64,000 nucleotides of DNA from an uncultured Monoglobus sp. (lineage in GTDB: Bacteria > Bacillota > Clostridia > Monoglobales > Monoglobaceae). Below the pieces are notes generated by a model. That model made no database searches and had not been told where the DNA came from. It worked only from the letters and a program-made list of their open reading frames with translations. Below are positions 1 to 64,000 of this stretch, in pieces. The DNA is taken from contig CANRGH010000003.1 of the NCBI GenBank assembly GCA_947630135.1, positions 1 to 64,000 of the forward strand. Direction: 5' to 3'. Each line of letters begins with the position of its first letter. The first letter of the stretch is position 1. A program made the translations under genes and the position numbers.

Positions 1-1024
1 TTCAACTCACACGCCTCTGCGAGGCGTGACCATACCTTTGTTTACACAAGATAGGGATTTTGTTATTTCAACTCACACGCCTCTGCGAGGCGTGACCTCC
101 GTCCCTCGCGCTATGAGGAAGTTTGTTATTATTTCAACTCACACGCCTCTGCGAGGCGTGACCTGAGCCATTTGATTTGAATAACGATGAACAATTTATT
201 TCAACTCACACGCCTCTGCGAGGCGTGACGGCAACTGCAAGCAGCAGTTTTTCACTCGGCGAATTTCAACTCACACGCCTCTGCGAGGCGTGACCTTCTG
301 TATCGTTGATTTTGAAACGGCAAAGCCTTATTTCAACTCACACGCCTCTGCGAGGCGTGACCAGACACGAAAACAAGGAGCAGGAGCGATTCAAAATTTC
401 AACTCACACGCCTCTGCGAGGCGTGACCCCGGCGACACAAGTCTTTTATATTTTTCATACAATTTCAACTCACACGCCTCTGCGAGGCGTGACATAAGGA
501 TTTATACTATGGCTTCATGTCCAAAACAATTTCAACTCACACGCCTCTGCGAGGCGTGACTTTATCGCGTGGCAGACAATGATGAAGTTGAAAACATTTC
601 AACTCACACGCCTCTGCGAGGCGTGACACTGCATACAGCTTGGAACGGGTACGAACGGCAATATTTCAACTCACACGCCTCTGCGAGGCGTGACGCAATC
701 ATGGCCGGAGGTCAGTCGATTTGGCAATTTCAACTCACACGCCTCTGCGAGGCGTGACAATATGTGGCAAAAAAGCTGAACATCAAGGTTTCAATTTCAA
801 CTCACACGCCTCTGCGAGGCGTGACGCGCCGCACTCGCCGCAAAATAAAATTCCCGACAAATTTCAACTCACACGCCTCTGCGAGGCGTGACAGCAGCAG
901 CTCTTCTGCTGCCGCTCGGCAGGGCCATTTCAACTCACACGCCTCTGCGAGGCGTGACTCAAGGTGAACAATACCTTGATTTTATCCTGCAGATTTCAAC
1001 TCACACGCCTCTGCGAGGCGTGAC
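1..1024 (-). CRISPR. Type I-C CRISPR array, 16 repeats / 15 spacers in window
   Basis: Sixteen copies of a 32-nt repeat are visible, all identical by eye; the first is cut by the window edge and the last is 993-1024. Repeat starts are 65, 131, 198, 263, 330, 396, 462, 529, 596, 663, 727, 794, 861, 927 and 993. Spacers are 32-35 nt. Read on the minus strand the repeat begins GTCACGCC, has an 8-bp stem CACGCCTC/GAGGCGTG with a 3-nt loop, and ends with the 11-nt handle TGAGTTGAAAT. This matches the known type I-C pattern (GTCGC...GTTGAAAT), so crRNAs are read from 1024 towards 1, away from the cas genes. The array continues past the left edge. Short open frames across it are artefacts of the repeat. 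Confidence 0.99.
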
Positions 1025-1168
1025 CCTATATATTGTATAATATACGGATATTGCCTCGCAATATGGCGGACTTTTTTAAAATTTTAACATATTTTTATTG
1101 ATAAATCAAATATTTTTACCGGCGAACCTCATTGGAATTATAGTATTGTTTAAGGTTCGCCGCGCGTG
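1025..1168 (-). promoter_or_regulatory. CRISPR leader with promoter and two inverted repeats
   Basis: This AT-rich stretch lies between the end of cas2 and the leader-proximal repeat. A plausible minus-strand promoter is TTGATT (1104-1109), 17 bp, TAAAAT (1081-1086), with a start near 1074. A perfect inverted repeat ATATTGC-CTC-GCAATAT (1048-1064) sits 24 bp from the first repeat, and GGCGAACCT/AGGTTCGCC (1121-1129 / 1153-1161) forms a second, wider dyad just after cas2. Leaders commonly carry integration anchoring motifs for Cas1-Cas2; assigning the 1048-1064 dyad to that role is inference. The wider dyad may form a structure at the end of the cas transcript. Confidence 0.75.
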
Positions 1169-1459
1169 TTACAATATCAACGCGCCCTCCGGGTCGTAGG
1201 TCGATTTGGCACCTATATGCTCAACGCGTCTTTTCCAATTATTGCCGAGATAGTATATTCTGAGGCTGTCCTTATCGTTGTCAATAATTTTTTCAAGTCT
1301 GTCTTTCAGCTTCAGAAAGGTTGAATAATCAACATCAACCTCAAAAACCGAATTCTGCACACGCTGGCCATAGTTAAGACATTCCTTGGCGACCTTTCTG
1401 AGTCTTCGCTTTCCCGCGGAGTCGATCGTTGACACGTCATAGCTCACAACGCACATCAT
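1169..1459 (-). CDS. cas2: CRISPR-associated endonuclease Cas2
   Basis: A 96-residue protein of normal Cas2 length with the N-terminal beta-strand motif VVSYDVS, whose aspartate is the conserved metal-binding residue of the family. Cas2 dimers bridge two Cas1 dimers in the complex that inserts new spacers. The gene is the last of the cas operon, 12 bp after cas1, and is followed by the leader and array on the same strand, the usual type I-C order. The start has a gene-end-proximal purine-rich RBS. Nothing looks damaged, so adaptation is probably functional. Confidence 0.97.
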   Translation of the reverse strand: MMCVVSYDVSTIDSAGKRRLRKVAKECLNYGQRVQNSVFEVDVDYSTFLKLKDRLEKIIDNDKDSLRIYYLGNNWKRRVEHIGAKSTYDPEGALIL

Positions 1460-1471
1460 AATTTTGCTCTC

Positions 1472-2494
1472 CTATTTTACGATATAGCACGGATATTCCT
1501 CGATTTCGCCGCGGATATATTTCGCGAGCAGCATGCTTTGCGCGTACGGCAAAAGGCCAAGATCTATCTTTTGTTTAAGGTAGGGATGCACAATATCGGT
1601 GCGTTTTTTCTCCTGCCACTTTGAAAGTATCTTCTTTTTGCCGTCAATGTTAAGGAATACCGCTCCGCTGACCTGTGTTTCAAAGTCATCCGCGTTTAAT
1701 ATTTTCAGGTTGATCATAGTCAGAACAAATCGTTCTATAATGCAGCGGCTTTCTTCAACAAGATCACACGCGAGCGAAGCGCGGCCCGGACGAACGGAAT
1801 GATAAAATCCCATATAACTGTCAAGGCCCACGCTTTCAAGCGCTGAGGCATAGTCGTTTGTCCAGATCGTATACAAAAATGACAGAACGGCGTTTACCCT
1901 GTCAAGCGGAGGACGTTTCGTTCTCATTGAGAACTTAAAGTCATTCTTTTGGTGCAGTATCAAGCTGTCAAAAATATCAAAGTAGGCCTTTGCACCCTGC
2001 CCTTCTATCCCGAGAATTTCGTTTATATCTTGGGCTTCATACACGTTTTCTATGTATTGATCAAGCAGCTCGATGCAATGCGAAAGGCTGCCGTCGGAAT
2101 TTATTGACGGATAATCCTTCAGTGTTCGTTTCACGACGCTTCTCGTGTTTGCCATTTTGGCGGCGACCACATTCTGCCGCAGCAGCGCGGGAGGATCCGC
2201 GAATTGCTCAAACTGCGCTTTTCTCAGCAGTATATTGCCGTGCGCCGGCCCGTGAATGCTCGCGAGAAAACGGCCGTGAGGGGATATGAAGCTTATCGGA
2301 ATACCATACTCCGCGCATTTCCCCATTAAAGCGGGCGAGCATCCGAGGTAGCTGAAGCAGTAAACCGCCTCAATGTTTGAAAAAGGAAGTCTGAGCTTAA
2401 TTTCATTATCCTTCCTGCATACGATATTTTCTCCGTCAAGAGTGAGATATATATTCTCATCTGTTATATACAGTGAGTTCAAAAGCTTTCTCAT
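1472..2494 (-). CDS. cas1: CRISPR-associated integrase Cas1 (type I-C)
   Basis: A 340-residue protein, full length for type I-C Cas1. The C-terminal helical domain holds the metal-ligand set: a glutamate in ILGIEGQGAK, the histidine in MGFYHSVRPG and the acidic residues in LACDLVEESR. Cas1 with Cas2 catalyses spacer integration at the leader end of the array. The start codon overlaps the end of cas4 by 4 nt (ATGA type), indicating translational coupling. The N-terminal beta-rich domain (about residues 1-80) and the long helical domain are both present and uninterrupted. Confidence 0.98.
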   Translation of the reverse strand: MRKLLNSLYITDENIYLTLDGENIVCRKDNEIKLRLPFSNIEAVYCFSYLGCSPALMGKCAEYGIPISFISPHGRFLASIHGPAHGNILLRKAQFEQFADPPALLRQNVVAAKMANTRSVVKRTLKDYPSINSDGSLSHCIELLDQYIENVYEAQDINEILGIEGQGAKAYFDIFDSLILHQKNDFKFSMRTKRPPLDRVNAVLSFLYTIWTNDYASALESVGLDSYMGFYHSVRPGRASLACDLVEESRCIIERFVLTMINLKILNADDFETQVSGAVFLNIDGKKKILSKWQEKKRTDIVHPYLKQKIDLGLLPYAQSMLLAKYIRGEIEEYPCYIVK

Positions 2495-3138
2495 ACGCGC
2501 TCCTCCTTAACAAGATTACGAACAGTGTATTTTTTATTCTGAGGAATACAAACATTTTTCATTGAGCAGCCGCTGCACTTCTGCCCTTTGACCCGATCCG
2601 GTATCTTTCCGCTTTCAAGAACTTCGTTCATCTCAAAAAGCAGCTTTTGCAGCAAAGAATAGTATTTGTCATACTCCTCGTTAAGATCGAGCTTTACCCT
2701 GCGGTGCGTGTCGCCATAGTATATATATCCCGTGCTTTTGCATTTCCATATATGATCCGCGCAAAGCTTTTGCGCAAAGACCTGTATCGCGTCGGTTTCG
2801 TTTACTGTTCCGGAAGCGGGGCGGCGGGGCTTATACTCAACGATATTAACATTGAAATTGTCGTCGAGCTGCTCTATGTAAGCCCCGGTTTTGCTTCTTA
2901 TGAATTCAACACAGTCCGCTACGCCGTACAGATCGAGCTCGTCGTGATAAAGCGAGACCGAGCTGAGCTCGATTTTTTCTTTTGAATGACGCTCATGCAT
3001 ACCCGAATGGACGCGCTCGTGCATGATGTTCGCCTTCACGACAAAAGCGTTTTCCGCCCAGTCTTGGTTTAACTCGAGCAGCCCGAAGCGGCGCGGACAG
3101 TACATATAGTGTTGAATAGCGCGAATATTTATCATCAC
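2491..3138 (-). CDS. cas4: CRISPR-associated exonuclease Cas4 (RecB-like)
   Basis: A 215-residue RecB-family nuclease. The N-terminal cysteine lies in YMYCPRRF. The C-terminal cluster CSGCSMKNVC with the earlier cysteine fits the four-cysteine iron-sulfur site of Cas4. Nuclease residues are seen in YGVADCVEF and NIVEYKPRRP (the D...EYK signature) and the QVFAQKLCA motif. Cas4 trims prespacers and helps select those with a correct PAM, working with Cas1-Cas2. It overlaps cas7c upstream and cas1 downstream by 4 nt each, consistent with a coupled adaptation block. Confidence 0.97.
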   Translation of the reverse strand: MMINIRAIQHYMYCPRRFGLLELNQDWAENAFVVKANIMHERVHSGMHERHSKEKIELSSVSLYHDELDLYGVADCVEFIRSKTGAYIEQLDDNFNVNIVEYKPRRPASGTVNETDAIQVFAQKLCADHIWKCKSTGYIYYGDTHRRVKLDLNEEYDKYYSLLQKLLFEMNEVLESGKIPDRVKGQKCSGCSMKNVCIPQNKKYTVRNLVKEERV

Positions 3139-3998
3139 AGCTTTTCGATAAGAGTTACGCCCTCGGGCATATCTTTGTCAACGGCGATCTCGTAATCCTC
3201 ATAATTTCTCGGGCACTCAATTCCGGCTTTCTTCTGGATCGTTATCTTATCAAACAAAACATGCGACGGAGCGTTTCCGAGTGGGCTTTCATGCTTGAAT
3301 ATCAGGAGCTTTCTCATGCACATTTTGCCGCGCGCCGCGCTGTGATCATGCTCGAACATATTGATTATTGCAGTCCAGAGCAGCTCAAGATCATCTTCCG
3401 ATAAACTCGTGACCTTCTGCGCGAGCATTGCCGACACATAACCCTCGGCCTTGTAGAGGCCATAAGGTACAATGTTCTTTTTTCCCATTTCGGTCTCGCC
3501 GCTTTTCATCCTGTCATTTGTTGTTTTTGCCTGTCTTGTGATCGTAATATCCTGAGTATATACCGGATCAACGCTTCTGGCGAAGTTGATCTGGACCGGG
3601 CCGCGAACGATGCCGCACGGATCTTCGCCTGTGTTCATTACCGCGCCGAACGCGCGGACATCAAAGTAGTTTTTGCACATATAATCGCGCGCCTGTCTGA
3701 CATCATCGGCGTTTTTGCCCTTTTGTCCTGTCTTAAGGCCTTCGGCTTCATATGCTTCGGTAAATTTGGAATTGAGCGACCTATCCGATTTTATCAGTAT
3801 ATTGTACCCCGGCTCGCCTTCCTTGCACAGCTCGACAAAATTACGTATTTTTCTCTTTAAGCAAACATCTGTGACTATGCCGTGCGTTGTTTCCGGATCA
3901 ACTCTCGGCATATTGCCCGCGTCCGGATCACCGTTGGGATTTCCGTTTTCAACGTCAAAAATCATTATAAACTCGTATCTGTTATTAATTGCTTTCAT
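3135..3998 (-). CDS. cas7c: Cascade backbone protein Cas7c (Csd2)
   Basis: A 287-residue Csd2-type Cas7. The N-terminus RYEFIMIFDVENGNPNGDPD is the signature glycine/asparagine-rich strand and loop of the family. Copies of this protein polymerise along the crRNA spacer and form the Cascade backbone. I place the start at the ATG at 3998, just 3' of the cas8c stop and behind AAGGAGAG; a longer in-frame reading to 4055 would run into cas8c and has no RBS of its own. It lies between cas8c and cas4, the standard I-C position. Confidence 0.97.
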   Translation of the reverse strand: MKAINNRYEFIMIFDVENGNPNGDPDAGNMPRVDPETTHGIVTDVCLKRKIRNFVELCKEGEPGYNILIKSDRSLNSKFTEAYEAEGLKTGQKGKNADDVRQARDYMCKNYFDVRAFGAVMNTGEDPCGIVRGPVQINFARSVDPVYTQDITITRQAKTTNDRMKSGETEMGKKNIVPYGLYKAEGYVSAMLAQKVTSLSEDDLELLWTAIINMFEHDHSAARGKMCMRKLLIFKHESPLGNAPSHVLFDKITIQKKAGIECPRNYEDYEIAVDKDMPEGVTLIEKL

Positions 3999-3999
3999 T

Positions 4000-5814
4000 T
4001 TACATCTCTCCTTCTGTATTATTATTTTCGTTATTTTTATCTTTGAAAAAATCATGCCGCTGCTGATAGTAACCTATTATAAATCTGCCTTGGTCCTGCA
4101 GTGACAGCGTTGACGGAAATTCGGTTCCGAGCATGTCAATGATCTCGCCCATAAGTTTATTGTAATATATCGCACTTCCTGTTTTTTTGCCGGACTTACA
4201 TTTTTTAAGATGATTTTGAGCCAATTCTATCAGTCTCGGTAATACCAACATAGGTCTCGAGCACGCTGAAGAAAAATATGAATCCTTTATTGTTTTGTTA
4301 AGATCAGTATCCGCGGCGATCTTCTGGATGCGCTCGAGGACCGCGAACAGCCTTCCGCATAAATATGCTTCGTTTGTGTTTGTTTTGTCAAGTGCCACTT
4401 TAATTTCCTCCTCTTTTTGGTTTAATCTTAAATTTCTGTTTATATAAGCCTTTAATATTCCTGCCCGTACATAATTTATTATTTTATCTGTTTTGACTCT
4501 TCTGACTATTATTTCAAGCAGAGTATCGGGGTACCGCGTTCCGTTCAGTATAGCTCCGAAAACCGCCGCTATGACTGGTGCGGGCGTTTTTTCGTTTTGG
4601 TTTTTCGGTGACTTCATTTCATAAAGCATGCGCCAAATTGAAATTTGTTTTTTGGAGCCGTCGATCAGCATATCAGCCTGATGCCTGGCGGTGTTGGTAA
4701 AGATATCTCCGTATTTGTTGCGGTATATAAATTTCTGCGCGATCCTGGAGCTGTTCGGCGCAAGCCCCGTCACATAGAACATAACGTTTTCATCAAAATC
4801 CGCGGTCGATAAATCAACTTTTCTACCTTCGCTCAATGCATTTACGGCATTTGCGATCATTTCATTTACCTCAGACGCATCGGCTTTATCATCTTCAAGT
4901 CCGAACAAACTCATAAACGCATCGGTTTCCGCGCTGTCATCATTTGACATAGCCCAGAATACGACGGTTAGTTCCTCCAGATACATATGATGTTTCGGTT
5001 CTCTTATGAGAATATTCAGTGCTTCGGTGTAACGTTTCATAACATCTATGGATATCGAGCCGTTATATGACTGTTTTTTCCCGTATGATTCAAAAGCCGA
5101 ATTTTTAAAGCTCACAAGAAGTCCGCCCGAGGCTTGTCCGCCGAGAATTCCTTTTATTTTATCATGTATTCTTGCCATTTCAGACGGTTTGCCCGTCACC
5201 GCACATATGCCGTCAAATTTTTGATCGCCGTTGTTTGTGCTTGTTTTGACCTTTTGCATTATTTCACCGTTTTCGGAATGCAGGGTAATTTCCGGATGTC
5301 CGTCAAGGCAAAAGATAAAATACGCGCCGGAATATTCTTTGGCAATGTTCAAAAGATGCGAATTTTCTGTCTCATTCTCGGGCGCCCAGTTTTTGATAAA
5401 ATTCCTGTATGCCGTCACAATATCGGATGTCATATCCTCGGTGAATTGCAGATTATCTTCGGCAAAGCACTTGTGTGATTTTTTCGCCTTATCGGTCCTG
5501 TCCTCGGGAGTGAATATGTTTGATTGCTTATCATAATTCAAACCGAAAATATACAGCGGGCGATGCTCTATTATGTTCGCGTCGATCCCGGATTTCTGGG
5601 TCCGCTCGGGCAAAACTGCCTCAATGGGCATAAGCTTTGTTTTGCCGTTTTTATCGGGCGGCCCCTCTTTGCGCACATCTATAATATCGCTTATTGTTCC
5701 GTCGGGTCTAAGCATAATCATATGAGTGATTTTTTGCGATGAAGTTCCCGGCTGCGCGACCTCTCCCGCGTCGGCTAAAATATCGTAATAATCATTGAGC
5801 GCACTTATCAGCAT
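4000..5814 (-). CDS. cas8c: Cascade large subunit Cas8c (Csd1)
   Basis: A 604-residue Csd1-type large subunit that recognises the PAM and stabilises the R-loop in type I-C Cascade. The start is the ATG at 5814, giving MLISALNDYYDI, which overlaps the cas5c stop region by 7 nt; the reading frame is open further upstream but there it only shadows cas5c. The protein carries typical Csd1 segments such as the N-terminal small domain and the long helical C-terminal half. In many I-C systems an internal start within cas8c also makes a small subunit (Cas11c), so an internal RBS near the 3' third is worth looking for. Confidence 0.95.
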   Translation of the reverse strand: MLISALNDYYDILADAGEVAQPGTSSQKITHMIMLRPDGTISDIIDVRKEGPPDKNGKTKLMPIEAVLPERTQKSGIDANIIEHRPLYIFGLNYDKQSNIFTPEDRTDKAKKSHKCFAEDNLQFTEDMTSDIVTAYRNFIKNWAPENETENSHLLNIAKEYSGAYFIFCLDGHPEITLHSENGEIMQKVKTSTNNGDQKFDGICAVTGKPSEMARIHDKIKGILGGQASGGLLVSFKNSAFESYGKKQSYNGSISIDVMKRYTEALNILIREPKHHMYLEELTVVFWAMSNDDSAETDAFMSLFGLEDDKADASEVNEMIANAVNALSEGRKVDLSTADFDENVMFYVTGLAPNSSRIAQKFIYRNKYGDIFTNTARHQADMLIDGSKKQISIWRMLYEMKSPKNQNEKTPAPVIAAVFGAILNGTRYPDTLLEIIVRRVKTDKIINYVRAGILKAYINRNLRLNQKEEEIKVALDKTNTNEAYLCGRLFAVLERIQKIAADTDLNKTIKDSYFSSACSRPMLVLPRLIELAQNHLKKCKSGKKTGSAIYYNKLMGEIIDMLGTEFPSTLSLQDQGRFIIGYYQQRHDFFKDKNNENNNTEGEM

Positions 5815-6530
5815 TTCATCATCTCCTTGTATTTCGCGATGTCTATCACTCCGTCGATCATGTGTGGGCGGTAAAATACCGCGTCGGCCTTGTCGGAAAA
5901 CTTGCGGGCTTCCCAATCGTTGTCTTTCGGAATGCCGCCGTCTCGGAATTTCATGTGATAGAGCATAAAGCCGAGATCGGTGTCGCCTTTTAATTTGTCG
6001 GATACCCGTTCTGTCGGGAACTCGTCCACAAGCTCGATTTTTTTTACCGCGAACTCGCTGCATCCCAAAACCGGCTGTCTGAAATGCTGACCCTTTTTTA
6101 ACCTGCGGAGCATGATGTTATAGTGCTTTTCCTCGCTTTCGTCGTCATGCTCGCTCCTGATCCCGGTGAGTTCAAAATGAAATTCCACGCCGTACAGAAC
6201 GTCTTTAAGGACCATGCTGCCGCGCTGGCTAATGCTATCCTTGGTATAGATCTCCGCTCGCGGCTTGCCGTCCTTCATCTGCTTTTTCACATTTGAGAAA
6301 CTCACCTTGTCCTTAACCTCGTTGCGGCGAATGTTGACAAACTTAATAGGATTGAATACTATTATCTTGTCCACCACGATCCGCAGCGCAGGCTTCCAAT
6401 AAATGCTTTTAATAAGCCCTTCCATAGCTCCGGGCGTCGGCACGTCATAGCTCACCCTTTCGGTTTTCATCTCCGGCCGCGTGAAACACGCGTAATCGCC
6501 GCTTACCATAATTTTAAAACCGTATCCCAT
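5808..6530 (-). CDS. cas5c: crRNA-processing endoribonuclease Cas5c (Cas5d)
   Basis: A 240-residue Cas5d protein. In type I-C, which lacks Cas6, this protein cuts pre-crRNA at the base of the repeat stem and stays on the 11-nt 5' handle. The N-terminal RAMP strand (VSGDYACFTRPE) and the segment IYWKPALRIVVDKI followed by NIRRNEV are characteristic. Its predicted product handle TGAGTTGAAAT is seen in every repeat of the array and exactly in one repeat of the mini-CRISPR near 8918. It starts 11 bp after cas3 and overlaps cas8c by 7 nt. Confidence 0.96.
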   Translation of the reverse strand: MGYGFKIMVSGDYACFTRPEMKTERVSYDVPTPGAMEGLIKSIYWKPALRIVVDKIIVFNPIKFVNIRRNEVKDKVSFSNVKKQMKDGKPRAEIYTKDSISQRGSMVLKDVLYGVEFHFELTGIRSEHDDESEEKHYNIMLRRLKKGQHFRQPVLGCSEFAVKKIELVDEFPTERVSDKLKGDTDLGFMLYHMKFRDGGIPKDNDWEARKFSDKADAVFYRPHMIDGVIDIAKYKEMMKC

Positions 6531-6541
6531 ATCGTCCTCCT

Positions 6542-8719
6542 TTATATGATTAAATTAAATTCTTTTTTTATATCAAGCCCGGTCTCCTTGCTGTAATATT
6601 CGGGAGCGGAAAGCATATAAATATTGCCGTATAAATTTTGTACTGTTCCGCTCTCGACCATATAATCAAATTCATATTTGTTGACCGAAGCGCAGTATCG
6701 CTGCAGCTTTCTCATTGCCGAGCGTGCGCCGTATTTTAAGGATTTTATAAGCTCGGCGTTTTCCTCGCACGGGATAACTATGCCGACAGTTTCCTTTTCG
6801 ATAAACTTAAACCTCTGCGCGTAAGACCTGAAAGGAATCCCGGACACTCTCATATCTCCGCCCATCATCTCGGTTATTGAGTTGGTTTCGATCTCTTTGT
6901 CCGAAACGGCGAATATTCTGTCATAATACTCCTGCACCGCCTTTTGGGAAGAAATGTTTTCAAATTCCTCAAAAAGCTTTCTTGTTATGTTTGCTTTGAC
7001 TGCGATCTCTCTGTGCAAAGGTCCGAGTTCAAACACAAATACGTTTCCGGAGTTCATTCTGCCCTCGCGGTTGCAGCGCCCGCCGGATTGCACTATGTTA
7101 TCAAGCCCCGCGATCTCGCGGAATACCGATTTGAAGTCAAGGTCCACGCCCGCCTCGATAAGCGAGGTCGATATCACGACAGTTTTTCTTCCGTTATCAA
7201 GGCTCGCTCGTATTCTGCTTATGGTATCAGACCTGTCAAGAGGCGTCATGTAAGTTGATAAGTGGTATACCTCGTGATCTGCCGAGGTTTTGCATATATT
7301 GTAAAGTTCTCTCGCCGTGCTTTTTTTGTTGACTATCACCAGTGCGTTTTCCTGCTCGAGCGCTTTTTCCGCTATGGAGCCTAAATCGTTTTGCCCGATA
7401 TATTGATATTTGCATTTATCGAAAATTCCGAAAAGACGCTTGTCCTTAACCGCGTATTCAATCGTGCTTTGCGGAATAAATTTTTCGGCAAAGCGTGTGT
7501 AGTCGGGCATTGTCGCAGACATCAGAATAGCGGTGGAGTGAAGATACTTTGTGATATATCCTATCCCGCGCAGACACGGCTGGATATATTCAACGGGCAG
7601 AGCGTGTATCTCGTCGAAAACAAGCACGCTCTCGGCGAGATTATGCAGCTTTCTGAGCCTGCTGCTCTTGTTGTGGTAGAGCGACTCGAAAAACTGCACG
7701 TTGGTGGTTATTATCAAAGGCGCGTCATAGTTTTCGCAAGCCTTTTTTAATTTCTCGTTCGTTATTCCGCTCTCGTCGGCTGCCTTCTCGGGATCGTCAA
7801 AGTCATAATTTGAATGGTGCTGCAAGACAGGCAGAGAGCTTCCGAATATATTTTCAAAGACTTCCGCCGTCTGCTCAATTATGCTTGTGTACGGCATAAT
7901 GTAAACGATCCTCTTTTTGTCTTTTTTGATCGCCAGCTGCAGAGCCGCTTTTATGCTGCAGAGAGTTTTTCCGCTGCCGGTGGGCATGTCGAGCATGTAT
8001 ATATCAGCGTCGCCGTTTTCCACGCAGTCATATACTTGGCTTTGAATGACGCTCCGCACATTTTGCAGAGCGGTTTCGCATTTAAATCCGTCAAGCTTCG
8101 CGCAGACCTTTTTATATGCGGCGATAATATCACCGTCAAGGCCACGTTCGGTATCGGGAGCGCAAAATCGCTCGGTGTCTATGAAGTCGGCGTCAGTGAG
8201 GCAGGAGTAAAAATACCTCGTAAAAAATGAGTAAGCCTCAATCCTCTCCTTATTATCCGGCAATTTTTTTAACTCTTCAAACAAAAAATCGTCCGGGAAC
8301 CAATCGCCGATTTCTTTATCAAATTCGGAGCAGTCATATAGCTCTCTTTTCAACATGCCGTTCAGAGTCGACTGTTCGGGATTGTCGTTTCGCACGCCTC
8401 CGTCCGGCAATCCCGCGTGATGACCGCAAATGCAATAGGCAAGCATATCGGCATATGATGTTTTGCAGTTATTTTTAATGCGCGATGCTCCGAAACGCGC
8501 GTGCTCGACCTTTTGACCCGAGCCCCTGATATATCTCTGAAACTTGGGCGAGTACTTCCCCAAGTCGTGATAAAGGCCGCAGCAGCGCGCAATATCCTTA
8601 AACTCGGTCACTGCGTTTTCGGCGCTTAGCTCCGCTGTTTGTTCAAGATGTTCCTTAACGCTCTGCACCCTGCCGTCATCTGCCGTGTGCGCTATGTAAG
8701 TATTGGAATCTTCAGACAT
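6542..8719 (-). CDS. cas3: CRISPR-associated helicase-nuclease Cas3 (HD fused)
   Basis: A 725-residue single-chain Cas3, the translocating helicase-nuclease recruited by target-bound Cascade. The HD nuclease domain shows HD at residues 51-52 and a His pair at 100-101. The SF2 helicase shows Walker A MPTGSGKT (245-252), DEIH in place of DEAH (369-372) and SAT (401-403). It is the first gene of the operon. Its ATG is preceded by AGAGGAG. The predicted mRNA leader is only about 41 nt, and it contains the match to the spacer of the nearby mini-CRISPR. Confidence 0.98.
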   Translation of the reverse strand: MSEDSNTYIAHTADDGRVQSVKEHLEQTAELSAENAVTEFKDIARCCGLYHDLGKYSPKFQRYIRGSGQKVEHARFGASRIKNNCKTSYADMLAYCICGHHAGLPDGGVRNDNPEQSTLNGMLKRELYDCSEFDKEIGDWFPDDFLFEELKKLPDNKERIEAYSFFTRYFYSCLTDADFIDTERFCAPDTERGLDGDIIAAYKKVCAKLDGFKCETALQNVRSVIQSQVYDCVENGDADIYMLDMPTGSGKTLCSIKAALQLAIKKDKKRIVYIMPYTSIIEQTAEVFENIFGSSLPVLQHHSNYDFDDPEKAADESGITNEKLKKACENYDAPLIITTNVQFFESLYHNKSSRLRKLHNLAESVLVFDEIHALPVEYIQPCLRGIGYITKYLHSTAILMSATMPDYTRFAEKFIPQSTIEYAVKDKRLFGIFDKCKYQYIGQNDLGSIAEKALEQENALVIVNKKSTARELYNICKTSADHEVYHLSTYMTPLDRSDTISRIRASLDNGRKTVVISTSLIEAGVDLDFKSVFREIAGLDNIVQSGGRCNREGRMNSGNVFVFELGPLHREIAVKANITRKLFEEFENISSQKAVQEYYDRIFAVSDKEIETNSITEMMGGDMRVSGIPFRSYAQRFKFIEKETVGIVIPCEENAELIKSLKYGARSAMRKLQRYCASVNKYEFDYMVESGTVQNLYGNIYMLSAPEYYSKETGLDIKKEFNLII

Positions 8720-8733
8720 TGTTTATTTCTCCT

Positions 8734-8753
8734 CTCTTTAGAAATTAATATGT
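8734..8753 (+). promoter_or_regulatory. Predicted target of the mini-CRISPR guide in the cas3 leader
   Basis: The plus strand reads CTC at 8734-8736 and then TTTAGAAATTA at 8737-8747. The mini-CRISPR spacer (minus strand, 8917 to 8897) starts with the same 11 bases, differs at position 12, matches again at 13-17 (8749-8753) and differs from 18 on. Position 12 is one of the every-sixth bases that type I effectors flip out and do not read. CTC, from memory, is an accepted weaker I-C PAM besides TTC. The site lies about +8 to +24 from the predicted cas3 start and abuts the Shine-Dalgarno sequence. Confidence 0.8.
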
Positions 8754-8766
8754 AAAATGTAAATTA

Positions 8767-8795
8767 ATAGTAGCACAGTTATTATATTATGTCAA
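8767..8795 (-). promoter_or_regulatory. Promoter of the cas operon
   Basis: Minus-strand TTGACA (8790-8795), 17-bp spacer, TACTAT (8767-8772). Predicted start near 8760, giving a 41-nt leader to the cas3 ATG. No other promoter is obvious inside the tightly overlapping operon. Confidence 0.85.
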
Positions 8796-8860
8796 GTCCT
8801 TTTTTTAAAAAATTTTATTATATTTCCCATAGGTCTGTTTTACTTGATAAATAACATGAA

Positions 8861-8966
8861 ATAAAAACTCACGCGCCCCCTTTGTGGGGACGCGACAACA
8901 ACATAATAATTTCTAAAATTTCAACTCACGCGCTTTTTAAAGCGCGGCTGATCCTTTTCGGGATCA
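8861..8966 (-). ncRNA. Mini-CRISPR: candidate Cas-regulating guide RNA (CreR-like)
   Basis: Read on the minus strand this holds a 5' hairpin TGATCC/GGATCA (8949-8966), degenerate repeat A (8948-8918), a 21-nt spacer (8917-8897) and degenerate repeat B (8896-8861). Repeat A keeps the exact 11-nt handle TGAGTTGAAAT and an 8-bp stem CGCGCTTT/AAAGCGCG whose sequence differs from the array stem, so the stem is conserved by compensation. Repeat B has a 9-bp stem CGCGTCCCC/GGGGGCGCG with one G-U pair and a changed handle TGAGTTTTTAT, which makes it look like a terminator. The spacer matches the cas3 leader. Processing by Cas5c and loading into Cascade are inferred. A simple decayed array is less likely, because the stems, the handle, the promoter and the target match are all kept. 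Confidence 0.85.
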
Positions 8967-8971
8967 ATTAT

Positions 8972-9000
8972 ATTATATCATAATCGCGCAAAAGTGTCAA
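8972..9000 (-). promoter_or_regulatory. Perfect consensus promoter of the mini-CRISPR
   Basis: Minus-strand TTGACA (8995-9000), exactly 17 bp, TATAAT (8972-8977). Both boxes match SigA consensus perfectly, stronger than the cas3 promoter itself. The predicted start is at 8966-8964, so the RNA would open with the small hairpin and enter degenerate repeat A within about 20 nt. Confidence 0.9.
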
Positions 9001-9090
9001 CACGGTTTACATGTCGCATTTTTGATTTTATTATAACATATTTTATTTACAAAAAAATGTACATGTTTTCTCGAGACATAACAGCGCGGT

Positions 9091-9112
9091 GCCGGGACAA
9101 AAACGCCCCGGC
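9091..9112. other. Stem-loop without a U-tract
   Basis: GCCGGG (9091-9096) pairs with CCCGGC (9107-9112) across a 10-nt A-rich loop. It lies between the mini-CRISPR promoter and the small gene at 9155. Neither strand has a good T-run after it, so it is at best a weak terminator. I see no gene in 9001-9154. Confidence 0.4.
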
Positions 9113-9154
9113 CTCGCATCGGTTTGAGAAGAAAAATTTTAATATAGGAGATTT

Positions 9155-9385
9155 TTATTTATAAAATGTAATTTTTTCACCGTTTGACAGGGTGCAGGTG
9201 TGCTGATTGAGTCCTTGCTGCGGTTTGCTCACATACGGCTTGTTGGTTCTGACGTCTCTGAGACCGGTGTTTGACGGGTATGAGTCATAGCCTTTGCTTA
9301 TCGCCCATTGCCGCATCTCTATATCCTGATTAGTCTCTTTAATTAATTGATAACCGAAATAGATTATCGCGATAAGTATCATCAT
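9155..9385 (-). CDS. Small membrane-anchored protein of unknown function
   Basis: A 76-residue open frame behind a good RBS (GGGAGGAAT) at the right distance from the tandem ATG codons at 9380-9385. Residues 2-14 are hydrophobic (MILIAIIYFGYQL) and probably one N-terminal membrane segment; the rest is polar with the C-terminal stretch CTLSNGEKITFYK. I do not recognise the family. It lies on the same strand as the cas operon and the mini-CRISPR, 155 bp upstream of the mini-CRISPR promoter. No intrinsic terminator is clear after it. It could be a regulator or toxin-like peptide, but nothing in the sequence shows that. Confidence 0.6.
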   Translation of the reverse strand: MMILIAIIYFGYQLIKETNQDIEMRQWAISKGYDSYPSNTGLRDVRTNKPYVSKPQQGLNQHTCTLSNGEKITFYK

Positions 9386-9467
9386 TTTTATTCCTCCCGT
9401 GAATTGTTTTTTGTTTATGATATAAGTATATCATGGGCGGTGTGCAAAAAATTGCGCCGGGAAAATA

Positions 9468-9496
9468 TTGATTAAAAATAATTTTTATGGTATAAT
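9468..9496 (+). promoter_or_regulatory. Promoter of the acetyltransferase gene
   Basis: TTGATT (9468-9473), 17 bp, TATAAT (9491-9496). The predicted start is about 18-20 bp upstream of the TTG start codon, and the RBS GGAGG lies at 9508-9512, so the leader is very short. Confidence 0.85.
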
Positions 9497-9520
9497 CGCT
9501 ATAATACGGAGGCGATAAAA

Positions 9521-10108
9521 TTGACAGAAAAAGAAAAAGCGGCGCTGGGATACTTATACAACGCCAATTATGACAAGGAAATTCTGGCTGACATCAGCCG
9601 CTGCAATGATATATGCTTTGAGTTTAACAAGCTCCGCCCGTCCGATCGCGGCGCGCAGGAAAAGCTGCTTCGGCAAATTTTCGGCAAGGCGGGCGAAAGC
9701 CCGATCGTGAACGCGCCGTTTTGGTGTGATTACGGATACAACACAACGGTCGGGGACCATTTTTTTGCCAATCGCAACTGCCAGATCCTGGACGGCGGCA
9801 AGATTACGTTTGGCGATAATGTTTTTATCGCGCCCAACTGCTGCTTCACAACGGCGGAGCATGCCCTCGACCCCGATCAGAGGAAAGAGGGGCTTGAGGT
9901 CGCCCTTCCGATAACCGTCGGCAGCAACGTCTGGATAGGCGCGGGCTCAACGATCCTGGGCGGCGTCACGATCGGCGACAACTCGGTCATCGGCGCGGGC
10001 TCTGTGGTGACAAAAGACGTTCCATCGGGAGTTATCGCGGTCGGCGTTCCGTGCCGCGTTATGCGTGAGATCACCGAGGCCGACAAAGACCGTTACCCGC
10101 ACAGATAA
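9521..10108 (+). CDS. Maltose/galactoside O-acetyltransferase family protein
   Basis: A 195-residue left-handed beta-helix acetyltransferase of the Maa/LacA type. The N-terminal helical cap (residues 1-55) resembles the maltose acetyltransferase cap domain. Hexapeptide repeats follow (VGSNVWIGAGSTILGGVTIG and neighbours), and the catalytic histidine is H114 in TTAEHALDP. Such enzymes move acetyl groups from acetyl-CoA to sugar hydroxyls; the real substrate is not readable from sequence. It starts with TTG, chosen because GGAGG sits 8 bp upstream. Its GC is higher than that of the island genes that follow. Confidence 0.9.
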   Translation: MTEKEKAALGYLYNANYDKEILADISRCNDICFEFNKLRPSDRGAQEKLLRQIFGKAGESPIVNAPFWCDYGYNTTVGDHFFANRNCQILDGGKITFGDNVFIAPNCCFTTAEHALDPDQRKEGLEVALPITVGSNVWIGAGSTILGGVTIGDNSVIGAGSVVTKDVPSGVIAVGVPCRVMREITEADKDRYPHR

Positions 10109-10193
10109 TGATAAAAAACGGATTGAACGGCATAGTAGGTTTTGTGATATAATACGAAAAGTACAAATCGGAATTTGGAGGGGCGAAAAAATA

Positions 10194-10892
10194 ATGAGAA
10201 AAGTAATCGGTGTCATGCCGCTTTATGACGATGAAAAAAAGAGCTACTGGATGCTGCCGGGATACATGAAAATGTTGGAGGCGGAAAACGCTATACCATT
10301 AATGCTGCCTCTTACTTCCAAAACAAAGGAGTTAGATTATTTTCTTGAAATATGCGGTGGATTTCTGCTGACCGGCGGCCATGATGTGTCTCCGACCGTT
10401 TATCATGCCGAGCGCAAACCGTGGTGCGGCCCATGCTGCAAATTACGGGATGAAATGGAGCGATATATCTTAACGAATGTAGTAGAAATGGATAAATCTG
10501 TGTTAGGTATCTGCCGGGGTATTCAATTTATGAATTCTCTCTATGGCGGGACTTTATACCAAGATTTAGCAACAGAGAATAACAGTTGTGTCAACCATCA
10601 CATGAAGCCGCCGTACAACAGGGCGGCACATCAAGTCACAATACTAACCGATACGCCACTCTATGATATTTTAGGCAAGGAGCAAATGGGAGTAAACAGC
10701 TATCACCACCAAGCGATCAGAAAGCTGTCGCCTGCATTTAATAAAATGGCAATATCGGAAGACGGCTTAATTGAAAGTATATATATGCCGTCTCATAAGT
10801 TTATAGTGGGTGTTCAATGGCATCCTGAATTTTCATATGATGTTGATGAAGACAGTAAAAAGCTGATAAATGCTTTCGTAGCTTCGATTTAA
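10194..10892 (+). CDS. Class I glutamine amidotransferase-like (gamma-glutamyl-GABA hydrolase family)
   Basis: A 232-residue peptidase C26 / PuuD-type protein. The nucleophile is C107 in LGICRGIQF and the rest of the triad is H210 and E212 in VQWHPEF. Family members cleave gamma-glutamyl amides such as gamma-glutamyl-GABA; the substrate here is unknown and no polyamine genes are nearby. The start is the ATG at 10194 behind GGAGGGG; the frame is open upstream but lacks an RBS. A TATAAT box lies at 10148-10153, and the leader contains the motif AAATCGGAATTTGGAGG shared with other units of this island. Confidence 0.9.
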   Translation: MRKVIGVMPLYDDEKKSYWMLPGYMKMLEAENAIPLMLPLTSKTKELDYFLEICGGFLLTGGHDVSPTVYHAERKPWCGPCCKLRDEMERYILTNVVEMDKSVLGICRGIQFMNSLYGGTLYQDLATENNSCVNHHMKPPYNRAAHQVTILTDTPLYDILGKEQMGVNSYHHQAIRKLSPAFNKMAISEDGLIESIYMPSHKFIVGVQWHPEFSYDVDEDSKKLINAFVASI

Positions 10893-10937
10893 CAATTTCC
10901 CGTTTGTAGAGCGGATAAAAACTGAACATCACAATCC

Positions 10938-10964
10938 GGAGCAATCGCAAAGTTGCTCTTTTTT
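10938..10964 (+). terminator. Terminator, island copy 1
   Basis: GAGCAA (10939-10944) pairs with TTGCTC (10953-10958), then six T. This is the first of five near-identical GAGCAATCGA...TTGCTC terminators in the 10.9-15.3 kb island. Confidence 0.85.
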
Positions 10965-10972
10965 GCGAAGTA

Positions 10973-11015
10973 TTGATTTTTTTTCGGCGGGCATGATATG
11001 ATTATTCCGTAATCA
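10973..11015 (+). promoter_or_regulatory. Promoter with palindromic operator, island copy 1
   Basis: TTGATT (10973-10978), 18 bp, TATGAT (10997-11002), overlapped by the dyad TGATTA-TTCCG-TAATCA (10999-11015). Two more copies with 17-bp spacing and longer arms occur at 11790 and 14344. Confidence 0.75.
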
Positions 11016-11062
11016 AACAGAACATTAACTTGGTGTTTGCGTAAAGGAGTGGATGTAATATT

Positions 11063-11698
11063 ATGTATTATTATCATATGACAGCGTTAAACAATCTTTG
11101 TTCTATTGCGGCACAGGGATTGGTGCCTAAAAATGAAACTAACGGCAAACTGATCGGAGATGAAAAAATTAAGGTATTTTTCTCTGAAGGATTTGAGGGC
11201 GCGATTGCTCTATATGTGGATTTTGATATTGTATTTCGTAGAATACGAAAAGAGCAGATGAATGCGGCAGATGAGTCCGTAAAAAAGAAAGTTCTGAAAT
11301 CGAACAATCTCTCTGATTTTTTGGGCGAGGGAGTTTATTTACGGTTTGACGGAACAGGAATCAAGAATGAAAGAAATTTTGAAAACGGCTGTACCGATAT
11401 GACGATCATGCCCGAAAAAATAAGTGTATGTGTCTTGCGAAACGAACATGATAATTCGATTATATTCTCAAGATTTGAGATAATTAAATACATGATGGCG
11501 AAAACTAAGCCCGAACAGATAAAATACTATGGAGCAAGCTATAAAAACTCGCCCGGTTTTTTAGAAGCAACAAGACGAATACAAGAAAAAGTGAAAAACT
11601 ATTATAAAGACCATCAAACAGAGATCGCACAATATGATAATTGCGTTTTCATATTGGATTTTATTGACTTAAAAGACTTTGTTGATAAATTCTTATAA
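11063..11698 (+). CDS. Hypothetical protein, possibly ADP-ribosyltransferase-like fold
   Basis: A 211-residue soluble protein behind AAAGGAGTGG. I do not recognise a named family. The N-terminus (YYYHMTALNNLCSIAAQGLVP) resembles in pattern the His-start and NL-x-SI-x-x-x-GL segment of several ADP-ribosyltransferase-fold proteins, but the match is loose and the claim is weak. A later motif is YFxF-like, FFSEGFEGAIALYVDF. The gene is AT-rich, a single-gene unit with its own promoter and terminator, which suggests recent transfer. There is no partner antitoxin next to it. Confidence 0.6.
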   Translation: MYYYHMTALNNLCSIAAQGLVPKNETNGKLIGDEKIKVFFSEGFEGAIALYVDFDIVFRRIRKEQMNAADESVKKKVLKSNNLSDFLGEGVYLRFDGTGIKNERNFENGCTDMTIMPEKISVCVLRNEHDNSIIFSRFEIIKYMMAKTKPEQIKYYGASYKNSPGFLEATRRIQEKVKNYYKDHQTEIAQYDNCVFILDFIDLKDFVDKFL

Positions 11699-11751
11699 AA
11701 CAATAATTCAGATCCTCATTTGACAAGCAAAAATTTGAATACCGCGATCGA

Positions 11752-11778
11752 GAGCAATCGAAAATCGGTTGCTCTTTT
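11752..11778 (+). terminator. Terminator, island copy 2
   Basis: GAGCAA (11752-11757) pairs with TTGCTC (11769-11774), then TTTT. It is preceded by ATACCGCGATCGA, which recurs exactly before the terminator at 15250. Confidence 0.85.
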
Positions 11779-11789
11779 GTTCCGCCGTG

Positions 11790-11831
11790 TTGACTTTTTG
11801 CGGTTGGTATGGTATGATTATTTCATAATCA
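11790..11831 (+). promoter_or_regulatory. Promoter with palindromic operator, island copy 2
   Basis: TTGACT (11790-11795), 17 bp, TATGAT (11813-11818), overlapped by the perfect dyad TGATTAT-TTC-ATAATCA (11815-11831). The motif GATAAATCGGGATTT follows near 11840. The transcript to the ATG at 12048 would have a leader of over 200 nt, in which I see no clear gene. Confidence 0.8.
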
Positions 11832-12047
11832 AAAAGAACGATAAATCGGGATTTGAATTTGTCAAAATCTTAGATTGTTACTACCCGATATAGAGTGATA
11901 TTATAATCCTCCAAAAGCCTTGAAACTAAAGGATTTATCGCAGTTTACTCACCTTGTTCCCTTACATGGTTTCACACGAATTTACCTTCGCCCTGCATCT
12001 AATAAGGGCGAATACAAGGGAAAATTGCAGAAAGTGCAGGAAAGAAA

Positions 12048-12599
12048 ATGAAATTATTATTTATGATTGGAAATGCCGCTGTGGGCAAAATGACCGTCGG
12101 CCAAGAGTTGGCGAAAATAACCGGGTTGAGATTGTTTCACAATCATATGACCATTGAACCGGTCATTAAAATTTTTGGACAGTATAACGGCGCAGCGATA
12201 AATAGGCTTCGTCAGGTTGTGTTTGAGGAGTTTGCCAAGACGGATAATTATGGGATGATTTTCACCTATATGTGGGCTTTTGACCAGCAGTCTGACTGGG
12301 ATTATGTGGAGTATGTAAAAAATATTTTTATGCCATACGATACGGAGTTCTACTATGTAGAGCTTGTTGTCTCCCGTGAAGTTCGCTTAAAGAGAAACGC
12401 AACGGATAATCGCCTTCAAAATAAAGTGTCAAAAAGAAATGTTCCGGTGTCCAACCAAAGACTGATAGATGATGATAAAAAATATCGCCTTGAGAGTATG
12501 GACGGGGAAATTCCATTTGAAAATTACATGAAGATTGACAACACAAATCTTGCGCCTGATGTTGTTGCGCAGATGATAAAAAATCAATTTGATCTTTGA
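12048..12599 (+). CDS. P-loop kinase-like protein (AAA family, shikimate-kinase-like)
   Basis: A 183-residue protein with an N-terminal P-loop MIGNAAVGKMTVGQEL, residues 6-20. The residue after the lysine is M with T next, a variant seen in a group of small AAA-type putative kinases. An LFHNHMTIEPV segment (about 29-39) fits the substrate or NMP-binding region of that group. No characterised substrate is known to me. It starts at an ATG behind AGGAAAG. It is another single-gene unit of the AT-rich island, with a repeated motif AAGGGCGAATACAAGGGAAAA in its leader that recurs degenerately after the gene near 12740. Confidence 0.7.
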   Translation: MKLLFMIGNAAVGKMTVGQELAKITGLRLFHNHMTIEPVIKIFGQYNGAAINRLRQVVFEEFAKTDNYGMIFTYMWAFDQQSDWDYVEYVKNIFMPYDTEFYYVELVVSREVRLKRNATDNRLQNKVSKRNVPVSNQRLIDDDKKYRLESMDGEIPFENYMKIDNTNLAPDVVAQMIKNQFDL

Positions 12600-12857
12600 T
12601 TCAAATAGCGGATGTTCTGAGTACAAACTATAAGTTTGCGCGAGGGGGTGTATTTCGCTCTCAAATGTCGGGAGCGGATTACTTTCCGAAAAAAGTAGCT
12701 TGGCATTTGAATCAATGAATCCCCTTATTTCGTCTCGTAAGGGCAAAAACAAGGGAAAACACATGGGATTTGAGCTTTTAACAGGCGAAACGCCTTGGAA
12801 TGACAGGGCTTTCAGAGGACGACTAAGATAAATCGGGATTTACGGAGGCGAGATGTT
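12600..12857 (+). other. Non-coding gap with partial repeat of the kinase leader
   Basis: No gene seen. It contains GTAAGGGCAAAAACAAGGG (12739-12757), a degenerate copy of the kinase leader motif near 12003, and then GATAAATCGGGATTTACGG at 12829 shared with the other island units. The mix suggests past recombination between unit boundaries. Confidence 0.5.
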
Positions 12858-13291
12858 ATGATAAGAGAAATTGCAGAAAACGATTTTGACGGTCTTTTGT
12901 CGCTTTATATGCAGCTGCACGATAATCCTTTCCCAGATAAGGATAACAGAATTATAGCAATATGGAATAATATTCTTAATGACAAAAATCATCATATAAT
13001 AGTTGCGAATGAAAACGGTATTTTGGTATCCTCTTGTGTATGTGTTATTATTCCGAATTTGACACGAGGACAACGTCCATACGCTCTGATTGAAAACGTT
13101 ATTACCGACAAAAAATACAGAAAAAGGGTTATGCGACAGCTTGTTTGAATTTTGCAAAAGAAATTGCCAGGCGCGAAAATTGCTACAAGATGATGCTGCT
13201 GACCGGTTCAAAAAATACAGACACCCTATATTTTTATGAACAGGCGGGATATAACAAAAATGATAAGACGGCTTTTATACAATGGCTGTAA
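12858..13291 (+). pseudogene. GNAT acetyltransferase broken by a single frameshift
   Basis: Frame 1 gives residues up to KKYRK then reads RVMRQLV and stops at 13148. Adding one A in the run at about 13121-13126 restores the acetyl-CoA motif YRKKGYATACLNFAKEIARR and then a good GNAT C-terminus (MMLLTGSKNTDTLYFYEQAGY) to a TAA at 13289-13291. The break therefore sits exactly in the CoA-binding loop. It is either a true one-base deletion, a phase-variable A-run or a sequencing error. The RBS (ACGGAGG) and leader are intact. Confidence 0.85.
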
Positions 13292-13332
13292 TTTCCCGTT
13301 TGACGAGCAGATAAAACAAAATACGACAAAAA

Positions 13333-13358
13333 GAGCAATCGACAGGTTGCTCCTTTTT
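13333..13358 (+). terminator. Terminator, island copy 3
   Basis: GAGCAA (13333-13338) pairs with TTGCTC (13347-13352), then C and five T. The stretch before it, ATTTCCCGTTTGACGAGCAG, is nearly the same as the one after the amidotransferase gene at 10895. Confidence 0.85.
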
Positions 13359-13402
13359 GCTGTACGCTTACGCTCCGTCCGAATTCTTGAACCGTAGCTG
13401 TA

Positions 13403-13425
13403 CGAAAATATAGATCATATTTTCG
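13403..13425. repeat. Perfect inverted repeat
   Basis: CGAAAATAT-AGATC-ATATTTTCG, 9-bp arms, in the 276-bp gap between the broken acetyltransferase and the small gene at 13568. It has no T-run on either side, so an operator or recombination relic is as likely as a terminator. I see no gene in this gap. Confidence 0.6.
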
Positions 13426-13567
13426 TTATGGTAGGGTTAAAGCATTTTATCTACACTCGAATTTTGTATCATGCGGAAATAAATTATTGTCCGCTGTTCA
13501 AAAAAATTTTCTGTTTTGCCATTTTGAATGACTCCTTTTTGAAAATTTATGAAAGATGATCAGAAAA

Positions 13568-13882
13568 CTATTGCGATATGAAATATTTGACTGTGTCTGT
13601 AAAATCATCACTGAACCCGGTAAGATCGTCAACGGTAATAGTTTCATCGTACAGCAGTGATAGAATATCCATAAACATCTTACTTTTTTGTACCTTTGCC
13701 AGAACTCCCGGTTTCTTTTTATCGGTTCTGATTCGTTTTTCCAATGCCCAAAATTTTTCGGAAGGAAGCTCGCTGCCGTTCAAAATTTTAACATACTCCC
13801 GAATCAGTCTCCCAATATGTCTTTCTTGCCATTCAGGCAATCTTTTTTTGAACAGTATCCAATCTTTTTTTGAAATTTCCAT
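13568..13882 (-). CDS. Small conserved Firmicute protein (often mislabelled multidrug transporter)
   Basis: A 104-residue soluble, charged protein starting at an ATG behind AGGAGG. The pattern DWxLFKKRLPEWQERHIGRL, then SEKFWALEKRIRTDKKKPGV, matches a widespread small family of Clostridia that databases sometimes call multidrug transporter, although no membrane segment exists. Function unknown. Residues 60-100 have a mostly helical, acidic tail. It runs against the direction of its neighbours. Confidence 0.75.
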   Translation of the reverse strand: MEISKKDWILFKKRLPEWQERHIGRLIREYVKILNGSELPSEKFWALEKRIRTDKKKPGVLAKVQKSKMFMDILSLLYDETITVDDLTGFSDDFTDTVKYFISQ

Positions 13883-13905
13883 ATATCCTCCTATAACATA
13901 AAAAA

Positions 13906-14025
13906 TTATTCACTCAAAGATAAATTCTCATTTGCTTTTTCACAAAATACGTCTTCGGCAAGCAAACAAGGAATAGCCGCTTAAATTGTTTTAACCGCTG
14001 CGTGATATTTTTCATTCATGTTCAT
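13906..14025 (-). pseudogene. Short gene remnant with an in-frame ochre codon
   Basis: Minus strand: MNMNEKYHAAVKTI, then TAA, then in the same frame AAIPCLLAEDVFCEKANENL and a final stop at 13906-13908. One nonsense codon interrupts an otherwise open 39-codon frame. It lies just upstream of the gene at 13568-13882. It may be the start of a lost gene; too short to name. Confidence 0.35.
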
Positions 14026-14143
14026 ACCCCAATTATCATAATATTTTCATATTCTCTTATTGATATTTTTATTATATCGTAAAATCGCAAAAAAAGCAAC
14101 ATCAATACAGAGATTAACTTTTTATAGGCTTCAATTACAAAAA

Positions 14144-14290
14144 ATGCCGAAATCCAGCTTGGCGGACGGAATGGATAAAATATTAGAAGTTTTCTTAAAC
14201 GAAGATATAAGTGAATATTTCTTTTGTAAAACACGAAATATGGCATATAGTGTTGAAATAAATATGTCATTCAGCTATGAGAGCAAATAG
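14144..14290 (+). pseudogene. Possible C-terminal gene fragment
   Basis: A 48-residue frame (MPKSSLADGMDKILEVFLNE...) without RBS or promoter, ending just before an island terminator. Residue composition is protein-like, so I read it as the tail of a degraded island unit. Low confidence. Confidence 0.3.
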
Positions 14291-14299
14291 CATAATCAA

Positions 14300-14329
14300 G
14301 AGTAATCGAAAAAACGGTTGCTCTTTTTT
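14300..14329 (+). terminator. Terminator, island copy 4
   Basis: GAGTAA (14300-14305) pairs with TTGCTC (14318-14323) with one G-U pair, then six T. It closes the remnant at 14144-14290. Confidence 0.8.
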
Positions 14330-14343
14330 GTTGTTCAGTCATA

Positions 14344-14385
14344 TTGCTTTTTTGCGACGGGTATGGTATGATTATTCCATAATCA
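14344..14385 (+). promoter_or_regulatory. Promoter with palindromic operator, island copy 3
   Basis: TTGCTT (14344-14349), 17 bp, TATGAT (14367-14372), overlapped by the perfect dyad TGATTAT-TCC-ATAATCA (14369-14385), then GATAAATCGGAATTTACGG near 14393. It drives the PhzF-like gene. Confidence 0.8.
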
Positions 14386-14423
14386 AATATAATGATAAAT
14401 CGGAATTTACGGAGGAAACCATA

Positions 14424-15206
14424 ATGAAACAATACATCGTGGACGCGTTCACCAACAAACCGTTTTCGGGCAATCCGGCCGCTGTTTGTGTAATGGAAAG
14501 CTGGCCTTCCGAAGAATCCATGATGAAGCTGGCTATGGAAAATAATCTATCAGAGACCGCTTTTATTGTGAAGGAAGAAAAGGGCTATCATCTGCGCTGG
14601 TTTACACCGGGAACGGAAGTTGAACTATGCGGTCATGCGACGCTGGCATCATCGTTTGTGCTTTTTAACTTTTATGAGCCGGACAGCAGTGAAGTAAAAT
14701 TCAACACGCTCAGCGGCGAGTTGACAATACGACGTAAGGGAAATCTGTATGAAATGGATTTCCCCACTTATGAGCTTAAGGAAATCCCGGTTACAGACGC
14801 AATGGAAAAGGCATTTGGAGTGCGTCCGATAAAAGCGTTACTTGGGATTGATTTAATTTGCGTTTTTGATTCTGAAGATACCGTTAGAAATATGAACCCG
14901 GATCAGATGCTTTTGACCGGCATTGAGGGTCGAATTCAGAATGCCACGGCACACGGAACAAAAACCGACTGTGTATCCCGCAGCTTCTGTCCGAAACTTA
15001 GCATCGCGGAAGACCCTGTATGCGGTTCAGCCCATTGTCAGATTGCCGCATTCTGGGCAGAACAGCTGAATAAAAAGGAAATTTATGCTTATCAGGCGTC
15101 AAAGCGCGGCGGTTATCTGCATTGCAGAATGGAAGAAAACAACCGAATCACTATCAGCGGTGAAGCTGTCTTGACAGCAGTTTCCGAAATTGTTGCTGAG
15201 TTGTAA
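14424..15206 (+). CDS. PhzF-family isomerase/epimerase
   Basis: A 260-residue PhzF/YddE-type protein. The start is the ATG at 14424 behind ACGGAGGAAA. The catalytic glutamate lies in NNLSETAF (residue 45), and the C-terminal half has the expected SIAEDPVCGSAHC motif. Members catalyse proton shifts or epimerisation on small chorismate- or amino-acid-like substrates; most bacterial homologues outside phenazine clusters have unknown substrates, and no phenazine genes are here. It is a single-gene unit with the shared promoter and terminator of the island. Confidence 0.9.
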   Translation: MKQYIVDAFTNKPFSGNPAAVCVMESWPSEESMMKLAMENNLSETAFIVKEEKGYHLRWFTPGTEVELCGHATLASSFVLFNFYEPDSSEVKFNTLSGELTIRRKGNLYEMDFPTYELKEIPVTDAMEKAFGVRPIKALLGIDLICVFDSEDTVRNMNPDQMLLTGIEGRIQNATAHGTKTDCVSRSFCPKLSIAEDPVCGSAHCQIAAFWAEQLNKKEIYAYQASKRGGYLHCRMEENNRITISGEAVLTAVSEIVAEL

Positions 15207-15249
15207 ATTAAAGTTTGTCAAGCGGATAAAAACCGAATACCGCGATCGA

Positions 15250-15273
15250 GAGCAATCGAAAGGTTGCTCTTTT
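15250..15273 (+). terminator. Terminator, island copy 5
   Basis: GAGCAA (15250-15255) pairs with TTGCTC (15264-15269), then four T. Preceded by GCGGATAAAAACCGAATACC, the shared 3' tail of the island units. Confidence 0.85.
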
Positions 15274-15297
15274 GCTTAAAAATTTTTAATAAGCATA

Positions 15298-15326
15298 TTG
15301 ACTAACGATAACAAATATGTTATCAT
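15298..15326 (+). promoter_or_regulatory. Toxin-antitoxin promoter with operator
   Basis: TTGACT (15298-15303), 17 bp, TATCAT (15321-15326). A perfect dyad GATAACA-AATA-TGTTATC (15307-15324) covers the spacer and -10 box, the expected place for autorepression by the Xre antitoxin downstream. Confidence 0.85.
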
Positions 15327-15349
15327 ATAACAGAAAGAAGGTGTATAGG

Positions 15350-15478
15350 TTGTACGAGGTAGAGTTTTACTATGACAAAAACGGAAAATCGGAAATCGTT
15401 GATTTTCTTGATGCGCTGAAAGCAAAATCAAAAACAAGTAAAACGGACAGAATAAACAGAGAAAAAATTCTTGCATAA
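15350..15478 (+). pseudogene. Truncated RelE/HigB-type (Gp49-like) toxin
   Basis: A TTG start behind GAAAGAAGG gives YEVEFYYDKNGKSEIVDFLD then KTSKTDRINREKILA and a stop, 42 residues. This is the N-terminus of the Gp49/HigB-like mRNA interferase family, whose members are normally about 110 residues; the catalytic C-terminal half is absent. Right after the stop comes the RBS and start of the antitoxin gene, so the missing part was deleted rather than frameshifted. The operon's promoter and operator are intact. Confidence 0.8.
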
Positions 15479-15492
15479 AGGAATGATGCTAT

Positions 15493-15780
15493 ATGAAACA
15501 GGTAAATACATTTTCCGAATATATGAATGATGAAGAAAGGGTATCGCCCGCCGAGAGAGAAAAGATAAATTTTGAAATTGAACTTATCGGAAAAATGGTC
15601 GAAGCCCGTGAGCAAAAAGGCTTATCGCAAAGGGAACTTGCCGAGCTCAGCGGAGTAAAACAGCCCGCGATCGCGAGGCTTGAAAGCATGAAAACGACCC
15701 CTCAAATCGACACCTTATTCAAAGTATTAAATCCGTTGGGCTACACTATTTCGATCGTTCCGATCAATGCGAAAAAATAA
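15493..15780 (+). CDS. Xre-family antitoxin (HigA-like)
   Basis: A 95-residue protein with a helix-turn-helix (GLSQRELAELSGVKQPAIAR, residues about 45-64) typical of HigA/Gp48-like antitoxins. It follows a truncated toxin gene by 14 bp and shares its promoter. It presumably binds the GATAACA dyad at 15307. With the toxin broken it would serve only as an autoregulator, or as protection against related toxins. Confidence 0.9.
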   Translation: MKQVNTFSEYMNDEERVSPAEREKINFEIELIGKMVEAREQKGLSQRELAELSGVKQPAIARLESMKTTPQIDTLFKVLNPLGYTISIVPINAKK

Positions 15781-15810
15781 AAAACAATATTTGGGAGCAA
15801 TCGACAAAGA

Positions 15811-15835
15811 CCCGCGCGTTCAGCGCGGGTTTTTT
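15811..15835 (+). terminator. Intrinsic terminator of the toxin-antitoxin unit
   Basis: CCCGCGC (15811-15817) pairs with GCGCGGG (15823-15829), then six T. It overlaps the last codons of the convergent pdxT gene. Confidence 0.9.
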
Positions 15836-16392
15836 ATCATGTCTATGAAGTACCGGTGAACCGTTGTGTTGTCGGTAAGCTCCGGGTGGAAGGCGGCGGC
15901 GAGCATATTTTTCTGGCGCGCGGCGACGATGCGGCCTCCGACTTCTGAAAGTATCTCAACGCCCTCGCCCGCCTCGCTTATGTAGGGCGCGCGGATGAAT
16001 GTCATCGGAATATCTCCGAGGCTCCCGAACGCGGCCATGGTCGAGAAGCTGCCGAGCTGCCGCCCGTAGGCGTTGCGTACCGCGGTTATGTCCATCGTTT
16101 TCAGATAGGCGCGGCTGTCGTTCTCGATCTTTTTGGCCATAAGCAGCAGCCCGGCGCAGGTCCCGAAGGTCGGCAGTCCGCCTTCGATCGCGGCTTTCAC
16201 ATCATCAAGCATGCCGAGCTCCGCGAGCAGCTTGCCCTGAACCGTGCTCTCGCCGCCCGGAATGATCAGCCCGTCAAACCGGCGGCGTAAATCATGCTTT
16301 TGTCTTATCTCAAACGTCTCGGCTCCGAGGGAGCCGAGCATTTTTTCATGCTCGGCAAAGGCCCCCTGAAGCGCCAGTATTCCTATTTTCAT
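15820..16392 (-). CDS. pdxT: Pyridoxal 5'-phosphate synthase glutaminase subunit PdxT
   Basis: A 190-residue class I glutaminase. It hydrolyses glutamine and channels ammonia to PdxS for one-step synthesis of PLP. The nucleophile is C79 in TFGTCAGLLLM, and the histidine-glutamate pair is in AAFHPELTD near the C-terminus. The start follows the pdxS stop by a single base, so the two are co-translated. Full length, no anomalies, apart from its 3' end coinciding with the hairpin of the convergent terminator. Confidence 0.98.
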   Translation of the reverse strand: MKIGILALQGAFAEHEKMLGSLGAETFEIRQKHDLRRRFDGLIIPGGESTVQGKLLAELGMLDDVKAAIEGGLPTFGTCAGLLLMAKKIENDSRAYLKTMDITAVRNAYGRQLGSFSTMAAFGSLGDIPMTFIRAPYISEAGEGVEILSEVGGRIVAARQKNMLAAAFHPELTDNTTVHRYFIDMIKNPR

Positions 16393-16393
16393 G

Positions 16394-17269
16394 TTATTTG
16401 CCCCGCTCTTCCATAATGAGCTCGATCTCCTGCGCGTTTATGCCGACCATGGCCTCGCCCAGATCCTCCGCGAGCTCCGCCAGGACCGCGGCGTCCTCAA
16501 AGTTTGTGACCGCCTTGACAATGGCGGAGGCGCGCTTTTCGGGATCGCCCGACTTGAATATTCCCGAGCCGACGAACACGCCCTCGGCGCCGAGCATCAT
16601 CATAAGCGCCGCGTCCGCGGGAGTCGCCACGCCGCCCGCCGCGAAGTTGACCACCGGCAGCTTTTTGTTCTCGTGAACGTAAAGAGCGAGATCATACGGC
16701 ACTCCCAGGTCCTTCGCCGCGTCAAACAGCTCGTCGGGGTTTAGGGAGCCCAGCCGCCGTATCTCGGCCTGCATTATCCGCATGTGGCACACCGCCTGAA
16801 CCACGTCTCCGGTGCCCGGCTCGCCCTTGGTGCGTATCATCGCGGCGCCTTCGTTTATCCGTCTCAGCGCCTCGCCCAGATCCCTCGCTCCGCACACGAA
16901 CGGCACCTTGAAGGCCGTTTTGTCGATGTGGTACTTGTCGTCTGCGGGCGAAAGGACCTCGCTCTCGTCTATGTAGTCGATCTCGATCGCCTCAAGAATT
17001 CTCGCCTCGGCGATGTGGCCTATGCGGCACTTTGCCATGACCGGGATCGAGACCGCGTCCTGAATTCCCTTGATCATTTTCGGGTCGCTCATGCGCGAGA
17101 CTCCGCCCGCCGCCCTGATGTCGGCCGGGATCCGCTCGAGCGCCATTACCGCGCAGGCTCCGGCGGCCTCGGCGATCTTCGCCTGCTCCGGCGTGGTCAC
17201 GTCCATAATGACGCCGCCCTTGAGCATCTGCGCCAAATTTTTGTTAAGCTCAAATCGTTCGTTGATCAT
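16394..17269 (-). CDS. pdxS: Pyridoxal 5'-phosphate synthase lyase subunit PdxS
   Basis: A 291-residue TIM-barrel synthase that joins ribose 5-phosphate, glyceraldehyde 3-phosphate and ammonia to form PLP. The N-terminal active site is recognisable ([17 protein letters not shown], and the lysine K80 in [11 protein letters not shown]); a second lysine-bearing loop lies further on. Start at the ATG preceded by GGAGGTAAT. The gene leads the pdxST operon and faces the divergent regulator pdxR, the standard arrangement of PdxR-controlled vitamin B6 synthesis. Confidence 0.98.
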
Positions 17270-17290
17270 AAAATTACCTCCGTTTTCGAG

Positions 17291-17325
17291 TTGACATTAT
17301 TTTATTTTTTGATATAATTATATCA
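17291..17325. promoter_or_regulatory. pdxR-pdxST divergent control region
   Basis: Plus strand: TTGACA (17291-17296), 16 bp, TATAAT (17313-17318) for pdxR. The 16-bp perfect palindrome TGATATAATTATATCA (17310-17325) supplies a TATAAT for each strand, so the two -10 boxes overlap. The minus-strand promoter has no good -35, consistent with an activator-dependent pdxST promoter. Confidence 0.75.
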
Positions 17326-17380
17326 CGAACTGATACTATTAAAAGTGTCAAAATACAAATATTTTATGGGGTCAGATTTT

Positions 17381-18823
17381 ATGTATAACTTTACGATCGA
17401 ACTGAAACCGAGCGCGAAAAAGCCGCTTTACGAGCAGATATACGAGCATATCGCCGAGGAGATACGCGGCGGCAGGCTTGAGGAAAACGAGCGCGTGCCG
17501 TCGAAAAAGGCGCTGGCCGCGCACCTCGGGGTCAGCGTCAACACGGTCGGAACCGCCTATGAGATACTCGCGCAGGAGGGGTATCTTGAGGCGGTGCCGA
17601 GGAGCGGATTTTACGCGCGCCGCGCGGACGCCCCGCCGCCCCGGGGCGGAGCGGCGGAGGAAGACGAGGAGGAGCCGCCGCGTGAAAAAAGCGCCGCCGA
17701 CTTCAAAACGAGCGGCGCGGACGTGGGGTCGTTCCCCTACGCGACATGGATCAAGCTTGTGAAAGAGGTCATGTACGGCGGGCCGGAGCTTCTGGGCGCG
17801 GGCGACGTCCGCGGCGACCGCGAGCTTCGGGCGGCGATCGCCAAGTATCTGCGGGAGTTCCGCGGCGTGAGCTGCTCGCCCTCGCAGATAATCGTCGGCG
17901 CGGGCATGGAGCATCTGCTGATGCTCGTGTGTTCGCTGTCGTCGCCCGACAGGACGTTCGCGATAGAAAATCCGGGCTATAAGAAGATCGACTTGATAAT
18001 AAAAAACAGCGGCCGTAGGGTCTGCTATGTTCCGCTCGACGCCAAGGGAATATCGCCCGCCGGGCTTGAAAAGTCGGACGCGGACACGGTCTATATAACA
18101 CCGTCGCACCAGTTCCCGACCGGGGTGATAATGCCGATGGACCGCCGCGCCGAGCTGCTGCGCTGGGCGGCCGCCCGCGAGGGCCGCTATATAATCGAGG
18201 ACGACATAAGCGGCGAGTTTAATTTTTTAAGGCGGCCTATGACCGCGGTGCAGGGGATAAGCGGCAGCGAGAACGTGATATACATGAACACGTTTTCGAG
18301 GGTGCTGGCGCCGTCGATAAGAATAGCGTACATGGTGCTGCCGAAAAAGCTGCTGGGGCTGTTTAACGCGAAGTTCTCGGACTACTCATCAACGGTGCCG
18401 AGGTTCGAGCAGCGGGCGCTGGCGCGGTTTATTTCCGAGGACTATCTTTCCCGCCACCTGAGCCGCCTCAGAAACGCGTACAGAAAGCGCAGGGATCTGC
18501 TGGCCGCGGCTTTTAAGGAGTCGCCCTATCCGGTCGAGATAAGCGGCGGCCGCGCGGGGCTGCATCTTTTGATAAAGTCGCCAGACGCCGAGGAAATATT
18601 AAAAAAAGCCGCCGAGGGCGGCGTTAAGCTCTACCGCCTTGACGACTATTATTTCACTCCGCCCGAAAAGCCGACAAACACGCTCGTCGCGGGCTACGCG
18701 GGAACGGGAGAGGAGGATATCGCGCGGCTTAGGGCCGCGCTGACTGAAAATTCAGCTCATACAGACAAAATTCCGGAATTTCGGGGATGCCGCGGCCAAG
18801 GTCCATTGTTCCGGCATGTTTAA
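17381..18823 (+). CDS. pdxR: MocR/PdxR-type transcriptional regulator
   Basis: A 480-residue GntR-type DNA-binding domain (residues about 10-75, VPSKKALAAHLGVSVNTVG) joined by an acidic, proline-rich linker to a class I aminotransferase-fold domain. PdxR proteins bind PLP and switch on pdxST when it is scarce. The start is the ATG at 17381 rather than the upstream GTG at 17345, by similarity to the family start MxxFxIxL. The lysine that should carry PLP is in the motif TFSK; here the codon at 18299-18301 is AGG, giving TFSRVLAPSIRIAY, so the Schiff base cannot form in the usual way. The 3' end overlaps the convergent acetyltransferase gene by 95 nt. Confidence 0.9.
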   Translation: MYNFTIELKPSAKKPLYEQIYEHIAEEIRGGRLEENERVPSKKALAAHLGVSVNTVGTAYEILAQEGYLEAVPRSGFYARRADAPPPRGGAAEEDEEEPPREKSAADFKTSGADVGSFPYATWIKLVKEVMYGGPELLGAGDVRGDRELRAAIAKYLREFRGVSCSPSQIIVGAGMEHLLMLVCSLSSPDRTFAIENPGYKKIDLIIKNSGRRVCYVPLDAKGISPAGLEKSDADTVYITPSHQFPTGVIMPMDRRAELLRWAAAREGRYIIEDDISGEFNFLRRPMTAVQGISGSENVIYMNTFSRVLAPSIRIAYMVLPKKLLGLFNAKFSDYSSTVPRFEQRALARFISEDYLSRHLSRLRNAYRKRRDLLAAAFKESPYPVEISGGRAGLHLLIKSPDAEEILKKAAEGGVKLYRLDDYYFTPPEKPTNTLVAGYAGTGEEDIARLRAALTENSAHTDKIPEFRGCRGQGPLFRHV

Positions 18824-19268
18824 AGCCCATGCCCTCATAAAGCCGCCGCGCCGGGGTGTTGGTCGGGACCACGTCGAGCCTGAGCGCCTTTTTGCCCTCG
18901 CTTTTCGCGATCCTCACACATTCGCGGACCATGGCTTTGCCGACGCCTTTGCGGTATATCCGCGGGTCGGCGGCGAGGGCGTGAATGGTAAGGACCTCAT
19001 GCGGCTTAAGGACGCGCGTCCAGTTCCCGCGCGAGTAATCGCCCTGCGGGTCCTCGCAGATGACAAACGCGCCGATGATTTTTCCGTCGTCGTCAACGCA
19101 GGCGTGAAGGCTGCCGCCTTTTATCGCCTCGGCGGCGCTCGCCCTGCCAGGATATTCGCCGGGCGTCCATTTGGGATAATTTATATGCTCCGCCAGATAG
19201 GCGGTCACTGTGTCGTAAAACTCCGCGGCCGCGTCCAGATGCTCGGGGCCGCATTTGATCATCTTCAT
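18729..19268 (-). CDS. GNAT-family N-acetyltransferase
   Basis: A 179-residue acetyltransferase with the acetyl-CoA motif YRKGVGKAMVRECVRIAKSEGK (R/Q-x-x-G-x-G) in the second half and the usual ARRLYEGMGF C-terminal segment. Substrate unknown. The start is preceded by AAAGGAGCG. Its 3' end overlaps the end of pdxR, tail to tail, by 95 nt. The GTIHALAADP-type beta strand (LTIHALAADPRIYRKG) supports the call. Not obviously linked to B6 metabolism. Confidence 0.9.
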   Translation of the reverse strand: MKMIKCGPEHLDAAAEFYDTVTAYLAEHINYPKWTPGEYPGRASAAEAIKGGSLHACVDDDGKIIGAFVICEDPQGDYSRGNWTRVLKPHEVLTIHALAADPRIYRKGVGKAMVRECVRIAKSEGKKALRLDVVPTNTPARRLYEGMGFKHAGTMDLGRGIPEIPEFCLYELNFQSARP

Positions 19269-19327
19269 AATTTTAACGCTCCTTTACGCTTATAATACCA
19301 CACATTTTAAAAAACGTCAAACAAAAC

Positions 19328-19351
19328 GGCGGCCCGCGTTTGCGGGCCGCC
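19328..19351 (-). terminator. Terminator of the large adhesin gene
   Basis: GGCGGCCCGC (19328-19337) pairs with GCGGGCCGCC (19342-19351), 10-bp arms. On the minus strand GTTTTGTTTG follows. Confidence 0.85.
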
Positions 19352-19364
19352 GTCGGTTCATTCG

Positions 19365-22300
19365 TTATTTGCCTTGCACGGGCGGCGCGCAGGGCTTGAG
19401 AGTGTCTTTCTCCCAGAGATAGAACGTTACCGAAACGCTGTTGTCGGCCGAGTAATCGGAGCCGAACTGCGCGCTTACCGGATTGGTTCCCGCGGGAGCC
19501 TCGACGAACCTGATGTCGATCAGAACGTCGTCTCTGTATGCCGCGGTTATGAACCAAACACCCTTTCCGGAGTTGTTGGTGATCGTGGCTGCCGCCGTGT
19601 CTTTGTCAAGAACGGGAGGCGCGTCATATCTTACCGGAGCGCCGGGATTGGGCGTTGCCGACTCGCTGGGCGTGGGTGTCGCTGTCTCGCTCGGAGCAGG
19701 TGTTGCTGTCTCAATAGGTGCGGGTGTTGCCGTCTCGCTCGGAGCGGGCGTTGCTGTCTCAATAGGCGCGGGTGTTGCCGTCTCGATCGGAGCAGGTGTC
19801 ACTGTCTCTGTGGGAGTAGGCTCTGCCGTTTCCGTAGGTGTAGGCTCTGGCGTCTCAACGGGCGTAGGCTCTGCCGTCGCGGGAGCGGACGTTGCCGAAG
19901 GCGCTTCTGTGGGAGGAGCGGGCGTGGCCGTCGGAACGGGCGCGGAGCCCGTTGTGAACGTCTTGACCTCGGCCTCCGTGTCACTCTGCGCTCCGAATGC
20001 GCGGTAGCAATACTCGGTATCGGGCTTTAAGCCGCCGACAACTATGCTGTAATCGCCGCTTTCTCTTAAAATTTCCTCATTATTATAAATGGTCTTTTCC
20101 TCGCTGCCTGCTTCCCAAAGCTCAAATTTGCACGATGCCACGGGAGTGATCGTCGAGCCCTCGGGCAGCGTTATGTCAACGTGTCCGTTAAGCGTCGCGC
20201 CCGATTCGGTGATATCGGTCGCATCCTTGGTGGTGTACTTATACGTGGGCGGCTCCTGCTCTGTCACGGTCACAAGCGCCGACGCGCTTACGCTGATCTT
20301 ATCACTTACGCTCGTGTCGGGGTGGTCAAACAGCGCCACCACATCTATCCTCGCCGTACCGTCATTCACGCCGCTTATCGTCGCGGTTTGGCCGTTTCCC
20401 TGTGCTTCGACGGTCGCCGCGCTTGTGTTTCCGGATGTCCATGACGCGCTGCTTAAAACGTAGCTTGGATCGGACGGTTCAATGGTCACAGTGTCGCTCT
20501 TGCCGGCTTCGACATAGATCTGCGTCTTGCTGAGAGTGAAGCCTACCTGAGGTTTATACTGTGCCTCTTTGACCGTATCGGAATACTTGATGTTCACATA
20601 TATTGTTCCGCCGCTTGGGTTAAGTTCATTGTCAAGAGTAACTTTAGTCATGCCGTTCATCTCTTCGGTGATTTTGAAGTTGGCGCTTATGGGGTCGGAC
20701 ATCTCGGCGTCATGATAGAACGTCACAACGTCGCCGACCATAAGATTTTCGCCGTCAACGTTTACATAAGCGTAGTCGCCGCCAATCTCGGTGGCCGGTA
20801 TATTATAAACCGTCACCTCGGGCGCGCGCTTGTTTTCGTTAACGCAGACCGTCGCGGTTCCCGTAACTGTTTTGTAGTTTGTGTCCTCGGGCGCGAATAT
20901 CCAGCCATAGCTTCCTTCGGCCTCGATCAATATATCGGACGGCTTTGCAACGCCGACCTCCTGCCACGCGATCGTGCCGTCGAGCGTCTCATCTTTCACG
21001 CCCGTGAAATTGTGATCAAGCTGCGAGCTGCTCAAAAAGTCGCCCTTGTTGACATTGGACGCGGTGACGGTTCCTTCAGGCTCCGCCTGGAGTATCGTCA
21101 TCGTCTCGGTTTTGCTGTTTTCGGCGTATTCATCGGTGGCGTATACCGTTCCGCGGACCTGATACGTTCCGGCGTTAACGGGCGGGGTCATATCCCAGCC
21201 TTCATCCTGAGCCTGAGCGTCGTGAAGCTCGATGTCAAGCTTTCTGTACTCGACCGTGGTCGTCGCGGATTCGACGTCCGATTTGATCGTGACGGGGTGC
21301 GGTTCTCCGTCATAGGTTATCTCTGTCGGAACATTGAATTCGACTATTTGGGCTATGGGCTTGTCGCCGACGGCTATCTCGACCTCTCCGGTGAGAACAT
21401 CATAGTTTGCCTGATCTTCGGGAGTATATTTCCACTCGTATTTGCTCTTTCCTTTTGTGAGCTTTTCCTGCGGGTTTACCCATTCAAGCGTGCCGTTCTG
21501 CAATATTGCTTGGTTGTACGGATTTTCAAATGTTCCCGTGAAGTTACCCAGGTTCTGAAGCGGCGTACCCTCAATTCCGCTGTCGGAGCTGACCGAGAGC
21601 GCATGAGGCATGGTCTTCCCGATTACGATCTTGCCCACGGGTTTTGAGGTGTCAAGCTCATAGTTATACTCGGTAATTCCCGACGGTATCCTTATCTTAA
21701 CGTCGTAATTTCCGACCGTTCCCGCGCTTGTCTCAACGTTTTGGTCGGTGTAGAGCTCAAACTTCACTTTGTCGATCGTGTCGGTTTCGGCAAGGCCGCC
21801 GCCCTCTGCCTGATCATCCGCAGGCTTGCAGTCGCTCGCCGCGAATGTATGGGTCTCGCCGTAGTGCTTTTGTATATCCCCGTTCAAAACAAGTTTCAGC
21901 GGGCGTCTTGAGATCCTGCCCGTGATGTGCATGGTGTCGTTTGACAGCGTGTAATTCGCTGCGTCTTTTCCGGCGAGAGGATATGTCGCGGGGACTTCGG
22001 CTTCGGGATTTGCCTTTTCAAACTGCTCTTGCGTCAGCACGTTGAGGGTCGCGTTCTTTACATAAAACGGATCGGCGTTCGCGTTGATATACGTTCCTCT
22101 GAGCGCGCCCTGAACAACATAGACCTCGTCCTCTGGCTTCGGCTTGGTGTATTTGATCTTTGAGGTGTCGGCTATTGCAGCATCGGTTCCGTCGTACACC
22201 TTGTCGATGACATTCGACAAGGTCAGTTTATTTGAATTCAGCGTATACGGCTTGATCGTCATAACGGCGTTCAAGAGACCGTCCGCGAAAATTTCATTCT

Positions 22301-24701
22301 CATTGCTGGTCGCGTGAACCTTGTAGGTTCCGGCATTTGTCGGCGGGTCGGAAGTGTAGCCTTCGCTCTCGTCAAAATTCGTGTCTCCCTCAAAAGACCC
22401 GTTTCCGTCGGTCACGAGCTTATATACGACTTGAATATTTCTTCCGATTTCGGGCGCGCTGCCCCTGTTCCATTTGAATGTGGGCGCCTGCGGCTTTCCG
22501 TTGTATGTCTTTTCGGTCGAGCTCATCGTGATATTGGTGGCATTTTTTTGCGATACGACGATCGTGACCGGTTGGTTCTCAACTACGTTGAAATTATCCT
22601 GATCATTAGGGATGAATTTGTAGTATTCGGTCACGCTTCCGGAGCCGTTGAGTTTTATTGTTTTTCCTGGCTCGACCCATTCCAATTTTCCGTCAACGCC
22701 CAGATGCGAATTTCTGTTCACAAACGCGCCGTCGAGTTTTGAGCTTGAAAGCGTTTTGCCGTCTGTTATGCCCGTGGCCGTAACGGGTCTGTTTATAGTG
22801 GGCGTGGCCTTTGTGACCGTTATTCCCGCTTGTGTACCTTCTTTAAGCTTTACATCAAAATTGCCGCTGTCAAGCTCAACGTCTTCTATGCCCGTAAATG
22901 CATAAGGATTACCGCCGTTTACTGCGGCTTCTTGCTTCATTCCCTCACATTCAAGCGTGATGCCGAGCTCCGCCGCCGTCAGATCCTTACCGATATCAAT
23001 ATCGGCGCTGTCATAAACGTCGCACATAATATCCGCCGGGGTGAGGGTCAGGCCGTACTCTTTTTCTCTGCTCTGCGGCGCAACCTTCACTTCTTTTCTG
23101 TCAATAGTGACAGTCAGATTGTAAGTATCCGTAACGCGGCCGCCGCCGGACTGGTTCATCGCGTTTATCTGAGTGGTGTATGTTCCCGCCGCGAGCCCCT
23201 GTCTGGGCGTGATCGTGACCTCGGCATAGTCTTTCCAGTCACTGTGAGATTTTAAATCGTTTACCGTGGGTATGTAGAAAATGGTTTTCTCGGTTCCAAG
23301 CTCGTTTGCGCTGTCTTTATCTTTGTTCACATTTGTTGTCTCAACCGTAAAGTTGGAGTCCTGCGTCCATGTGCGGACATATATGCGCTGATTTCCCGTG
23401 TTCTTAAGGCGCAGTACGAGAGGCGTGACTGTTGCCGCCGGCTCGTATTCGATTTTTTCGGCTTCTCCGTTCGCGCTTATCAGTTGATTGTATGACGCCG
23501 GAGGCGCTGTGGGGCTTGGCTCCTCCGAGGTCGCGGGAGGCGCGGTCGGGAAAGCCGCTGTGCCGCTCTCGTCATTCTTCTGGAATTCATAAGAATAACT
23601 TTTCGGCTCATTGATTACCGCTTCGAGTGTTATTTTGTTGTCCTCATTATTGTCGTGCAGTTTGGTGGATGAACTATCACTGGGGATAGCGTTTCCGATC
23701 ATATTTTCGCTATCGTTTTGACCGTTGCCGTTCACAAGCTTCCAGCCCGAGATCGACATTTTTTGGCCGTTCAAGCCGTCTACTTTGGAATAATCAAGAC
23801 TCGGGTCGATAATCGTTACCCAGTCGCCCACCATAGCAAGCTCGGTTATCTCGGTCTGTTCCTGATCCGGATGATTAGCGCAGATAAGCTTATATCCTTT
23901 GCTTTGATCCTCATCACTGAGCTTATATGTGACCTGTACAAGGTTTATTGTTTTGGCATTAACGACTTTCTTTTCACAATTTTCGAGATCGGGAGCCGGG
24001 GTGCTGCCCTCCTGCGGAATAATCTTGTTAAGCTTTGCGGTATATTCACCCGCCCGATACTCGTCTGTATCGTCTTTATGGAACAGATCGTTTTCGAGCG
24101 ACCATCCGTGATAACGGTGTTTGTCGGCGTTGACGCCGCCGGTTGAAAATATGTCTTTGACGCTTCCCGAGATACCGTTGTCGGGCACCATTGTCGCGGC
24201 GGGATGCGTTGGCTCCGGGCCGTGCGGCGGACGCTCGATTACCAACTGGTAATAGCTGCCGTCAAGATTGTATGTTTTTGTGTCCTTGTCATATGCCGCC
24301 TCGTGGTCTATTTTGTTTGAGAATTCCACCCAAAGCAGTTTGTCGGGAACTTCTTCATCAAAAAGACTTGATGTGGACGGGTGATGTCTGAAATTCGCGC
24401 CGATTATGTAGACCTTCTCATCCTTCGGGTTAAGGGTCGATTCGGGCGAAGCGGCTTCCGCAGCGGGCTCGACGCCGTCGTTCGCCACCGCGTCAATCGC
24501 CTCAACTTCGGGCTCTGTCGTTAAAGTTGTTTCGGTTGTTTCTGCCTCGGCTGCTTCCGCGGCTATTGCTTCGGTTTGCGCGATCTCGTCGGGTGCGGCG
24601 GGGTAATCATCCCCGTCGGGCGCCGCCAGGATCGGAACCGCTGTTATAAGCATTGCCGCCGTGAGCAGCAGGCTTATCATCTTTCTCCTGTACTTTTTCA
24701 T
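19365..24701 (-). CDS. Giant secreted multi-domain adhesin-like protein (MBG/YDG/Big domains)
   Basis: About 1778 residues from the ATG at 24701, behind GGAAGGAAG. A signal peptide (MKKYRRKMISLLLTAAMLITAVPILA) leads into a Glu/Thr/Ala-rich stretch. The body holds tandem beta-sandwich modules: MBG-type repeats (TYNGKPQAPTF, EITYDGEPHPV), a YDG-type repeat (DKVYDGTDAA), a Big_2-like module (VGFTLSKTQIYVEAGKSD) and a fibronectin-like module. A Thr/Pro repeat based on PAPSETAT/PAPIETAT follows (coding about 19700-19930), then a compact C-terminal domain ending in a VTFYLWE strand. There is no LPxTG, SLH or C-terminal membrane segment, so how it is held on the surface is unclear. Function: adhesion or matrix, inferred. 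Confidence 0.85.
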   Translation of the reverse strand: MKKYRRKMISLLLTAAMLITAVPILAAPDGDDYPAAPDEIAQTEAIAAEAAEAETTETTLTTEPEVEAIDAVANDGVEPAAEAASPESTLNPKDEKVYIIGANFRHHPSTSSLFDEEVPDKLLWVEFSNKIDHEAAYDKDTKTYNLDGSYYQLVIERPPHGPEPTHPAATMVPDNGISGSVKDIFSTGGVNADKHRYHGWSLENDLFHKDDTDEYRAGEYTAKLNKIIPQEGSTPAPDLENCEKKVVNAKTINLVQVTYKLSDEDQSKGYKLICANHPDQEQTEITELAMVGDWVTIIDPSLDYSKVDGLNGQKMSISGWKLVNGNGQNDSENMIGNAIPSDSSSTKLHDNNEDNKITLEAVINEPKSYSYEFQKNDESGTAAFPTAPPATSEEPSPTAPPASYNQLISANGEAEKIEYEPAATVTPLVLRLKNTGNQRIYVRTWTQDSNFTVETTNVNKDKDSANELGTEKTIFYIPTVNDLKSHSDWKDYAEVTITPRQGLAAGTYTTQINAMNQSGGGRVTDTYNLTVTIDRKEVKVAPQSREKEYGLTLTPADIMCDVYDSADIDIGKDLTAAELGITLECEGMKQEAAVNGGNPYAFTGIEDVELDSGNFDVKLKEGTQAGITVTKATPTINRPVTATGITDGKTLSSSKLDGAFVNRNSHLGVDGKLEWVEPGKTIKLNGSGSVTEYYKFIPNDQDNFNVVENQPVTIVVSQKNATNITMSSTEKTYNGKPQAPTFKWNRGSAPEIGRNIQVVYKLVTDGNGSFEGDTNFDESEGYTSDPPTNAGTYKVHATSNENEIFADGLLNAVMTIKPYTLNSNKLTLSNVIDKVYDGTDAAIADTSKIKYTKPKPEDEVYVVQGALRGTYINANADPFYVKNATLNVLTQEQFEKANPEAEVPATYPLAGKDAANYTLSNDTMHITGRISRRPLKLVLNGDIQKHYGETHTFAASDCKPADDQAEGGGLAETDTIDKVKFELYTDQNVETSAGTVGNYDVKIRIPSGITEYNYELDTSKPVGKIVIGKTMPHALSVSSDSGIEGTPLQNLGNFTGTFENPYNQAILQNGTLEWVNPQEKLTKGKSKYEWKYTPEDQANYDVLTGEVEIAVGDKPIAQIVEFNVPTEITYDGEPHPVTIKSDVESATTTVEYRKLDIELHDAQAQDEGWDMTPPVNAGTYQVRGTVYATDEYAENSKTETMTILQAEPEGTVTASNVNKGDFLSSSQLDHNFTGVKDETLDGTIAWQEVGVAKPSDILIEAEGSYGWIFAPEDTNYKTVTGTATVCVNENKRAPEVTVYNIPATEIGGDYAYVNVDGENLMVGDVVTFYHDAEMSDPISANFKITEEMNGMTKVTLDNELNPSGGTIYVNIKYSDTVKEAQYKPQVGFTLSKTQIYVEAGKSDTVTIEPSDPSYVLSSASWTSGNTSAATVEAQGNGQTATISGVNDGTARIDVVALFDHPDTSVSDKISVSASALVTVTEQEPPTYKYTTKDATDITESGATLNGHVDITLPEGSTITPVASCKFELWEAGSEEKTIYNNEEILRESGDYSIVVGGLKPDTEYCYRAFGAQSDTEAEVKTFTTGSAPVPTATPAPPTEAPSATSAPATAEPTPVETPEPTPTETAEPTPTETVTPAPIETATPAPIETATPAPSETATPAPIETATPAPSETATPTPSESATPNPGAPVRYDAPPVLDKDTAAATITNNSGKGVWFITAAYRDDVLIDIRFVEAPAGTNPVSAQFGSDYSADNSVSVTFYLWEKDTLKPCAPPVQGK

Positions 24702-24826
24702 AAACTTCCTTCCTTTCCGCAAATCCTTGCTGTAAATTGTTGATGTTTGTAATTGGAAATTGATTGTTTTCGATGACAAAACGCGCTGTTCGCGCGGCGG
24801 CCGTGTACATACACTGCCGCACGGTA

Positions 24827-24855
24827 ATTATAACATATACTTATGCGTTTGTAAA
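24827..24855 (-). promoter_or_regulatory. Promoter of the large adhesin gene
   Basis: Minus-strand TTTACA (24850-24855), 17 bp, TATAAT (24827-24832). The leader is about 120 nt. The rest of 24702-25060 shows no gene. Confidence 0.8.
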
Positions 24856-25060
24856 CAAATATTTTTCGTGTTGCGCATTAATTGGTGACTATTATTTTTT
24901 CGTGATTTTTAAATCAAAAAACGGGACCGCGCCTTGCCGATAGGCTTAAAAAACAGGCTTAAACCGAAAAACTACACAAAAAGGGAAGGCACACGCGGGC
25001 ACGGCGTACGCAATATAATAATATCGGGGCGAAAAAAGATGAAAAAATGAGGTGATACAA

Positions 25061-25345
25061 ATGAACAGCAGCGAGTTTCTGGGCATGCTTATCGCGGCGC
25101 TCGTAACGGTGGGAGGCTTCGCCGCCCTGCTGTTTAAATGCTTCAAGCCGATAAGCGATCTCAATATGAATATCGTGCGGCTCACGGACGCGATCGATCA
25201 GCTGAACCAGAACTATGAGAAGCACGAGAGGCGGCTCAACTCGCACAGCCACGAGATCGACGAAATGAGCAGGCTGCTCAGCAAGCACAGTCAGGAGCTC
25301 GGCCGCCATGACGAGAGGATCAAGGCGCTCGAGGGCAGGGAATAG
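25061..25345 (+). CDS. Small membrane protein with C-terminal coiled coil
   Basis: A 94-residue protein: one N-terminal membrane segment (about residues 8-26, LGMLIAALVTVGGFAALLF), then a helical, charged coiled coil rich in His, Glu and Arg (LNQNYEKHERRLNSHSHEIDEM...). Start ATG at 25061 behind GAGGTGAT. Its shape resembles phage holin-associated XhlA-type proteins, but no other phage gene is nearby. No function can be given. Confidence 0.7.
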   Translation: MNSSEFLGMLIAALVTVGGFAALLFKCFKPISDLNMNIVRLTDAIDQLNQNYEKHERRLNSHSHEIDEMSRLLSKHSQELGRHDERIKALEGRE

Positions 25346-25351
25346 GCGAGG

Positions 25352-25384
25352 GAAGCCGCGAGGTCAAAGGCCCGCGGCTTCTTT
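25352..25384 (+). terminator. Terminator after the coiled-coil gene
   Basis: GAAGCCGCG (25352-25360) pairs with CGCGGCTTC (25373-25381), then TTT. It overlaps the 3' end of the convergent gene at 25364. Confidence 0.7.
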
Positions 25385-25813
25385 GCTTAAAATCTCGGCG
25401 CAGCAGCGCACATACTCGGCGCAGGGGCGCTTTTTGTAATATTCCGCGGTGCGCTTTTCGGGCGCGGGGCCGCTGTCCTTGGGCAGGGCGGCGCCCAGCA
25501 GCTCGCCGCAGATTATCGAGCCGTTTTTTTCTTTAAACTCCGCGGCCATTTTTCGCGTCAGCGCGTAGACCTTTTGGCGGGTCTCGGTGTCGCCGGCCTC
25601 GCCGCGGCTCAGCATAAGCCCGGCGCAGACCGCCATTGCGGAAACCGCGCCGCAGGTCAGGCGCATCCGGCCCATGCCGCCGCCGAGCCCCTCCGCGAGC
25701 TTCGCGGCGGTCGTTTCGTCTATGCCGAAGTCCTCGGCGAAGGCGCACAGCACCGCCTGCGCGCAGTTATAGCCGCTTTTGAACAGTTTTTCAGCTTTGT
25801 CCGGTTTTGTCAT
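25364..25813 (-). CDS. C-GCAxxG-C-C family protein (putative redox protein)
   Basis: A 149-residue protein with the family's cysteine pattern: NCAQAV near residue 17, LTCGAVSAMAVCAG (CGAxxxxxxC) near the middle, and cysteines in IICGE, RPCAEY and VRCCAE near the end. The family is widespread in anaerobes and thought to bind a metal or act in redox chemistry; the biochemical role is unsettled. I choose the ATG at 25813, since the longer GTG start at 25822 would lie inside the RBS GAGGTGAC. Confidence 0.85.
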   Translation of the reverse strand: MTKPDKAEKLFKSGYNCAQAVLCAFAEDFGIDETTAAKLAEGLGGGMGRMRLTCGAVSAMAVCAGLMLSRGEAGDTETRQKVYALTRKMAAEFKEKNGSIICGELLGAALPKDSGPAPEKRTAEYYKKRPCAEYVRCCAEILSKEAAGL

Positions 25814-25822
25814 AAAAGTCAC

Positions 25823-26179
25823 CTCAACATAGTGATTAGTGAATAGGGAATAGTGAATAGTGAATAGGACGTGACGGCCTTCGTTTGCCTCGCCTCTTGC
25901 TGATATGCGTCAAAGGCAACGGAGTCGTAAACGCCTCCCTCTTTGAGGGAGGGGGACCGCGATAGCGGTGGAAGGAGTAAGCGCGCCGATCTCCCTCAGT
26001 CGCCTTCGGCGACAGCTCCCTCCCGGAGGGAGCCGTACTCTCCCCCCTCATATAATGAAGGGGAAGCCTCGGGACGTCGAGGGCGCCGTCCCCGAATTAC
26101 ATCATGCCGTAGGGGCGGATATTATCCGCCCGTTTTGTCTCGTACATCGTTGTAGGGCGGCTGCGGCCGGAGCCGTTCC
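25823..26179. repeat. Cluster of intergenic palindromic repeats
   Basis: No gene. Contents in order: a GTGAATAG tandem (25830-25868: AGTGAATAG, GGAATAGTGAATAG, TGAATAGG); a GGGAGGG-rich inverted element with CTCCCTC / GAGGGAG arms (about 25945-26060), including GTCGCCTTCGGCGAC; then GTAGGGGCGGATATTATCCG (26110-26129) and TGTAGGGCGGCTGCGGCCGG. These look like small mobile repeats (MITE or REP type) seen scattered in Clostridia genomes. A reverse copy of the GTGAATAG motif occurs at 28764. Confidence 0.7.
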
Positions 26180-27283
26180 CTACGGGTTCAGGAAATCGTA
26201 GGTCATGCGTGAGACTTTTTGTATTGTTTCAACGCCGGCGGACATGTCGCCGCTGCCTATCACACATATTATATAGTCGCAGGCCGGAGAATACACGATC
26301 GCAGCGTCGGCCTCCACCTTGGTGTTCTCTCCGGTTTTGTTCGCCGTGACTGTTCCCTCGGGCAGAGCGGCGGGGATCTTATATTTGCGCGTCTGATTGA
26401 GCAGCAGGTTCAGCATGGCGTCGCTCGCCTCGGGCGAGACCAGTTTTTTGTCGTGTATCATTTCAAGCAGCAGGCCGCAGTCCATAGGCGACGTAAGGTT
26501 CGACGCGAGATATATCGCGTATTGGCCGCTCTCGTCGATAAGCTCGGACATGTGCCGGGTGTTGTTAAAGCCCAGCGACTTGATCAGTTCGTCGTCCTTT
26601 TCAAAGCCCGCGACGGTGCTGCCGCCGCCCAGCGCCTTTGTCAGGCGGTTAAAGGCCTCGTTGCTGCTCTCGGTTATCATCAGGTTAAGGTCGCTGTCGA
26701 TCTCGTCTGTCTCGGCCAGCTCGCCGTTGTTTATTTCGGTATATACCGCGTTCATGCAGAACAGCTTGATCAGGCTCGCGCTGGAATAGGATTTTTCATT
26801 TATCGAAAGATATTCGTTGGTGTCGGTCCGCTTTACGAAAGCGCCCCATTCGCCGGCGCGGCCGTCGAGGTATTCCGCGATCGTGCCGCGGAGCTCGCTC
26901 AGGCCCTCTCTTGAGGGCGGGTCGGCTGACCAGCCGTTTTCGGAATATTCCGCGATCTCGGATTGCTTTATGTATTCGCCGTGTCCGTCCGGGCCGTAGA
27001 GCAGAGTCACGGGCTCGCTGTACCAGCCGTTTGCAAGATAGTTTTCGGCGTCGCTTTCGTAAACGCAGGAGCATGTTCCGTCGGCGCTGTAAATATTCAC
27101 GACCGGCGCGCCGTACCAGCCGTCGTTTAAATAAGCCTCGGCATCGCGCCCGGGAACCTCGATGCTCTCGCCGGGGCGGTAGACCGTCACGGTTTTGTAA
27201 TATTCCCGCGCCGAGACCGCGGCCGTGACAAGAAGCAGCGCGGCGGCAAGGATTATAATCGTTTTTTTCTTCATTGTATTCAT
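26180..27283 (-). CDS. Secreted serine hydrolase of the beta-lactamase fold with N-terminal repeats
   Basis: 367 residues. An N-terminal signal or anchor (residues 5-24) is followed by three short repeats of the pattern D-A-E-x-Y-L-x-x-G-W-Y-x-x-P-V (about 30-120). The catalytic domain has S170-x-x-K173 (SASLIK), SSN at 206-208 and KTG at 317-319, the three motifs of class A beta-lactamases and relatives. I see no clear ExxLN omega-loop motif, so hydrolysis of beta-lactams is doubtful; a role as a peptidoglycan-acting or other serine hydrolase is equally likely. Start at the ATG at 27283 or 27274; both follow AAAGGAGAAC. Confidence 0.85.
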   Translation of the reverse strand: MNTMKKKTIIILAAALLLVTAAVSAREYYKTVTVYRPGESIEVPGRDAEAYLNDGWYGAPVVNIYSADGTCSCVYESDAENYLANGWYSEPVTLLYGPDGHGEYIKQSEIAEYSENGWSADPPSREGLSELRGTIAEYLDGRAGEWGAFVKRTDTNEYLSINEKSYSSASLIKLFCMNAVYTEINNGELAETDEIDSDLNLMITESSNEAFNRLTKALGGGSTVAGFEKDDELIKSLGFNNTRHMSELIDESGQYAIYLASNLTSPMDCGLLLEMIHDKKLVSPEASDAMLNLLLNQTRKYKIPAALPEGTVTANKTGENTKVEADAAIVYSPACDYIICVIGSGDMSAGVETIQKVSRMTYDFLNP

Positions 27284-27437
27284 GTTCTCCTTTCGGGGTT
27301 TTTGTCGGATATTGCCGAACCGTTTTTATTATATCAGAAAAAACTCCGGTTTTCAAGTGTTTATATAGGCAAGTTTACCGCGCGGGAAAAAGAAATTTTG
27401 CTTTGTTTGGCTATAACGCACAAATTCCAAAAAATGC

Positions 27438-27465
27438 TTGACAAACGGGGATAATGTGTTATAAT
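27438..27465 (+). promoter_or_regulatory. Promoter of the rpsL-rpsG-fusA cluster
   Basis: TTGACA (27438-27443), 16 bp, TATAAT (27460-27465). A leader of about 65 nt follows, containing GCGCATTGCGC. No rpoBC genes lie upstream, so the str cluster has its own promoter here. Confidence 0.85.
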
Positions 27466-27536
27466 ATTAAAGTCGCTCCTTAGGCGCATTGCGCCCAAAA
27501 GGCGGCCGACAAATCTATATGCATGGAGGTGAACAT

Positions 27537-27947
27537 ATGCCGACATTTAACCAGTTAGTAAGAAAGGGCAGGTCCACGGTTGAGAAAAAGTCAACGACTC
27601 CCGCGCTGCAGAAGGGTATGAATACCATCAAGAAGCGCCCGACCGATCAGTCCTCTCCGCAAAAGAGAGGCGTTTGTACTTCGGTTAGAACCATGACGCC
27701 CAGAAAGCCTAACTCGGCCCTGCGTAAGGTTGCCAGAGTTCGTCTTACAAACGGTATTGAGGTTTCCGCGTACATCCCCGGAATAGGACACAATCTGCAG
27801 GAGCACAGTGTTGTCATGATCCGCGGCGGACGTATCAAGGACCTCCCCGGTGTGCGTTATCACATTATCCGCGGTACGCTTGATACCTCGGGCGTTGACA
27901 CACGCAGACAGGGAAGATCGAAGTACGGCACAAAGAGACCCAAGTAA
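27537..27947 (+). CDS. rpsL: 30S ribosomal protein S12
   Basis: 136 residues from the ATG at 27537, behind GGAGGTGA. S12 lies in the decoding centre of the small subunit. The conserved [16 protein letters not shown] and [18 protein letters not shown] segments are intact; the two lysines in TPRKPNS and GRIKDLP correspond to K43 and K88, so no classical streptomycin-resistance substitution is present. It leads the str cluster with rpsG 139 bp downstream. Confidence 0.99.
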
Positions 27948-28086
27948 GTCTCGCCGTGCGAAAAGTAAAATGTGTGCATATGTTTATATATAATCCTTAT
28001 ATATGACCTATGTGCGCGACAGTGTATCAAAGACATTGAGTACCTTGGCGGCGATAAGCCGCTTAAGAAGTAAGGAGGGGAAGAAA

Positions 28087-28557
28087 GTGCCAAGAAGAGG
28101 TCATATTGCCCGTCGGGATGTTTTGCCCGATCCTGTTTACAACAACAAGACAGTGACAAGACTTATCAACAATATCATGCTCGACGGAAAAAAGGGCGTC
28201 GCTCAGAGAATAGTTTATGATGCTTTTGACATTATAAAAGAAAAGACGGGTAAAAATCCCGTTGACGTTTTTGAGGACGCCATGAACAATGTTATGCCGG
28301 TCTTAGAGGTTAAGGCGCGCCGTATCGGCGGAGCCAACTATCAGGTGCCGATCGAGGTAAGACCCGAGAGACGCCAGACACTGGGACTCAGATGGATAAC
28401 ACAGTTCTCAAGACAGCGCGGCGAAAGAACGATGGCCGAGAGACTCGCGAACGAGCTCATGGACGCCACGAACAGCACAGGCGGCGCGTACAAGAGAAAA
28501 GAAGACACTCACAGAATGGCAGAGGCGAACAAAGCTTTTGCAAGCTTCAGATGGTAA
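28087..28557 (+). CDS. rpsG: 30S ribosomal protein S7
   Basis: 156 residues starting at GTG 28087 (protein [17 protein letters not shown]), placed there because AGGAGGGG sits just upstream and the family begins with this motif. S7 nucleates assembly of the 30S head and in other bacteria represses its own operon. The full length is normal. It is followed by a 258-bp gap with a long hairpin before fusA. Confidence 0.99.
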
Positions 28558-28566
28558 TCTCGCTGT

Positions 28567-28654
28567 GAAATTTCACTCATCTTTGTCATTTCGGAGCACT
28601 TGCGTATCTCGATACGCGGCGCGCTCCTGCAATAACAAATCTGAGCAAAATTTC
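28567..28654. repeat. Long imperfect hairpin between rpsG and fusA
   Basis: An 88-nt imperfect palindrome from GAAATTT (28567) to AAATTTC (28654), centred on GCGTATC-TC-GATACGC, with further pairing arms GGAGC/GCTCC and TTTGT/ACAAA. No T-run follows the arms, so it is not a simple terminator. It is probably an inserted repeat element of the type scattered in Clostridia. Confidence 0.75.
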
Positions 28655-28763
28655 TTCGCGAAAGCCGAGTTGAAATGAGTGTTAAGTATTTTAACTAACA
28701 AGATCAGACATTATTGAATTTGACAACGTAATGTTTTTTGCGTGTGACCTGCGAATGTCGTTT

Positions 28764-28796
28764 CTATTCGCTATTCACTAATCGCTAATCACTACG
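28764..28796. repeat. Reverse copy of the GTGAATAG intergenic repeat
   Basis: CTATTCGCTATTCACTAATC is the reverse complement, with few changes, of the tandem at 25830-25868. It sits 20 bp before the fusA start. Confidence 0.6.
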
Positions 28797-28815
28797 TTGT
28801 TGGAAGGAGTTTTTT

Positions 28816-30897
28816 ATGGGTAGAGCGTTTTCATTGGAGAAAACCAGAAATATAGGCATCATGGCTCATATTGATGCCGGTAAGACTACGACCACCGAGC
28901 GTATTCTGTTCTATACGGGCCGTGTCCACAAGCTGGGCGAGGTGCACGAGGGCGCCGCGACAATGGACTGGATGGAGCAGGAGCAGGAGCGTGGTATTAC
29001 GATTACCTCCGCCGCTACTACCGCGCAGTGGAAGAACCACAGAATTAATATAATCGACACACCCGGACACGTTGACTTCACGGTTGAGGTTGAGCGTTCG
29101 CTCCGTGTACTGGACGGCAGTGTAACGGTTCTTTGCGCCAAGGGCGGTGTTGAGCCTCAGTCTGAGACCGTTTGGCGTCAGGCTGACAAATATCAGGTTC
29201 CCAGAATGGTTTACGTTAACAAAATGGACATTATGGGCGCCGACTTTTATAACGTTATTGACATGATGAAGGACCGCCTCAAGTGCAACGCGGTTCCCAT
29301 TCAGCTCCCTATCGGAGCCGAGGACGAGTTCAAGGGCCTTATTGACCTTATCCAGATGAAGGCTTATGTTTACTATGACGAGCTCGGACAGGACGAGCGC
29401 GTTGAGGACATTCCCGCCGATATGGCGGACAAGGCCGCGGAGTACAGAGAGGCTCTGCTTGAGTCGGTCGCCGAGACCGATGAGGAGCTCATGGACAAGT
29501 ACCTCGAGGGCGGTGAGCTGACCGAGGCCGAGATCAAGGCCGCGATCCGCAAGGCCACGATCGCCAACGAGATGGTTCCCGTTCTGTGCGGCTCGTCCTA
29601 CAGAAACAAGGGCGTTCAGAACATGCTTGACGCGGTTATCGACTTTATGCCGTCGCCGCTGGATGTTCCGCCTATCACCGGAACCGTTCCCAGAACCGAT
29701 GAGGAGACGGTTCGCCACTCGTCGGACGAGGAGCCCTTCGCGGCTCTGGCGTTTAAGATCATGACCGATCCGTTTGTGGGCAAGCTCTGCTTCTTCAGAG
29801 TTTACTCGGGAACGCTTAAGAGCGGCTCGCATGTTTACAATTCGGTCAAGGGCAACAAAGAGAGAGTCGGACGCATCCTTCAGATGCATTCAAACCACAG
29901 AGAGGATATCGACATGGTTTACTCGGGCGACATCGCCGCGGCGGTCGGACTTAAGAACACCACCACGGGCGACACGCTTTGCGACGAGGACCATCCGGTA
30001 ATCCTTGAGTCTATGGAGTTCCCGGAGCCGGTTATCCGCGTTGCGATCGAGCCCAAGACCAAAGCCGGTCAGGAGAAAATGGGTATCGCGCTGGCGAAGC
30101 TGGCCGAGGAGGATCCCACGTTCAGAACCTATACGGACGACGAGACGGGTCAGACGATCATCGCTGGAATGGGCGAACTTCACCTTGAGATCATCGTTGA
30201 CAGACTGCTGCGCGAGTTCAAGGTCGAGGCCAACGTCGGAAATCCGCAGGTATCATACCGCGAGACTATCAGACAGGCCGTGCATGTTGACCACAAGTAC
30301 GCGCGTCAGTCGGGCGGTAAAGGACAGTACGGACACGTTGTTATGGACATGGAGCCTCTGGAGCCCGGTTCGGGTTACGTCTTCGAGAACAAGATCGTCG
30401 GCGGAGCGATCCCCAAGGAGTATATCCCCGCTGTTGACGCGGGTATCCAGGGCGCGATGCAGACGGGCGTTCTGGCCGGTTATCCGGTTGTTGACGTGAA
30501 GTGCACGCTGGTTGACGGCTCGTACCACGAGGTCGACTCGTCCGAGATGGCGTTTAAGATCGCGGGTTCTATGGCATTTAAGGACGGCTGCAAGAAGGGC
30601 AGTCCGGTTATTCTTGAGCCTATCATGAAGGTTGTCGTTACCGTTCCCGAGGAGTACATGGGCGACGTTATGGGCGACCTTAACTCGCGCCGCGGACAGA
30701 TCCAAGGCATGGAGGCGAGAGTCGGAGCACAGGAGATCACGGCCAACGTGCCGCTTTCCGAGATGTTCGGCTACGCGACGGAGCTGCGCTCAAGGACGCA
30801 GGGCCGCGGTCAGTATTCCATGGAGCCCAGCCACTTTGAGGAGCTGCCCAAGAGCATCGCCGAGAAGATCATTAAGGAAAGATCGCAGAACGATTAG
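28816..30897 (+). CDS. fusA: Translation elongation factor G
   Basis: 693 residues, full-length EF-G, the GTPase that moves tRNA and mRNA through the ribosome. The GTP motifs are [13 protein letters not shown] (G1), [11 protein letters not shown] (G2 switch), DTPGHVDF (G3) and NKMD (G4), followed by domains II-V with the expected [10 protein letters not shown] stretch. RBS GGAAGGAG. It is separated from rpsG by the hairpin element and from tuf by a 183-bp leader with its own promoter. Confidence 0.99.
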
Positions 30898-30979
30898 TTC
30901 CGCGTCGGCAAAAACGACCGATTTGGTCGGAATATTATAACTTTTATGCAAATATTTTAAAATTTTTCACAAAAAAGAC

Positions 30980-31008
30980 TTGAATTTTTTCAAGTTTAAT
31001 AGTACAAT
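30980..31008 (+). promoter_or_regulatory. Promoter of tuf
   Basis: TTGAAT (30980-30985), 17 bp, TACAAT (31003-31008). The stretch AAAAAAGACTTGAA around the -35 box recurs at the promoter of the dockerin gene (45971), hinting at a shared upstream element. RBS AAGGAGG precedes the tuf ATG. Confidence 0.75.
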
Positions 31009-31080
31009 GGGAATTGATTTTATATTGCATAAATATATTTGTTAAAAATTATAAAAATAAAATAAGGAGGTCATTGTAAA

Positions 31081-32283
31081 ATGGCAAAGCAAAAATACGA
31101 AAGAACCAAACCCCATGTTAACATTGGTACTATCGGCCATGTTGACCACGGTAAGACAACTCTTACAGCCGCTATCACAAAGGTTCTGGCTATGGAGGGC
31201 AAGGCTCAGTACGAGGCTTATGACATGATCGATAAGGCTCCCGAGGAGAGAGAAAGAGGTATCACAATCTCCACGGCTCACGTTGAGTATGAGACAGAGA
31301 CGCGTCACTACGCTCACGTTGACTGCCCCGGACACGCCGACTATGTTAAGAACATGATCACAGGCGCGGCTCAGATGGACGGCGCTATCCTGGTTGTATC
31401 GGCCGCCGACGGCCCGATGCCCCAGACAAGAGAGCACATCCTGCTTTCGCGTCAGGTTGGCGTTCCCTATATCATCGTGTTCATGAACAAGGTTGATCAG
31501 GTTGACGACGAAGAGCTGCTTGAGCTGGTTGAGATGGAGATCAGAGAGCTGCTGACAGAGTATGAGTTCCCGGGCGACGATATCCCGATCATCAAGGGCT
31601 CGGCTCTGCAGGTTCTGGAGTGCGACTCGACAGACCCCAACGATCCTCAGTACGCTTGCATCCACGAGCTTATGGACGCTGTTGACAGCTACATTCCCAC
31701 ACCCGACAGACAGAGCGATCTGCCCTTCCTTATGCCTATCGAGGATATCTTCTCGATCACGGGCCGCGGCACAGTTGCCACAGGCCGTGTAGAGCGAGGT
31801 ACGATCAAGACCGGCGACGAGGTTGAGATCGTTGGTCTGTCCGACGAGATCCGCAAGGTTGTTGTTACCGGACTTGAGATGTTCAGAAAGACTCTGGACT
31901 ATGCCGAGGCCGGTGAGAACGTTGGCGCGCTGCTCCGCGGTGTTGCCCGCACGGAGATCGAAAGAGGACAGGTTCTGGCTAAGCCCGGTTCGATCACACC
32001 CCACACACAGTTCAAGGGTGAGGTTTACGTTCTGACAAAGGATGAGGGCGGACGTCACACACCTTTCTTCACAAACTACAGACCCCAGTTCTATTTCAGA
32101 ACAACCGACGTTACGGGCGTTGTTAATCTGCCCGAGGGCACAGAGATGTGCATGCCCGGCGACAACGTTACAATGACGGTTGAACTGACAACGACTATCG
32201 CTATCGAGAACGGACTGCGTTTCGCTATCCGCGAAGGCGGCAGAACCGTTGGTTCGGGCGTTGTTACCGAGATCATTAAATAA
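31081..32283 (+). CDS. tuf: Translation elongation factor Tu
   Basis: 400 residues, full-length EF-Tu, which delivers aminoacyl-tRNA to the ribosome. Motifs: [10 protein letters not shown] (G1), RGITIS (G2), DCPGHADY (G3), NKVD (G4); domains II and III complete, ending in [10 protein letters not shown]. Very strong RBS and codon usage typical of high expression. It ends the str cluster with its own terminator. Only one copy is in this window. Confidence 0.99.
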
Positions 32284-32301
32284 TCAGATCCGACTCAAAA
32301 A

Positions 32302-32330
32302 CCTCCGGAGCACCCTCCGGAGGTTTTTTT
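32302..32330 (+). terminator. Terminator after tuf
   Basis: CCTCCGGAG (32302-32310) pairs with CTCCGGAGG (32315-32323), 9-bp arms, then seven T. Confidence 0.95.
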
Positions 32331-32356
32331 GACTGTTTTTTAAAAAAATTTTGCTC

Positions 32357-32385
32357 TTGCTATGGACGGGGTGTTGTGTTATAAT
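32357..32385 (+). promoter_or_regulatory. Promoter of the DNRLRE-ppx-recQ run
   Basis: TTGCTA (32357-32362), 17 bp, TATAAT (32380-32385), with the predicted start about 30 bp upstream of the ATG at 32423. Confidence 0.8.
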
Positions 32386-32422
32386 TAGCATATGAAAGTA
32401 TGCACGAAAGGCGGTGCTTAAT

Positions 32423-33964
32423 ATGGAGGTCGGATTATTTCAGAAAATAATCGGCACTGTTCTTGCGCTGCTTTTGGTGCTGGGCGTCGTTCCGGTGGGG
32501 CTTTTGTATTTCGCGACCCCGGTTATAGCGGAGGACAGCGTTATCCGCCTTTCGCCCGCCGATGAGACTTTTGTCTACAGCGGCGCCAAAAACAAGAGCC
32601 GCGAAAGGCTCGATAACGAAAATCTGATAGTGGGCAACTACTGGAACACATATTTTAAATTTGACCTGACGCCGCTCGGAAACGTTAAGCGGGCCGATCT
32701 GCGCAGCGCGAAGCTGCGTCTCGCGGTGGTCGACACCGGAATGATCTCGCCCGAGAGCCGCGACGCGACCTTTAACGTGAGTTATGTCGCCAACAACAAC
32801 TGGAACGGCGGCATGACGTGGGACAGCAGACCGATGGGCGAGGAGCAGTATCTCTGCACCGCGGGAGGCGCGGAAAACGGCGGTATTATCGAGATCGACC
32901 TGTCGGAGTTCATCGCGGAGACCGCGGGATTTGAGGATAAGATGATAACCTTAAAGCTCAGCCCCAGTTTGAGCAACAGCGCTCCGGTGCGGCTCGGCTC
33001 GACCGCAAGCCCCGACCCGTCATACCGCCCGTACCTCAAGATCGTGGTGGGTGACGCAGGCGACAGCGATCCGCCCGATCTGAAAAAATCCCGTCCGGCT
33101 GACAGCGGCTATGTTTCGGCTGCGAGACCCGAGGCGAAAGCGGACGAGCTGACCCGCGAAAACAACGGACTGCTCGCGGTTGACAACGGCTCGGCCGCGT
33201 ATCTCAAATTCGGACTGAACCTTCAGAATATAATCGGCGCGGTTACTTCGGCGGAGCTAAGGCTGCGGCCGGAGAGCGGGGCGGTCAACACCGTGACGGA
33301 TGTTTACTTCCTTGACAATGACGACTGGAACAGCGGAAGCGTAAGCTTTGACTCAAAGCCCGAGGGAGCGGCGGTCGAGATCCGCTCGCTTCCCGGGGTC
33401 GACGCGGACGGCGTAATAAGAATTGACGTGACGGACGTTGTCTATGAGGCGGCGGCGAGAGGAAAATCCTTTGTCAGCTTCGTTCTCGACGGCTCGAGGA
33501 CGCCGCCCGAATCCACCGATACACTGCTGTTGCGCTCGACATATTCCGACTCGGGTGCGCCCGAGCTTCGAATAACCTGCACCGACGACCCGGAGACCGT
33601 GGCAATAAGAGAGGCGCTTGCGAACCTCAAGGGCTCCAACGCGTCCTTTGATGACATAACGACCGACCTGCCGTCCGTGTACGCGGCCTCAAACGGAGAG
33701 CGCGTGGCTATCAGGTGGAGCGAGAATGAAAACTTTTCGTTCGGCGACCTGCTGACGATGCGCAAAAAGATCGTTACCGGCTCGGGACATGTGAACCCGC
33801 CGTCGGTGTTCGAGGGCGCCAAGCAGGTCCAGCTTAAGGCGGAGCTCAGCTGCGGCGGAGACAGCATGAGCAGATTTGTAACAATAACGGTTCGCCCCGA
33901 CATCGGCTCGCCCGGCAGACTGCGCCGTCTTTACGACGCGCTGTGGCAGAACGATGCGGCGTAA
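32423..33964 (+). CDS. Secreted protein with two DNRLRE-type (CBM96-like) domains
   Basis: 513 residues from the ATG at 32423. An N-terminal membrane segment or signal (about 8-28) is followed by two related beta-sandwich domains, about residues 38-210 and 225-395. Each carries the pattern of an Asn/Asp-rich W-x-x-G-x-x-x-x-D-S-x-P motif (NNWNGGMTWDSRPMG and DDWNSGSVSFDSKPEG), typical of DNRLRE/CBM96 domains. A short Ig-like segment ends the protein. Such domains occur in secreted carbohydrate-binding and adhesive proteins. It is followed after 19 bp by ppx. Confidence 0.8.
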   Translation: MEVGLFQKIIGTVLALLLVLGVVPVGLLYFATPVIAEDSVIRLSPADETFVYSGAKNKSRERLDNENLIVGNYWNTYFKFDLTPLGNVKRADLRSAKLRLAVVDTGMISPESRDATFNVSYVANNNWNGGMTWDSRPMGEEQYLCTAGGAENGGIIEIDLSEFIAETAGFEDKMITLKLSPSLSNSAPVRLGSTASPDPSYRPYLKIVVGDAGDSDPPDLKKSRPADSGYVSAARPEAKADELTRENNGLLAVDNGSAAYLKFGLNLQNIIGAVTSAELRLRPESGAVNTVTDVYFLDNDDWNSGSVSFDSKPEGAAVEIRSLPGVDADGVIRIDVTDVVYEAAARGKSFVSFVLDGSRTPPESTDTLLLRSTYSDSGAPELRITCTDDPETVAIREALANLKGSNASFDDITTDLPSVYAASNGERVAIRWSENENFSFGDLLTMRKKIVTGSGHVNPPSVFEGAKQVQLKAELSCGGDSMSRFVTITVRPDIGSPGRLRRLYDALWQNDAA

Positions 33965-33983
33965 ATTTAAAACGGAGGATATT

Positions 33984-34901
33984 ATGAAAGCAGCGATAAT
34001 AGATATAGGATCAAACTCAATACGGATGGATATTGCCGATATAGACGAGAATACCGGGAAATACAGCTACGCGGAGCGGCGACGCATCATGGCGCGGCTC
34101 AGCGAGGGCATGGGGATTGACGGCTGCCTGCAGCCCGAGGCCGTGGAGCGGACAATAGAGGCGCTCAAGGATTTTAAAAAGACGATCGAAAAGCACGGCG
34201 CCAAAGACATAATAGCGGTTGCGACCGCGGCGGTCAGAAGCGCGGGGAACCGCGACGAGTTTGTCCGCCGCGTCCACGACGAGACCGGTATAGGGGTCCG
34301 CGTCATCAAAGGCGAGCAGGAGGCGGAGTACGACTTTCTGGGCGTGACGTCAACGCTCGACATTGACGACTGCGTGATCGTTGACACCGGCGGCGGCAGC
34401 ACCGAGATCATTCTTGTGAACGACCGCGAGCCGCTTGCGCGCATGAGTATTCCCGTCGGCGCGGTCAACATGACCGAGCGGTTCCTGTTCCGCGGCGAGA
34501 GCCCCGAGGCGCTTTCCGCGATGTCGGATTACGTCAGCAGCTGCCTTGACAAGATCCACTGGCTCGACGACGCCGAGTGCCTGCCGATAGTCGGCATGGG
34601 CGGCAGCATATTCAATCTGGCCGTGGTTGAAAACGGCGAGCCCGGGATCGACCGCGCGCGGCTGCACGGCTATTCCATGAGTTCGGACGCGGTCAGGGAG
34701 ACCTATGACCGAATACTTGAGATGTCCGAGTTTGAGCGCGAGGACGAGGGTATAGAGCGCGGCAGGGCCGACACCGTTCCCGCCGGAGTGTCGCCGATAA
34801 TCGAGCTGATCGACAAGATCGGGGCCGAAGAGGTGATCATCTCGTCTGCGGGACTTAAGGAAGGAATTCTTGCCGGATTTTTGGAAGGATTAATAAGCTG
34901 A
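33984..34901 (+). CDS. Ppx/GppA-family exopolyphosphatase
   Basis: 305 residues from the ATG at 33984, behind ACGGAGG. It has the actin-like ATPase fold motif AIIDIGSNSIRMDI at the N-terminus and IVDTGGGSTEIILVND near residue 140, both phosphate-binding in this family. Enzymes of the family remove phosphate from polyphosphate or the gamma-phosphate of pppGpp; the short length (no C-terminal HD domain) fits the Ppx1-like short forms. Its stop TGA overlaps the recQ ATG by one base. Confidence 0.93.
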   Translation: MKAAIIDIGSNSIRMDIADIDENTGKYSYAERRRIMARLSEGMGIDGCLQPEAVERTIEALKDFKKTIEKHGAKDIIAVATAAVRSAGNRDEFVRRVHDETGIGVRVIKGEQEAEYDFLGVTSTLDIDDCVIVDTGGGSTEIILVNDREPLARMSIPVGAVNMTERFLFRGESPEALSAMSDYVSSCLDKIHWLDDAECLPIVGMGGSIFNLAVVENGEPGIDRARLHGYSMSSDAVRETYDRILEMSEFEREDEGIERGRADTVPAGVSPIIELIDKIGAEEVIISSAGLKEGILAGFLEGLIS

Positions 34902-36751
34902 TGACCAAGCTTGAAGTTTTAAAGCGTTATTTCGGGCACGACGGTTTCCGCCCGGGCCAGGAGGAGCTTATTGACAGCGTTCTCGGCGGAAGAGACGTTC
35001 TCGGAATTATGCCGACGGGAGCGGGAAAATCGGTGTGCTATCAGGTTCCCGCCATGCTTATGGACGGCGTGGCCGTGGTGGTGTCGCCGCTTATATCGCT
35101 GATGAAGGATCAAGTGGGCGCTCTGCGCGAAAACGGTATTCCGTGCGCGTATGTCAACAGCTCGCTGGATTATCGGGAGCTTAAGGAAACGTATGAAAGA
35201 GCCGCGGCCGGAGAGTATAAGATAATATACGCCGCGCCCGAGCGGCTTTGCACCGCGGATTTTCTGCGGTTTTCGGAAATTGTGAAAATATCCATGGTGA
35301 CGGTCGACGAGGCGCACTGCGTTTCGCAGTGGGGACAGGATTTCAGACCGGGGTATTTAAAAATCGCCGAGTATATAAAAAGTCTGTCATACCGCCCGCC
35401 GATCGGCGCGTTCACCGCGACGGCCACCGAGGAGGTAAGGCGCGACATAATAAAGCTGCTTGAGCTGAAAGAGCCCAAGGTGGCGGTAACGGGCTTTGAC
35501 AGAAAAAATCTGTATTTTGAGGTAAAACGGCCCAAGGCGAAGGACAAGCTCAATCAGCTTGTGTATTTTCTCGGCGGCCGCGGCAGGGGCAAAAGCGGAA
35601 TAGTATACGCTATAAGTCGAAAGACGGTTGAGAGCGTGTGCGATGAGCTGTGCGAACGCGGATTTGCCGCCACACGCTATCACGCGGGGCTCAGCCCCGA
35701 GGAGCGGCGGAGAAATCAAGATGATTTTCTGTACGACCGCAAGACGGTCATGGTCGCCACCAACGCTTTCGGCATGGGGATCGACAAGTCGAACGTCAGC
35801 TTTGTGGTGCATTACAACATGCCGAAAAACATAGAGAGCTATTACCAGGAGGCCGGAAGAGCGGGTCGCGACGGAAGCCCGTCCGACTGTCTGCTGCTTT
35901 ACGCGCCCGGAGACGTGAGAACGAACAAGTTCCTGATCGACAACACCGACGAAAACGAGGAGCTTTCGGATGAGGAGCGGGAATTTATCCGCGAGCGGGA
36001 TTACGAGCGGCTCAGGCAAATGACGTTTTACGCGACGACCGACGACTGCCTGCGCGGATTTATATTGAAATATTTCGGTGAGAGCGCGGGGAGCGAGTGC
36101 GGAAACTGCTCAAACTGCCTTGAGGGCTTTGAGACCCGCGACGTGACCGAGCCCGCGAGAATGATTTTAAGCTGCGTCATGCGGATGATGCGGCGCGGTA
36201 CATCCTACGGGCGGACCACGGTCGCCGACGTTCTGGCGGGATCGCAAAATGAAAAAATAACGGATCGGGGCCTTGACACGCTCACGACCTACGGCATTAT
36301 GAAGGATCATAAAAAGAAGGACATACTGCGGATCATCGACTTTATGCTTGAAAAAGGCTATCTTTCGGTGAAGGGTGAAAAATACGGCGTTCTCGCGCCG
36401 TGCCGCAAGGCCGCGCCCCTGCTTCGCGGCGAGGAAACGCTGACGATGCGTATGCCGAAGCCGAAACCGAAGGAGGAGCCGCGCAGGAAAAAGCCTTCGG
36501 CGGCCGAAATCGACGAGGGCCTCATGGGCGAGCTCAAGGCGCTCAGGCTGGAGCTGGCCAAGGCGCAGAGCGTGCCCGCCTATGTTATATTCACAGACGC
36601 GTCGCTGCGCGAAATGTGCGCGGCAATGCCCGAGACTTTGGCCGAGTTTTCGGATATTCCCGGCGTGGGAGCCGCGAAGCTCAATCGTTACGGGGCGGTG
36701 TTCGTGGATTTGATAAGCCAATATAAAAATCGAAAAAAACCGAGGATGTGA
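34901..36751 (+). CDS. recQ: ATP-dependent DNA helicase RecQ
   Basis: 616 residues. Helicase motifs: Q-motif FRPGQEELI, Walker A GAGKS (40-44), DEAH (136-139) in DEAHCVSQWGQDFRP. The RQC zinc site is visible as ECGNCSNC, and a C-terminal HRDC-like domain is recognisable (ELRLELAKAQSVPAYVIFTDASL). RecQ unwinds 3'-5' and acts in recombination and fork repair. Translation is coupled to ppx before and mtaB after (4-nt overlap). Confidence 0.97.
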   Translation: MTKLEVLKRYFGHDGFRPGQEELIDSVLGGRDVLGIMPTGAGKSVCYQVPAMLMDGVAVVVSPLISLMKDQVGALRENGIPCAYVNSSLDYRELKETYERAAAGEYKIIYAAPERLCTADFLRFSEIVKISMVTVDEAHCVSQWGQDFRPGYLKIAEYIKSLSYRPPIGAFTATATEEVRRDIIKLLELKEPKVAVTGFDRKNLYFEVKRPKAKDKLNQLVYFLGGRGRGKSGIVYAISRKTVESVCDELCERGFAATRYHAGLSPEERRRNQDDFLYDRKTVMVATNAFGMGIDKSNVSFVVHYNMPKNIESYYQEAGRAGRDGSPSDCLLLYAPGDVRTNKFLIDNTDENEELSDEEREFIRERDYERLRQMTFYATTDDCLRGFILKYFGESAGSECGNCSNCLEGFETRDVTEPARMILSCVMRMMRRGTSYGRTTVADVLAGSQNEKITDRGLDTLTTYGIMKDHKKKDILRIIDFMLEKGYLSVKGEKYGVLAPCRKAAPLLRGEETLTMRMPKPKPKEEPRRKKPSAAEIDEGLMGELKALRLELAKAQSVPAYVIFTDASLREMCAAMPETLAEFSDIPGVGAAKLNRYGAVFVDLISQYKNRKKPRM

Positions 36752-38043
36752 CTGAAATTACAGTAAAATTTATAACTTTGGGCTGCAAAACAAATATGTA
36801 TGAGAGCGAGGCCATGGCGGAGCTGTTCAGACGGAGCGGACACGAGGTCGTAAGCGGCGGAGCCGCCGATGTCTGTGTCATTAACACCTGCACGGTCACG
36901 GGAACGGGCGCGGGGAAATCGCGCAAGGCCGTGAGGCGCGCGAAGCGTCAAAATCCCGGCGCGGTGATCGCGGTGACCGGCTGTCTCGCTCAGACCGAGC
37001 CCGACGAGGTGCGCGGGATCGGCGCCGATATTATTATCGGAAACGACGGCAGGAGCCGTATCGTCGAGCTTGCCGAGGCCGCGCTTTCGGGCGGGCGGCG
37101 TAATATTGTGGACGATATAATGAAGGTTCGCGAATACGAGGAGCTGCCGACGGCGGTCGGACAGAGCCGCACCCGCGCCAACCTTAAGATCGAGGACGGC
37201 TGCGACAACTTCTGCGCCTACTGCGTTATTCCTTACGCCCGCGGCCCGGTGCGCTCGCGCCCGCTTGAGAACATAACCGCCGAGGCGAAGACGCTGGCCG
37301 GGGCGGGCTACCGCGAGATCGTGCTTACGGGTATACATATCGGCTCTTACGGAAAAGATTTAAAGAGCGGCCTGTCGCTGATCGACGTTCTGGAGGCGCT
37401 TGACGGAATAAGCGGCGTTGAGCGCGTCCGTCTCGGCTCGATCGAGCCGCCGGTCATAACCCGCGGCTTTGTTGAGCGCGCCTCGAGGCTCAAAAGCCTG
37501 TGTCCGCATTTTCATATGTCGCTCCAGAGCGGCTGCGGCGAGACCTTGAGGCGGATGAAGCGCCGATACACGCCCGACGAGTATTATCGGGCGGTCGGCA
37601 TGCTGAGGGAGATGATCCCCGACGCCTCGATCACCACGGATCTGATGGTCGGGTTCCCCGGCGAGACCGATGAGGAGTTTGAGGAGTCATACGGATTTTG
37701 TGAAAAGATCGGCTTTATGCGAATGCATGTGTTTAAATACTCGGTGCGCAACGGCACCGAGGCGGAAAAAATGCCCGATAAGGTCAGCGAGCGGGTCAAA
37801 GAGGAGCGCAGCCGCCGCGTGATCGGGCTCGCGGAGCGCATGAGAGAGGATTTTTATAAAAGATATGACAGGGCCGTTCTGCCCGTGCTGCTTGAAAAGC
37901 GGCAAAACGGCGTGTACCACGGCACGACGCCCAACTACATGGACGCGTATATGAGGGCCGAGCCCGGACTTGAGGGCGCGGAGGCGGAAATCGTTTTTTC
38001 GGCCTCGGGCGAAAGCGAAATAATAAATATCGGAGGGAGATAA
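36748..38043 (+). CDS. mtaB: tRNA t6A37 methylthiotransferase MtaB
   Basis: 431 residues from GTG at 36748, inside the recQ stop region. It is a two-cluster radical-SAM enzyme: C13, C48, C79 for the N-terminal iron-sulfur cluster and C152-x3-C156-x2-C159 (CDNFCAYC) for the SAM cluster, with a C-terminal TRAM-like segment. It converts t6A to ms2t6A at position 37 of ANN-decoding tRNAs. Compared with MiaB and RimO, the sequence KFITLGCKTNMYE fits MtaB. Confidence 0.94.
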   Translation: MTEITVKFITLGCKTNMYESEAMAELFRRSGHEVVSGGAADVCVINTCTVTGTGAGKSRKAVRRAKRQNPGAVIAVTGCLAQTEPDEVRGIGADIIIGNDGRSRIVELAEAALSGGRRNIVDDIMKVREYEELPTAVGQSRTRANLKIEDGCDNFCAYCVIPYARGPVRSRPLENITAEAKTLAGAGYREIVLTGIHIGSYGKDLKSGLSLIDVLEALDGISGVERVRLGSIEPPVITRGFVERASRLKSLCPHFHMSLQSGCGETLRRMKRRYTPDEYYRAVGMLREMIPDASITTDLMVGFPGETDEEFEESYGFCEKIGFMRMHVFKYSVRNGTEAEKMPDKVSERVKEERSRRVIGLAERMREDFYKRYDRAVLPVLLEKRQNGVYHGTTPNYMDAYMRAEPGLEGAEAEIVFSASGESEIINIGGR

Positions 38044-38047
38044 TAAA

Positions 38048-39928
38048 ATGAGGGACGGATTTATAAAATGCGCCGCGGCCACGCCGAAGATCAAGGTCGG
38101 CGACACGAGGCACAACGCGGAGGAGATAATAAGGCTCGTCAAAGAGGCGGCGGGGCATGGCGCGAAAATTATCACCCTGCCCGAGCTTTGCGTCACAGCA
38201 TACACCTGCGGCGATCTGTTTTTGCAGGACAGGCTGATCAAAAACGCGGCGGACGCCGTCTTTGAGATCGCGCGGAGGACGGGCGATCTTGATATCCTTA
38301 TCGCCGTCGGGGTCCCGGTCCCGCTGGGCGGCAGCCTATATAACTGCGCCGCGGTCATAAAGGGCGGCGAGGTTCTGGGCTTTGCGTCGAAGACTCACAT
38401 CCCGAATTATTCCGAGTTTTACGAGGCGCGGCACTTCGCGGCTCTTGACAAAAACACGACGGTCACGCTGAACGGCCGCGAATATCCGATCGGCCCCAAG
38501 CTGCTGTTTGAGGCGAAAAGCATGCCCGACTTTGTCGCGGGCGTTGAGATATGCGAGGATCTGTGGGTTCCCGAGCCGCCGTCGGGCGGACACGCGGCGA
38601 ACGGCGCCACGGTCGTGCTGAACCTTTCGGCGAGCGACGAGGTCATCGGCAAGGCGGAATATCGGAGGACGCTCGTCACCTCGCAGTCCGCGAGGGCTGT
38701 GTGCGCCTATGTCTACGCCGACGCGGGCGACGGCGAGTCCACCACCGACATGGTGTTCTCGGGCCACAACCTGATCTGCGAGAACGGAACGATATTGGCG
38801 CAATCCGCGCTGTTTGAAAACGGCGTTATCTACGCGGACATCGACGTGAACCGCCTGGCTCTCGAGCGGAGAAAAATAAGCACATACAGAAACGAGTTTG
38901 ACGACGGATACAAAAAAATTAAATTTGACACAAAGATAGAGGAGACGCGGATCGAGCGCTTTATCGACCCGCGCCCGTTTGTGCCGCGCGACAGAGAAAA
39001 GCTGCGCGAGCGGTGCGAGCTCATATTCACCATGCAGGCCGAGGGGCTTCGCAAGCGGCTTGAGCATATCGGCGCGAAGTCGGTGACGATAGGAATTTCG
39101 GGCGGGCTTGACAGCACGCTGGCGCTGCTTGTCTCGATGCGCGCCTTTGAAATGCTGGGCCTTGAAAGTAATGGCATAAAGGCAATCACTATGCCCTGTT
39201 TCGGCACCACCGACAGGACCTTGGGAAACGCCAGAAGGCTCGTGGGGAGCGTGGGTGCAGAGCTTATCGAGATCCCGATAAGCGAGGCCGTGACCGTGCA
39301 CCTTAGGGATATAGGCGCGGATATAAACAATCACAACACCACCTATGAGAACGCGCAGGCGCGCGAAAGGACCCAGGTCCTTATGGACTATGCGGGCGAA
39401 AGCGGCGGCATAGTCGTCGGAACTGGCGATCTGAGCGAGCTGGCCCTCGGCTGGGCGACGTATAACGGCGATCACATGTCTATGTACGGCGTGAACTGCT
39501 CGGTCCCCAAGACATTGGTGCGGTACTTGGTGGGCTATGTCGCGGAGACGAGCGGCGGCGAGCTGAAAAAGACCTTGCTCGATATTCTGGACACTCCGGT
39601 CAGCCCCGAGCTGCTGCCGCCCAAGGACGGAGTGATCTCGCAGGTGACCGAGGACCTTGTGGGGCCGTATGAGCTGCACGACTTTTTCCTCTATCACTTT
39701 TTGAGGTTCGGATTTGAAAAGTCCAAAATATACCGCATGGCGGTTCTCGCGTTTCGCGGCGAGTATGATGAAAAAACAATTGCAAAATGGCTCGACACGT
39801 TTTATGACAGGTTTTATAAGAACCAGTTCAAGCGCTCCTGCGTTCCCGACGGGCCGAAGGTCGGCTCGGTCACGCTGTCGCCGAGGGGCGACTGGAGAAT
39901 GCCGAGCGACAGCGCGGTCATTGTTTAA
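38048..39928 (+). CDS. nadE: Glutamine-dependent NAD+ synthetase
   Basis: 626 residues, a fused nitrilase-type glutaminase and NAD synthetase. The nitrilase triad is E46 (LPELCV), K115 (SKTHIPNY) and C169 (VEICEDLW). The synthetase has the pyrophosphatase loop ISGGLDSTLAL and the GTGDLSELALGW motif. It amidates deamido-NAD with ammonia channelled from glutamine. It starts 4 bp after mtaB with AGGGAG upstream. Full length. Confidence 0.97.
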   Translation: MRDGFIKCAAATPKIKVGDTRHNAEEIIRLVKEAAGHGAKIITLPELCVTAYTCGDLFLQDRLIKNAADAVFEIARRTGDLDILIAVGVPVPLGGSLYNCAAVIKGGEVLGFASKTHIPNYSEFYEARHFAALDKNTTVTLNGREYPIGPKLLFEAKSMPDFVAGVEICEDLWVPEPPSGGHAANGATVVLNLSASDEVIGKAEYRRTLVTSQSARAVCAYVYADAGDGESTTDMVFSGHNLICENGTILAQSALFENGVIYADIDVNRLALERRKISTYRNEFDDGYKKIKFDTKIEETRIERFIDPRPFVPRDREKLRERCELIFTMQAEGLRKRLEHIGAKSVTIGISGGLDSTLALLVSMRAFEMLGLESNGIKAITMPCFGTTDRTLGNARRLVGSVGAELIEIPISEAVTVHLRDIGADINNHNTTYENAQARERTQVLMDYAGESGGIVVGTGDLSELALGWATYNGDHMSMYGVNCSVPKTLVRYLVGYVAETSGGELKKTLLDILDTPVSPELLPPKDGVISQVTEDLVGPYELHDFFLYHFLRFGFEKSKIYRMAVLAFRGEYDEKTIAKWLDTFYDRFYKNQFKRSCVPDGPKVGSVTLSPRGDWRMPSDSAVIV

Positions 39929-39941
39929 AAGGAGATATATT

Positions 39942-40652
39942 ATGAAGCTTATCAGAAGAATAACAGCCGCGGCTTTGGCGCTGTGCGCGGCGCTCTCGCT
40001 TGCCGCGGCGTCTGCCGAGGAAAACATATCGGTCTATATCGACGGGAACCCGCTTGATTTTGAAAAGCCGCCTTATATGGAAAATGACAGGGTGCTTGTG
40101 CCGATGCGCAAAATTTTTGAGAGCCTCGGCTGCGAAGTGATATGGGACGAGGCGCTCGGGAGCGTGACCGCCGAGAGAGGAAGCGACACGGTGATCATGA
40201 CGATCGGCTCGCCGGTTATGTACGTCAACGGCAGCTCGGTCAAGCTCGACGTTTCCCCTGCCCTTGACTATGACACGACCTTTGTGCCGTTGCGCGCGGT
40301 GTCCGAGGCTTTCAGCTGCGTTGTGACCTGGAGCGATGAGAGCGAAAGCGTGTTCATAGTGACCCCGGCGCCCTCCGCCGCGGAGACGACTCCGGTTTAC
40401 GAGGACTCGGGCGGCGTGCCCGACTTCGGGCGGATCGCGGGGATAACCCCCGACCCGGTGCTTGAAAATAACACCGTGTACTGCTACATGAATGTGACGC
40501 CGGAGATGGTGGATAAGTATTCCGAGGCTATGCGCGGCGAGGGCTATTCCGTGCATGAGACGGGGGAATATCGCATATACGCGAAGGATGGCTCCTCGGT
40601 GCTCGCGGGCTTCCGCGGCGAGGTGTTTATGGTCGTTATCACGAATTATTAA
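39942..40652 (+). CDS. Secreted copper-amine-oxidase N-domain protein
   Basis: 236 residues from the ATG at 39942, behind AAAGGAGAT. Signal peptide about 1-25 (ITAAALALCAALSLAAASA). Residues about 30-140 match the copper amine oxidase N-terminal-like domain (VYIDGNPLDFEKPPYMENDR...VLVPMRKIFESLGCEVIW), a substrate- or wall-binding module of Firmicutes. The tail (about 155-236) is unassigned. It is 13 bp after nadE and may be its last operon partner. A related domain begins the RCC1 protein at 42091. Confidence 0.85.
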   Translation: MKLIRRITAAALALCAALSLAAASAEENISVYIDGNPLDFEKPPYMENDRVLVPMRKIFESLGCEVIWDEALGSVTAERGSDTVIMTIGSPVMYVNGSSVKLDVSPALDYDTTFVPLRAVSEAFSCVVTWSDESESVFIVTPAPSAAETTPVYEDSGGVPDFGRIAGITPDPVLENNTVYCYMNVTPEMVDKYSEAMRGEGYSVHETGEYRIYAKDGSSVLAGFRGEVFMVVITNY

Positions 40653-40691
40653 ACCTTTTGTAAATATTCGGTTAAAAATTTATTGCACTTG

Positions 40692-40719
40692 TTGACATTA
40701 AACATTGTTATGTTATAAT
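40692..40719 (+). promoter_or_regulatory. Promoter of the LCP gene
   Basis: TTGACA (40692-40697), 16 bp, TATAAT (40714-40719). The leader is about 85 nt, with AAAGGACGG before the ATG. Confidence 0.85.
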
Positions 40720-40812
40720 TAAGTAGAATTTGTCGGATAACAGATGTTATTTAAGCGCGCTCGCGCATATAGAATATAACACAGGATTATTGAAAGGCTA
40801 AAAGGACGGAAT

Positions 40813-41991
40813 ATGACGAGAAGATTTAAAGTAATTGCGATTATTATATCAATAATAACCATGGCGTTCTCCACTTACGGCGGAGTGCTGGCGGCTCAGA
40901 AGCTGAACAGTTTTTCGCTGGGCGGCTCGCTTGGCAATTTCGCCCTTGATGATTTAAGCGGAGACGTCGGAATGATGAACGTCCTGCTTATCGGCGTTGA
41001 CGAGGACGGTTACAGGAGCGACACGATCATGCTTGTGTCGCTTGACGATTATTCCGACCGCGTGAGCATTCTTTCAATTCCGCGCGACACTATGGTCAAG
41101 ATAAACGGAAGCACTCAAAAAATAAATGCGACCATGGCCTTCGCGGCGTTTTCAACGCCGCGCCCGTCGGGTGAGTCAGATGAGGATGATTCCGAAGAGA
41201 CGGACTCGTCTTATATTGACTCTGACATCAATCCGGTCGTGACCCCGCTGCCTCTCCCCACCGACGAGAACGGAAACCTTATCTGGGAGTACCGCTCGGA
41301 GCTCAGCACCACCGAGGGACACGAGGAGCTGCTGATCAACAAGGTAAAGGAGATCACCGGTCTGCCCATTCACTATTTCGTGACGGTCGATTTTGACGGA
41401 TTTGTTGAGCTGATCAACGCGGTTGACGGAGTTGATTTTGACGTTCCGTATGATATGGATTACGACGACCCGATCCAGAGCCTCCACATTCACCTTGAGG
41501 CGGGTCCGCAGCACCTTGACGGCAAGCATGCCCACGACTTCGTGCGCTTCCGCCACAACAACGACGGCACCGCGCCCGGCGAGTATGTCATGGGCGACGA
41601 GGGCAGGGTCTACTGGCAGCAGCGCTTTATCAAAGAGGTCGTGAGACAGAAGCTCAATCCGTATTATCTTTCAAAGATCGACGAGATCGGCGACGTGTTC
41701 CGCAACAACGTGAGGACCAACCTGACCGTTACCGACGTGATAAAAAATCTTAACGCGCTGACGCATATTAATCTTGATGACATCAGGTCATATCAGCTCC
41801 CGGGAGATTATGACTATATCAACGAAGTGTGGTACTATGTGCAGGATATTCCGGCCACCAGAGAGCTTGTCAACAATGTGTTCCTGCCGAGGGACCGCGA
41901 CGAATGGGAAGCGTACCTTGAGGAACAGGAGAACAAGCAGGACCCGTCGGAGACAAGCGGCGTGTCGGCCTCTTCCGACGCGGAGGAATAA
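40813..41991 (+). CDS. LytR-CpsA-Psr (LCP) family wall-polymer ligase
   Basis: 392 residues, one N-terminal membrane segment (about 7-27) and an extracellular LCP domain: NVLLIGVDEDGYRSDTIMLVS and ILSIPRDTMV carry the conserved Arg/Asp set, and RFRHNNDG is the third motif. LCP proteins transfer wall teichoic acid or other glycopolymers from lipid carrier to peptidoglycan. An acidic low-complexity insert (about 118-140, EDDSEETDSSYIDSD) splits the domain. The C-terminal tail is acidic. Confidence 0.93.
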   Translation: MTRRFKVIAIIISIITMAFSTYGGVLAAQKLNSFSLGGSLGNFALDDLSGDVGMMNVLLIGVDEDGYRSDTIMLVSLDDYSDRVSILSIPRDTMVKINGSTQKINATMAFAAFSTPRPSGESDEDDSEETDSSYIDSDINPVVTPLPLPTDENGNLIWEYRSELSTTEGHEELLINKVKEITGLPIHYFVTVDFDGFVELINAVDGVDFDVPYDMDYDDPIQSLHIHLEAGPQHLDGKHAHDFVRFRHNNDGTAPGEYVMGDEGRVYWQQRFIKEVVRQKLNPYYLSKIDEIGDVFRNNVRTNLTVTDVIKNLNALTHINLDDIRSYQLPGDYDYINEVWYYVQDIPATRELVNNVFLPRDRDEWEAYLEEQENKQDPSETSGVSASSDAEE

Positions 41992-42008
41992 TATAACGAA
42001 TGTTGATC

Positions 42009-42036
42009 GGGGCGCGGATCTTCCGCGCTCCGTTTT
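42009..42036 (+). terminator. Probable terminator after the LCP gene
   Basis: GGGGCGCGG (42009-42017) pairs with CCGCGCTCC (42023-42031) with one G-U pair, then GTTTTG. The T-run is short, so some read-through into 42091 is likely. Confidence 0.6.
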
Positions 42037-42090
42037 GATAACGGGAACTTTTTTAAGGCCCAAGCAGTCTTATTATACGAGGTGATATAA

Positions 42091-43719
42091 ATGAAAACAG
42101 TAAAAACAGTCATATCGGCGGTCCTGGTATTTGTGATGCTGACGGCGCAGGCCTTCGCCGCGGACGTGTATGAGACGGGGGTCAAGGTCACGCTTGACGG
42201 AAATGAAATAATATATTCGGGCGTTCACGAGCCCGTGATAAAAAACGGCAGGACGCTCGTTCCGATGCGCAAAACCTTTGAGGCCATGGGCGCCGGGGTG
42301 ATATGGAGCGAGAGCGAACGGTCGGTCACGGCGCGCAGGGACGGCGTTGAGATAACGCTGGGGATCGGCCGCGATGAGATGTTGGTGACGAGCGGCGAAA
42401 GCACAAAGACGGTGGAGCTCGATGTCCCGCCCGAGCTGCTGCCGTATGACAGCTATGCCGACACAACCATGGTGCCGCTTCGGGCGGTGTCCGAAGCGTT
42501 TGACTGCAAGGTTGAGTGGGACGAAAAAACTTATGTGGTAACGATAACATCCGCCAAGGCCGAGGAGCCGGCCGTGACCGCCGCTCCGACGGCCGCCGCG
42601 CCTCCGACGGCCGCGCAGAGCGCCGCGCCCGCGTTCGATCCGTCAAAAATATCGGACGGCGCGCGGATAGCCTCTTATCGTGACCGCGCCGCCTATATTA
42701 AGGACGACGGCGGCGTGTATATGCTCGGCGGAAACAAGGTGCCGGGCGTTGAGCGGGCGGTGCAGGTCGCCCTCGGCAAAAACGGCGGCTATGCCCTGAC
42801 AGACGGCGGCGAGGTGTATTCGTGGGGAAGCTCGAACGATTACGGCGAGCTCGGCGGCGCGGATATTAAGCCCGACGGAACGGCACGGAAAATCGAGGGC
42901 CTTGAAAACATAAAAGAGATAGGAGCGGGCGCGTATTTCGGCGTCGCGCTTACGCGTCACGGAGAAATCTACGCCTGGGGCAGGAATGACAAGGGCCAGC
43001 TCGGCAACGGCACGACCGAAAATTCCGCCGTTCCGACCGAGGTAAGATTGGGCGGCGCGGTCGACATTGCCGCGGGCGACGGGTTCGCCGCGGCCGTGAC
43101 CTCGGACGGCAAGATCTACACATGGGGCGAGAATGGCGAGGGTCAGCTGGGCAGAGGAAACGCGAAGCTCGGAAGCTCGTCGCTCCCGGGGAAAATCACC
43201 GAGATCAGCAATATCAAATCGGTCAGCGCGGGCCCGACGGGCGCGGCGGCGATACGGGCCGACAACAGCGTTTACGCCTGGGGCACGGTGTATATCGGCG
43301 CGCTCGGCTCCGATGAGGACATAATGTATCACGACAAAAACGAGAACATGCCGATAATCGCCGACGAGGACGGATATTACAGATACGACCGCCCGAGAAG
43401 AATACCGTACTGCGAGTATAACATTGACAAGCGCGAGCTTGAGGGGCATATTCTGCTCGGAGTGACCGCGGTTTCCTGCGGCGAGTACCAGTTCGCGGCC
43501 TTAAGCGGCGGAAAGATATATATGTGGGGCGACAGCCCGGTGATCTCGGGCCGCAGACATTCACAGTATGAGCATTATTACGCCGAGGAATACGCGTCTC
43601 TTAATAATGTGCGGGCGGTGTGCTCCGCGGACAAAAAGACCGTTTACGCCCTGTGCGAAAACGGTGACATTGTCAAAATAACCTACGGCAGCCTTGAGAC
43701 CGTCGCGAGCGTGAAATAG
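42091..43719 (+). CDS. Secreted protein with copper-amine-oxidase N-domain and RCC1 repeats
   Basis: 542 residues. Signal peptide about 1-24. A copper amine oxidase N-like domain (about 28-150, LVPMRKTFEAMGAGVIW) is followed by an Ala/Pro linker and RCC1-type beta-propeller repeats, each with a Y-x-W-G signature (YSWGSSNDYGELG, YAWGRNDKGQLGNG, YTWGENGEGQLGRG, YAWGTVYIGALG, YMWGDSP). Such extracellular RCC1 proteins are common in Clostridia and of unknown function. The bidirectional terminator at 43721 ends the transcript. Confidence 0.85.
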   Translation: MKTVKTVISAVLVFVMLTAQAFAADVYETGVKVTLDGNEIIYSGVHEPVIKNGRTLVPMRKTFEAMGAGVIWSESERSVTARRDGVEITLGIGRDEMLVTSGESTKTVELDVPPELLPYDSYADTTMVPLRAVSEAFDCKVEWDEKTYVVTITSAKAEEPAVTAAPTAAAPPTAAQSAAPAFDPSKISDGARIASYRDRAAYIKDDGGVYMLGGNKVPGVERAVQVALGKNGGYALTDGGEVYSWGSSNDYGELGGADIKPDGTARKIEGLENIKEIGAGAYFGVALTRHGEIYAWGRNDKGQLGNGTTENSAVPTEVRLGGAVDIAAGDGFAAAVTSDGKIYTWGENGEGQLGRGNAKLGSSSLPGKITEISNIKSVSAGPTGAAAIRADNSVYAWGTVYIGALGSDEDIMYHDKNENMPIIADEDGYYRYDRPRRIPYCEYNIDKRELEGHILLGVTAVSCGEYQFAALSGGKIYMWGDSPVISGRRHSQYEHYYAEEYASLNNVRAVCSADKKTVYALCENGDIVKITYGSLETVASVK

Positions 43720-43720
43720 A

Positions 43721-43759
43721 AAAAAGAGAAGAAAAGTTTTCGGCTTTTCTTCTCTTTTT
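43721..43759. terminator. Bidirectional terminator
   Basis: A perfect 16-bp inverted repeat, AAAAAGAGAAGAAAAG (43721-43736) and CTTTTCTTCTCTTTTT (43744-43759), serves the two convergent genes. Confidence 0.9.
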
Positions 43760-43760
43760 G

Positions 43761-44906
43761 TCAGCATATCACTTTATACGGGGAACCCTCGATCGAAAGG
43801 GGGTCGCCGTTCCAGATCACAAGGTCGCCGTCCTTGCCGGGCTCGAGCGAGCCCACGCGGCCGTCAATGCCGCAGGCGCGGGCCGGGTTGATAGTTACCG
43901 CCCGCAGCGCGCCGTCTCTGCTCATGCCGTATTTTGCGGCGACCGCGGCGCAGAGCGGAAGGAACTTTTCGGGCGTTTCGGGGTGGTCGGTGATTATCGA
44001 AACGTCGATCCCGGCGCGCTCCATGATTCCCGCCGAGGCCTCGGTCTGATTTTTGAGTTCGGGCTTGCTGCGGTCGGTCAGGATCGGGCCCGAGAGGACC
44101 GGGAATCCCTCGCGCGCGAGCTCGTCCGCGATAAGGTGCCCCTCGGTGCAGTGGACCAAGATCAGGTCAAGGTCAAATTCCCTCGCGATGCGTATGGCGG
44201 TAAAAATATCGTCCGCGCGGTGCGCGTGGGCGTGAAGCGGTATTTCGCGCCTAAGCACAGGCAGCAGCGCCTCGGATTTTATGTCATAGTCGGGCTTGTC
44301 CTCGTTCTCGGGGTCGGCCTCGTGCTTTTCGAGCGCGGTTTTATAGTCGAGCGCTTCGCGCAGTGCCTCGCGGATAAGCGAGGCGGTGGCCATTCTTGTC
44401 ACCGGCGAGCGGCTTTTGTCGTTGTATGTGGTCTTGGGGTTTTCGCCCAACGCGATCTTCATGCCGACCGGGGCCTTGATTATCATGTCGTCAACGCGCC
44501 TGCCGCTCGTTTTGAGCGCGGCCGCCTGGCCGCCTATCGGGTTGGCGCTTCCCGGGCCGGTCACGACCGTCGTTATTCCCGCGTTGAGCGCCTCCGAAAA
44601 CGCGGCGTCAAGCGGGTTTATTCCGTCAATCGCCCTGAGGTGAGGCGTTATAGGCTCGGTGTCCTCGTTGCCGTCGTCGCCCTCGAATGTCAGACCGTCC
44701 TCCCACATTCCAATGTGCGAGTGCGCGTCCACAAGGCCGGGGGTCACAAGCCGTCCGCCCGCGTCGATGACCTCGACGTCTGCTTCGGGCGCGTCGGCCA
44801 TGTTGCCTATTGAGGCGATCTTTTTGTCTTTGATCTCGATATATCCGTTTTTGATCACGCCGAGCCTGTCGCTCATGGTCATGATTTCAGCGTTGATTAT
44901 AAGCAT
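43761..44906 (-). CDS. Amidohydrolase family protein (imidazolonepropionase-like)
   Basis: 381 residues from the ATG at 44906 behind GGAGGATA; an upstream start at 44927 lacks an RBS. Metal-binding motifs are VDAHSHIG near residue 60, the HAHAH segment in IPLHAHAHRADD, HCTEGH, and DHPE near 290. These are the ligands of a mononuclear or binuclear metal amidohydrolase; the substrate cannot be read. It lies 20 bp after the ApbE-like gene and is likely co-transcribed. Confidence 0.9.
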   Translation of the reverse strand: MLIINAEIMTMSDRLGVIKNGYIEIKDKKIASIGNMADAPEADVEVIDAGGRLVTPGLVDAHSHIGMWEDGLTFEGDDGNEDTEPITPHLRAIDGINPLDAAFSEALNAGITTVVTGPGSANPIGGQAAALKTSGRRVDDMIIKAPVGMKIALGENPKTTYNDKSRSPVTRMATASLIREALREALDYKTALEKHEADPENEDKPDYDIKSEALLPVLRREIPLHAHAHRADDIFTAIRIAREFDLDLILVHCTEGHLIADELAREGFPVLSGPILTDRSKPELKNQTEASAGIMERAGIDVSIITDHPETPEKFLPLCAAVAAKYGMSRDGALRAVTINPARACGIDGRVGSLEPGKDGDLVIWNGDPLSIEGSPYKVIC

Positions 44907-44926
44907 ATTATCCTCCTGATCGGTCA

Positions 44927-45886
44927 TTATTGATATATAAGCTCCGCGCCGTATTTCTCGGCGAGCGCGCGCCCCTCGTTTTCGGGCAGGACCATGCAGG
45001 CGGTCGAGAGGCAGTCTGCGGTCACTCCGGAGCCGCAGATTATCGTGGCGCTTTCAAAGCCGTTTGACGCGGGCATTCCGGTCGCGGGGTCAAGAATATG
45101 GTGGTAATTCACGCCGTCCTTCACAAAATGGCGCTGATAGGTGCCGCTCGTGACCGCGCTCTGTCCCGACGCGAGACTGACAGTCCGCGAGTATTCGCCG
45201 CCTTCGCCGCCGGGGCTTTGAATACCGACGGTGAATGAGCCGTCCGAGGTCCGCGGATTGGCGCCGTACACGCCGACGTTGCCGCCGAGGTCGATTATCG
45301 CGAAGCAGCCGGGATGCTTTTCTTCCATATAATTAATTGCCGCCTGACAGCAATAGCCCTTTCCGCAGCCGCCGAGGTCGATTTTGACGCCGTCCTCGGT
45401 CTTTGAAAGCGTCCGCGCGGCAGGGTCAAACGCGAGCTTTTCGTATCCCACATGAGCGAGCGACTCCGAAATTTGCGCGGCTGCGGGGACCTCGGGGTTT
45501 TCCGACTTAAAATCCCACAGGTCCTTGACCGGCGCTATAGTTATGTCAAACGCGCCGCCCGAGGCCGACGAAACGTCAAGCGCCGCCTCGACGATCTCGG
45601 CGCAGCTCTCGCTGAGACTGACCGCCTCGCCCGCGGGCGCCGAGTTGAATTTTGAAACCGAGGAATCGGGGTCGTAATAGTCGATCTCGCCCGCGATTTT
45701 TGAAACGATGTCAAAGATTTCGGAGACGGCGGCCTCAGCGTCCTCTCCGCCCACGGTCACGGTGCAAACCGTGTCAAGCAGAAAACGCGTGTCCGAGGCG
45801 CGCTTTTGATCGAGCGCCGGGGCGCAGCCGGATAGAGCGGTCGCCGCGATTATCACTGATAAAATTAAGTAAAACGTTCTTTTCAT
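44927..45886 (-). CDS. ApbE-like FAD:protein FMN transferase lipoprotein
   Basis: 319 residues from the ATG at 45886. The lipobox ALSGC near residue 23 marks a membrane-anchored lipoprotein. ApbE proteins attach FMN to a threonine of flavoproteins such as Rnf or Nqr subunits outside the membrane; the family motif VDLGGCGKGYCCQ-like segment (KIDLGGCGKGY) and the HILDPATGMPA motif are present. The transcript appears to lack a leader, because the -10 box is only 7 bp from the ATG. Confidence 0.93.
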   Translation of the reverse strand: MKRTFYLILSVIIAATALSGCAPALDQKRASDTRFLLDTVCTVTVGGEDAEAAVSEIFDIVSKIAGEIDYYDPDSSVSKFNSAPAGEAVSLSESCAEIVEAALDVSSASGGAFDITIAPVKDLWDFKSENPEVPAAAQISESLAHVGYEKLAFDPAARTLSKTEDGVKIDLGGCGKGYCCQAAINYMEEKHPGCFAIIDLGGNVGVYGANPRTSDGSFTVGIQSPGGEGGEYSRTVSLASGQSAVTSGTYQRHFVKDGVNYHHILDPATGMPASNGFESATIICGSGVTADCLSTACMVLPENEGRALAEKYGAELIYQ

Positions 45887-45893
45887 AAATATT

Positions 45894-45921
45894 ATTATAT
45901 TCAAACTGTGCAAAATGTCAA
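45894..45921 (-). promoter_or_regulatory. Promoter of the apbE-amidohydrolase operon
   Basis: Minus-strand TTGACA (45916-45921), 16 bp, TATAAT (45894-45899). Only 7 bp separate the -10 box from the ATG at 45886, so the transcript would begin at or next to the start codon; there is no Shine-Dalgarno sequence. Confidence 0.75.
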
Positions 45922-45979
45922 CATATTGTCAGTTTTTTTTAATATCTTTGAAAAATTGCAAGAAATTTTAAAAAAAGAC

Positions 45980-46008
45980 TTGAAATTTATTTTACGTGGG
46001 TGTATAAT
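45980..46008 (+). promoter_or_regulatory. Promoter of the dockerin gene
   Basis: TTGAAA (45980-45985), 17 bp, TATAAT (46003-46008). The leader is about 170 nt long and holds an internal AAAGGAGG at 46084-46091, too far from the nearest ATG to be a clear RBS. Confidence 0.8.
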
Positions 46009-46187
46009 AGTACCGTGTCATAATAGAGAAAATCTAAAATGCGGTATTGTACATAAGCGTTTGATGCCGCGAGAATTTTTGGGGAAAGGAGGATAACCTC
46101 GAATTTTGAGATGGTAAGTAAAATTGCGGATTTAATTGGGAAGAAATCGACGATTTTATAAAACGGCAAAATTAGGAGGATAATTAA

Positions 46188-47108
46188 ATGAAAAAGAGAA
46201 TTTTTAAATTTGGTGCGGCTCTCACCGCCGCATTGATGATTTGCTCGGCAACCGCCGGCCTCGCGTTCGCAGATGAGGCCGAAGAAGTCGCTCCCGAAGC
46301 AGTGGCTCCCGTTGTTGAGGAAACAGTTGACGAGGCTGCTCCCGCAGAGGAAGTTGCCGAAGATGTTGAGACACCTGCAGAGGATGTTGAGGCTCCCGCT
46401 GAGGACGTTGAGGCGCCCGCAGAGGATGCCGAGGCTCCCGTTGAGGAAGTTGCGGTTCCGTTGGAGACAGAGGATATCACGGCCGAGGACGTTGCCGAGG
46501 CTGCTGCCGATGATCCGGCTTATGATGCTGATTCCGACATTTCAATCGGTACCATTGCGGTTGATTCGACCGATGCGAATTATTATAACGTAACTGTTCC
46601 TATTACCATGAAGGACGGTAAGGCTCTCCCTGCTCAGGTTACTTTGTTTGTTTATGACATTACGAAGATTTTGGGCGGCGGCGATAATACCTACGGCTTT
46701 GTTGCGACCGGCGACACCACACCTGTCGGCTATATCGATCAGAAAGCTTCGGCTGCTGATTTTAAATTCAAGCTTGACAAAGTTAAGTTCCCGGAAGGCA
46801 ACATTATGATCGCCAAAGTTGGCGGCACGGATATTGCCGCGGCGGACGCGAAGTCGTTTAAGCTGGAAGGCGGCCAAGGCCCCACACCCGAAGTAACATA
46901 CGGTGATGTAAACAGTGACGGCTTCTATGACGGCGGAGATGCATTGCTTGTTCTGCAGTATGGCGCGGGCAAGACTACATTTACTGATGAGCAGAAGGTT
47001 GCTGCTGATGTAAATGGTGATGGTTTCTATGATGGCGGCGACGCACTGCTTATCCTGCAATTTGGAGCAGGTAAGTTGGAGGGAAATAAGTTCCCCGTAG
47101 AAAAGTAA
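46188..47108 (+). CDS. Secreted dockerin protein with an acidic repeat region
   Basis: 306 residues. Signal peptide to about 28 (GLAFADE). Residues about 28-110 are a highly acidic, Pro/Ala repeat of the PAEDVEA type. An Ig-like beta domain follows (about 115-230). The C-terminus is a type I dockerin: two calcium loops, DVNSDGFYDGGDA and DVNGDGFYDGGDA, each in an F-helix of about 22 residues. Dockerins dock onto cohesins. The next gene, 40 bp away, encodes a cohesin-like domain with SLH repeats. RBS TAGGAGGAT. Confidence 0.88.
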   Translation: MKKRIFKFGAALTAALMICSATAGLAFADEAEEVAPEAVAPVVEETVDEAAPAEEVAEDVETPAEDVEAPAEDVEAPAEDAEAPVEEVAVPLETEDITAEDVAEAAADDPAYDADSDISIGTIAVDSTDANYYNVTVPITMKDGKALPAQVTLFVYDITKILGGGDNTYGFVATGDTTPVGYIDQKASAADFKFKLDKVKFPEGNIMIAKVGGTDIAAADAKSFKLEGGQGPTPEVTYGDVNSDGFYDGGDALLVLQYGAGKTTFTDEQKVAADVNGDGFYDGGDALLILQFGAGKLEGNKFPVEK

Positions 47109-47148
47109 GAATTTTGAGATTTTTTAACGAAAGGAGTTAAAATTTTAA

Positions 47149-49479
47149 ATGAGAAATTTTAAGAAGTTTGCGGCTGTTGTTGTTGCGTTAGCAATGGTTC
47201 TTACAATGTTTTCAATGACGGCTTTTGCTGATGGTGATAAGCTTTTTGATGTTACTATAACAGCTGATAAGACAACAATCGCTCCCGGTGAGTCTGTTGA
47301 TATTACCATTCAATGCGACCCTAAAGCACCTGGTTCATTAAGCAGTAATACTACATTCCAGTTCCTTTTTGATAAGACTGCTTTTGATTCGGCAATTAAA
47401 GAAATCGATCCTGCATGGGAAAGCTTGACAGATACATCGCCGAATTTTGAGAACAGCGATCGTTTTGAGGGACTCAGAGGCAAAGGCGGACAGTTTGGTG
47501 TTGCAATTATTACAGGTAGCGTAAAAATAGCTGTTGTTACATTGACAGCAAAGGATACCGCTGATGGTTCATACACTATTACCGGTGATGCTTTCAAAGG
47601 CACTAATCCTGTAACTGTTGAGGCTGTTGACGCTGATTTCAAAGGCACAACCGTAACGGTAACTAAGGATGCTCCTCCGACAGAGGCTCCTACAGAGGCT
47701 CCGACTACGGCTCCCACAGAGGCTCCGGCTACGGAGGCTCCCGCGACAGAGGCGCCTGCTACAGAGGCTCCGACCGCGGCTCCCACAGAGGCTCCTGTTG
47801 TTACACAGCCTCCCGTAAGCGATACAGAGTTCACGATCACGATCCCCGGCGAGAGCGTTCCCGAGAACGTTAAGAGCCTTGTTGTAAAGTCCGATATCGA
47901 CTCAGATGATTCCATTGTTATTGAAAGAGACGAGAACGGTGACTTCACAAAGACTCTGCCCAAGGGCAAGACATACAGTGTTGTTGAGATCAGAGACGAG
48001 AACGGCGACGCTCTGCCTCTTGATGTTGTACAGAGTGAGCTGACATTCTCCGAGACTGACAACACCGTTGTTATCGTTGAGAAGGAAGGCGAGGACGCCT
48101 TCACAGTTTCTGTTAAGGAAGCCGCTAATGTTTCCGGAACAGCGGATGAGAGTGCGGACAGCATTCTTGCCAAGGTAGAAAATCTCACAGTTACGGTTAC
48201 AACTCCCGTTGAGGGCGGCGAGCCCAAGGTTGAGGACGTTGTATACAGTGACGCCACAAAGGGCGACTTCGACCTGCGTCTTGTTGACGACCATAACATT
48301 ATGGTAATCTACAAGGGCGTTGCGGCCGACAAGTATATCAAGGTTGAGAGAACAATAAGCGAGTTCGGCGCGACCATCAAGAACCCCGTTCCCAATCAGG
48401 TACTGCCTTCAGCAGAGGTTTCTCTGCCCGGACACTACACGGTTGACACGGCTTGGTACATGATAACCGAAAACGGTGAATCTCCTATTACGGCTGACAG
48501 CTATGAGGCTGATTACAGAACAGAATATAAGGCTGTTATCACATTTAAGCCCGAACATGAGCTTGATACAGCGTCAGAGAACGCGAAGTATTATCTCAAC
48601 GGAAAAGAGACCACTGTTTCCGACGGCGCTGTTGAGTACATCTACACAACAGGCGGCAAGGCCTCGATCGGCAACTCGACGTTCGGCACAGGCGGCGGTA
48701 CTCCGGCTACGGCTGCTCCCACAGGCACTTCCGAGCCTGTTGTAACGCCTCCCACAGCGGAAGGTAAGCAGGTATTTGACGATGTACCTCCCACATACTG
48801 GGCTTATGACTACATCATGGATCTCTACAACGCGGGTATCGTAAACGGCGAGACAGCAAATCTGTATATGCCTGAGAACAACATCACGCGTGCAGAGTTC
48901 ACAAAGATCGCGGTTAACGTATTCGGCCTTGAGGCTGCTTCGACAACCTCGCAGTTCAGCGACGTTAAGGCTTCCGACTGGTTCGCGCCTTACGTAATCG
49001 CGGCTACAGAGGCCGGCCTCGTAAACGGTATTTCCGAGAACGAGTTCGCTCCCAACGCTGACATTACACGTGAGCAGATGGCCACGATCATCGGACGTCA
49101 GATGAACATGACTTCAACTGCGGCTATGACATATCCCGACGCTGCGTCGATTTCCGACTACGCTAAGGAGTATGTTGCCGGCCTGACAGAGAACGCTCTG
49201 CTCCAGGGCGACGAGACAGGAAACTTCAGACCGCAGGCTAACGCCGCGCGTTCCGAGGCTTCGGCTCTCCTCGACAGAGTATATGTTCTGACAAGAAGCG
49301 AAGATGTTCCCGAGGATGTTCCTGAGACGACAGAAGCTCCCGCTGCGAATAACAACAGCGGCTTCTCGACAGAAGCAACAGCCACAGAGGCTCCCACAGC
49401 CACTGATGCTCCCGAGACAACTGAGGCTCCCGAGGAGACAGTTGCTCCCGAGGCTTCAAGCACACCCGCTTCTAAATAA
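47149..49479 (+). CDS. S-layer-homology surface protein with N-terminal cohesin-like domain
   Basis: 776 residues. Signal peptide (about 1-27, MTAFADG). Residues 30-175 resemble a cohesin fold (LFDVTITADKTTIAPGESVD...VKIAVVTLTAKDTADGSYTI). A Thr/Pro/Glu linker (TEAP repeats, 177-220) leads to further beta domains. The C-terminal third has three SLH motifs (DVPPTYWAYDYIMDLYNAGI, DVKASDWFAPYVIAATEAGL, YAKEYVAGLTENALLQG) that bind secondary wall polymer, followed by a Pro/Thr tail. With the dockerin protein just upstream it could form a cell-surface scaffold. The cohesin call rests on shape, not on a search. Confidence 0.8.
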   Translation: MRNFKKFAAVVVALAMVLTMFSMTAFADGDKLFDVTITADKTTIAPGESVDITIQCDPKAPGSLSSNTTFQFLFDKTAFDSAIKEIDPAWESLTDTSPNFENSDRFEGLRGKGGQFGVAIITGSVKIAVVTLTAKDTADGSYTITGDAFKGTNPVTVEAVDADFKGTTVTVTKDAPPTEAPTEAPTTAPTEAPATEAPATEAPATEAPTAAPTEAPVVTQPPVSDTEFTITIPGESVPENVKSLVVKSDIDSDDSIVIERDENGDFTKTLPKGKTYSVVEIRDENGDALPLDVVQSELTFSETDNTVVIVEKEGEDAFTVSVKEAANVSGTADESADSILAKVENLTVTVTTPVEGGEPKVEDVVYSDATKGDFDLRLVDDHNIMVIYKGVAADKYIKVERTISEFGATIKNPVPNQVLPSAEVSLPGHYTVDTAWYMITENGESPITADSYEADYRTEYKAVITFKPEHELDTASENAKYYLNGKETTVSDGAVEYIYTTGGKASIGNSTFGTGGGTPATAAPTGTSEPVVTPPTAEGKQVFDDVPPTYWAYDYIMDLYNAGIVNGETANLYMPENNITRAEFTKIAVNVFGLEAASTTSQFSDVKASDWFAPYVIAATEAGLVNGISENEFAPNADITREQMATIIGRQMNMTSTAAMTYPDAASISDYAKEYVAGLTENALLQGDETGNFRPQANAARSEASALLDRVYVLTRSEDVPEDVPETTEAPAANNNSGFSTEATATEAPTATDAPETTEAPEETVAPEASSTPASK

Positions 49480-49503
49480 GAAGTAAAAATCAGTTCGATT
49501 TTG

Positions 49504-49530
49504 AAGGAACCCTTCGGGGTTCCTTTTTTT
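49504..49530 (+). terminator. Terminator after the SLH protein
   Basis: AAGGAACCC (49504-49512) pairs with GGGTTCCTT (49517-49525), tetraloop TTCG, T-run to 49530. Confidence 0.95.
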
Positions 49531-49587
49531 GTCGATCTGTTGCTTAAGAAAAGCCGGACGGCCGACATAATATATTTAAAATACATA

Positions 49588-49616
49588 TTGAAAAAATTTT
49601 TTATCTGTGCTATAAT
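49588..49616 (+). promoter_or_regulatory. Promoter of the SLH-FHA-rodA-pbp operon
   Basis: TTGAAA (49588-49593), 17 bp, TATAAT (49611-49616), about 45 bp upstream of the ATG at 49661. Confidence 0.85.
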
Positions 49617-49660
49617 TACCATGATATATTGTAACAAATTTCAATAGCAAAGGAAAAAAT

Positions 49661-51961
49661 ATGTTTGCGAGAAAAATCACCAATCTGATTATTTTAATAT
49701 TTATCCTGACGGCGGCTCTGCCGTCTCTGCCGGCATGTGCCGATGAGGGCGCGGAATATCACAGCGTCGGCGGGACTATGAGCACAGAGCAGAAAGCGGC
49801 GCTCTCGAGCTATCTCTGCCGCTTCGGCGCGTGCTACACCACCGAGTTTGAGAGCGACAACGGCGGCAAGCTGACGCTTGACCCGAACAACTGGAGCGAC
49901 AAGATGTCCGAGATCATATGGTGGCAGTTTTTGGCCTACAGCAAGACGGACAGACTCAATCCGAACGCGCCGATTTACGGAAGCACCAAGCTCGTCACAC
50001 CCGAGACGCTGCGCAGATGCGTTAAAAACACCTTTGACATTGACTCGACCCCGGGCGCGGTTCTGAGCGTGGCCGACGAGTATTATATCGATCACACCGA
50101 CGGGAACTATCATCCGCCGCAGCAGGACCCGAGCGGAACCATGTGGACCCGTTCGCCCGAAAGCTGCAAGATACAGTATTTCGCGGAGTTCGGCGACGGC
50201 ACATATATCGTGCATTACATTCCCGAGTATCTCGAGTCTGCAAGCGGAATGCACAACGGCTCGCTTTATTACGCCAAGCTCAAAAAGGCGGGGACCTCGT
50301 GTGGTTACGTCGCGACGGAGATCGGCACGGTGTCGGCGCTTGACGACAGCATAATAAAAATGGGCTTTTTGGAGGACGCAGAGGACGGAACCGAGACCAA
50401 GTCAAACATTGAGATAGACTACGCGAAGACCGCGGATTATACCACGATCGAGGAATACAAAAATTATCTCGGCGAGATTTTGAGCGGGCTCGGAGAAAAT
50501 TCCCCGAACGGCCCGGCGGTCAACGAGATCGCCGCTTATATCACGGCGGCCTGCCTCAGGAACTCAAAAACCGAGCTTAAGGCCGAGGGCAACACCGTCA
50601 CGATCACGGCGGACAGCGTCCGCGACGCGGCGGGGGCCGCGGTGCGCACAAGCAGTGAACTGTGGGAACTGGCCGACTCGCGCGGCGTTCACCCGAACAA
50701 GGATATTGTGCGCCCGATCCAGCTTATTGTCACGGGCCTTGACGAGAATTCGCCGCCGAAGATCGTGTTTGACAAGAGCCTTAAGGACGACGATATGGGA
50801 ATGTCCAACATGAGGGTACTGATCGGCGACAACAGCCACAGCCTTATCATGGACAAGCCGACCTGCAATCTGATAATCGAAAACCACGGCGCGTTCTCGG
50901 TCGAGATGGGCGCGGCGATGGGCGGCGGATATATAATCAAATTTTTCGACGAGCAGGGAAACGCCATAGAAAAGCTGCCGACCAAGGTGAATTTTTCAAT
51001 TCCCGCGGGCGGCGAGTATGACAGCGTTTACAACACCTGCGACGGCAGAGATTTCAATATCGGCGGCATTTATGACGCGATAAACGGCGCGATAGAGTTC
51101 AAGACCAACTCCGCCGGGCTTTACAAGACCAAGACGAACGAGCCGAGGATCACGGACATTGACGGCCTTGGTGAGGAGGAGCAGAGCCATATCAAGCGGC
51201 TTGTCTCAAAGGATTATTTCACGGCCACGGGAACGCGTTTCCGCCCTGACGATCAGTACACCAACTATGACGCCGCGAGAGCCGTTGCCGGAATGCTTTT
51301 CACGGTTGACACCGACGCCAGAGTTGATTACAGCGATATTGACGAGTCGGACCCGCAGGCGGTTTATGTCGCCTCGATCGACGAGGCGAATATTCAGCTC
51401 TACACCGATCAGGGCGGGCTCAGGTTCAACGGCAATTCCGCGGTGGGGCTTGAGGACAGCTTTGTCAAAAGCCTCGCGCTGCTTGTGGACTATAAGGGAT
51501 ATTACTATCCGGACATGGGAAACGACAGCGACAGACCGTACGCGAGCCCTTATATCAACTACCCCGACGTTCAGTACATGGACAAGGAGTCGCTTCCCGC
51601 ACTGGCCCTCGGCGCCCGCGAGGGAATAATAAACGACGGCATGGCGCTGTGCAGCACCGAGAACCGGTTTGACCGCGCCTCGGCCGCCGAGTTCCTGTAC
51701 CGCCTTTTTGACCGCATGTGTCAGGTGGCGCCGGCCGAGTTTGACGCGGGAGAGAGCGGATATAAGTCAAACACAACGTTTTATAACCCGCTTTCGACCA
51801 TGAAATTTGAGACACCGCCGATCGTGTATCTCTATCTGATATGCTTCGGCGTGGGAATACTTTTCGCGATAATATTATACATAATGCAGAAGAAGCATAA
51901 GATAGTCAACGAGAACGCCGCGGATTCGCGCGAGGACGACGATTACTGGAACGAGTATTAA
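49661..51961 (+). CDS. Large envelope protein with degenerate SLH motifs and C-terminal membrane anchor
   Basis: 766 residues. Signal peptide (about 1-26), a long extracellular part, one C-terminal membrane segment (about 722-742, IVYLYLICFGVGILFAIILYIM) and a short acidic cytoplasmic tail. Residues about 490-690 show SLH-like motifs (VSKDYFTATGTRFRPDDQYTNYDAARAV; YPDVQYMDKESLPALALGAREGII) but less regular than in the preceding protein. I do not recognise the N-terminal two-thirds. It is the first gene of an operon with FHA, FtsW/RodA and PBP proteins, so a part in peptidoglycan or wall assembly is likely. Confidence 0.8.
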   Translation: MFARKITNLIILIFILTAALPSLPACADEGAEYHSVGGTMSTEQKAALSSYLCRFGACYTTEFESDNGGKLTLDPNNWSDKMSEIIWWQFLAYSKTDRLNPNAPIYGSTKLVTPETLRRCVKNTFDIDSTPGAVLSVADEYYIDHTDGNYHPPQQDPSGTMWTRSPESCKIQYFAEFGDGTYIVHYIPEYLESASGMHNGSLYYAKLKKAGTSCGYVATEIGTVSALDDSIIKMGFLEDAEDGTETKSNIEIDYAKTADYTTIEEYKNYLGEILSGLGENSPNGPAVNEIAAYITAACLRNSKTELKAEGNTVTITADSVRDAAGAAVRTSSELWELADSRGVHPNKDIVRPIQLIVTGLDENSPPKIVFDKSLKDDDMGMSNMRVLIGDNSHSLIMDKPTCNLIIENHGAFSVEMGAAMGGGYIIKFFDEQGNAIEKLPTKVNFSIPAGGEYDSVYNTCDGRDFNIGGIYDAINGAIEFKTNSAGLYKTKTNEPRITDIDGLGEEEQSHIKRLVSKDYFTATGTRFRPDDQYTNYDAARAVAGMLFTVDTDARVDYSDIDESDPQAVYVASIDEANIQLYTDQGGLRFNGNSAVGLEDSFVKSLALLVDYKGYYYPDMGNDSDRPYASPYINYPDVQYMDKESLPALALGAREGIINDGMALCSTENRFDRASAAEFLYRLFDRMCQVAPAEFDAGESGYKSNTTFYNPLSTMKFETPPIVYLYLICFGVGILFAIILYIMQKKHKIVNENAADSREDDDYWNEY

Positions 51962-51988
51962 GGCCCTTTCCGGCAAAGGAGGAAGGCA

Positions 51989-52435
51989 ATGACGGTTTAC
52001 AGCTTTATATCCACGATTTTAAGCTATGTTTTCACGGTTATAATCTATGTGTTTATAATTTTTGTGATACGGCTGATATATCTTGACGTTAAAAAAATGA
52101 GCAGGTTTGAGGACAACAGCATTGCCGACGAGGCCTGCGCCAGCTTGAGGCCGACAAAGTCGCGCACCGAGCCGACGCACCCTTTAAAGCGCAGGTACAA
52201 CATTTACGGCGAGGCGGTGATCGGCAGGAGCCCCGACTGCGACATTGTGATAAACGAGGGTTTCGTCTCGCAAAAGCATCTTATCATATGGTTCGAGCAG
52301 GGCGAATGGTACCTTGAGGACCTTGGCAGCAGAAACGGCACGTCGGTCAACGGGAAGCGCATTTTAAACGAGGTCATCTTAGACCCTGAGGACGTGATCT
52401 CGATCGGCGGCCTTAACTTCGTGTTTGAAACCTGA
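51989..52435 (+). CDS. Membrane-anchored FHA-domain protein
   Basis: 148 residues: N-terminal membrane segment (about 8-30), linker, then an FHA domain (about 70-146) with the canonical phosphothreonine-binding GRS (VIGRSPDCDIVI), SxxH (SQKHLII) and NGT (SRNGTSVNG) motifs. FHA domains bind phosphothreonine from Ser/Thr kinases. Next to rodA and pbp this mirrors the fhaB-rodA-pbpA module of actinobacteria, so it may link kinase signalling to wall growth. RBS AAAGGAGGA. Confidence 0.93.
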   Translation: MTVYSFISTILSYVFTVIIYVFIIFVIRLIYLDVKKMSRFEDNSIADEACASLRPTKSRTEPTHPLKRRYNIYGEAVIGRSPDCDIVINEGFVSQKHLIIWFEQGEWYLEDLGSRNGTSVNGKRILNEVILDPEDVISIGGLNFVFET

Positions 52436-52446
52436 GGAGTGATACT

Positions 52447-53730
52447 ATGGGAATAGAACGCCTTAAGTCCGTGAGCTACCGCAAGCCCGCGTACCTTCTC
52501 ATTCTGCTTGATGCGCTGGGGTTTTTGCTGCTGTTCATGAACAAGGATTATAACTTAAACGTTCTCTATACCGGCGCCGCGGTGCTCGCGCTGTTTTTAA
52601 CGATGTACACAGTGCTTGTGCTGGGCCGTATGGGGGACAAGTTTATTATGCTGATGGTGTTTATGCTGATTTCCATCGGCGTTCTTTTGCTGTGCCGTAT
52701 CGATCTGAGCTACGGCTTCAGACAGATCGTCTGGATATTGGTGGGCGGCGCGGTGTTCTTTATCGCGTATTTTGTCTATTACAAGGTCAAGGTCTGGAAC
52801 AAGCTCTGGTACTTGTATTTCATCGGCGGAACGCTGCTGTTTCTGATAACTCTGGTTCTGGGCGACACGGTGAACGGCTCGCGCAACTGGATCTCGATTG
52901 GCTCCGTCATATCGTTCCAGCCGTCCGAGATCACCAAGATATTGTTTATTATGTGCCTCGCCTGCTACGCGAGCGGGAGCTGGTCAAAGCCCGTTTTCGG
53001 CAAGGTAGCCCCGAAATGGGCGGCGCTCATCATAACATATATATTTGTGGGATTTCTGGTGCTCCAGCGCGACTGGGGCACGATACTCGTCATGTTTTCG
53101 ATCTATCTGTTTATGATATACGTCTATGAACCCGACCGCAAGCTGCTGGTTCTTAACATAATCGCGCTTGTCGTTATCGGTCTTCTCGGCTGGAAATTCC
53201 TCTATCATATTCAGGTGAGGATAGCCAACTGGCTCGACCCGTGGTCCGACATCTCAAACAGGGGTTATCAGATCTCTCAGTCGCTGTTCGCGATCGCGTC
53301 GGGCGGCTATTTCGGCAGCGGGCTTGGGAACGGCTCGCCGTATTATATCCCGCTTGTGCACTCGGATTTCATATTCGCCGCGATCTGCGAGGAAATGGGC
53401 GTTTTCGGAGGAGTGGCGGTGATCCTGCTGTTCTTCCTTATCGCGTACCGCTGCTTTAAAATATCTATCATGGCCGAGGACCCGTTTGACAAGGCGGTGA
53501 GCTTCGGCGTGACGGTCATGTTCGCGCTCCAGACCTTTATAATAATCGGCGGTGTTACCAAAATGATACCGCTGACCGGAATAACTCTGCCGTTCATAAG
53601 CTACGGCGGAACCTCGATAGTTATAAGCTTCGCCTCGCTTGGCATAATCCAGGCGATTTCGGCAAAGACCGAATCGGCCGAATCCGGTGCCGCCGCGAAG
53701 GAGCGAAAGGAGGAGCGGGATGAACGTTAA
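52447..53730 (+). CDS. FtsW/RodA/SpoVE-family peptidoglycan polymerase
   Basis: 427 residues with about 10 membrane segments. The SEDS signature is present (NGSRNWISIG after residue 135; QPSEITKI; PFISYGGTSIV near residue 385). SEDS proteins are glycosyltransferases that polymerise lipid II and pair with a class B penicillin-binding protein, here encoded by the next gene, whose start overlaps this stop region by 11 nt. Whether it is FtsW or RodA cannot be decided from sequence alone. Confidence 0.92.
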   Translation: MGIERLKSVSYRKPAYLLILLDALGFLLLFMNKDYNLNVLYTGAAVLALFLTMYTVLVLGRMGDKFIMLMVFMLISIGVLLLCRIDLSYGFRQIVWILVGGAVFFIAYFVYYKVKVWNKLWYLYFIGGTLLFLITLVLGDTVNGSRNWISIGSVISFQPSEITKILFIMCLACYASGSWSKPVFGKVAPKWAALIITYIFVGFLVLQRDWGTILVMFSIYLFMIYVYEPDRKLLVLNIIALVVIGLLGWKFLYHIQVRIANWLDPWSDISNRGYQISQSLFAIASGGYFGSGLGNGSPYYIPLVHSDFIFAAICEEMGVFGGVAVILLFFLIAYRCFKISIMAEDPFDKAVSFGVTVMFALQTFIIIGGVTKMIPLTGITLPFISYGGTSIVISFASLGIIQAISAKTESAESGAAAKERKEERDER

Positions 53731-55096
53731 TAAGCGCATTATAAGAGTTCTGGTGGTCATCGCGCTGCTGTTTTTGGCGCTGGCCTCGTATCTGCTTTGG
53801 TTCAATATGTTCAGGGCGCAGAGCGTTTACACGAACTCATACAACCGCCGCCAGTGGGAGAGCGAGCAGAAGATAAAGCGCGGCAGCATATACTCGAGCG
53901 AGGGCGAGCTTCTTGCCGAGACCGAGATAGGCAGCGACGGCTCGCGCATCCGCCGCTATCCGCGCGGCAGGCTGTACTCGCATGTTATCGGCTATTCGTC
54001 TCAGGTCTATGGCAAGACACAGCTTGAGATGACACGCGACAGCGACCTTATCGGCAAGGGGAACATTGGCTTGACTATCGGCGACATTCGCCCGGGCAAC
54101 GATCTGCATCTGACGATCCTCGATTATCTACAGGAATACGCCTATGACCAGCTTGACGGCAGACACGGCGCGATCGTGGCGATCGAGCCCACGACCGGCC
54201 AGATCTTGGCCATGGTCAGCCTTCCGGATTTTGACCCGAGCTCGATCGAGGAGGATTGGGAAGAAATAATGGAGGACCCCGACTCACCGTTTCTGGCCCG
54301 CGCCACGCGCGGCCTTTATCCGCCGGGCTCCACCTATAAGATAGCGACCTCCGCCGCGGTTTACGAAAACGGCAGGACGACCGAGACCTTCGACGATCCC
54401 GGCGTGTTCAAAAAGGGCGACGTCGAGGTCAGCAATTACGGAGGCGAGGCCTTCGGCAGCATTGACATAAAGACCGCGTTTGAGGAGTCGAGCAACTATG
54501 TGTTCTGCAGTCTGGGCTATGAAATGGGCGCGGACGGGGTCAGAGCCGAGGCGGAAAAGTTCGGCGTGAACAAGGATATTGAGTTTGACATACCAACATC
54601 AAAAAGCGAAATTCAGTACAAGAGAATGACCGACCTCGACGCGGCTTTAGTGTCGATCGGTCAGGGCGGGCTCGTTATGACGCCTCTGCATGTTGCCATG
54701 ATGGGGGCCGCGATAGCTAATGGCGGACGGATGATGAAACCGTATCTGGTCGAGACCGTGACCACCGAGAACGGCACGGTGATAGGCCAGACGCGCCCGA
54801 GCGTGCTCTATGAGAGCGCGGGCGCGGCCTGCGCTGCGTATGTGCAGGATATGATGATAGGAGTCGTTGAGGAAGGCACCGGAACAACGGCGCAGATCGA
54901 CGGGATCACTGTCGCCGGCAAGACCGGCACGGCCGAGACCGAGAGCGGCGAGGATCACTCGTGGTTTGTGGGCTACGCCCCGGCTGAAAGTCCGAGGATC
55001 TGCGTGGCCGTGCTGCTTGAGAACAACGGCACGCCCGGCGGCCGAACCGCCGCCCCGATAGCGAGGAACATAATGCGAAGATTTTTGAACGAATAA
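53720..55096 (+). CDS. Class B penicillin-binding protein (transpeptidase)
   Basis: 458 residues from the ATG at 53720 (behind AAAGGAGG), overlapping the FtsW/RodA gene. One N-terminal membrane segment (about 8-28), a small N-terminal domain and a transpeptidase with S-x-x-K at 204-207 (STYK), SSN at 257-259 and KTG at 401-403. It cross-links peptidoglycan and probably works with the adjacent SEDS polymerase. Short for the class, lacking extra C-terminal PASTA repeats, as in PbpA-type proteins. Confidence 0.94.
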   Translation: MNVNKRIIRVLVVIALLFLALASYLLWFNMFRAQSVYTNSYNRRQWESEQKIKRGSIYSSEGELLAETEIGSDGSRIRRYPRGRLYSHVIGYSSQVYGKTQLEMTRDSDLIGKGNIGLTIGDIRPGNDLHLTILDYLQEYAYDQLDGRHGAIVAIEPTTGQILAMVSLPDFDPSSIEEDWEEIMEDPDSPFLARATRGLYPPGSTYKIATSAAVYENGRTTETFDDPGVFKKGDVEVSNYGGEAFGSIDIKTAFEESSNYVFCSLGYEMGADGVRAEAEKFGVNKDIEFDIPTSKSEIQYKRMTDLDAALVSIGQGGLVMTPLHVAMMGAAIANGGRMMKPYLVETVTTENGTVIGQTRPSVLYESAGAACAAYVQDMMIGVVEEGTGTTAQIDGITVAGKTGTAETESGEDHSWFVGYAPAESPRICVAVLLENNGTPGGRTAAPIARNIMRRFLNE

Positions 55097-55122
55097 AACC
55101 TGCGCATATTTCGCGAATTTTG

Positions 55123-55151
55123 TTGACGAAAACGCGCGTTTGAGGTATAAT
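55123..55151 (+). promoter_or_regulatory. Promoter upstream of the 25-residue peptide and ispE
   Basis: TTGACG (55123-55128), 17 bp, TATAAT (55146-55151). Its transcript would include the peptide at 55183 and then ispE. Confidence 0.8.
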
Positions 55152-55182
55152 TACGGTAACAGCACTTAAAGGGGGAAATGTT

Positions 55183-55260
55183 ATGAAAAGATTTTTGGCT
55201 TTGGTTCGTCGTGAAAAACGACAGCGTCGGGAACGCGGCTCCGCGCAAACCCGTAAATAA
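55183..55260 (+). CDS. 25-residue strongly basic peptide before ispE
   Basis: ATG at 55183 behind AAGGGGGAAA, coding MKRFLALVRREKRQRRERG and a short tail, ending 5 bp before the ispE ATG. Ten of 25 residues are Arg or Lys. The good RBS, correct spacing and dedicated promoter support a real translated unit. It could be a leader peptide that couples translation to ispE, or a small basic protein in its own right. Too short for homology by eye. Confidence 0.5.
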   Translation: MKRFLALVRREKRQRRERGSAQTRK

Positions 55261-55265
55261 AAATT

Positions 55266-56120
55266 ATGAATTCATTGACAAGACTTTGCAAAGCGAAAAT
55301 TAATCTGGCGATCGACGTGCTCGATCGGCTGCCAAGCGGCTACCATACGGTGCGCATGGTCATGATGCGCGTGGACCTCGGTGACGAGGTCCGGGTGTCA
55401 CTAAGAAGCGACGGAAAAATCATGCTCAGCGGCAGCGACGCGGACATGCCTCGTGGCCGCGAGAACATAGCCTACAGGGCCGCCGAGGCGGTTCTCGCCG
55501 CCGCCGGTGCGGACTGCGGCTGCGATATATTCATTGAAAAGCGTGTGCCTATGGGCGCCGGAATGGCGGGCGGCAGCGCGGACGCCGCGGGAGTTATAAA
55601 CATGCTTGACGAGCTTCTGGGAAATCCGCTCTCCCTCGAAAAGAGGCTTGAGATCGGGCTTAAGCTCGGCGCCGATGTGCCGTTCTGCGTTATGGATTGC
55701 TGCGCGCTCGCCGAGGGCATAGGCGAGATTTTGACCCCGCTTCCCGATCCGCCCGCGATGAGCTTTGTTATCGCAAAGCCCGAAACAAGCATATCCACCA
55801 AATGGGCCTATGAAAATCTCAACTTTTCAAAAAAGCCCGAAGGAATGGACGTTGACAGACTGGCCGACGCGATAAGGCGCGGCGACAGGCGCGGAATGTT
55901 TGAAAGCATGGGCAACGTGTTTGAGGGCGTTTCGATCCCCGCCTGCCCCGAGATCGCGGAGTATAAGGAGCGGCTTTCGGCTCTCGGCGCAGAATACGCC
56001 CTGATGAGCGGCAGCGGCAGCGCGGTTTTCGGGATTTTTGACAGCCGCGGCGCCGCGGAGGCGGCAAAGGAGAAATTCGCGGCGGCGGTCCCGAAGCGCG
56101 GCGGGCTGTGGGTTGTGTAG
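55266..56120 (+). CDS. ispE: 4-diphosphocytidyl-2-C-methyl-D-erythritol kinase
   Basis: 284 residues, GHMP-kinase fold, the fourth enzyme of the MEP isoprenoid pathway. The first motif LCKAKINLAIDVLDRLPSGYH, the ATP-binding MGAGMAGGSADAAGVI and the C-terminal LMSGSGSAVFGIF are intact. It starts 5 bp after the stop of the small basic peptide and has no separate strong RBS, suggesting coupled translation. Confidence 0.97.
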   Translation: MNSLTRLCKAKINLAIDVLDRLPSGYHTVRMVMMRVDLGDEVRVSLRSDGKIMLSGSDADMPRGRENIAYRAAEAVLAAAGADCGCDIFIEKRVPMGAGMAGGSADAAGVINMLDELLGNPLSLEKRLEIGLKLGADVPFCVMDCCALAEGIGEILTPLPDPPAMSFVIAKPETSISTKWAYENLNFSKKPEGMDVDRLADAIRRGDRRGMFESMGNVFEGVSIPACPEIAEYKERLSALGAEYALMSGSGSAVFGIFDSRGAAEAAKEKFAAAVPKRGGLWVV

Positions 56121-56173
56121 GAAAATGCCCAATCGCGGGGCGTGAGCGGCGTGATTTTTGATTATATTTGGCA

Positions 56174-56202
56174 TTTACAGACAATTTCATATGTGCTATA
56201 AT
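56174..56202 (+). promoter_or_regulatory. Promoter of typA
   Basis: TTTACA (56174-56179), 17 bp, TATAAT (56197-56202). The predicted start (56208 plus or minus 1) falls at the left arm of the hairpin below. Confidence 0.8.
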
Positions 56203-56205
56203 ATC

Positions 56206-56234
56206 AGAAGCGCTTTAAAAGGGCGCTTCTTTTT
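56206..56234 (+). terminator. Terminator-like hairpin at the typA transcription start
   Basis: GAAGCGC (56207-56213) pairs with GCGCTTC (56223-56229), then five T (56230-56234), so an intrinsic terminator lies within the first 27 nt of the predicted typA transcript. A second GC-rich stem CCCGCG/CGCGGG follows at about 56248-56267. It may instead be the terminator of ispE, 90 bp upstream, overlapping the next promoter's start. Confidence 0.7.
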
Positions 56235-56294
56235 GGAAAATTTTAACCCGCGGGTATCCGCGCGGGCTCTGACGTAAAGGAGACGTTGGTTTTT

Positions 56295-58112
56295 ATGATA
56301 AGAGAGGACTTAAGAAACATAGCGATAATCGCCCACGTTGACCACGGCAAGACCACGCTGGTTGACGAGATGCTCAAGCAGGGCGGCGTGTACCGTGAAA
56401 ATCAGGTGGTCGAGGAGCGCGTCATGGACAGCAACGACCTTGAACGCGAAAGGGGAATAACGATCCTTTCAAAAAACACCTCGGTTTACTATGAGGGAAT
56501 AAAAATGAACATAATCGACACGCCGGGACACGCCGATTTCAGCGGCGAGGTCGAGCGCATACTCAAAATGGTGAACGGCGTAATCCTTCTGGTGGACGCC
56601 GCCGAGGGCCCCATGCCGCAGACCAGATTTGTGCTCGGAAAGGCGCTTGAAATGAACCACAGGGTCATCGTTGTTGTCAACAAGATCGACCGCCCCGACG
56701 CGCGGCTTGACGAAATTCCAGACGAGATCCTCGATCTGCTTATTGACCTTGACGCGAACGACGAGCAGCTTGAAAGCCCGATACTGTTCTGCTCGGGCAG
56801 AGCGGGCACCGCGTCGCTTTCGCAGTATGAGGAAGGCAAGGACCTCAAGGTCCTCTTTGAGACGATAAAGAATTATATCCCCGCGCCCGAGGGCGACGAG
56901 AACGGCCCGCTCCAGATGCTGGTGTCCTCGATAGACTATAACGACTATGTCGGCAGAATAGGCATAGGCCGCATCGAGCGCGGAAGAATATCGCAGAACC
57001 AGGAGGTTGAGGTGGCCGAGTACCACGAGAACCACGAGCCGTATAAGGCCAAAATGGTCAACCTCTATCAGATAGACGGTCTCGGCCGCACGGCTGTTGA
57101 CGAGGCGCAGGTGGGCGACATAATCTGCTTCTCGGGTATTCCCGACATCACCATAGGCGACACGATCTGCGCGCCCGACCGCGTTGAGGCGCTGCCGTTC
57201 GTGAAGATAAGCGAGCCGACGATCGAGATGACATTCTCGGTAAACGACGGCCCGTTCGCGGGCAGAGACGGCAAGTTCGTCACCTCAAGGCAGATAAGAG
57301 ACAGGCTCAGCCGCGAGCTTTTGAAGGACGTGTCGCTGCGCGTCTCCGACGGCGAGACAACCGACAGCTTCCGCGTGGCGGGCAGAGGCGAGATGCACAT
57401 CTCTATCCTGATCGAGACCATGCGCCGCGAGGGCTATGAGTTCATGGTGGGAACGCCCAAGGTGCTTTATAAGGAGATAGACGGCCAAAAATGCGAGCCG
57501 ATCGAAAAGCTCGTGATCGACGTGCCCGAGGAAAGCGTGGGCGCGGTCATGGAAAAAATAGGCAGCCGAAAGGGCGAGATGCAGTCAATGGCCCCGCAGG
57601 GCTCGCGCATGCGTCTTGAATATCTCATTCCGTCGCGGGGACTTTTGGGCTACAGAAGCGAGTTTTTGACCGACACCAAGGGCGAGGGAATATTGAGCTC
57701 GGTGTTCTATGACTATCAACCGTATAAGGGCGAGATCCACAGCCGCCACACCGGCTCGCTTGTCGCGTTTGAAACCGGCGAGGCCGTGGGATACGGCCTG
57801 TTTAAGGTTCAGGACCGCGGTTCTCTGTTTATCGGCCCCGGAGTCGAGGTCTACGAGGGTATGGTCGTGGGCGTCAATCCCAAGGCCGAGGATATAAACG
57901 TCAATGTCTGCAAGAAAAAGCAGCTCACCAACACCCGCGCGTCGGGCAGCGACGAGGCCTTAAAGCTCACGCCGCCGATACAGATGAGCCTTGAGGCCTG
58001 CCTTGAGTTTCTGGCCGACGACGAGCTCTTGGAGGTTACGCCGAACCATTTGAGAATAAGAAAAAAGATACTGAACAATCAGCTGCGCGCCAAAGCGCGC
58101 GCAAAAGCATAA
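56295..58112 (+). CDS. typA: Translational GTPase TypA/BipA
   Basis: 605 residues from the ATG at 56295 (an in-frame TTG at 56286 is too close to the RBS AAAGGAG). GTPase motifs: [10 protein letters not shown] (G1), RGITI (G2), DTPGHADF (G3), NKID (G4). The C-terminal BipA-specific domain is complete. TypA helps late 50S assembly and stress tolerance. It ends with a bidirectional terminator shared with the convergent Xre gene. Confidence 0.97.
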   Translation: MIREDLRNIAIIAHVDHGKTTLVDEMLKQGGVYRENQVVEERVMDSNDLERERGITILSKNTSVYYEGIKMNIIDTPGHADFSGEVERILKMVNGVILLVDAAEGPMPQTRFVLGKALEMNHRVIVVVNKIDRPDARLDEIPDEILDLLIDLDANDEQLESPILFCSGRAGTASLSQYEEGKDLKVLFETIKNYIPAPEGDENGPLQMLVSSIDYNDYVGRIGIGRIERGRISQNQEVEVAEYHENHEPYKAKMVNLYQIDGLGRTAVDEAQVGDIICFSGIPDITIGDTICAPDRVEALPFVKISEPTIEMTFSVNDGPFAGRDGKFVTSRQIRDRLSRELLKDVSLRVSDGETTDSFRVAGRGEMHISILIETMRREGYEFMVGTPKVLYKEIDGQKCEPIEKLVIDVPEESVGAVMEKIGSRKGEMQSMAPQGSRMRLEYLIPSRGLLGYRSEFLTDTKGEGILSSVFYDYQPYKGEIHSRHTGSLVAFETGEAVGYGLFKVQDRGSLFIGPGVEVYEGMVVGVNPKAEDINVNVCKKKQLTNTRASGSDEALKLTPPIQMSLEACLEFLADDELLEVTPNHLRIRKKILNNQLRAKARAKA

Positions 58113-58132
58113 AAAGCGCCGAGGCGCTTTTT
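58111..58132. terminator. Bidirectional terminator after typA
   Basis: AAAAAGCGCC (58111-58120) pairs with GGCGCTTTTT (58123-58132). Confidence 0.9.
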
Positions 58133-58331
58133 ATTTTTCAATATCCAGGATATAGTCGGCGGACACGTCATAAATTTCGCACAGCTTGACCAGGTGATGA
58201 ATGGGCAGCTCGTTCGCGCCTCGCTCATATCTGGCATACATTGTCTGGGACGTGCCCAGGAGCTTTGCGACCTGAGCCTGTGTTAAATCATTATCCTCCC
58301 TCAGATCGCGGATTTTTTTGATATATTTCAT
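58131..58331 (-). CDS. Small Xre-family transcriptional regulator
   Basis: 66 residues, almost all helix-turn-helix (NDLTQAQVAKLLGTSQTMYARYERGANEL, residues about 14-42). Such small Cro/C1-type proteins act as dimeric repressors. Weak RBS (GCGGTAAGAT). The divergent control region holds the dyad AGTAAA-TAAG-TTTACT at 58395, its likely operator. Target unknown; the WYL regulator gene is divergently placed. Confidence 0.9.
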   Translation of the reverse strand: MKYIKKIRDLREDNDLTQAQVAKLLGTSQTMYARYERGANELPIHHLVKLCEIYDVSADYILDIEK

Positions 58332-58394
58332 ATTATCTTACCGCTTTTCATTTTTCTTTATCATATCATACGGATATAATTTATAAAGGTGTTT

Positions 58395-58440
58395 AGTAAA
58401 TAAGTTTACTATTGACAAAATTCGCATTTTGTTGTATAAT
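58395..58440 (+). promoter_or_regulatory. Operator dyad and promoter towards the WYL regulator
   Basis: AGTAAA-TAAG-TTTACT (58395-58410), a perfect dyad, abuts TTGACA (58412-58417), 17 bp, TATAAT (58435-58440). On the minus strand TTTACT in the dyad could also be the -35 of the Xre gene. A roughly 190-nt leader precedes the WYL gene; it may hold a second TATAAT near 58613. Confidence 0.7.
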
Positions 58441-58637
58441 ATTCGATATTCATTTATAATATTATATGAAAAATTAAGTATGTTATTAGTTTGGCGGGCG
58501 CGTTAAAAAGGTCAAGACGGGAAAATTTGACAAATTCAAATTTTTTGCCGGGACTGTACGGTTTTTTGTGCTCTGTTTGTGATAATATATTTACTGTGAT
58601 CAAACGGATTATTATAATGATTGTAGGAGGGGTCTTT

Positions 58638-59615
58638 ATGAAACTTACCGCGAAAGCCAATACGCTGTGTGTGCTGGAGATTTTAAAGGAATTTTCGGAT
58701 TTTGATCATATTTTAAAAATGAGCGAGATAATCGAGCGAATGAGAGCGGATTATGATCTTAGCCTTGATCGGCGGACGGTTTACAGCTGTGTGGCCGTGC
58801 TTTCCGAAATGGGCTATGAGATATCCACTCCCGAGGACAACGGCAAGGGTTATTATCTTGAGAACCGCGACTTTGACACGTCCGAGATGCGGATGCTGAT
58901 AGACAGCGTTTACTCGAACCCGAGCATTCCGGGCAGCTATTCGGCGGAGCTTGTTGAAAAGCTCCAGAAGCTGCTGCCGCGCTCCAAGCGCAGGACATAC
59001 GCGTCGCTGACGGCGCTCGGCAGCGAGAGAAAGACCGACAATAAAGAGATTTTCCTCAGCATAGATATGCTTGACGAGGCGATCAGCCGCTGCCGAAAGG
59101 TCAGCTTTGTTTACTGCAAATATAACTTTGACAAAAAACTGGTGCCGAGAAAAGATGAAAAATATATCGTGAGTCCCTTCGCTATGGTGGCGGCAAACGA
59201 GCATTACTACCTGCTCTGCAAGTGCGACTCTCATGACGACCCGATAAGCCAGTTCAGAATTGACAAGATAAAAAGCATAAATATTCTCGACGACGTGCCT
59301 GCGTCGGCGCCCCCGAAGGGCTTTTCGCCGATCAATTACACCGACCGTTCGATATTCATGTACGGCGGCGAGACCGGTAAGGTCGTTTTAAGGTGCGACA
59401 ACAGCATTTTAGACCACGTTATCGACAGGTTCGGCGCCGAGATAAGCATAATAAAAAATCCCGACGGCAAAACCTTTGACGCCGCCGTGACCGGGAGCCT
59501 GACCGGAATAGTATACTGGGCGGAAAGCTACATAGACTTGTGCGAGGTAATAAGCCCCGCGTCGGTGCGCAACAGGGTCATGGATATGATAAAAAACAAC
59601 AAATACGGATTATAA
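58638..59615 (+). CDS. WYL-domain transcriptional regulator
   Basis: 325 residues from the ATG at 58638 behind TAGGAGGGG. An N-terminal winged helix-turn-helix (about 1-75) is followed by a WYL domain (about 145-225; the FAMVAANEHYYLLCKC segment) and a C-terminal extension. WYL proteins sense nucleotides or DNA ends and often regulate defence genes in bacteria. The frame is open upstream but without a start signal. Target genes unknown. Confidence 0.9.
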   Translation: MKLTAKANTLCVLEILKEFSDFDHILKMSEIIERMRADYDLSLDRRTVYSCVAVLSEMGYEISTPEDNGKGYYLENRDFDTSEMRMLIDSVYSNPSIPGSYSAELVEKLQKLLPRSKRRTYASLTALGSERKTDNKEIFLSIDMLDEAISRCRKVSFVYCKYNFDKKLVPRKDEKYIVSPFAMVAANEHYYLLCKCDSHDDPISQFRIDKIKSINILDDVPASAPPKGFSPINYTDRSIFMYGGETGKVVLRCDNSILDHVIDRFGAEISIIKNPDGKTFDAAVTGSLTGIVYWAESYIDLCEVISPASVRNRVMDMIKNNKYGL

Positions 59616-59620
59616 AGCTG

Positions 59621-59650
59621 TTCCGGGCGGCAAAACCGCCCGGAAAATTT
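59621..59650 (+). terminator. Terminator after the WYL gene
   Basis: TTCCGGGCGG (59621-59630) pairs with CCGCCCGGAA (59636-59645), 10-bp arms, then AATTTTT. Confidence 0.95.
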
Positions 59651-59673
59651 TTAAATAAAAATGTAAAATATAC

Positions 59674-59728
59674 TTGACATTTTTGAAATCCGTGATATAA
59701 TTAAAATGTAAAGCATGTTTTACATTTT
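59674..59728 (+). promoter_or_regulatory. Promoter and operator of the Xre-membrane protein pair
   Basis: TTGACA (59674-59679), 16 bp, TATAAT (59696-59701). The perfect dyad AAAATGTAAA-GCATGT-TTTACATTTT (59703-59728) covers the start; a further half-site AAAATGTAAAA lies at 59658-59668. This is typical of autorepression by the Xre protein. Confidence 0.85.
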
Positions 59729-59744
59729 GGAAGGAGATGATTTT

Positions 59745-59945
59745 CTGAAAAACAGGATAAGAGAGCTCAGGAAGGCTATGGGAATAACCCAGGACGAGCT
59801 GGCGAGGACGCTTGGCGTCACTCGGCAGACGATAATCGCCGTTGAAAAGGGAACATACTGCGCTTCACTGCCGCTGGCGCACAAGATCGCCGCGTTTTTC
59901 GGCGAGTCTATCGAAAACGTATTTATTTTTGAGGAGGATAAATAG
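59745..59945 (+). CDS. Small Xre-family regulator, probable CTG start
   Basis: 66 residues from CTG at 59745 (KNRIRELRKAMGITQDELARTLGVTRQTIIAVEKG), a YozG-like HTH. An ATG at 59715 is in frame but lies inside the operator dyad and has no RBS, whereas GGAAGGAGATGA fits the CTG, and relatives begin MKNRIRELR. It is 2 bp before the membrane protein gene, a common Xre-membrane pair. Confidence 0.85.
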   Translation: MKNRIRELRKAMGITQDELARTLGVTRQTIIAVEKGTYCASLPLAHKIAAFFGESIENVFIFEEDK

Positions 59946-59947
59946 CT

Positions 59948-60361
59948 ATGGAATTTAAGAAAAAGATGAAAATAAACATGATATATTACGCGCTGCTCGT
60001 TGTTATCGGCGCGGCGCTCGCGGTTCTGCAGCTTACGGGATATATGCCCGAGGTGTTTTTGTCGTTCGGCTGTGCGTACGCCGCCTGCGGCCTCGCCATG
60101 CTGATCAAGAACGGGAGGATCATGGCGGACCCCGAAAAGCTTAAAAAGTTTGAGATCGAGTCGACCGACGAGCGCAACATAATGATTTACAACAAGGTTA
60201 TCAGGTGGTCGTATTTGATTTTCGTTTATGCGGCCGCGGCCGCGATCATGATCCTTGAGTTTATCGGAATGAAGGAGGCGGCGGTGACCGTCGCGCTCAC
60301 TCTGTGCGCGTTGTTTGTTTTGTATATCATATGCTATGCCGTGCTGAAGGCCAAAGGATGA
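59948..60361 (+). CDS. Membrane protein partner of the Xre regulator
   Basis: 137 residues with about four membrane segments (about 12-30, 36-53, 85-105, 110-130) and a conserved loop DPEKLKKFEIESTDERNIMI between the second and third. Genes of this shape usually follow small Xre regulators in Firmicutes and are of unknown function. RBS GAGGATA overlaps the end of the regulator gene. Confidence 0.75.
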   Translation: MEFKKKMKINMIYYALLVVIGAALAVLQLTGYMPEVFLSFGCAYAACGLAMLIKNGRIMADPEKLKKFEIESTDERNIMIYNKVIRWSYLIFVYAAAAAIMILEFIGMKEAAVTVALTLCALFVLYIICYAVLKAKG

Positions 60362-60429
60362 TCGGAAAACCGTGAATAATCTGTCAAATAACGATTTGCG
60401 TGAAAATGTTAAAATTTTCAAAAAAACTA

Positions 60430-60458
60430 TTGACAGTTTAATAAATATGTGATATAAT
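60430..60458 (+). promoter_or_regulatory. Consensus promoter of the candidate small RNA
   Basis: TTGACA (60430-60435), 17 bp, TATAAT (60453-60458), both perfect. Confidence 0.9.
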
Positions 60459-60460
60459 AT

Positions 60461-60593
60461 AGCCTCGGTTGTGAGTTTTTCAAGACTTACAGCCGAGCAG
60501 CTTTTTTTATTAACTTTGTTATTTCAGTCTCATCCACTGAAAATAAACTTAGAGAAGCCGCGGCATTTTGGCCGCGGTTTCTCGCCTTTTTTT
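60461..60593 (+). ncRNA. Candidate structured small RNA with tandem terminators
   Basis: Right after a perfect promoter: hairpin 1 CTCGGTTGTGAGT (60464-60476) pairs with ACTTACAGCCGAG (60485-60497), 13 bp with two G-U pairs, then seven T at 60502-60508. Hairpin 2 TTTCAGT (60522-60528) pairs with ACTGAAA (60536-60542). Hairpin 3 GAGAAGCCGCGGC (60552-60564) pairs with GCCGCGGTTTCTC (60571-60583) and seven T follow at 60587-60593. No open frame. Not 6S, tmRNA or SRP RNA by any motif I know. Product could be about 48 or 130 nt. Confidence 0.65.
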
Positions 60594-60669
60594 GACATTT
60601 ATTTAATATATTGGAAAAAGTGCATAAAAAAACCGTGATAAAATTATGTAAGAATTATAAAATTAATGA

Positions 60670-60698
60670 TTGACTAAAGGCGCATAAAATTATATAAT
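60670..60698 (+). promoter_or_regulatory. Promoter of the HPr-like gene
   Basis: TTGACT (60670-60675), 17 bp, TATAAT (60693-60698). The gene's RBS is TGGAGGTAG. Nothing coding is seen in 60594-60669. Confidence 0.85.
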
Positions 60699-60751
60699 TA
60701 ATATGAGAAAAAATATAAAGCTACAACTTTTTTAAATGGAGGTAGAAAGAA

Positions 60752-60985
60752 ATGAAAAAGGTAAATGTGAAGTTAGGTTCAATGAACGCTGTTAAGGATT
60801 TTAACGCCATCGTTTCAAAGTACGCTTGCGATATCGACTTGGTATCGGGCAGATACGTTGTTGACGCGAAGTCGATCATGGGCATCTACAGCCTTGATCT
60901 GTCGAGCCCGATCGAGGTTCAGATCCACTGCGACGACTGTGGCGATGATGTTATAGCGGCACTCAAGCCCTACATTGTTGATTAA
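60752..60985 (+). CDS. HPr-like protein without the active-site histidine
   Basis: 77 residues with the HPr fold pattern. The Ser46 region is conserved (VDAKSIMGIYSLDLSSPIEVQI), but the segment that carries His15 in PTS HPr (GLHARPA) is replaced by SMNAVKDF, so no phosphohistidine can form. This is the pattern of Crh-like HPr paralogues, which are phosphorylated on serine by HPr kinase and act in carbon catabolite control. Two cysteines (CDDC) near residue 65 are unusual. No other PTS genes are in the window. Confidence 0.85.
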   Translation: MKKVNVKLGSMNAVKDFNAIVSKYACDIDLVSGRYVVDAKSIMGIYSLDLSSPIEVQIHCDDCGDDVIAALKPYIVD

Positions 60986-61534
60986 TCTAAACTAAGCAAA
61001 ATTTCCGCGGGGCATGGCAGGATTATCCTGCCATGCTCTCGTGCGGTAACGTAGCGATTATGTTGAATGAGTATATGCTGATCGCGCTGCGCGAGGCGGA
61101 GGCCGCCGCCGGGGTGGGCGACGTTCCTGTGGGCGCGGTTATCGTTAAGGACGGACAAGTTATCGCCGCGGCGCACAACACGCGCGAAAAAGACGGGAAT
61201 GCCGTCCGACATGCGGAGATCACCGCGATCGAGCGCGCGTGCGCGGCGCTCGGAGATTGGCGGCTTGACGGCTGCGATATGTATGTGACGCTTGAGCCGT
61301 GCATGATGTGCGCGGGGGCGGTGTCGCAGGCGCGGCTGCGCAGGCTGTATTTCGGAGCTTATGATCGCGAGCGCGGCTATGTTGCGTCAAACCCGGTCGA
61401 CGGCTTTGACGTCGAGTATTACTGCGGCATTATGGAAAAGGAATGCGCCGCGGTGCTTGATGAGTTTTTTGAGAGGGTAAGACAACGTAGAGTAAATAAT
61501 TTTAAACAATATAATACCAAAAGGAGAAAATCAA

Positions 61535-64000
<2,466 letters not shown>

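Follow-up and report, generated by a model that had tools for sequence, protein, structure and literature searches.

Upstream of cas3 in a contig of an uncultured Monoglobus sp. (CANRGH010000003.1), on the same strand as the cas genes, lies a short unit that resembles a one-spacer CRISPR array and whose spacer partly matches the cas3 leader. The question that this locus raises is what such a unit does beside its own cas operon. The window analysed here, the first 64,000 nucleotides of the contig, encoded a complete resident effector set (cas3, cas5c, cas8c, cas7c, cas4, cas1c and cas2) together with an array (Table 1). A profile search of the window placed the operon in subtype I-C, in agreement with the assignment made earlier from the sequence, as the Cas5c, Cas8c, Cas7/Csd2 and Cas1c models each exceeded their cut-offs; the I-C models were also run on loci L058, L083, L112 and L147. 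The array repeat at the start of the window, GTCACGCCTCGCAGAGGCGTGTGAGTTGAAAT, served as the reference for the degenerate repeats of the guide unit.

Table 1. Features of the type I-C locus, its array and the guide unit in the window.
Feature	Position	Strand	Basis or remark
Canonical I-C CRISPR array	1..1024	-	extends to the edge of the window
cas2	1169..1459	-	profile match
cas1c	1472..2494	-	model above cut-off
cas4	2491..3138	-	profile match
cas7c (Csd2)	3135..4007	-	model above cut-off
cas8c (Csd1)	4000..5832	-	TIGR01863, 399.5 bits
cas5c	5808..6530	-	11 nt past cas3; model above cut-off
cas3, first gene of the operon	6542..8719	-	profile and ORF
PAM-like CTC	8734..8736	+	complement GAG adjoins the cas3 Shine-Dalgarno sequence
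Guide target (protospacer strand), TTTAGAAATTAATATGT	8737..8753	+	just 3′ of the cas3 -10, in the predicted start/5′-leader region
Best-placed cas3 promoter	8767..8795	-	TTGACA-17-TACTAT, TG before -10, 10/12 consensus positions
Degenerate CRISPR repeat 2	8866..8896	-	stem 8894-8872, TGAG, T-rich tail; terminator-like
21-nt spacer (guide), TTTAGAAATTATTATGTTGTT	8897..8917	-	pairs with 8737-8753 at positions 1-11 and 13-17
Degenerate CRISPR repeat 1	8918..8948	-	repeat comparison; stem mostly kept by compensatory changes
5′ stem-loop at predicted RNA start, TGATCCCGAAAAGGATCA	8949..8966	-	fold prediction; similar in relatives by eye
Guide-gene promoter	8972..9000	-	TTGACA 9000-8995, 17 nt, TATAAT 8977-8972; 12/12 consensus positions, TG before -10

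The unit was made up, in order, of a promoter, repeat 1, the spacer and repeat 2, all on the minus strand. The original prediction had described one spacer between two degenerate repeats on the cas strand, behind a perfect TTGACA-17-TATAAT promoter; these details hold, and the promoter agreed with the consensus throughout. Its hexamers and their spacing recurred, by eye, in the aligned genus relatives. The final 11 nt of repeat 1 (8928-8918), TGAGTTGAAAT, form the predicted 5′ handle, and repeat 2 doubles as a predicted intrinsic terminator with a 9-bp stem and the tail TGAGTTTTTA. Promoter-like sites in 8600-9500 numbered 11 against 3.2 expected from shuffles, terminator-like sites in the 901-base region numbered 3 against 0.8, and the guide RNA fold was more stable than those of shuffled sequences (z -3.9). 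An Rfam scan of 1-16000 returned three sub-threshold matches, none of them at the guide unit.

The predicted match of the spacer was also present, with mismatches at position 12 and at positions 18-21, and so was the CTC immediately before the target. The mismatch at position 12 falls on one of the every-sixth positions that are ignored by type I effectors. A distance of 18 nt separated the PAM-proximal end of the target from the downstream cas3 start codon, and just upstream of the best-placed cas3 promoter were two further overlapping promoter-like sites (8809-8781 and 8808-8781, both 10/12). A search of the 2,347,934-base genome for YTC followed by the 15 read positions gave a single exact match, in the cas3 leader. 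When as many as 3 mismatches were allowed, 8 places were found; after the exact match there was one with 2 mismatches and six with 3, the guide itself being among the latter, and a reversed control pattern gave 2 places. Since this was the only exact match in the genome and spacer and leader covary between species (see below), the match is not due to chance.

The unit very probably represents a CreR-like gene that autorepresses its own I-C operon via Cascade, a reading whose basis in the sequence is anatomy, pairing, covariation, conservation and distribution. As in CreR, two degenerate copies of the resident repeat adjoin the cas operon of the same system, and the complementarity to its own cas leader is partial and includes the seed at positions 1-5 and 7-11. 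From this we infer the following course. A short RNA would be transcribed from about 8965 towards cas3 and, by analogy, cut by Cas5c at repeat 1 to leave the handle, with repeat 2 forming a 3′ hairpin and probably also the transcript end. I-C Cascade loaded with this RNA would pair with the target in three five-base blocks (1-5, 7-11 and 13-17) beside CTC and, bound just past the cas3 -10, would block RNA polymerase on cas3-cas5-cas8-cas7-cas4-cas1-cas2. Because pairing ends at position 17, presumably not far enough to open a full R-loop and allow cleavage by Cas3, the result would be repression and not self-destruction, and because the repressor would be Cascade itself, the operon would be autoregulated. 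By analogy with CreR, autorepression of the operon through Cascade is the most likely role of the guide RNA, and derepression by crRNA load or by anti-CRISPRs, carried over from published CreR systems, may be expected. Silencing of a gene in Neisseria by I-C CRISPRi, with a TTC-flanked guide over the -10, is described in an excerpt of PMC10865793.

The excerpted text of a 2026 review (PMC13131331) lists I-B, I-E and V-A as types with CreR autorepression, that of another (PMC12737573) attributes CreR to type I and V-A, and the primary paper (Liu et al. 2023, Cell Host Microbe) is cited in the excerpt of PMC12948488. In contrast to the types named in these excerpts, the unit described here belongs to I-C, with processing expected from Cas5c, and differs further in its cas3-first operon, its PAM-like CTC, a repeat 2 that is also the terminator, and pairing through position 17. 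Standalone repeat-like mini-arrays with a spacer that partly matches cas promoters, mostly of type I, were reportedly surveyed by Shmakov et al. in 2023 (NAR), and I-C cases may be listed there. No I-C autoregulatory guide was found among the titles and abstract openings of the literature matches listed, a search outside which both of these key papers (Liu 2023 and Shmakov 2023) fell.

The anatomy of the RNA is also like that of CreA, the RNA of CreTA. As described in the excerpt of PMC8501985, CreA shares the two degenerate repeats, or one repeat and a T-rich terminator, and the seed pairing at positions 1-5 and 7-11, which were shown there to be critical; it has a PAM at the target promoter, where the unit here has the PAM-like CTC. 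A CreA-type antitoxin would repress a hidden toxin (CreTA or CrePA) and so make the cell dependent on Cascade, and in two other genomes (G331 and G424) a guide of similar design finds its match before an ORF of ~45 codons instead of in the cas3 leader. However, CreA represses a toxin, as described in that excerpt, whereas the guide here targets the cas3 leader and its pairing extends through positions 13-17. The promoter targeted in the window does not drive a toxin, and the 18 nt between target and cas3 start codon leave no space for a gene, which makes a hidden antitoxin role very unlikely.

When 60 genomes, among them the Monoglobus genome itself, were searched at the DNA level, strong homologues were found in 6/11 genus relatives. 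Five of the 11 (G003, G005, G006, G007 and G011) had the entire unit and a cas3 leader that matches it, and these were the five whose Cas3 was 77-89% identical; no guide was detected in G009, a genus member with a Cas3 of 33% identity. The unit was also carried by G013, from another genus of the same family, and, on the opposite strand, by a Clostridia MAG (L052) with a Cas3 69% identical. CTC preceded the target in each relative that had both the unit and a matching target. The original prediction had proposed searching related genomes for a spacer and cas3 leader that co-vary, and six distinct pairs of this kind were found. Joint changes in these pairs occurred at positions 4, 5, 7, 8, 14 and 16 and never at positions 6, 12 or 18, position 18 being matched in 0/8 pairs; all three are every-sixth positions. 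The 15 read positions showed 1 mismatch across all pairs (G013, position 15), and among 720 permutations the true pairing alone had the lowest count, 1 mismatch where the mean was 15. As far as sequence comparison can argue, this covariation is strong evidence that the unit is a CreR-like guide.

In the set with whole repeats, on which they were counted, the repeat stems showed compensatory changes from G-C to A-T and from C-G to T-A, with one repeat-1 pair broken in L052; RNAalifold, run on 7 poorly trimmed units, gave 24 pairs, 0 of them changed on both sides. The guide of G003 has TAGAAAT, and its own array retains TTGAAAT. Two further relatives had altered units. In G010 (L007/L152), the sixth genus relative with a strong homologue, the guide promoter and repeat 1 ran into a 34-nt array-like spacer followed by another repeat, and this genome gave no cas3 match at E 1e-60; the arrangement is possibly a scar left when guide gene and array recombined and the cas operon was lost. 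In G021 (L028, about 1160-1300) the unit was decayed, with a spacer of ~11 nt, and by eye the cas3 leader was without promoter and target.

Guides were also present in other type I-C loci. The best 79 of at least 548 loci from named genomes were taken by a Clostridia-based Cas3 alignment, and 75/79 fetched loci had a Cas5c-like match; L053 duplicates the G013 record and L073 the G021 record, while L041 and L082 are distinct records. The stretch preceding cas3 was scanned in 104 loci in which it was at least 100 nt long (from the 79 together with family and class loci), and this gave 15 rows, comprising the genus cases, G013 twice, L057, G302, G331, L052, L068, L076 and L117. The L057 row was rejected as a palindrome. 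The control of 2,160 mispaired scans also gave 15 rows, or 0.375 per full set, and is conservative because close relatives share spacers.

A scan of whole loci at a strict threshold (at least 14/15 read positions matched) found a guide in 17/79 loci against 0.375 expected from 632 mispaired scans; the 15-position rule was set after the window had been seen, so that these and the subsequent counts are not blind to it. The remaining 62 loci had no guide at this threshold, and three rows from L129 were rejected as an array remnant. Four of the 17 guides were aimed upstream of cas3 (L052, L053, L068 and L117) and 13 between cas3 and cas5; cas5 could be placed in 12 of the latter, and there the target started 13 to 166 nt before it. 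Among the 79 loci, upstream-of-cas3 guides were all in loci with a cas3-cas5 gap of at most 51 nt (5/5, with L076 counted at 13/15) and gap guides all in loci with a gap of at least 164 nt (12/12, with the L122 gap left out), an association with a Fisher probability of 1.6e-4 for gap lengths derived from tblastn starts. In a looser test, 17/23 loci with gaps of at least 160 nt had a guide against 0.36 expected from 506 mispaired scans. G302, which is outside the 79 (L041, 1250-1470 and 3600-3800), departs from a simple gap-length rule: with a gap of ~220 nt it carried two distinct guides, directed at the cas3 and the cas5 leader, respectively, and each behind TTC. Three relatives of G331 (G243, G399 and G425) had an opposite-strand guide that matches the cas3 promoter. 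The central claim of the original prediction, a CreR-like guide by which I-C Cascade would be aimed at its own leader, is thus supported by covariation, by the every-sixth signature and by independent I-C guides.

A scan in which no PAM was imposed covered targets within 600 nt in 78 of the 79 loci (L073 omitted) and in 12 loci picked for earlier PAM-filtered hits, and its 672 rows were reduced to 30 pairs. The 642 rows rejected included 578 from N runs (L100) and copies of array repeats in L052, L085, L087, L129 and L130. The 78 fetched loci supplied 17 of the pairs and the 12 picked loci 13; only the 17 are free of selection bias, since the others come from loci hit by the PAM-filtered scan. 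TTC, CTC or CTT was found at 17/17 pairs from the 78 loci, and also at 13/13 from the picked loci, with totals over the 30 pairs of 17 for TTC, 9 for CTC and 4 for CTT. CTC or CTT accompanied every GAG-type handle and TTC every other handle (11:0 versus 0:15 distinct guides, p = 1.3e-7, a value that ignores relatedness; 6/11 GAG-type guides are one family of related units). This suggests that the motif is split by repeat type into two I-C PAM groups, CTC/CTT for GAG-type and TTC for GGA-type repeats, and the pattern is consistent with CTC as a working I-C PAM. The excerpt of PMC10865793 gives TTC and TTT for I-C and does not confirm CTC.

Over 26 distinct guides there were 12 matches at position 6, 3 at position 12, 7 at position 18 and 2 to 8 at positions 19-24. 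Complementarity dropped to background past position 17, single guides ending at 16 to 19; the PAM-free scan set no end to the pairing, and guides paired only through position 11 would escape it. Phage searches with the array spacers of L058 and L056 gave no match, and one with the array of the window gave one record, which had a solitary I-C repeat and no protospacer.

These results bear on the possibility that the unit is a decaying mini-array with a chance or recently acquired self-targeting spacer and no regulatory role. The degenerate repeats and short spacer fit such decay, as does the G021 unit, whose spacer is ~11 nt long and which, by eye, is not accompanied by a cas3 promoter or target. 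However, the six distinct pairs covary at read positions only, the hit rate far exceeds that of the mispaired controls and the PAM-like motif appears without being imposed, so that this explanation is even less probable than the antitoxin. It is equally improbable that the hairpins act in cis, as a leader or attenuator in a transcript reading into cas3, with the spacer match incidental. In favour of this, repeat 2 is terminator-like and the unit is on the cas strand; however, promoter-like sites for cas3 lie downstream of this terminator, and in L052, G243, G399 and G425 the guide is on the strand opposite cas3 and therefore absent from any cis transcript into it. The least probable reading, a Racr-like decoy competing with crRNAs for Cascade with leader pairing secondary, has in its favour that phage-borne solitary I-C repeats inhibit I-C according to the excerpt of PMC10651486 and that a similar solitary repeat was found in a phage record, yet a decoy requires no guide and covariation has kept the guide-target pairing. 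Racr, as described in that excerpt, is likewise a CRISPR-repeat-like RNA gene with its own promoter, but it is a virus-encoded solitary repeat, whereas the unit here is at a cas operon with a conserved guide-target pair. The unit occupied the cas locus in 5/11 genus relatives, with its guide-target pair conserved and not as a virus or plasmid gene, and its handle-plus-spacer pattern had 0 matches in viral_contigs.

With CreR-like autorepression as the preferred reading, we judge the chances to be evenly balanced that guide autoregulation is a common layer of I-C systems, at least in Clostridia. The guide would then track the leader that feeds the Cascade genes (the cas3 leader in compact operons, the cas5 leader where cas3 is apart, both in G302), ~17 positions or three Cas7 segments would be an evolved limit for silencing without Cas3 cleavage, there would be two PAM groups (GAG-type with CTC/CTT and GGA-type with TTC), and one lineage would have a CreTA-like module facing a small ORF. 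Type I-C is a common CRISPR subtype with uses in editing and silencing. If true, the presence of a self-limiting guide beside its operon would explain a low level of I-C and would predict that Cas protein surges when Cascade is occupied by crRNAs or anti-CRISPRs. The limit of 17 positions and the separation of PAMs by repeat type would be concrete rules, open to testing, for the design of I-C silencing that avoids cleavage.

The small ORF just mentioned was seen in G331 (L037, about 3820-4169) and G424 (L132), where a guide of similar design matched 15/15 read positions behind TTC before an ORF of 46 and 43 codons, respectively, similar by eye. The block of ORF, target and guide had opposite orientations with respect to cas3 in the two genomes, and the G331 ORF had no NCBIfam or Pfam match. 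It is possible that this block is an I-C module of the CreTA or CrePA type. The phage MT836150.1, a human-faecal contig (L154, 1013-1046), encoded one I-C-type repeat similar to that of the window, with the altered handle GAGAAGAAAT, between what by eye were promoter-like and terminator-like sequences. This solitary repeat is a candidate Racr, and the gene next to it presumably resembles HicA. Additionally, dispersed short repeat families (e.g. D4, D7 and D9) were present between genes near the CRISPR locus, in 10894-15277 of the window.

Follow-up and report, generated by a model that had tools for sequence, protein, structure and literature searches.

Shmakov et al. (NAR, 2023) reportedly described standalone CRISPR repeat pairs, mostly of type I, with spacers partly complementary to cas promoters, and Liu et al. 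(Cell Host Microbe, 2023) are said to have tested CreR RNAs of types I-B, I-E and V-A. The mini-array presented here resembles those standalone repeats in being a repeat pair with a spacer that matches a cas promoter region.

According to a review (PMC12737573), CreR RNAs repressing cas promoters have been described for other subtypes. They consist of two degenerate repeats and a short spacer beside cas genes, the spacer being partly complementary, next to a PAM, to the cas promoter region, and repression relaxes when crRNAs or anti-CRISPRs occupy Cascade. Our element shares this organization, and no conserved ORF for a coupled toxin is seen; it differs from CreR RNAs as presented there in belonging to type I-C, where processing would fall to Cas5c and the repeats must fold, and do. 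CreA of the CreTA module is also a minimal CRISPR; both of its repeats are degenerate, and its guide of limited complementarity uses Cascade as repressor (PMC9458426). The first CreA repeat has diverged more than the second, which here is true of the stem of repeat A, but our target is cas3 and not a toxin gene. Racr elements are solitary repeat mimics acting as phage RNA anti-CRISPRs; in contrast to these viral inhibitors of CRISPR-Cas (PMC10651486), our element is chromosomal, linked to cas3 and equipped with a guide, and no copies of the mini-array were found in viral contigs with the exact pattern used.

Judged from its sequence, the element bears the signature of a CreR-type RNA that would autorepress the cas genes of a type I-C system. 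No description of a CreR-type RNA in type I-C was found in the literature searched. The element would place RNA-guided cas autorepression in this subtype, with an unusually clean evolutionary record.

Type I-C locus and mini-CRISPR anatomy

The window (the whole analysed stretch of 64,000 nucleotides from an uncultured Monoglobus sp., assembly size 2.35 Mb) carries a complete type I-C locus on its minus strand, with cas3, cas5c, cas8c, cas7c, cas4, cas1 and cas2 assigned by PADLOC profiles. Best hits were Cas3c, Cas5c, Cas8c, Cas7b/Cas7c, Cas4c, Cas1c and Cas2c. These seven genes and 32-nt repeats with an 11-nt handle, the features that define type I-C, are all present in the window. No Rfam families were found in window positions 1-12000. 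Close relatives with the same locus are uncultured Monoglobus or Clostridia from "Lapin" metagenomes, which we read as rabbit, the window's bacterium being read as a Monoglobus-like inhabitant of rabbit gut.

1-1024, minus strand: main CRISPR array with repeat GTCACGCCTCGCAGAGGCGTGTGAGTTGAAAT, running off the contig end
1169-6530, minus strand: cas5c, cas8c, cas7c, cas4, cas1 and cas2 (PADLOC profiles)
6542-8719, minus strand: cas3, first gene of the operon and presumed target of repression; Cas3c, E 1.6e-193 (PADLOC)
8767-8795, minus strand: promoter of the cas3 operon, TTGACA-17-TACTAT, 10/12 consensus

The original prediction had described two degenerate repeats, A and B. Both were recovered as repeat-like hairpins on the minus strand upstream of cas3, at 8949-8918 and 8896-8861, respectively, and they are the two repeats of one mini-CRISPR, not independent hairpins. 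That prediction had overlooked the 21-nt spacer and the fact that it matches the cas3 leader, as well as the sigma-70 promoter (12/12) that precedes A, and likewise the function of the element. Reading along the minus strand, the order is promoter, repeat A, spacer and repeat B. Such a mini-CRISPR, with degenerate repeats and in linkage with the cas operon, is characteristic of CreR.

8972-9000, minus strand: mini-CRISPR promoter, TTGACA-17-TATAAT, sigma-70, 12/12 consensus
8950-8965, minus strand: small hairpin GATCC-CGAAAA-GGATC (RNAfold), where the transcript is predicted to begin
8918-8949, minus strand: repeat A, arms 8946-8939 and 8936-8929, handle TGAGTTGAAAT at 8928-8918
8897-8917, minus strand: mini-spacer (guide) TTTAGAAATTATTATGTTGTT, 21 nt, between repeats A and B
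8861-8896, minus strand: repeat B, 9-bp stem at 8894-8872, degraded handle TGAGTTTTTAT

We compared 13 loci, the window included. A promoter of 11-12/12 consensus occupies the equivalent place in all 13. The small hairpin also occurs at the same place in orthologues of the window's clade (GATCC...GGATC and variants). Further upstream of the mini-array, the minus strand at 9155-9385 contains an ORF of 76 amino acids with a hydrophobic N-terminus.

The exact 11-nt handle attributed to repeat A was confirmed, TGAGTTGAAAT being identical to the handle of the main array. Pairing over 8-9 bp in all three repeats holds for the array repeat (8 bp) and repeat B (9 bp including one G-U), and not for repeat A, whose stem has 7 bp and a 4-nt loop, as an eighth pair would leave a loop of 2 nt (RNAfold). 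The 3' arm of A is paired with probability 0.98, versus 0.49 in shuffled leaders. The labour seems to be divided between the repeats, A retaining the handle and B the stem.

Repeat B might be taken for an intrinsic terminator that does not serve Cas5c as a substrate. In the window it is followed by TGAGTTTTTA, and it scores terminator-like. On the other hand, B retains a full handle without a T run in loci L055 and L056, and almost every locus has TGAGT after B. A terminator in place of a substrate is thus unlikely, and the two roles of B may coexist.

Guide, target and flanking motif

The mini-spacer finds its counterpart in the leader of cas3:

8737-8757, plus strand: protospacer; 16/17 of its first positions (8737-8753) match the guide TTTAGAAATTATTATGTTGTT, with a mismatch at position 12
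8734-8736, plus strand: candidate PAM CTC, opposite the cas3 Shine-Dalgarno region; CTC or TTC in 12/13 loci

In the window, the target begins shortly beyond the inferred transcription start of the cas3 promoter, with the CTC facing the Shine-Dalgarno region. In orthologous loci, targets overlie the -10 element or the first transcribed bases; in L052 it is the PAM-distal part of the target that covers the -10 element. Both cas3 leaders and mini-spacers vary between genomes, yet in 12 of the 13 loci the mini-spacer matches the cas3 leader of its own genome, each time beside CTC or TTC. The element thereby shows, conserved in orthologues, the flanked partial complementarity to the cas promoter or leader that is expected of CreR RNAs. 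As to the motif itself, the literature searched yielded no report of CTC functioning as a PAM in type I-C, and a PAM search with four main-array spacers gave no exact protospacers in viral contigs.

The guide register was set beforehand by the handle and was not fitted. With the core defined as positions 1-17 except 6 and 12, guide and target agree at 149 of 150 positions in 10 distinct loci, and at least 12 core substitutions, counted by eye, are present in both guide and target. When spacers and targets were randomly re-paired, 149 matches were never reached in 100000 permutations (mean 124, maximum 145). The nominal binomial value of 1e-12 ignores relatedness and, like the other nominal statistics, is inflated because the loci are related and AT-rich. 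Taken singly, the weakest locus has a 17-position score that was reached in 1.9% of shuffles. As a control, 283 main-array spacers taken from these loci were compared with the 13 leaders: among 3679 comparisons, the best core match beside CTC or TTC was 12/15, and none reached 13/15 or more. Mini-spacers score 14-15/15 in 12/13 loci.

Mismatches are not scattered. Eight of those within positions 1-17 fall at position 6, six at position 12 and one at position 15, so that 14/15 are at 6 or 12; position 18 of the guide matches in 0/10 loci. In Cascade every sixth crRNA base is flipped out (PMC5904413), and positions 6 and 12 are the flipped-out bases of type I Cascade. This rule is therefore readable from natural sequences, in which guide and target change together and mismatches recur only every sixth base. 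Guide base 6 is always A, and the target has A there in only 2/10 loci. That mismatches at the flipped-out positions 6, 12 and 18 are selected, not merely tolerated, strikes us as doubtful. If it were true, the mini-guide would be tuned to stop the R-loop before Cas3 recruitment or primed adaptation, and the self-target would be repressed without ever being cut or acquired.

The same pairing could in principle be that of an antisense small RNA, which would bind the leader of the cas3 mRNA and, independently of Cascade, prevent its translation. The guide is indeed complementary to the mRNA strand in 12/12 matching loci, and the PAM faces the Shine-Dalgarno region in the window's clade. However, neither mismatches at every sixth position nor a constant CTC/TTC flank would be expected from RNA-RNA pairing, and the target in L052 reaches the -10 element, which is untranscribed. 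We regard an antisense RNA as very improbable.

Still less probability attaches to an addiction module of the CreTA kind, in which the guide would repress a toxin and the match to cas3 would be secondary. The anatomy is the same, two degenerate repeats flanking a short spacer; the conserved target, however, is the cas3 leader in every clade and not a toxin promoter. Nor is there a conserved ORF between mini-array and cas3; an RNA toxin retains a small probability. Apart from the spacer's own locus, the window contains no second site with a seed match of more than 7 nt to the mini-spacer.

Maintenance of the stems

The original prediction had held that the stems of array repeat, A and B share almost no bases in their inner part. 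This was overstated, since array and A share 5/7 pairs and array and B 5/8. Counted from the stem base, array and A show 2 compensated differences in 7 pairs, array and B show 2 compensated differences and one G-U in 8 pairs, and A and B have 4/7 pairs in common. Divergence within the locus of the window amounts to a handful of paired substitutions and not to wholesale replacement.

Random decay with broken stems, which was to be expected in orthologues had selection been absent, is not seen. In the window's clade, 41/42 cells of stem A are paired over six pairs; its variable pairs are pair 4 (G-C, G-U, A-U) and pair 6 (C-G, U-A). In stem B, 87/88 cells are paired among 11 distinct sequences, with pair 5 (C-G, U-G, U-A) and pair 2 (G-C, A-U) variable; when cells were counted from an alignment in which L045 replaced G021, 88/88 were paired. 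Sliding the partner column by one abolishes pairing in both stems. Cells changed on both sides number 4 in stem A and 4 in stem B, and shuffling reached the observed covariation in 16/500 trials with A and in 25/500 with B. In these genomes the stem of the main array hardly varies, so the divergence of A and B is independent of it.

Loci L052-L056, from five Clostridia that are more distant, have the mini-array in inverted orientation, divergent from cas3. The 5' half of A is no longer repeat-like there; nevertheless, the 3' arm finds a pairing partner further upstream, as in CGTGCT/AGCACG (L052), CGTGCTT/AAGTACG (L053) and CGTGTT/AACACG (L054). Pairing probabilities are 0.89-0.99, which shuffled leaders reach in 0.3-3%, and the loop measures about 38-50 nt in 4/5 of these loci.

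Selection on structure, as originally proposed, is therefore supported in that stems are kept by paired changes. Covariation, though genuine, is modest, and given the relatedness of the sequences it supports such selection without proving it.

A neutral relic, i.e. a decaying remnant of an old array whose stems persist only through recent shared ancestry, is hardly credible. Partly degraded handles and stems, the truncated spacer of G021 and an array-like intermediate in L056 (see below) would fit it. Against it stand the consensus promoter in 13/13 loci, guide-target coevolution across two clades, 128/130 paired stem cells and the upstream arms that pair with A in L052-L056.

Haloarchaeal creA repeats have no conserved hairpin and no structural constraint (PMC9458426), whereas the window repeats keep their fold. 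In contrast to haloarchaeal CreTA, degenerate regulatory repeats would thus keep the fold where the processing enzyme, Cas5c, needs a hairpin. The changed stems had also been proposed to prevent recombination with the main array, an effect for which experiments on CreTA repeats offer a precedent (PMC9458426).

Proposed mechanism of cas autorepression

Anatomy, promoter, guide-target coevolution, the CTC/TTC flank, the 6-nt mismatch period and stem maintenance, as described here, argue for a CreR-type element: very probably, the mini-CRISPR yields one crRNA-like guide that Cascade uses for negative feedback on the cas operon. For the individual steps, namely processing, loading, repression and release under competition from crRNAs or anti-CRISPRs, we infer the following course.

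The mini-CRISPR would be transcribed from its own strong promoter, and Cas5c would cleave both hairpins at their base, so that the 5' handle comes from A and the 3' end from B. The resulting RNA would start with UGAGUUGAAAUUUUAG. Cas5d/Cas5c is known to cut the hairpin base, to recognise the hairpin and the 3' single strand and to leave an 11-nt 5' handle (PMC3890593), and Cas5c and Cas7 clamp this handle (PMC7684278). By analogy with known Cas5d biology (PMC3890593), the stems probably serve Cas5c processing. As judged from sequence, these putative Cas5c substrates retain hairpin structure and handle. Since Cas5c needs a hairpin, degenerate stems would stay paired; since the hairpin is recognised and the handle clamped, A would keep the handle and a minimal stem, and B would keep the stem and could lose its handle (TGAGTTTTTAT).

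The short guide would then load into I-C Cascade and pair, next to CTC or TTC, with about 17 bases of the cas3 leader, too few for destruction by Cas3. In Xanthomonas, I-C killing requires at least 27 matched bases and PAM TTC (PMC8406640); a match of 17 bases should therefore permit binding but not self-destruction. Cascade of E. coli represses less strongly if the PAM-distal end is unpaired (PMC5904413); for repression by 17 bp we therefore rely on the CreA/CreR precedent. Cascade sitting on the -10 or start-site region would block transcription of cas3-cas5c-cas8c-cas7c-cas4-cas1-cas2, and repression would relax once crRNAs or anti-CRISPRs draw Cascade away. Selection would hold guide-target pairing and repeat folding, the repeats otherwise drifting from the array repeat.

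Distribution and origin

A model (R1) built from mini-array elements scores them at 80-93 bits, the truncated copy of G021 at 39 bits and main-array units below 48 bits. Among 60 related genomes, strong R1 hits are confined to those also carrying this I-C locus.

The sole non-matching locus of the 13 is that of G021 (L050), where the mini-array at 5502-5556 is truncated in the spacer, with promoter and both stems intact. The usual cas3 promoter and leader target are missing, and no alternative target for the truncated spacer was found with the pattern used. This is consistent with guide and target having been lost together.

The origin of the element is suggested by L056. Its region at about 1000-1150, which lies upstream of cas3 and separate from the main array, holds a three-repeat intermediate in which degenerate A and B precede a 36-nt spacer of the normal kind and an array-type repeat. 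This spacer and repeat make an ordinary array the most likely source of the mini-CRISPR.

Two further observations concern repeats. In L057 (RUG409), a possible single degenerate repeat, CAACG-GTAGG-CGTTG, lies upstream of cas3 and is followed by TGAGTAGAAAT, with no convincing leader match by eye. In the window, dispersed imperfect intergenic repeats are found at 10894-11039, 11730-11855 and 13290-13360. They contain a GAGCAATCG...GTTGCTC hairpin followed by T-rich sequence and possibly represent a repeated terminator-like element.
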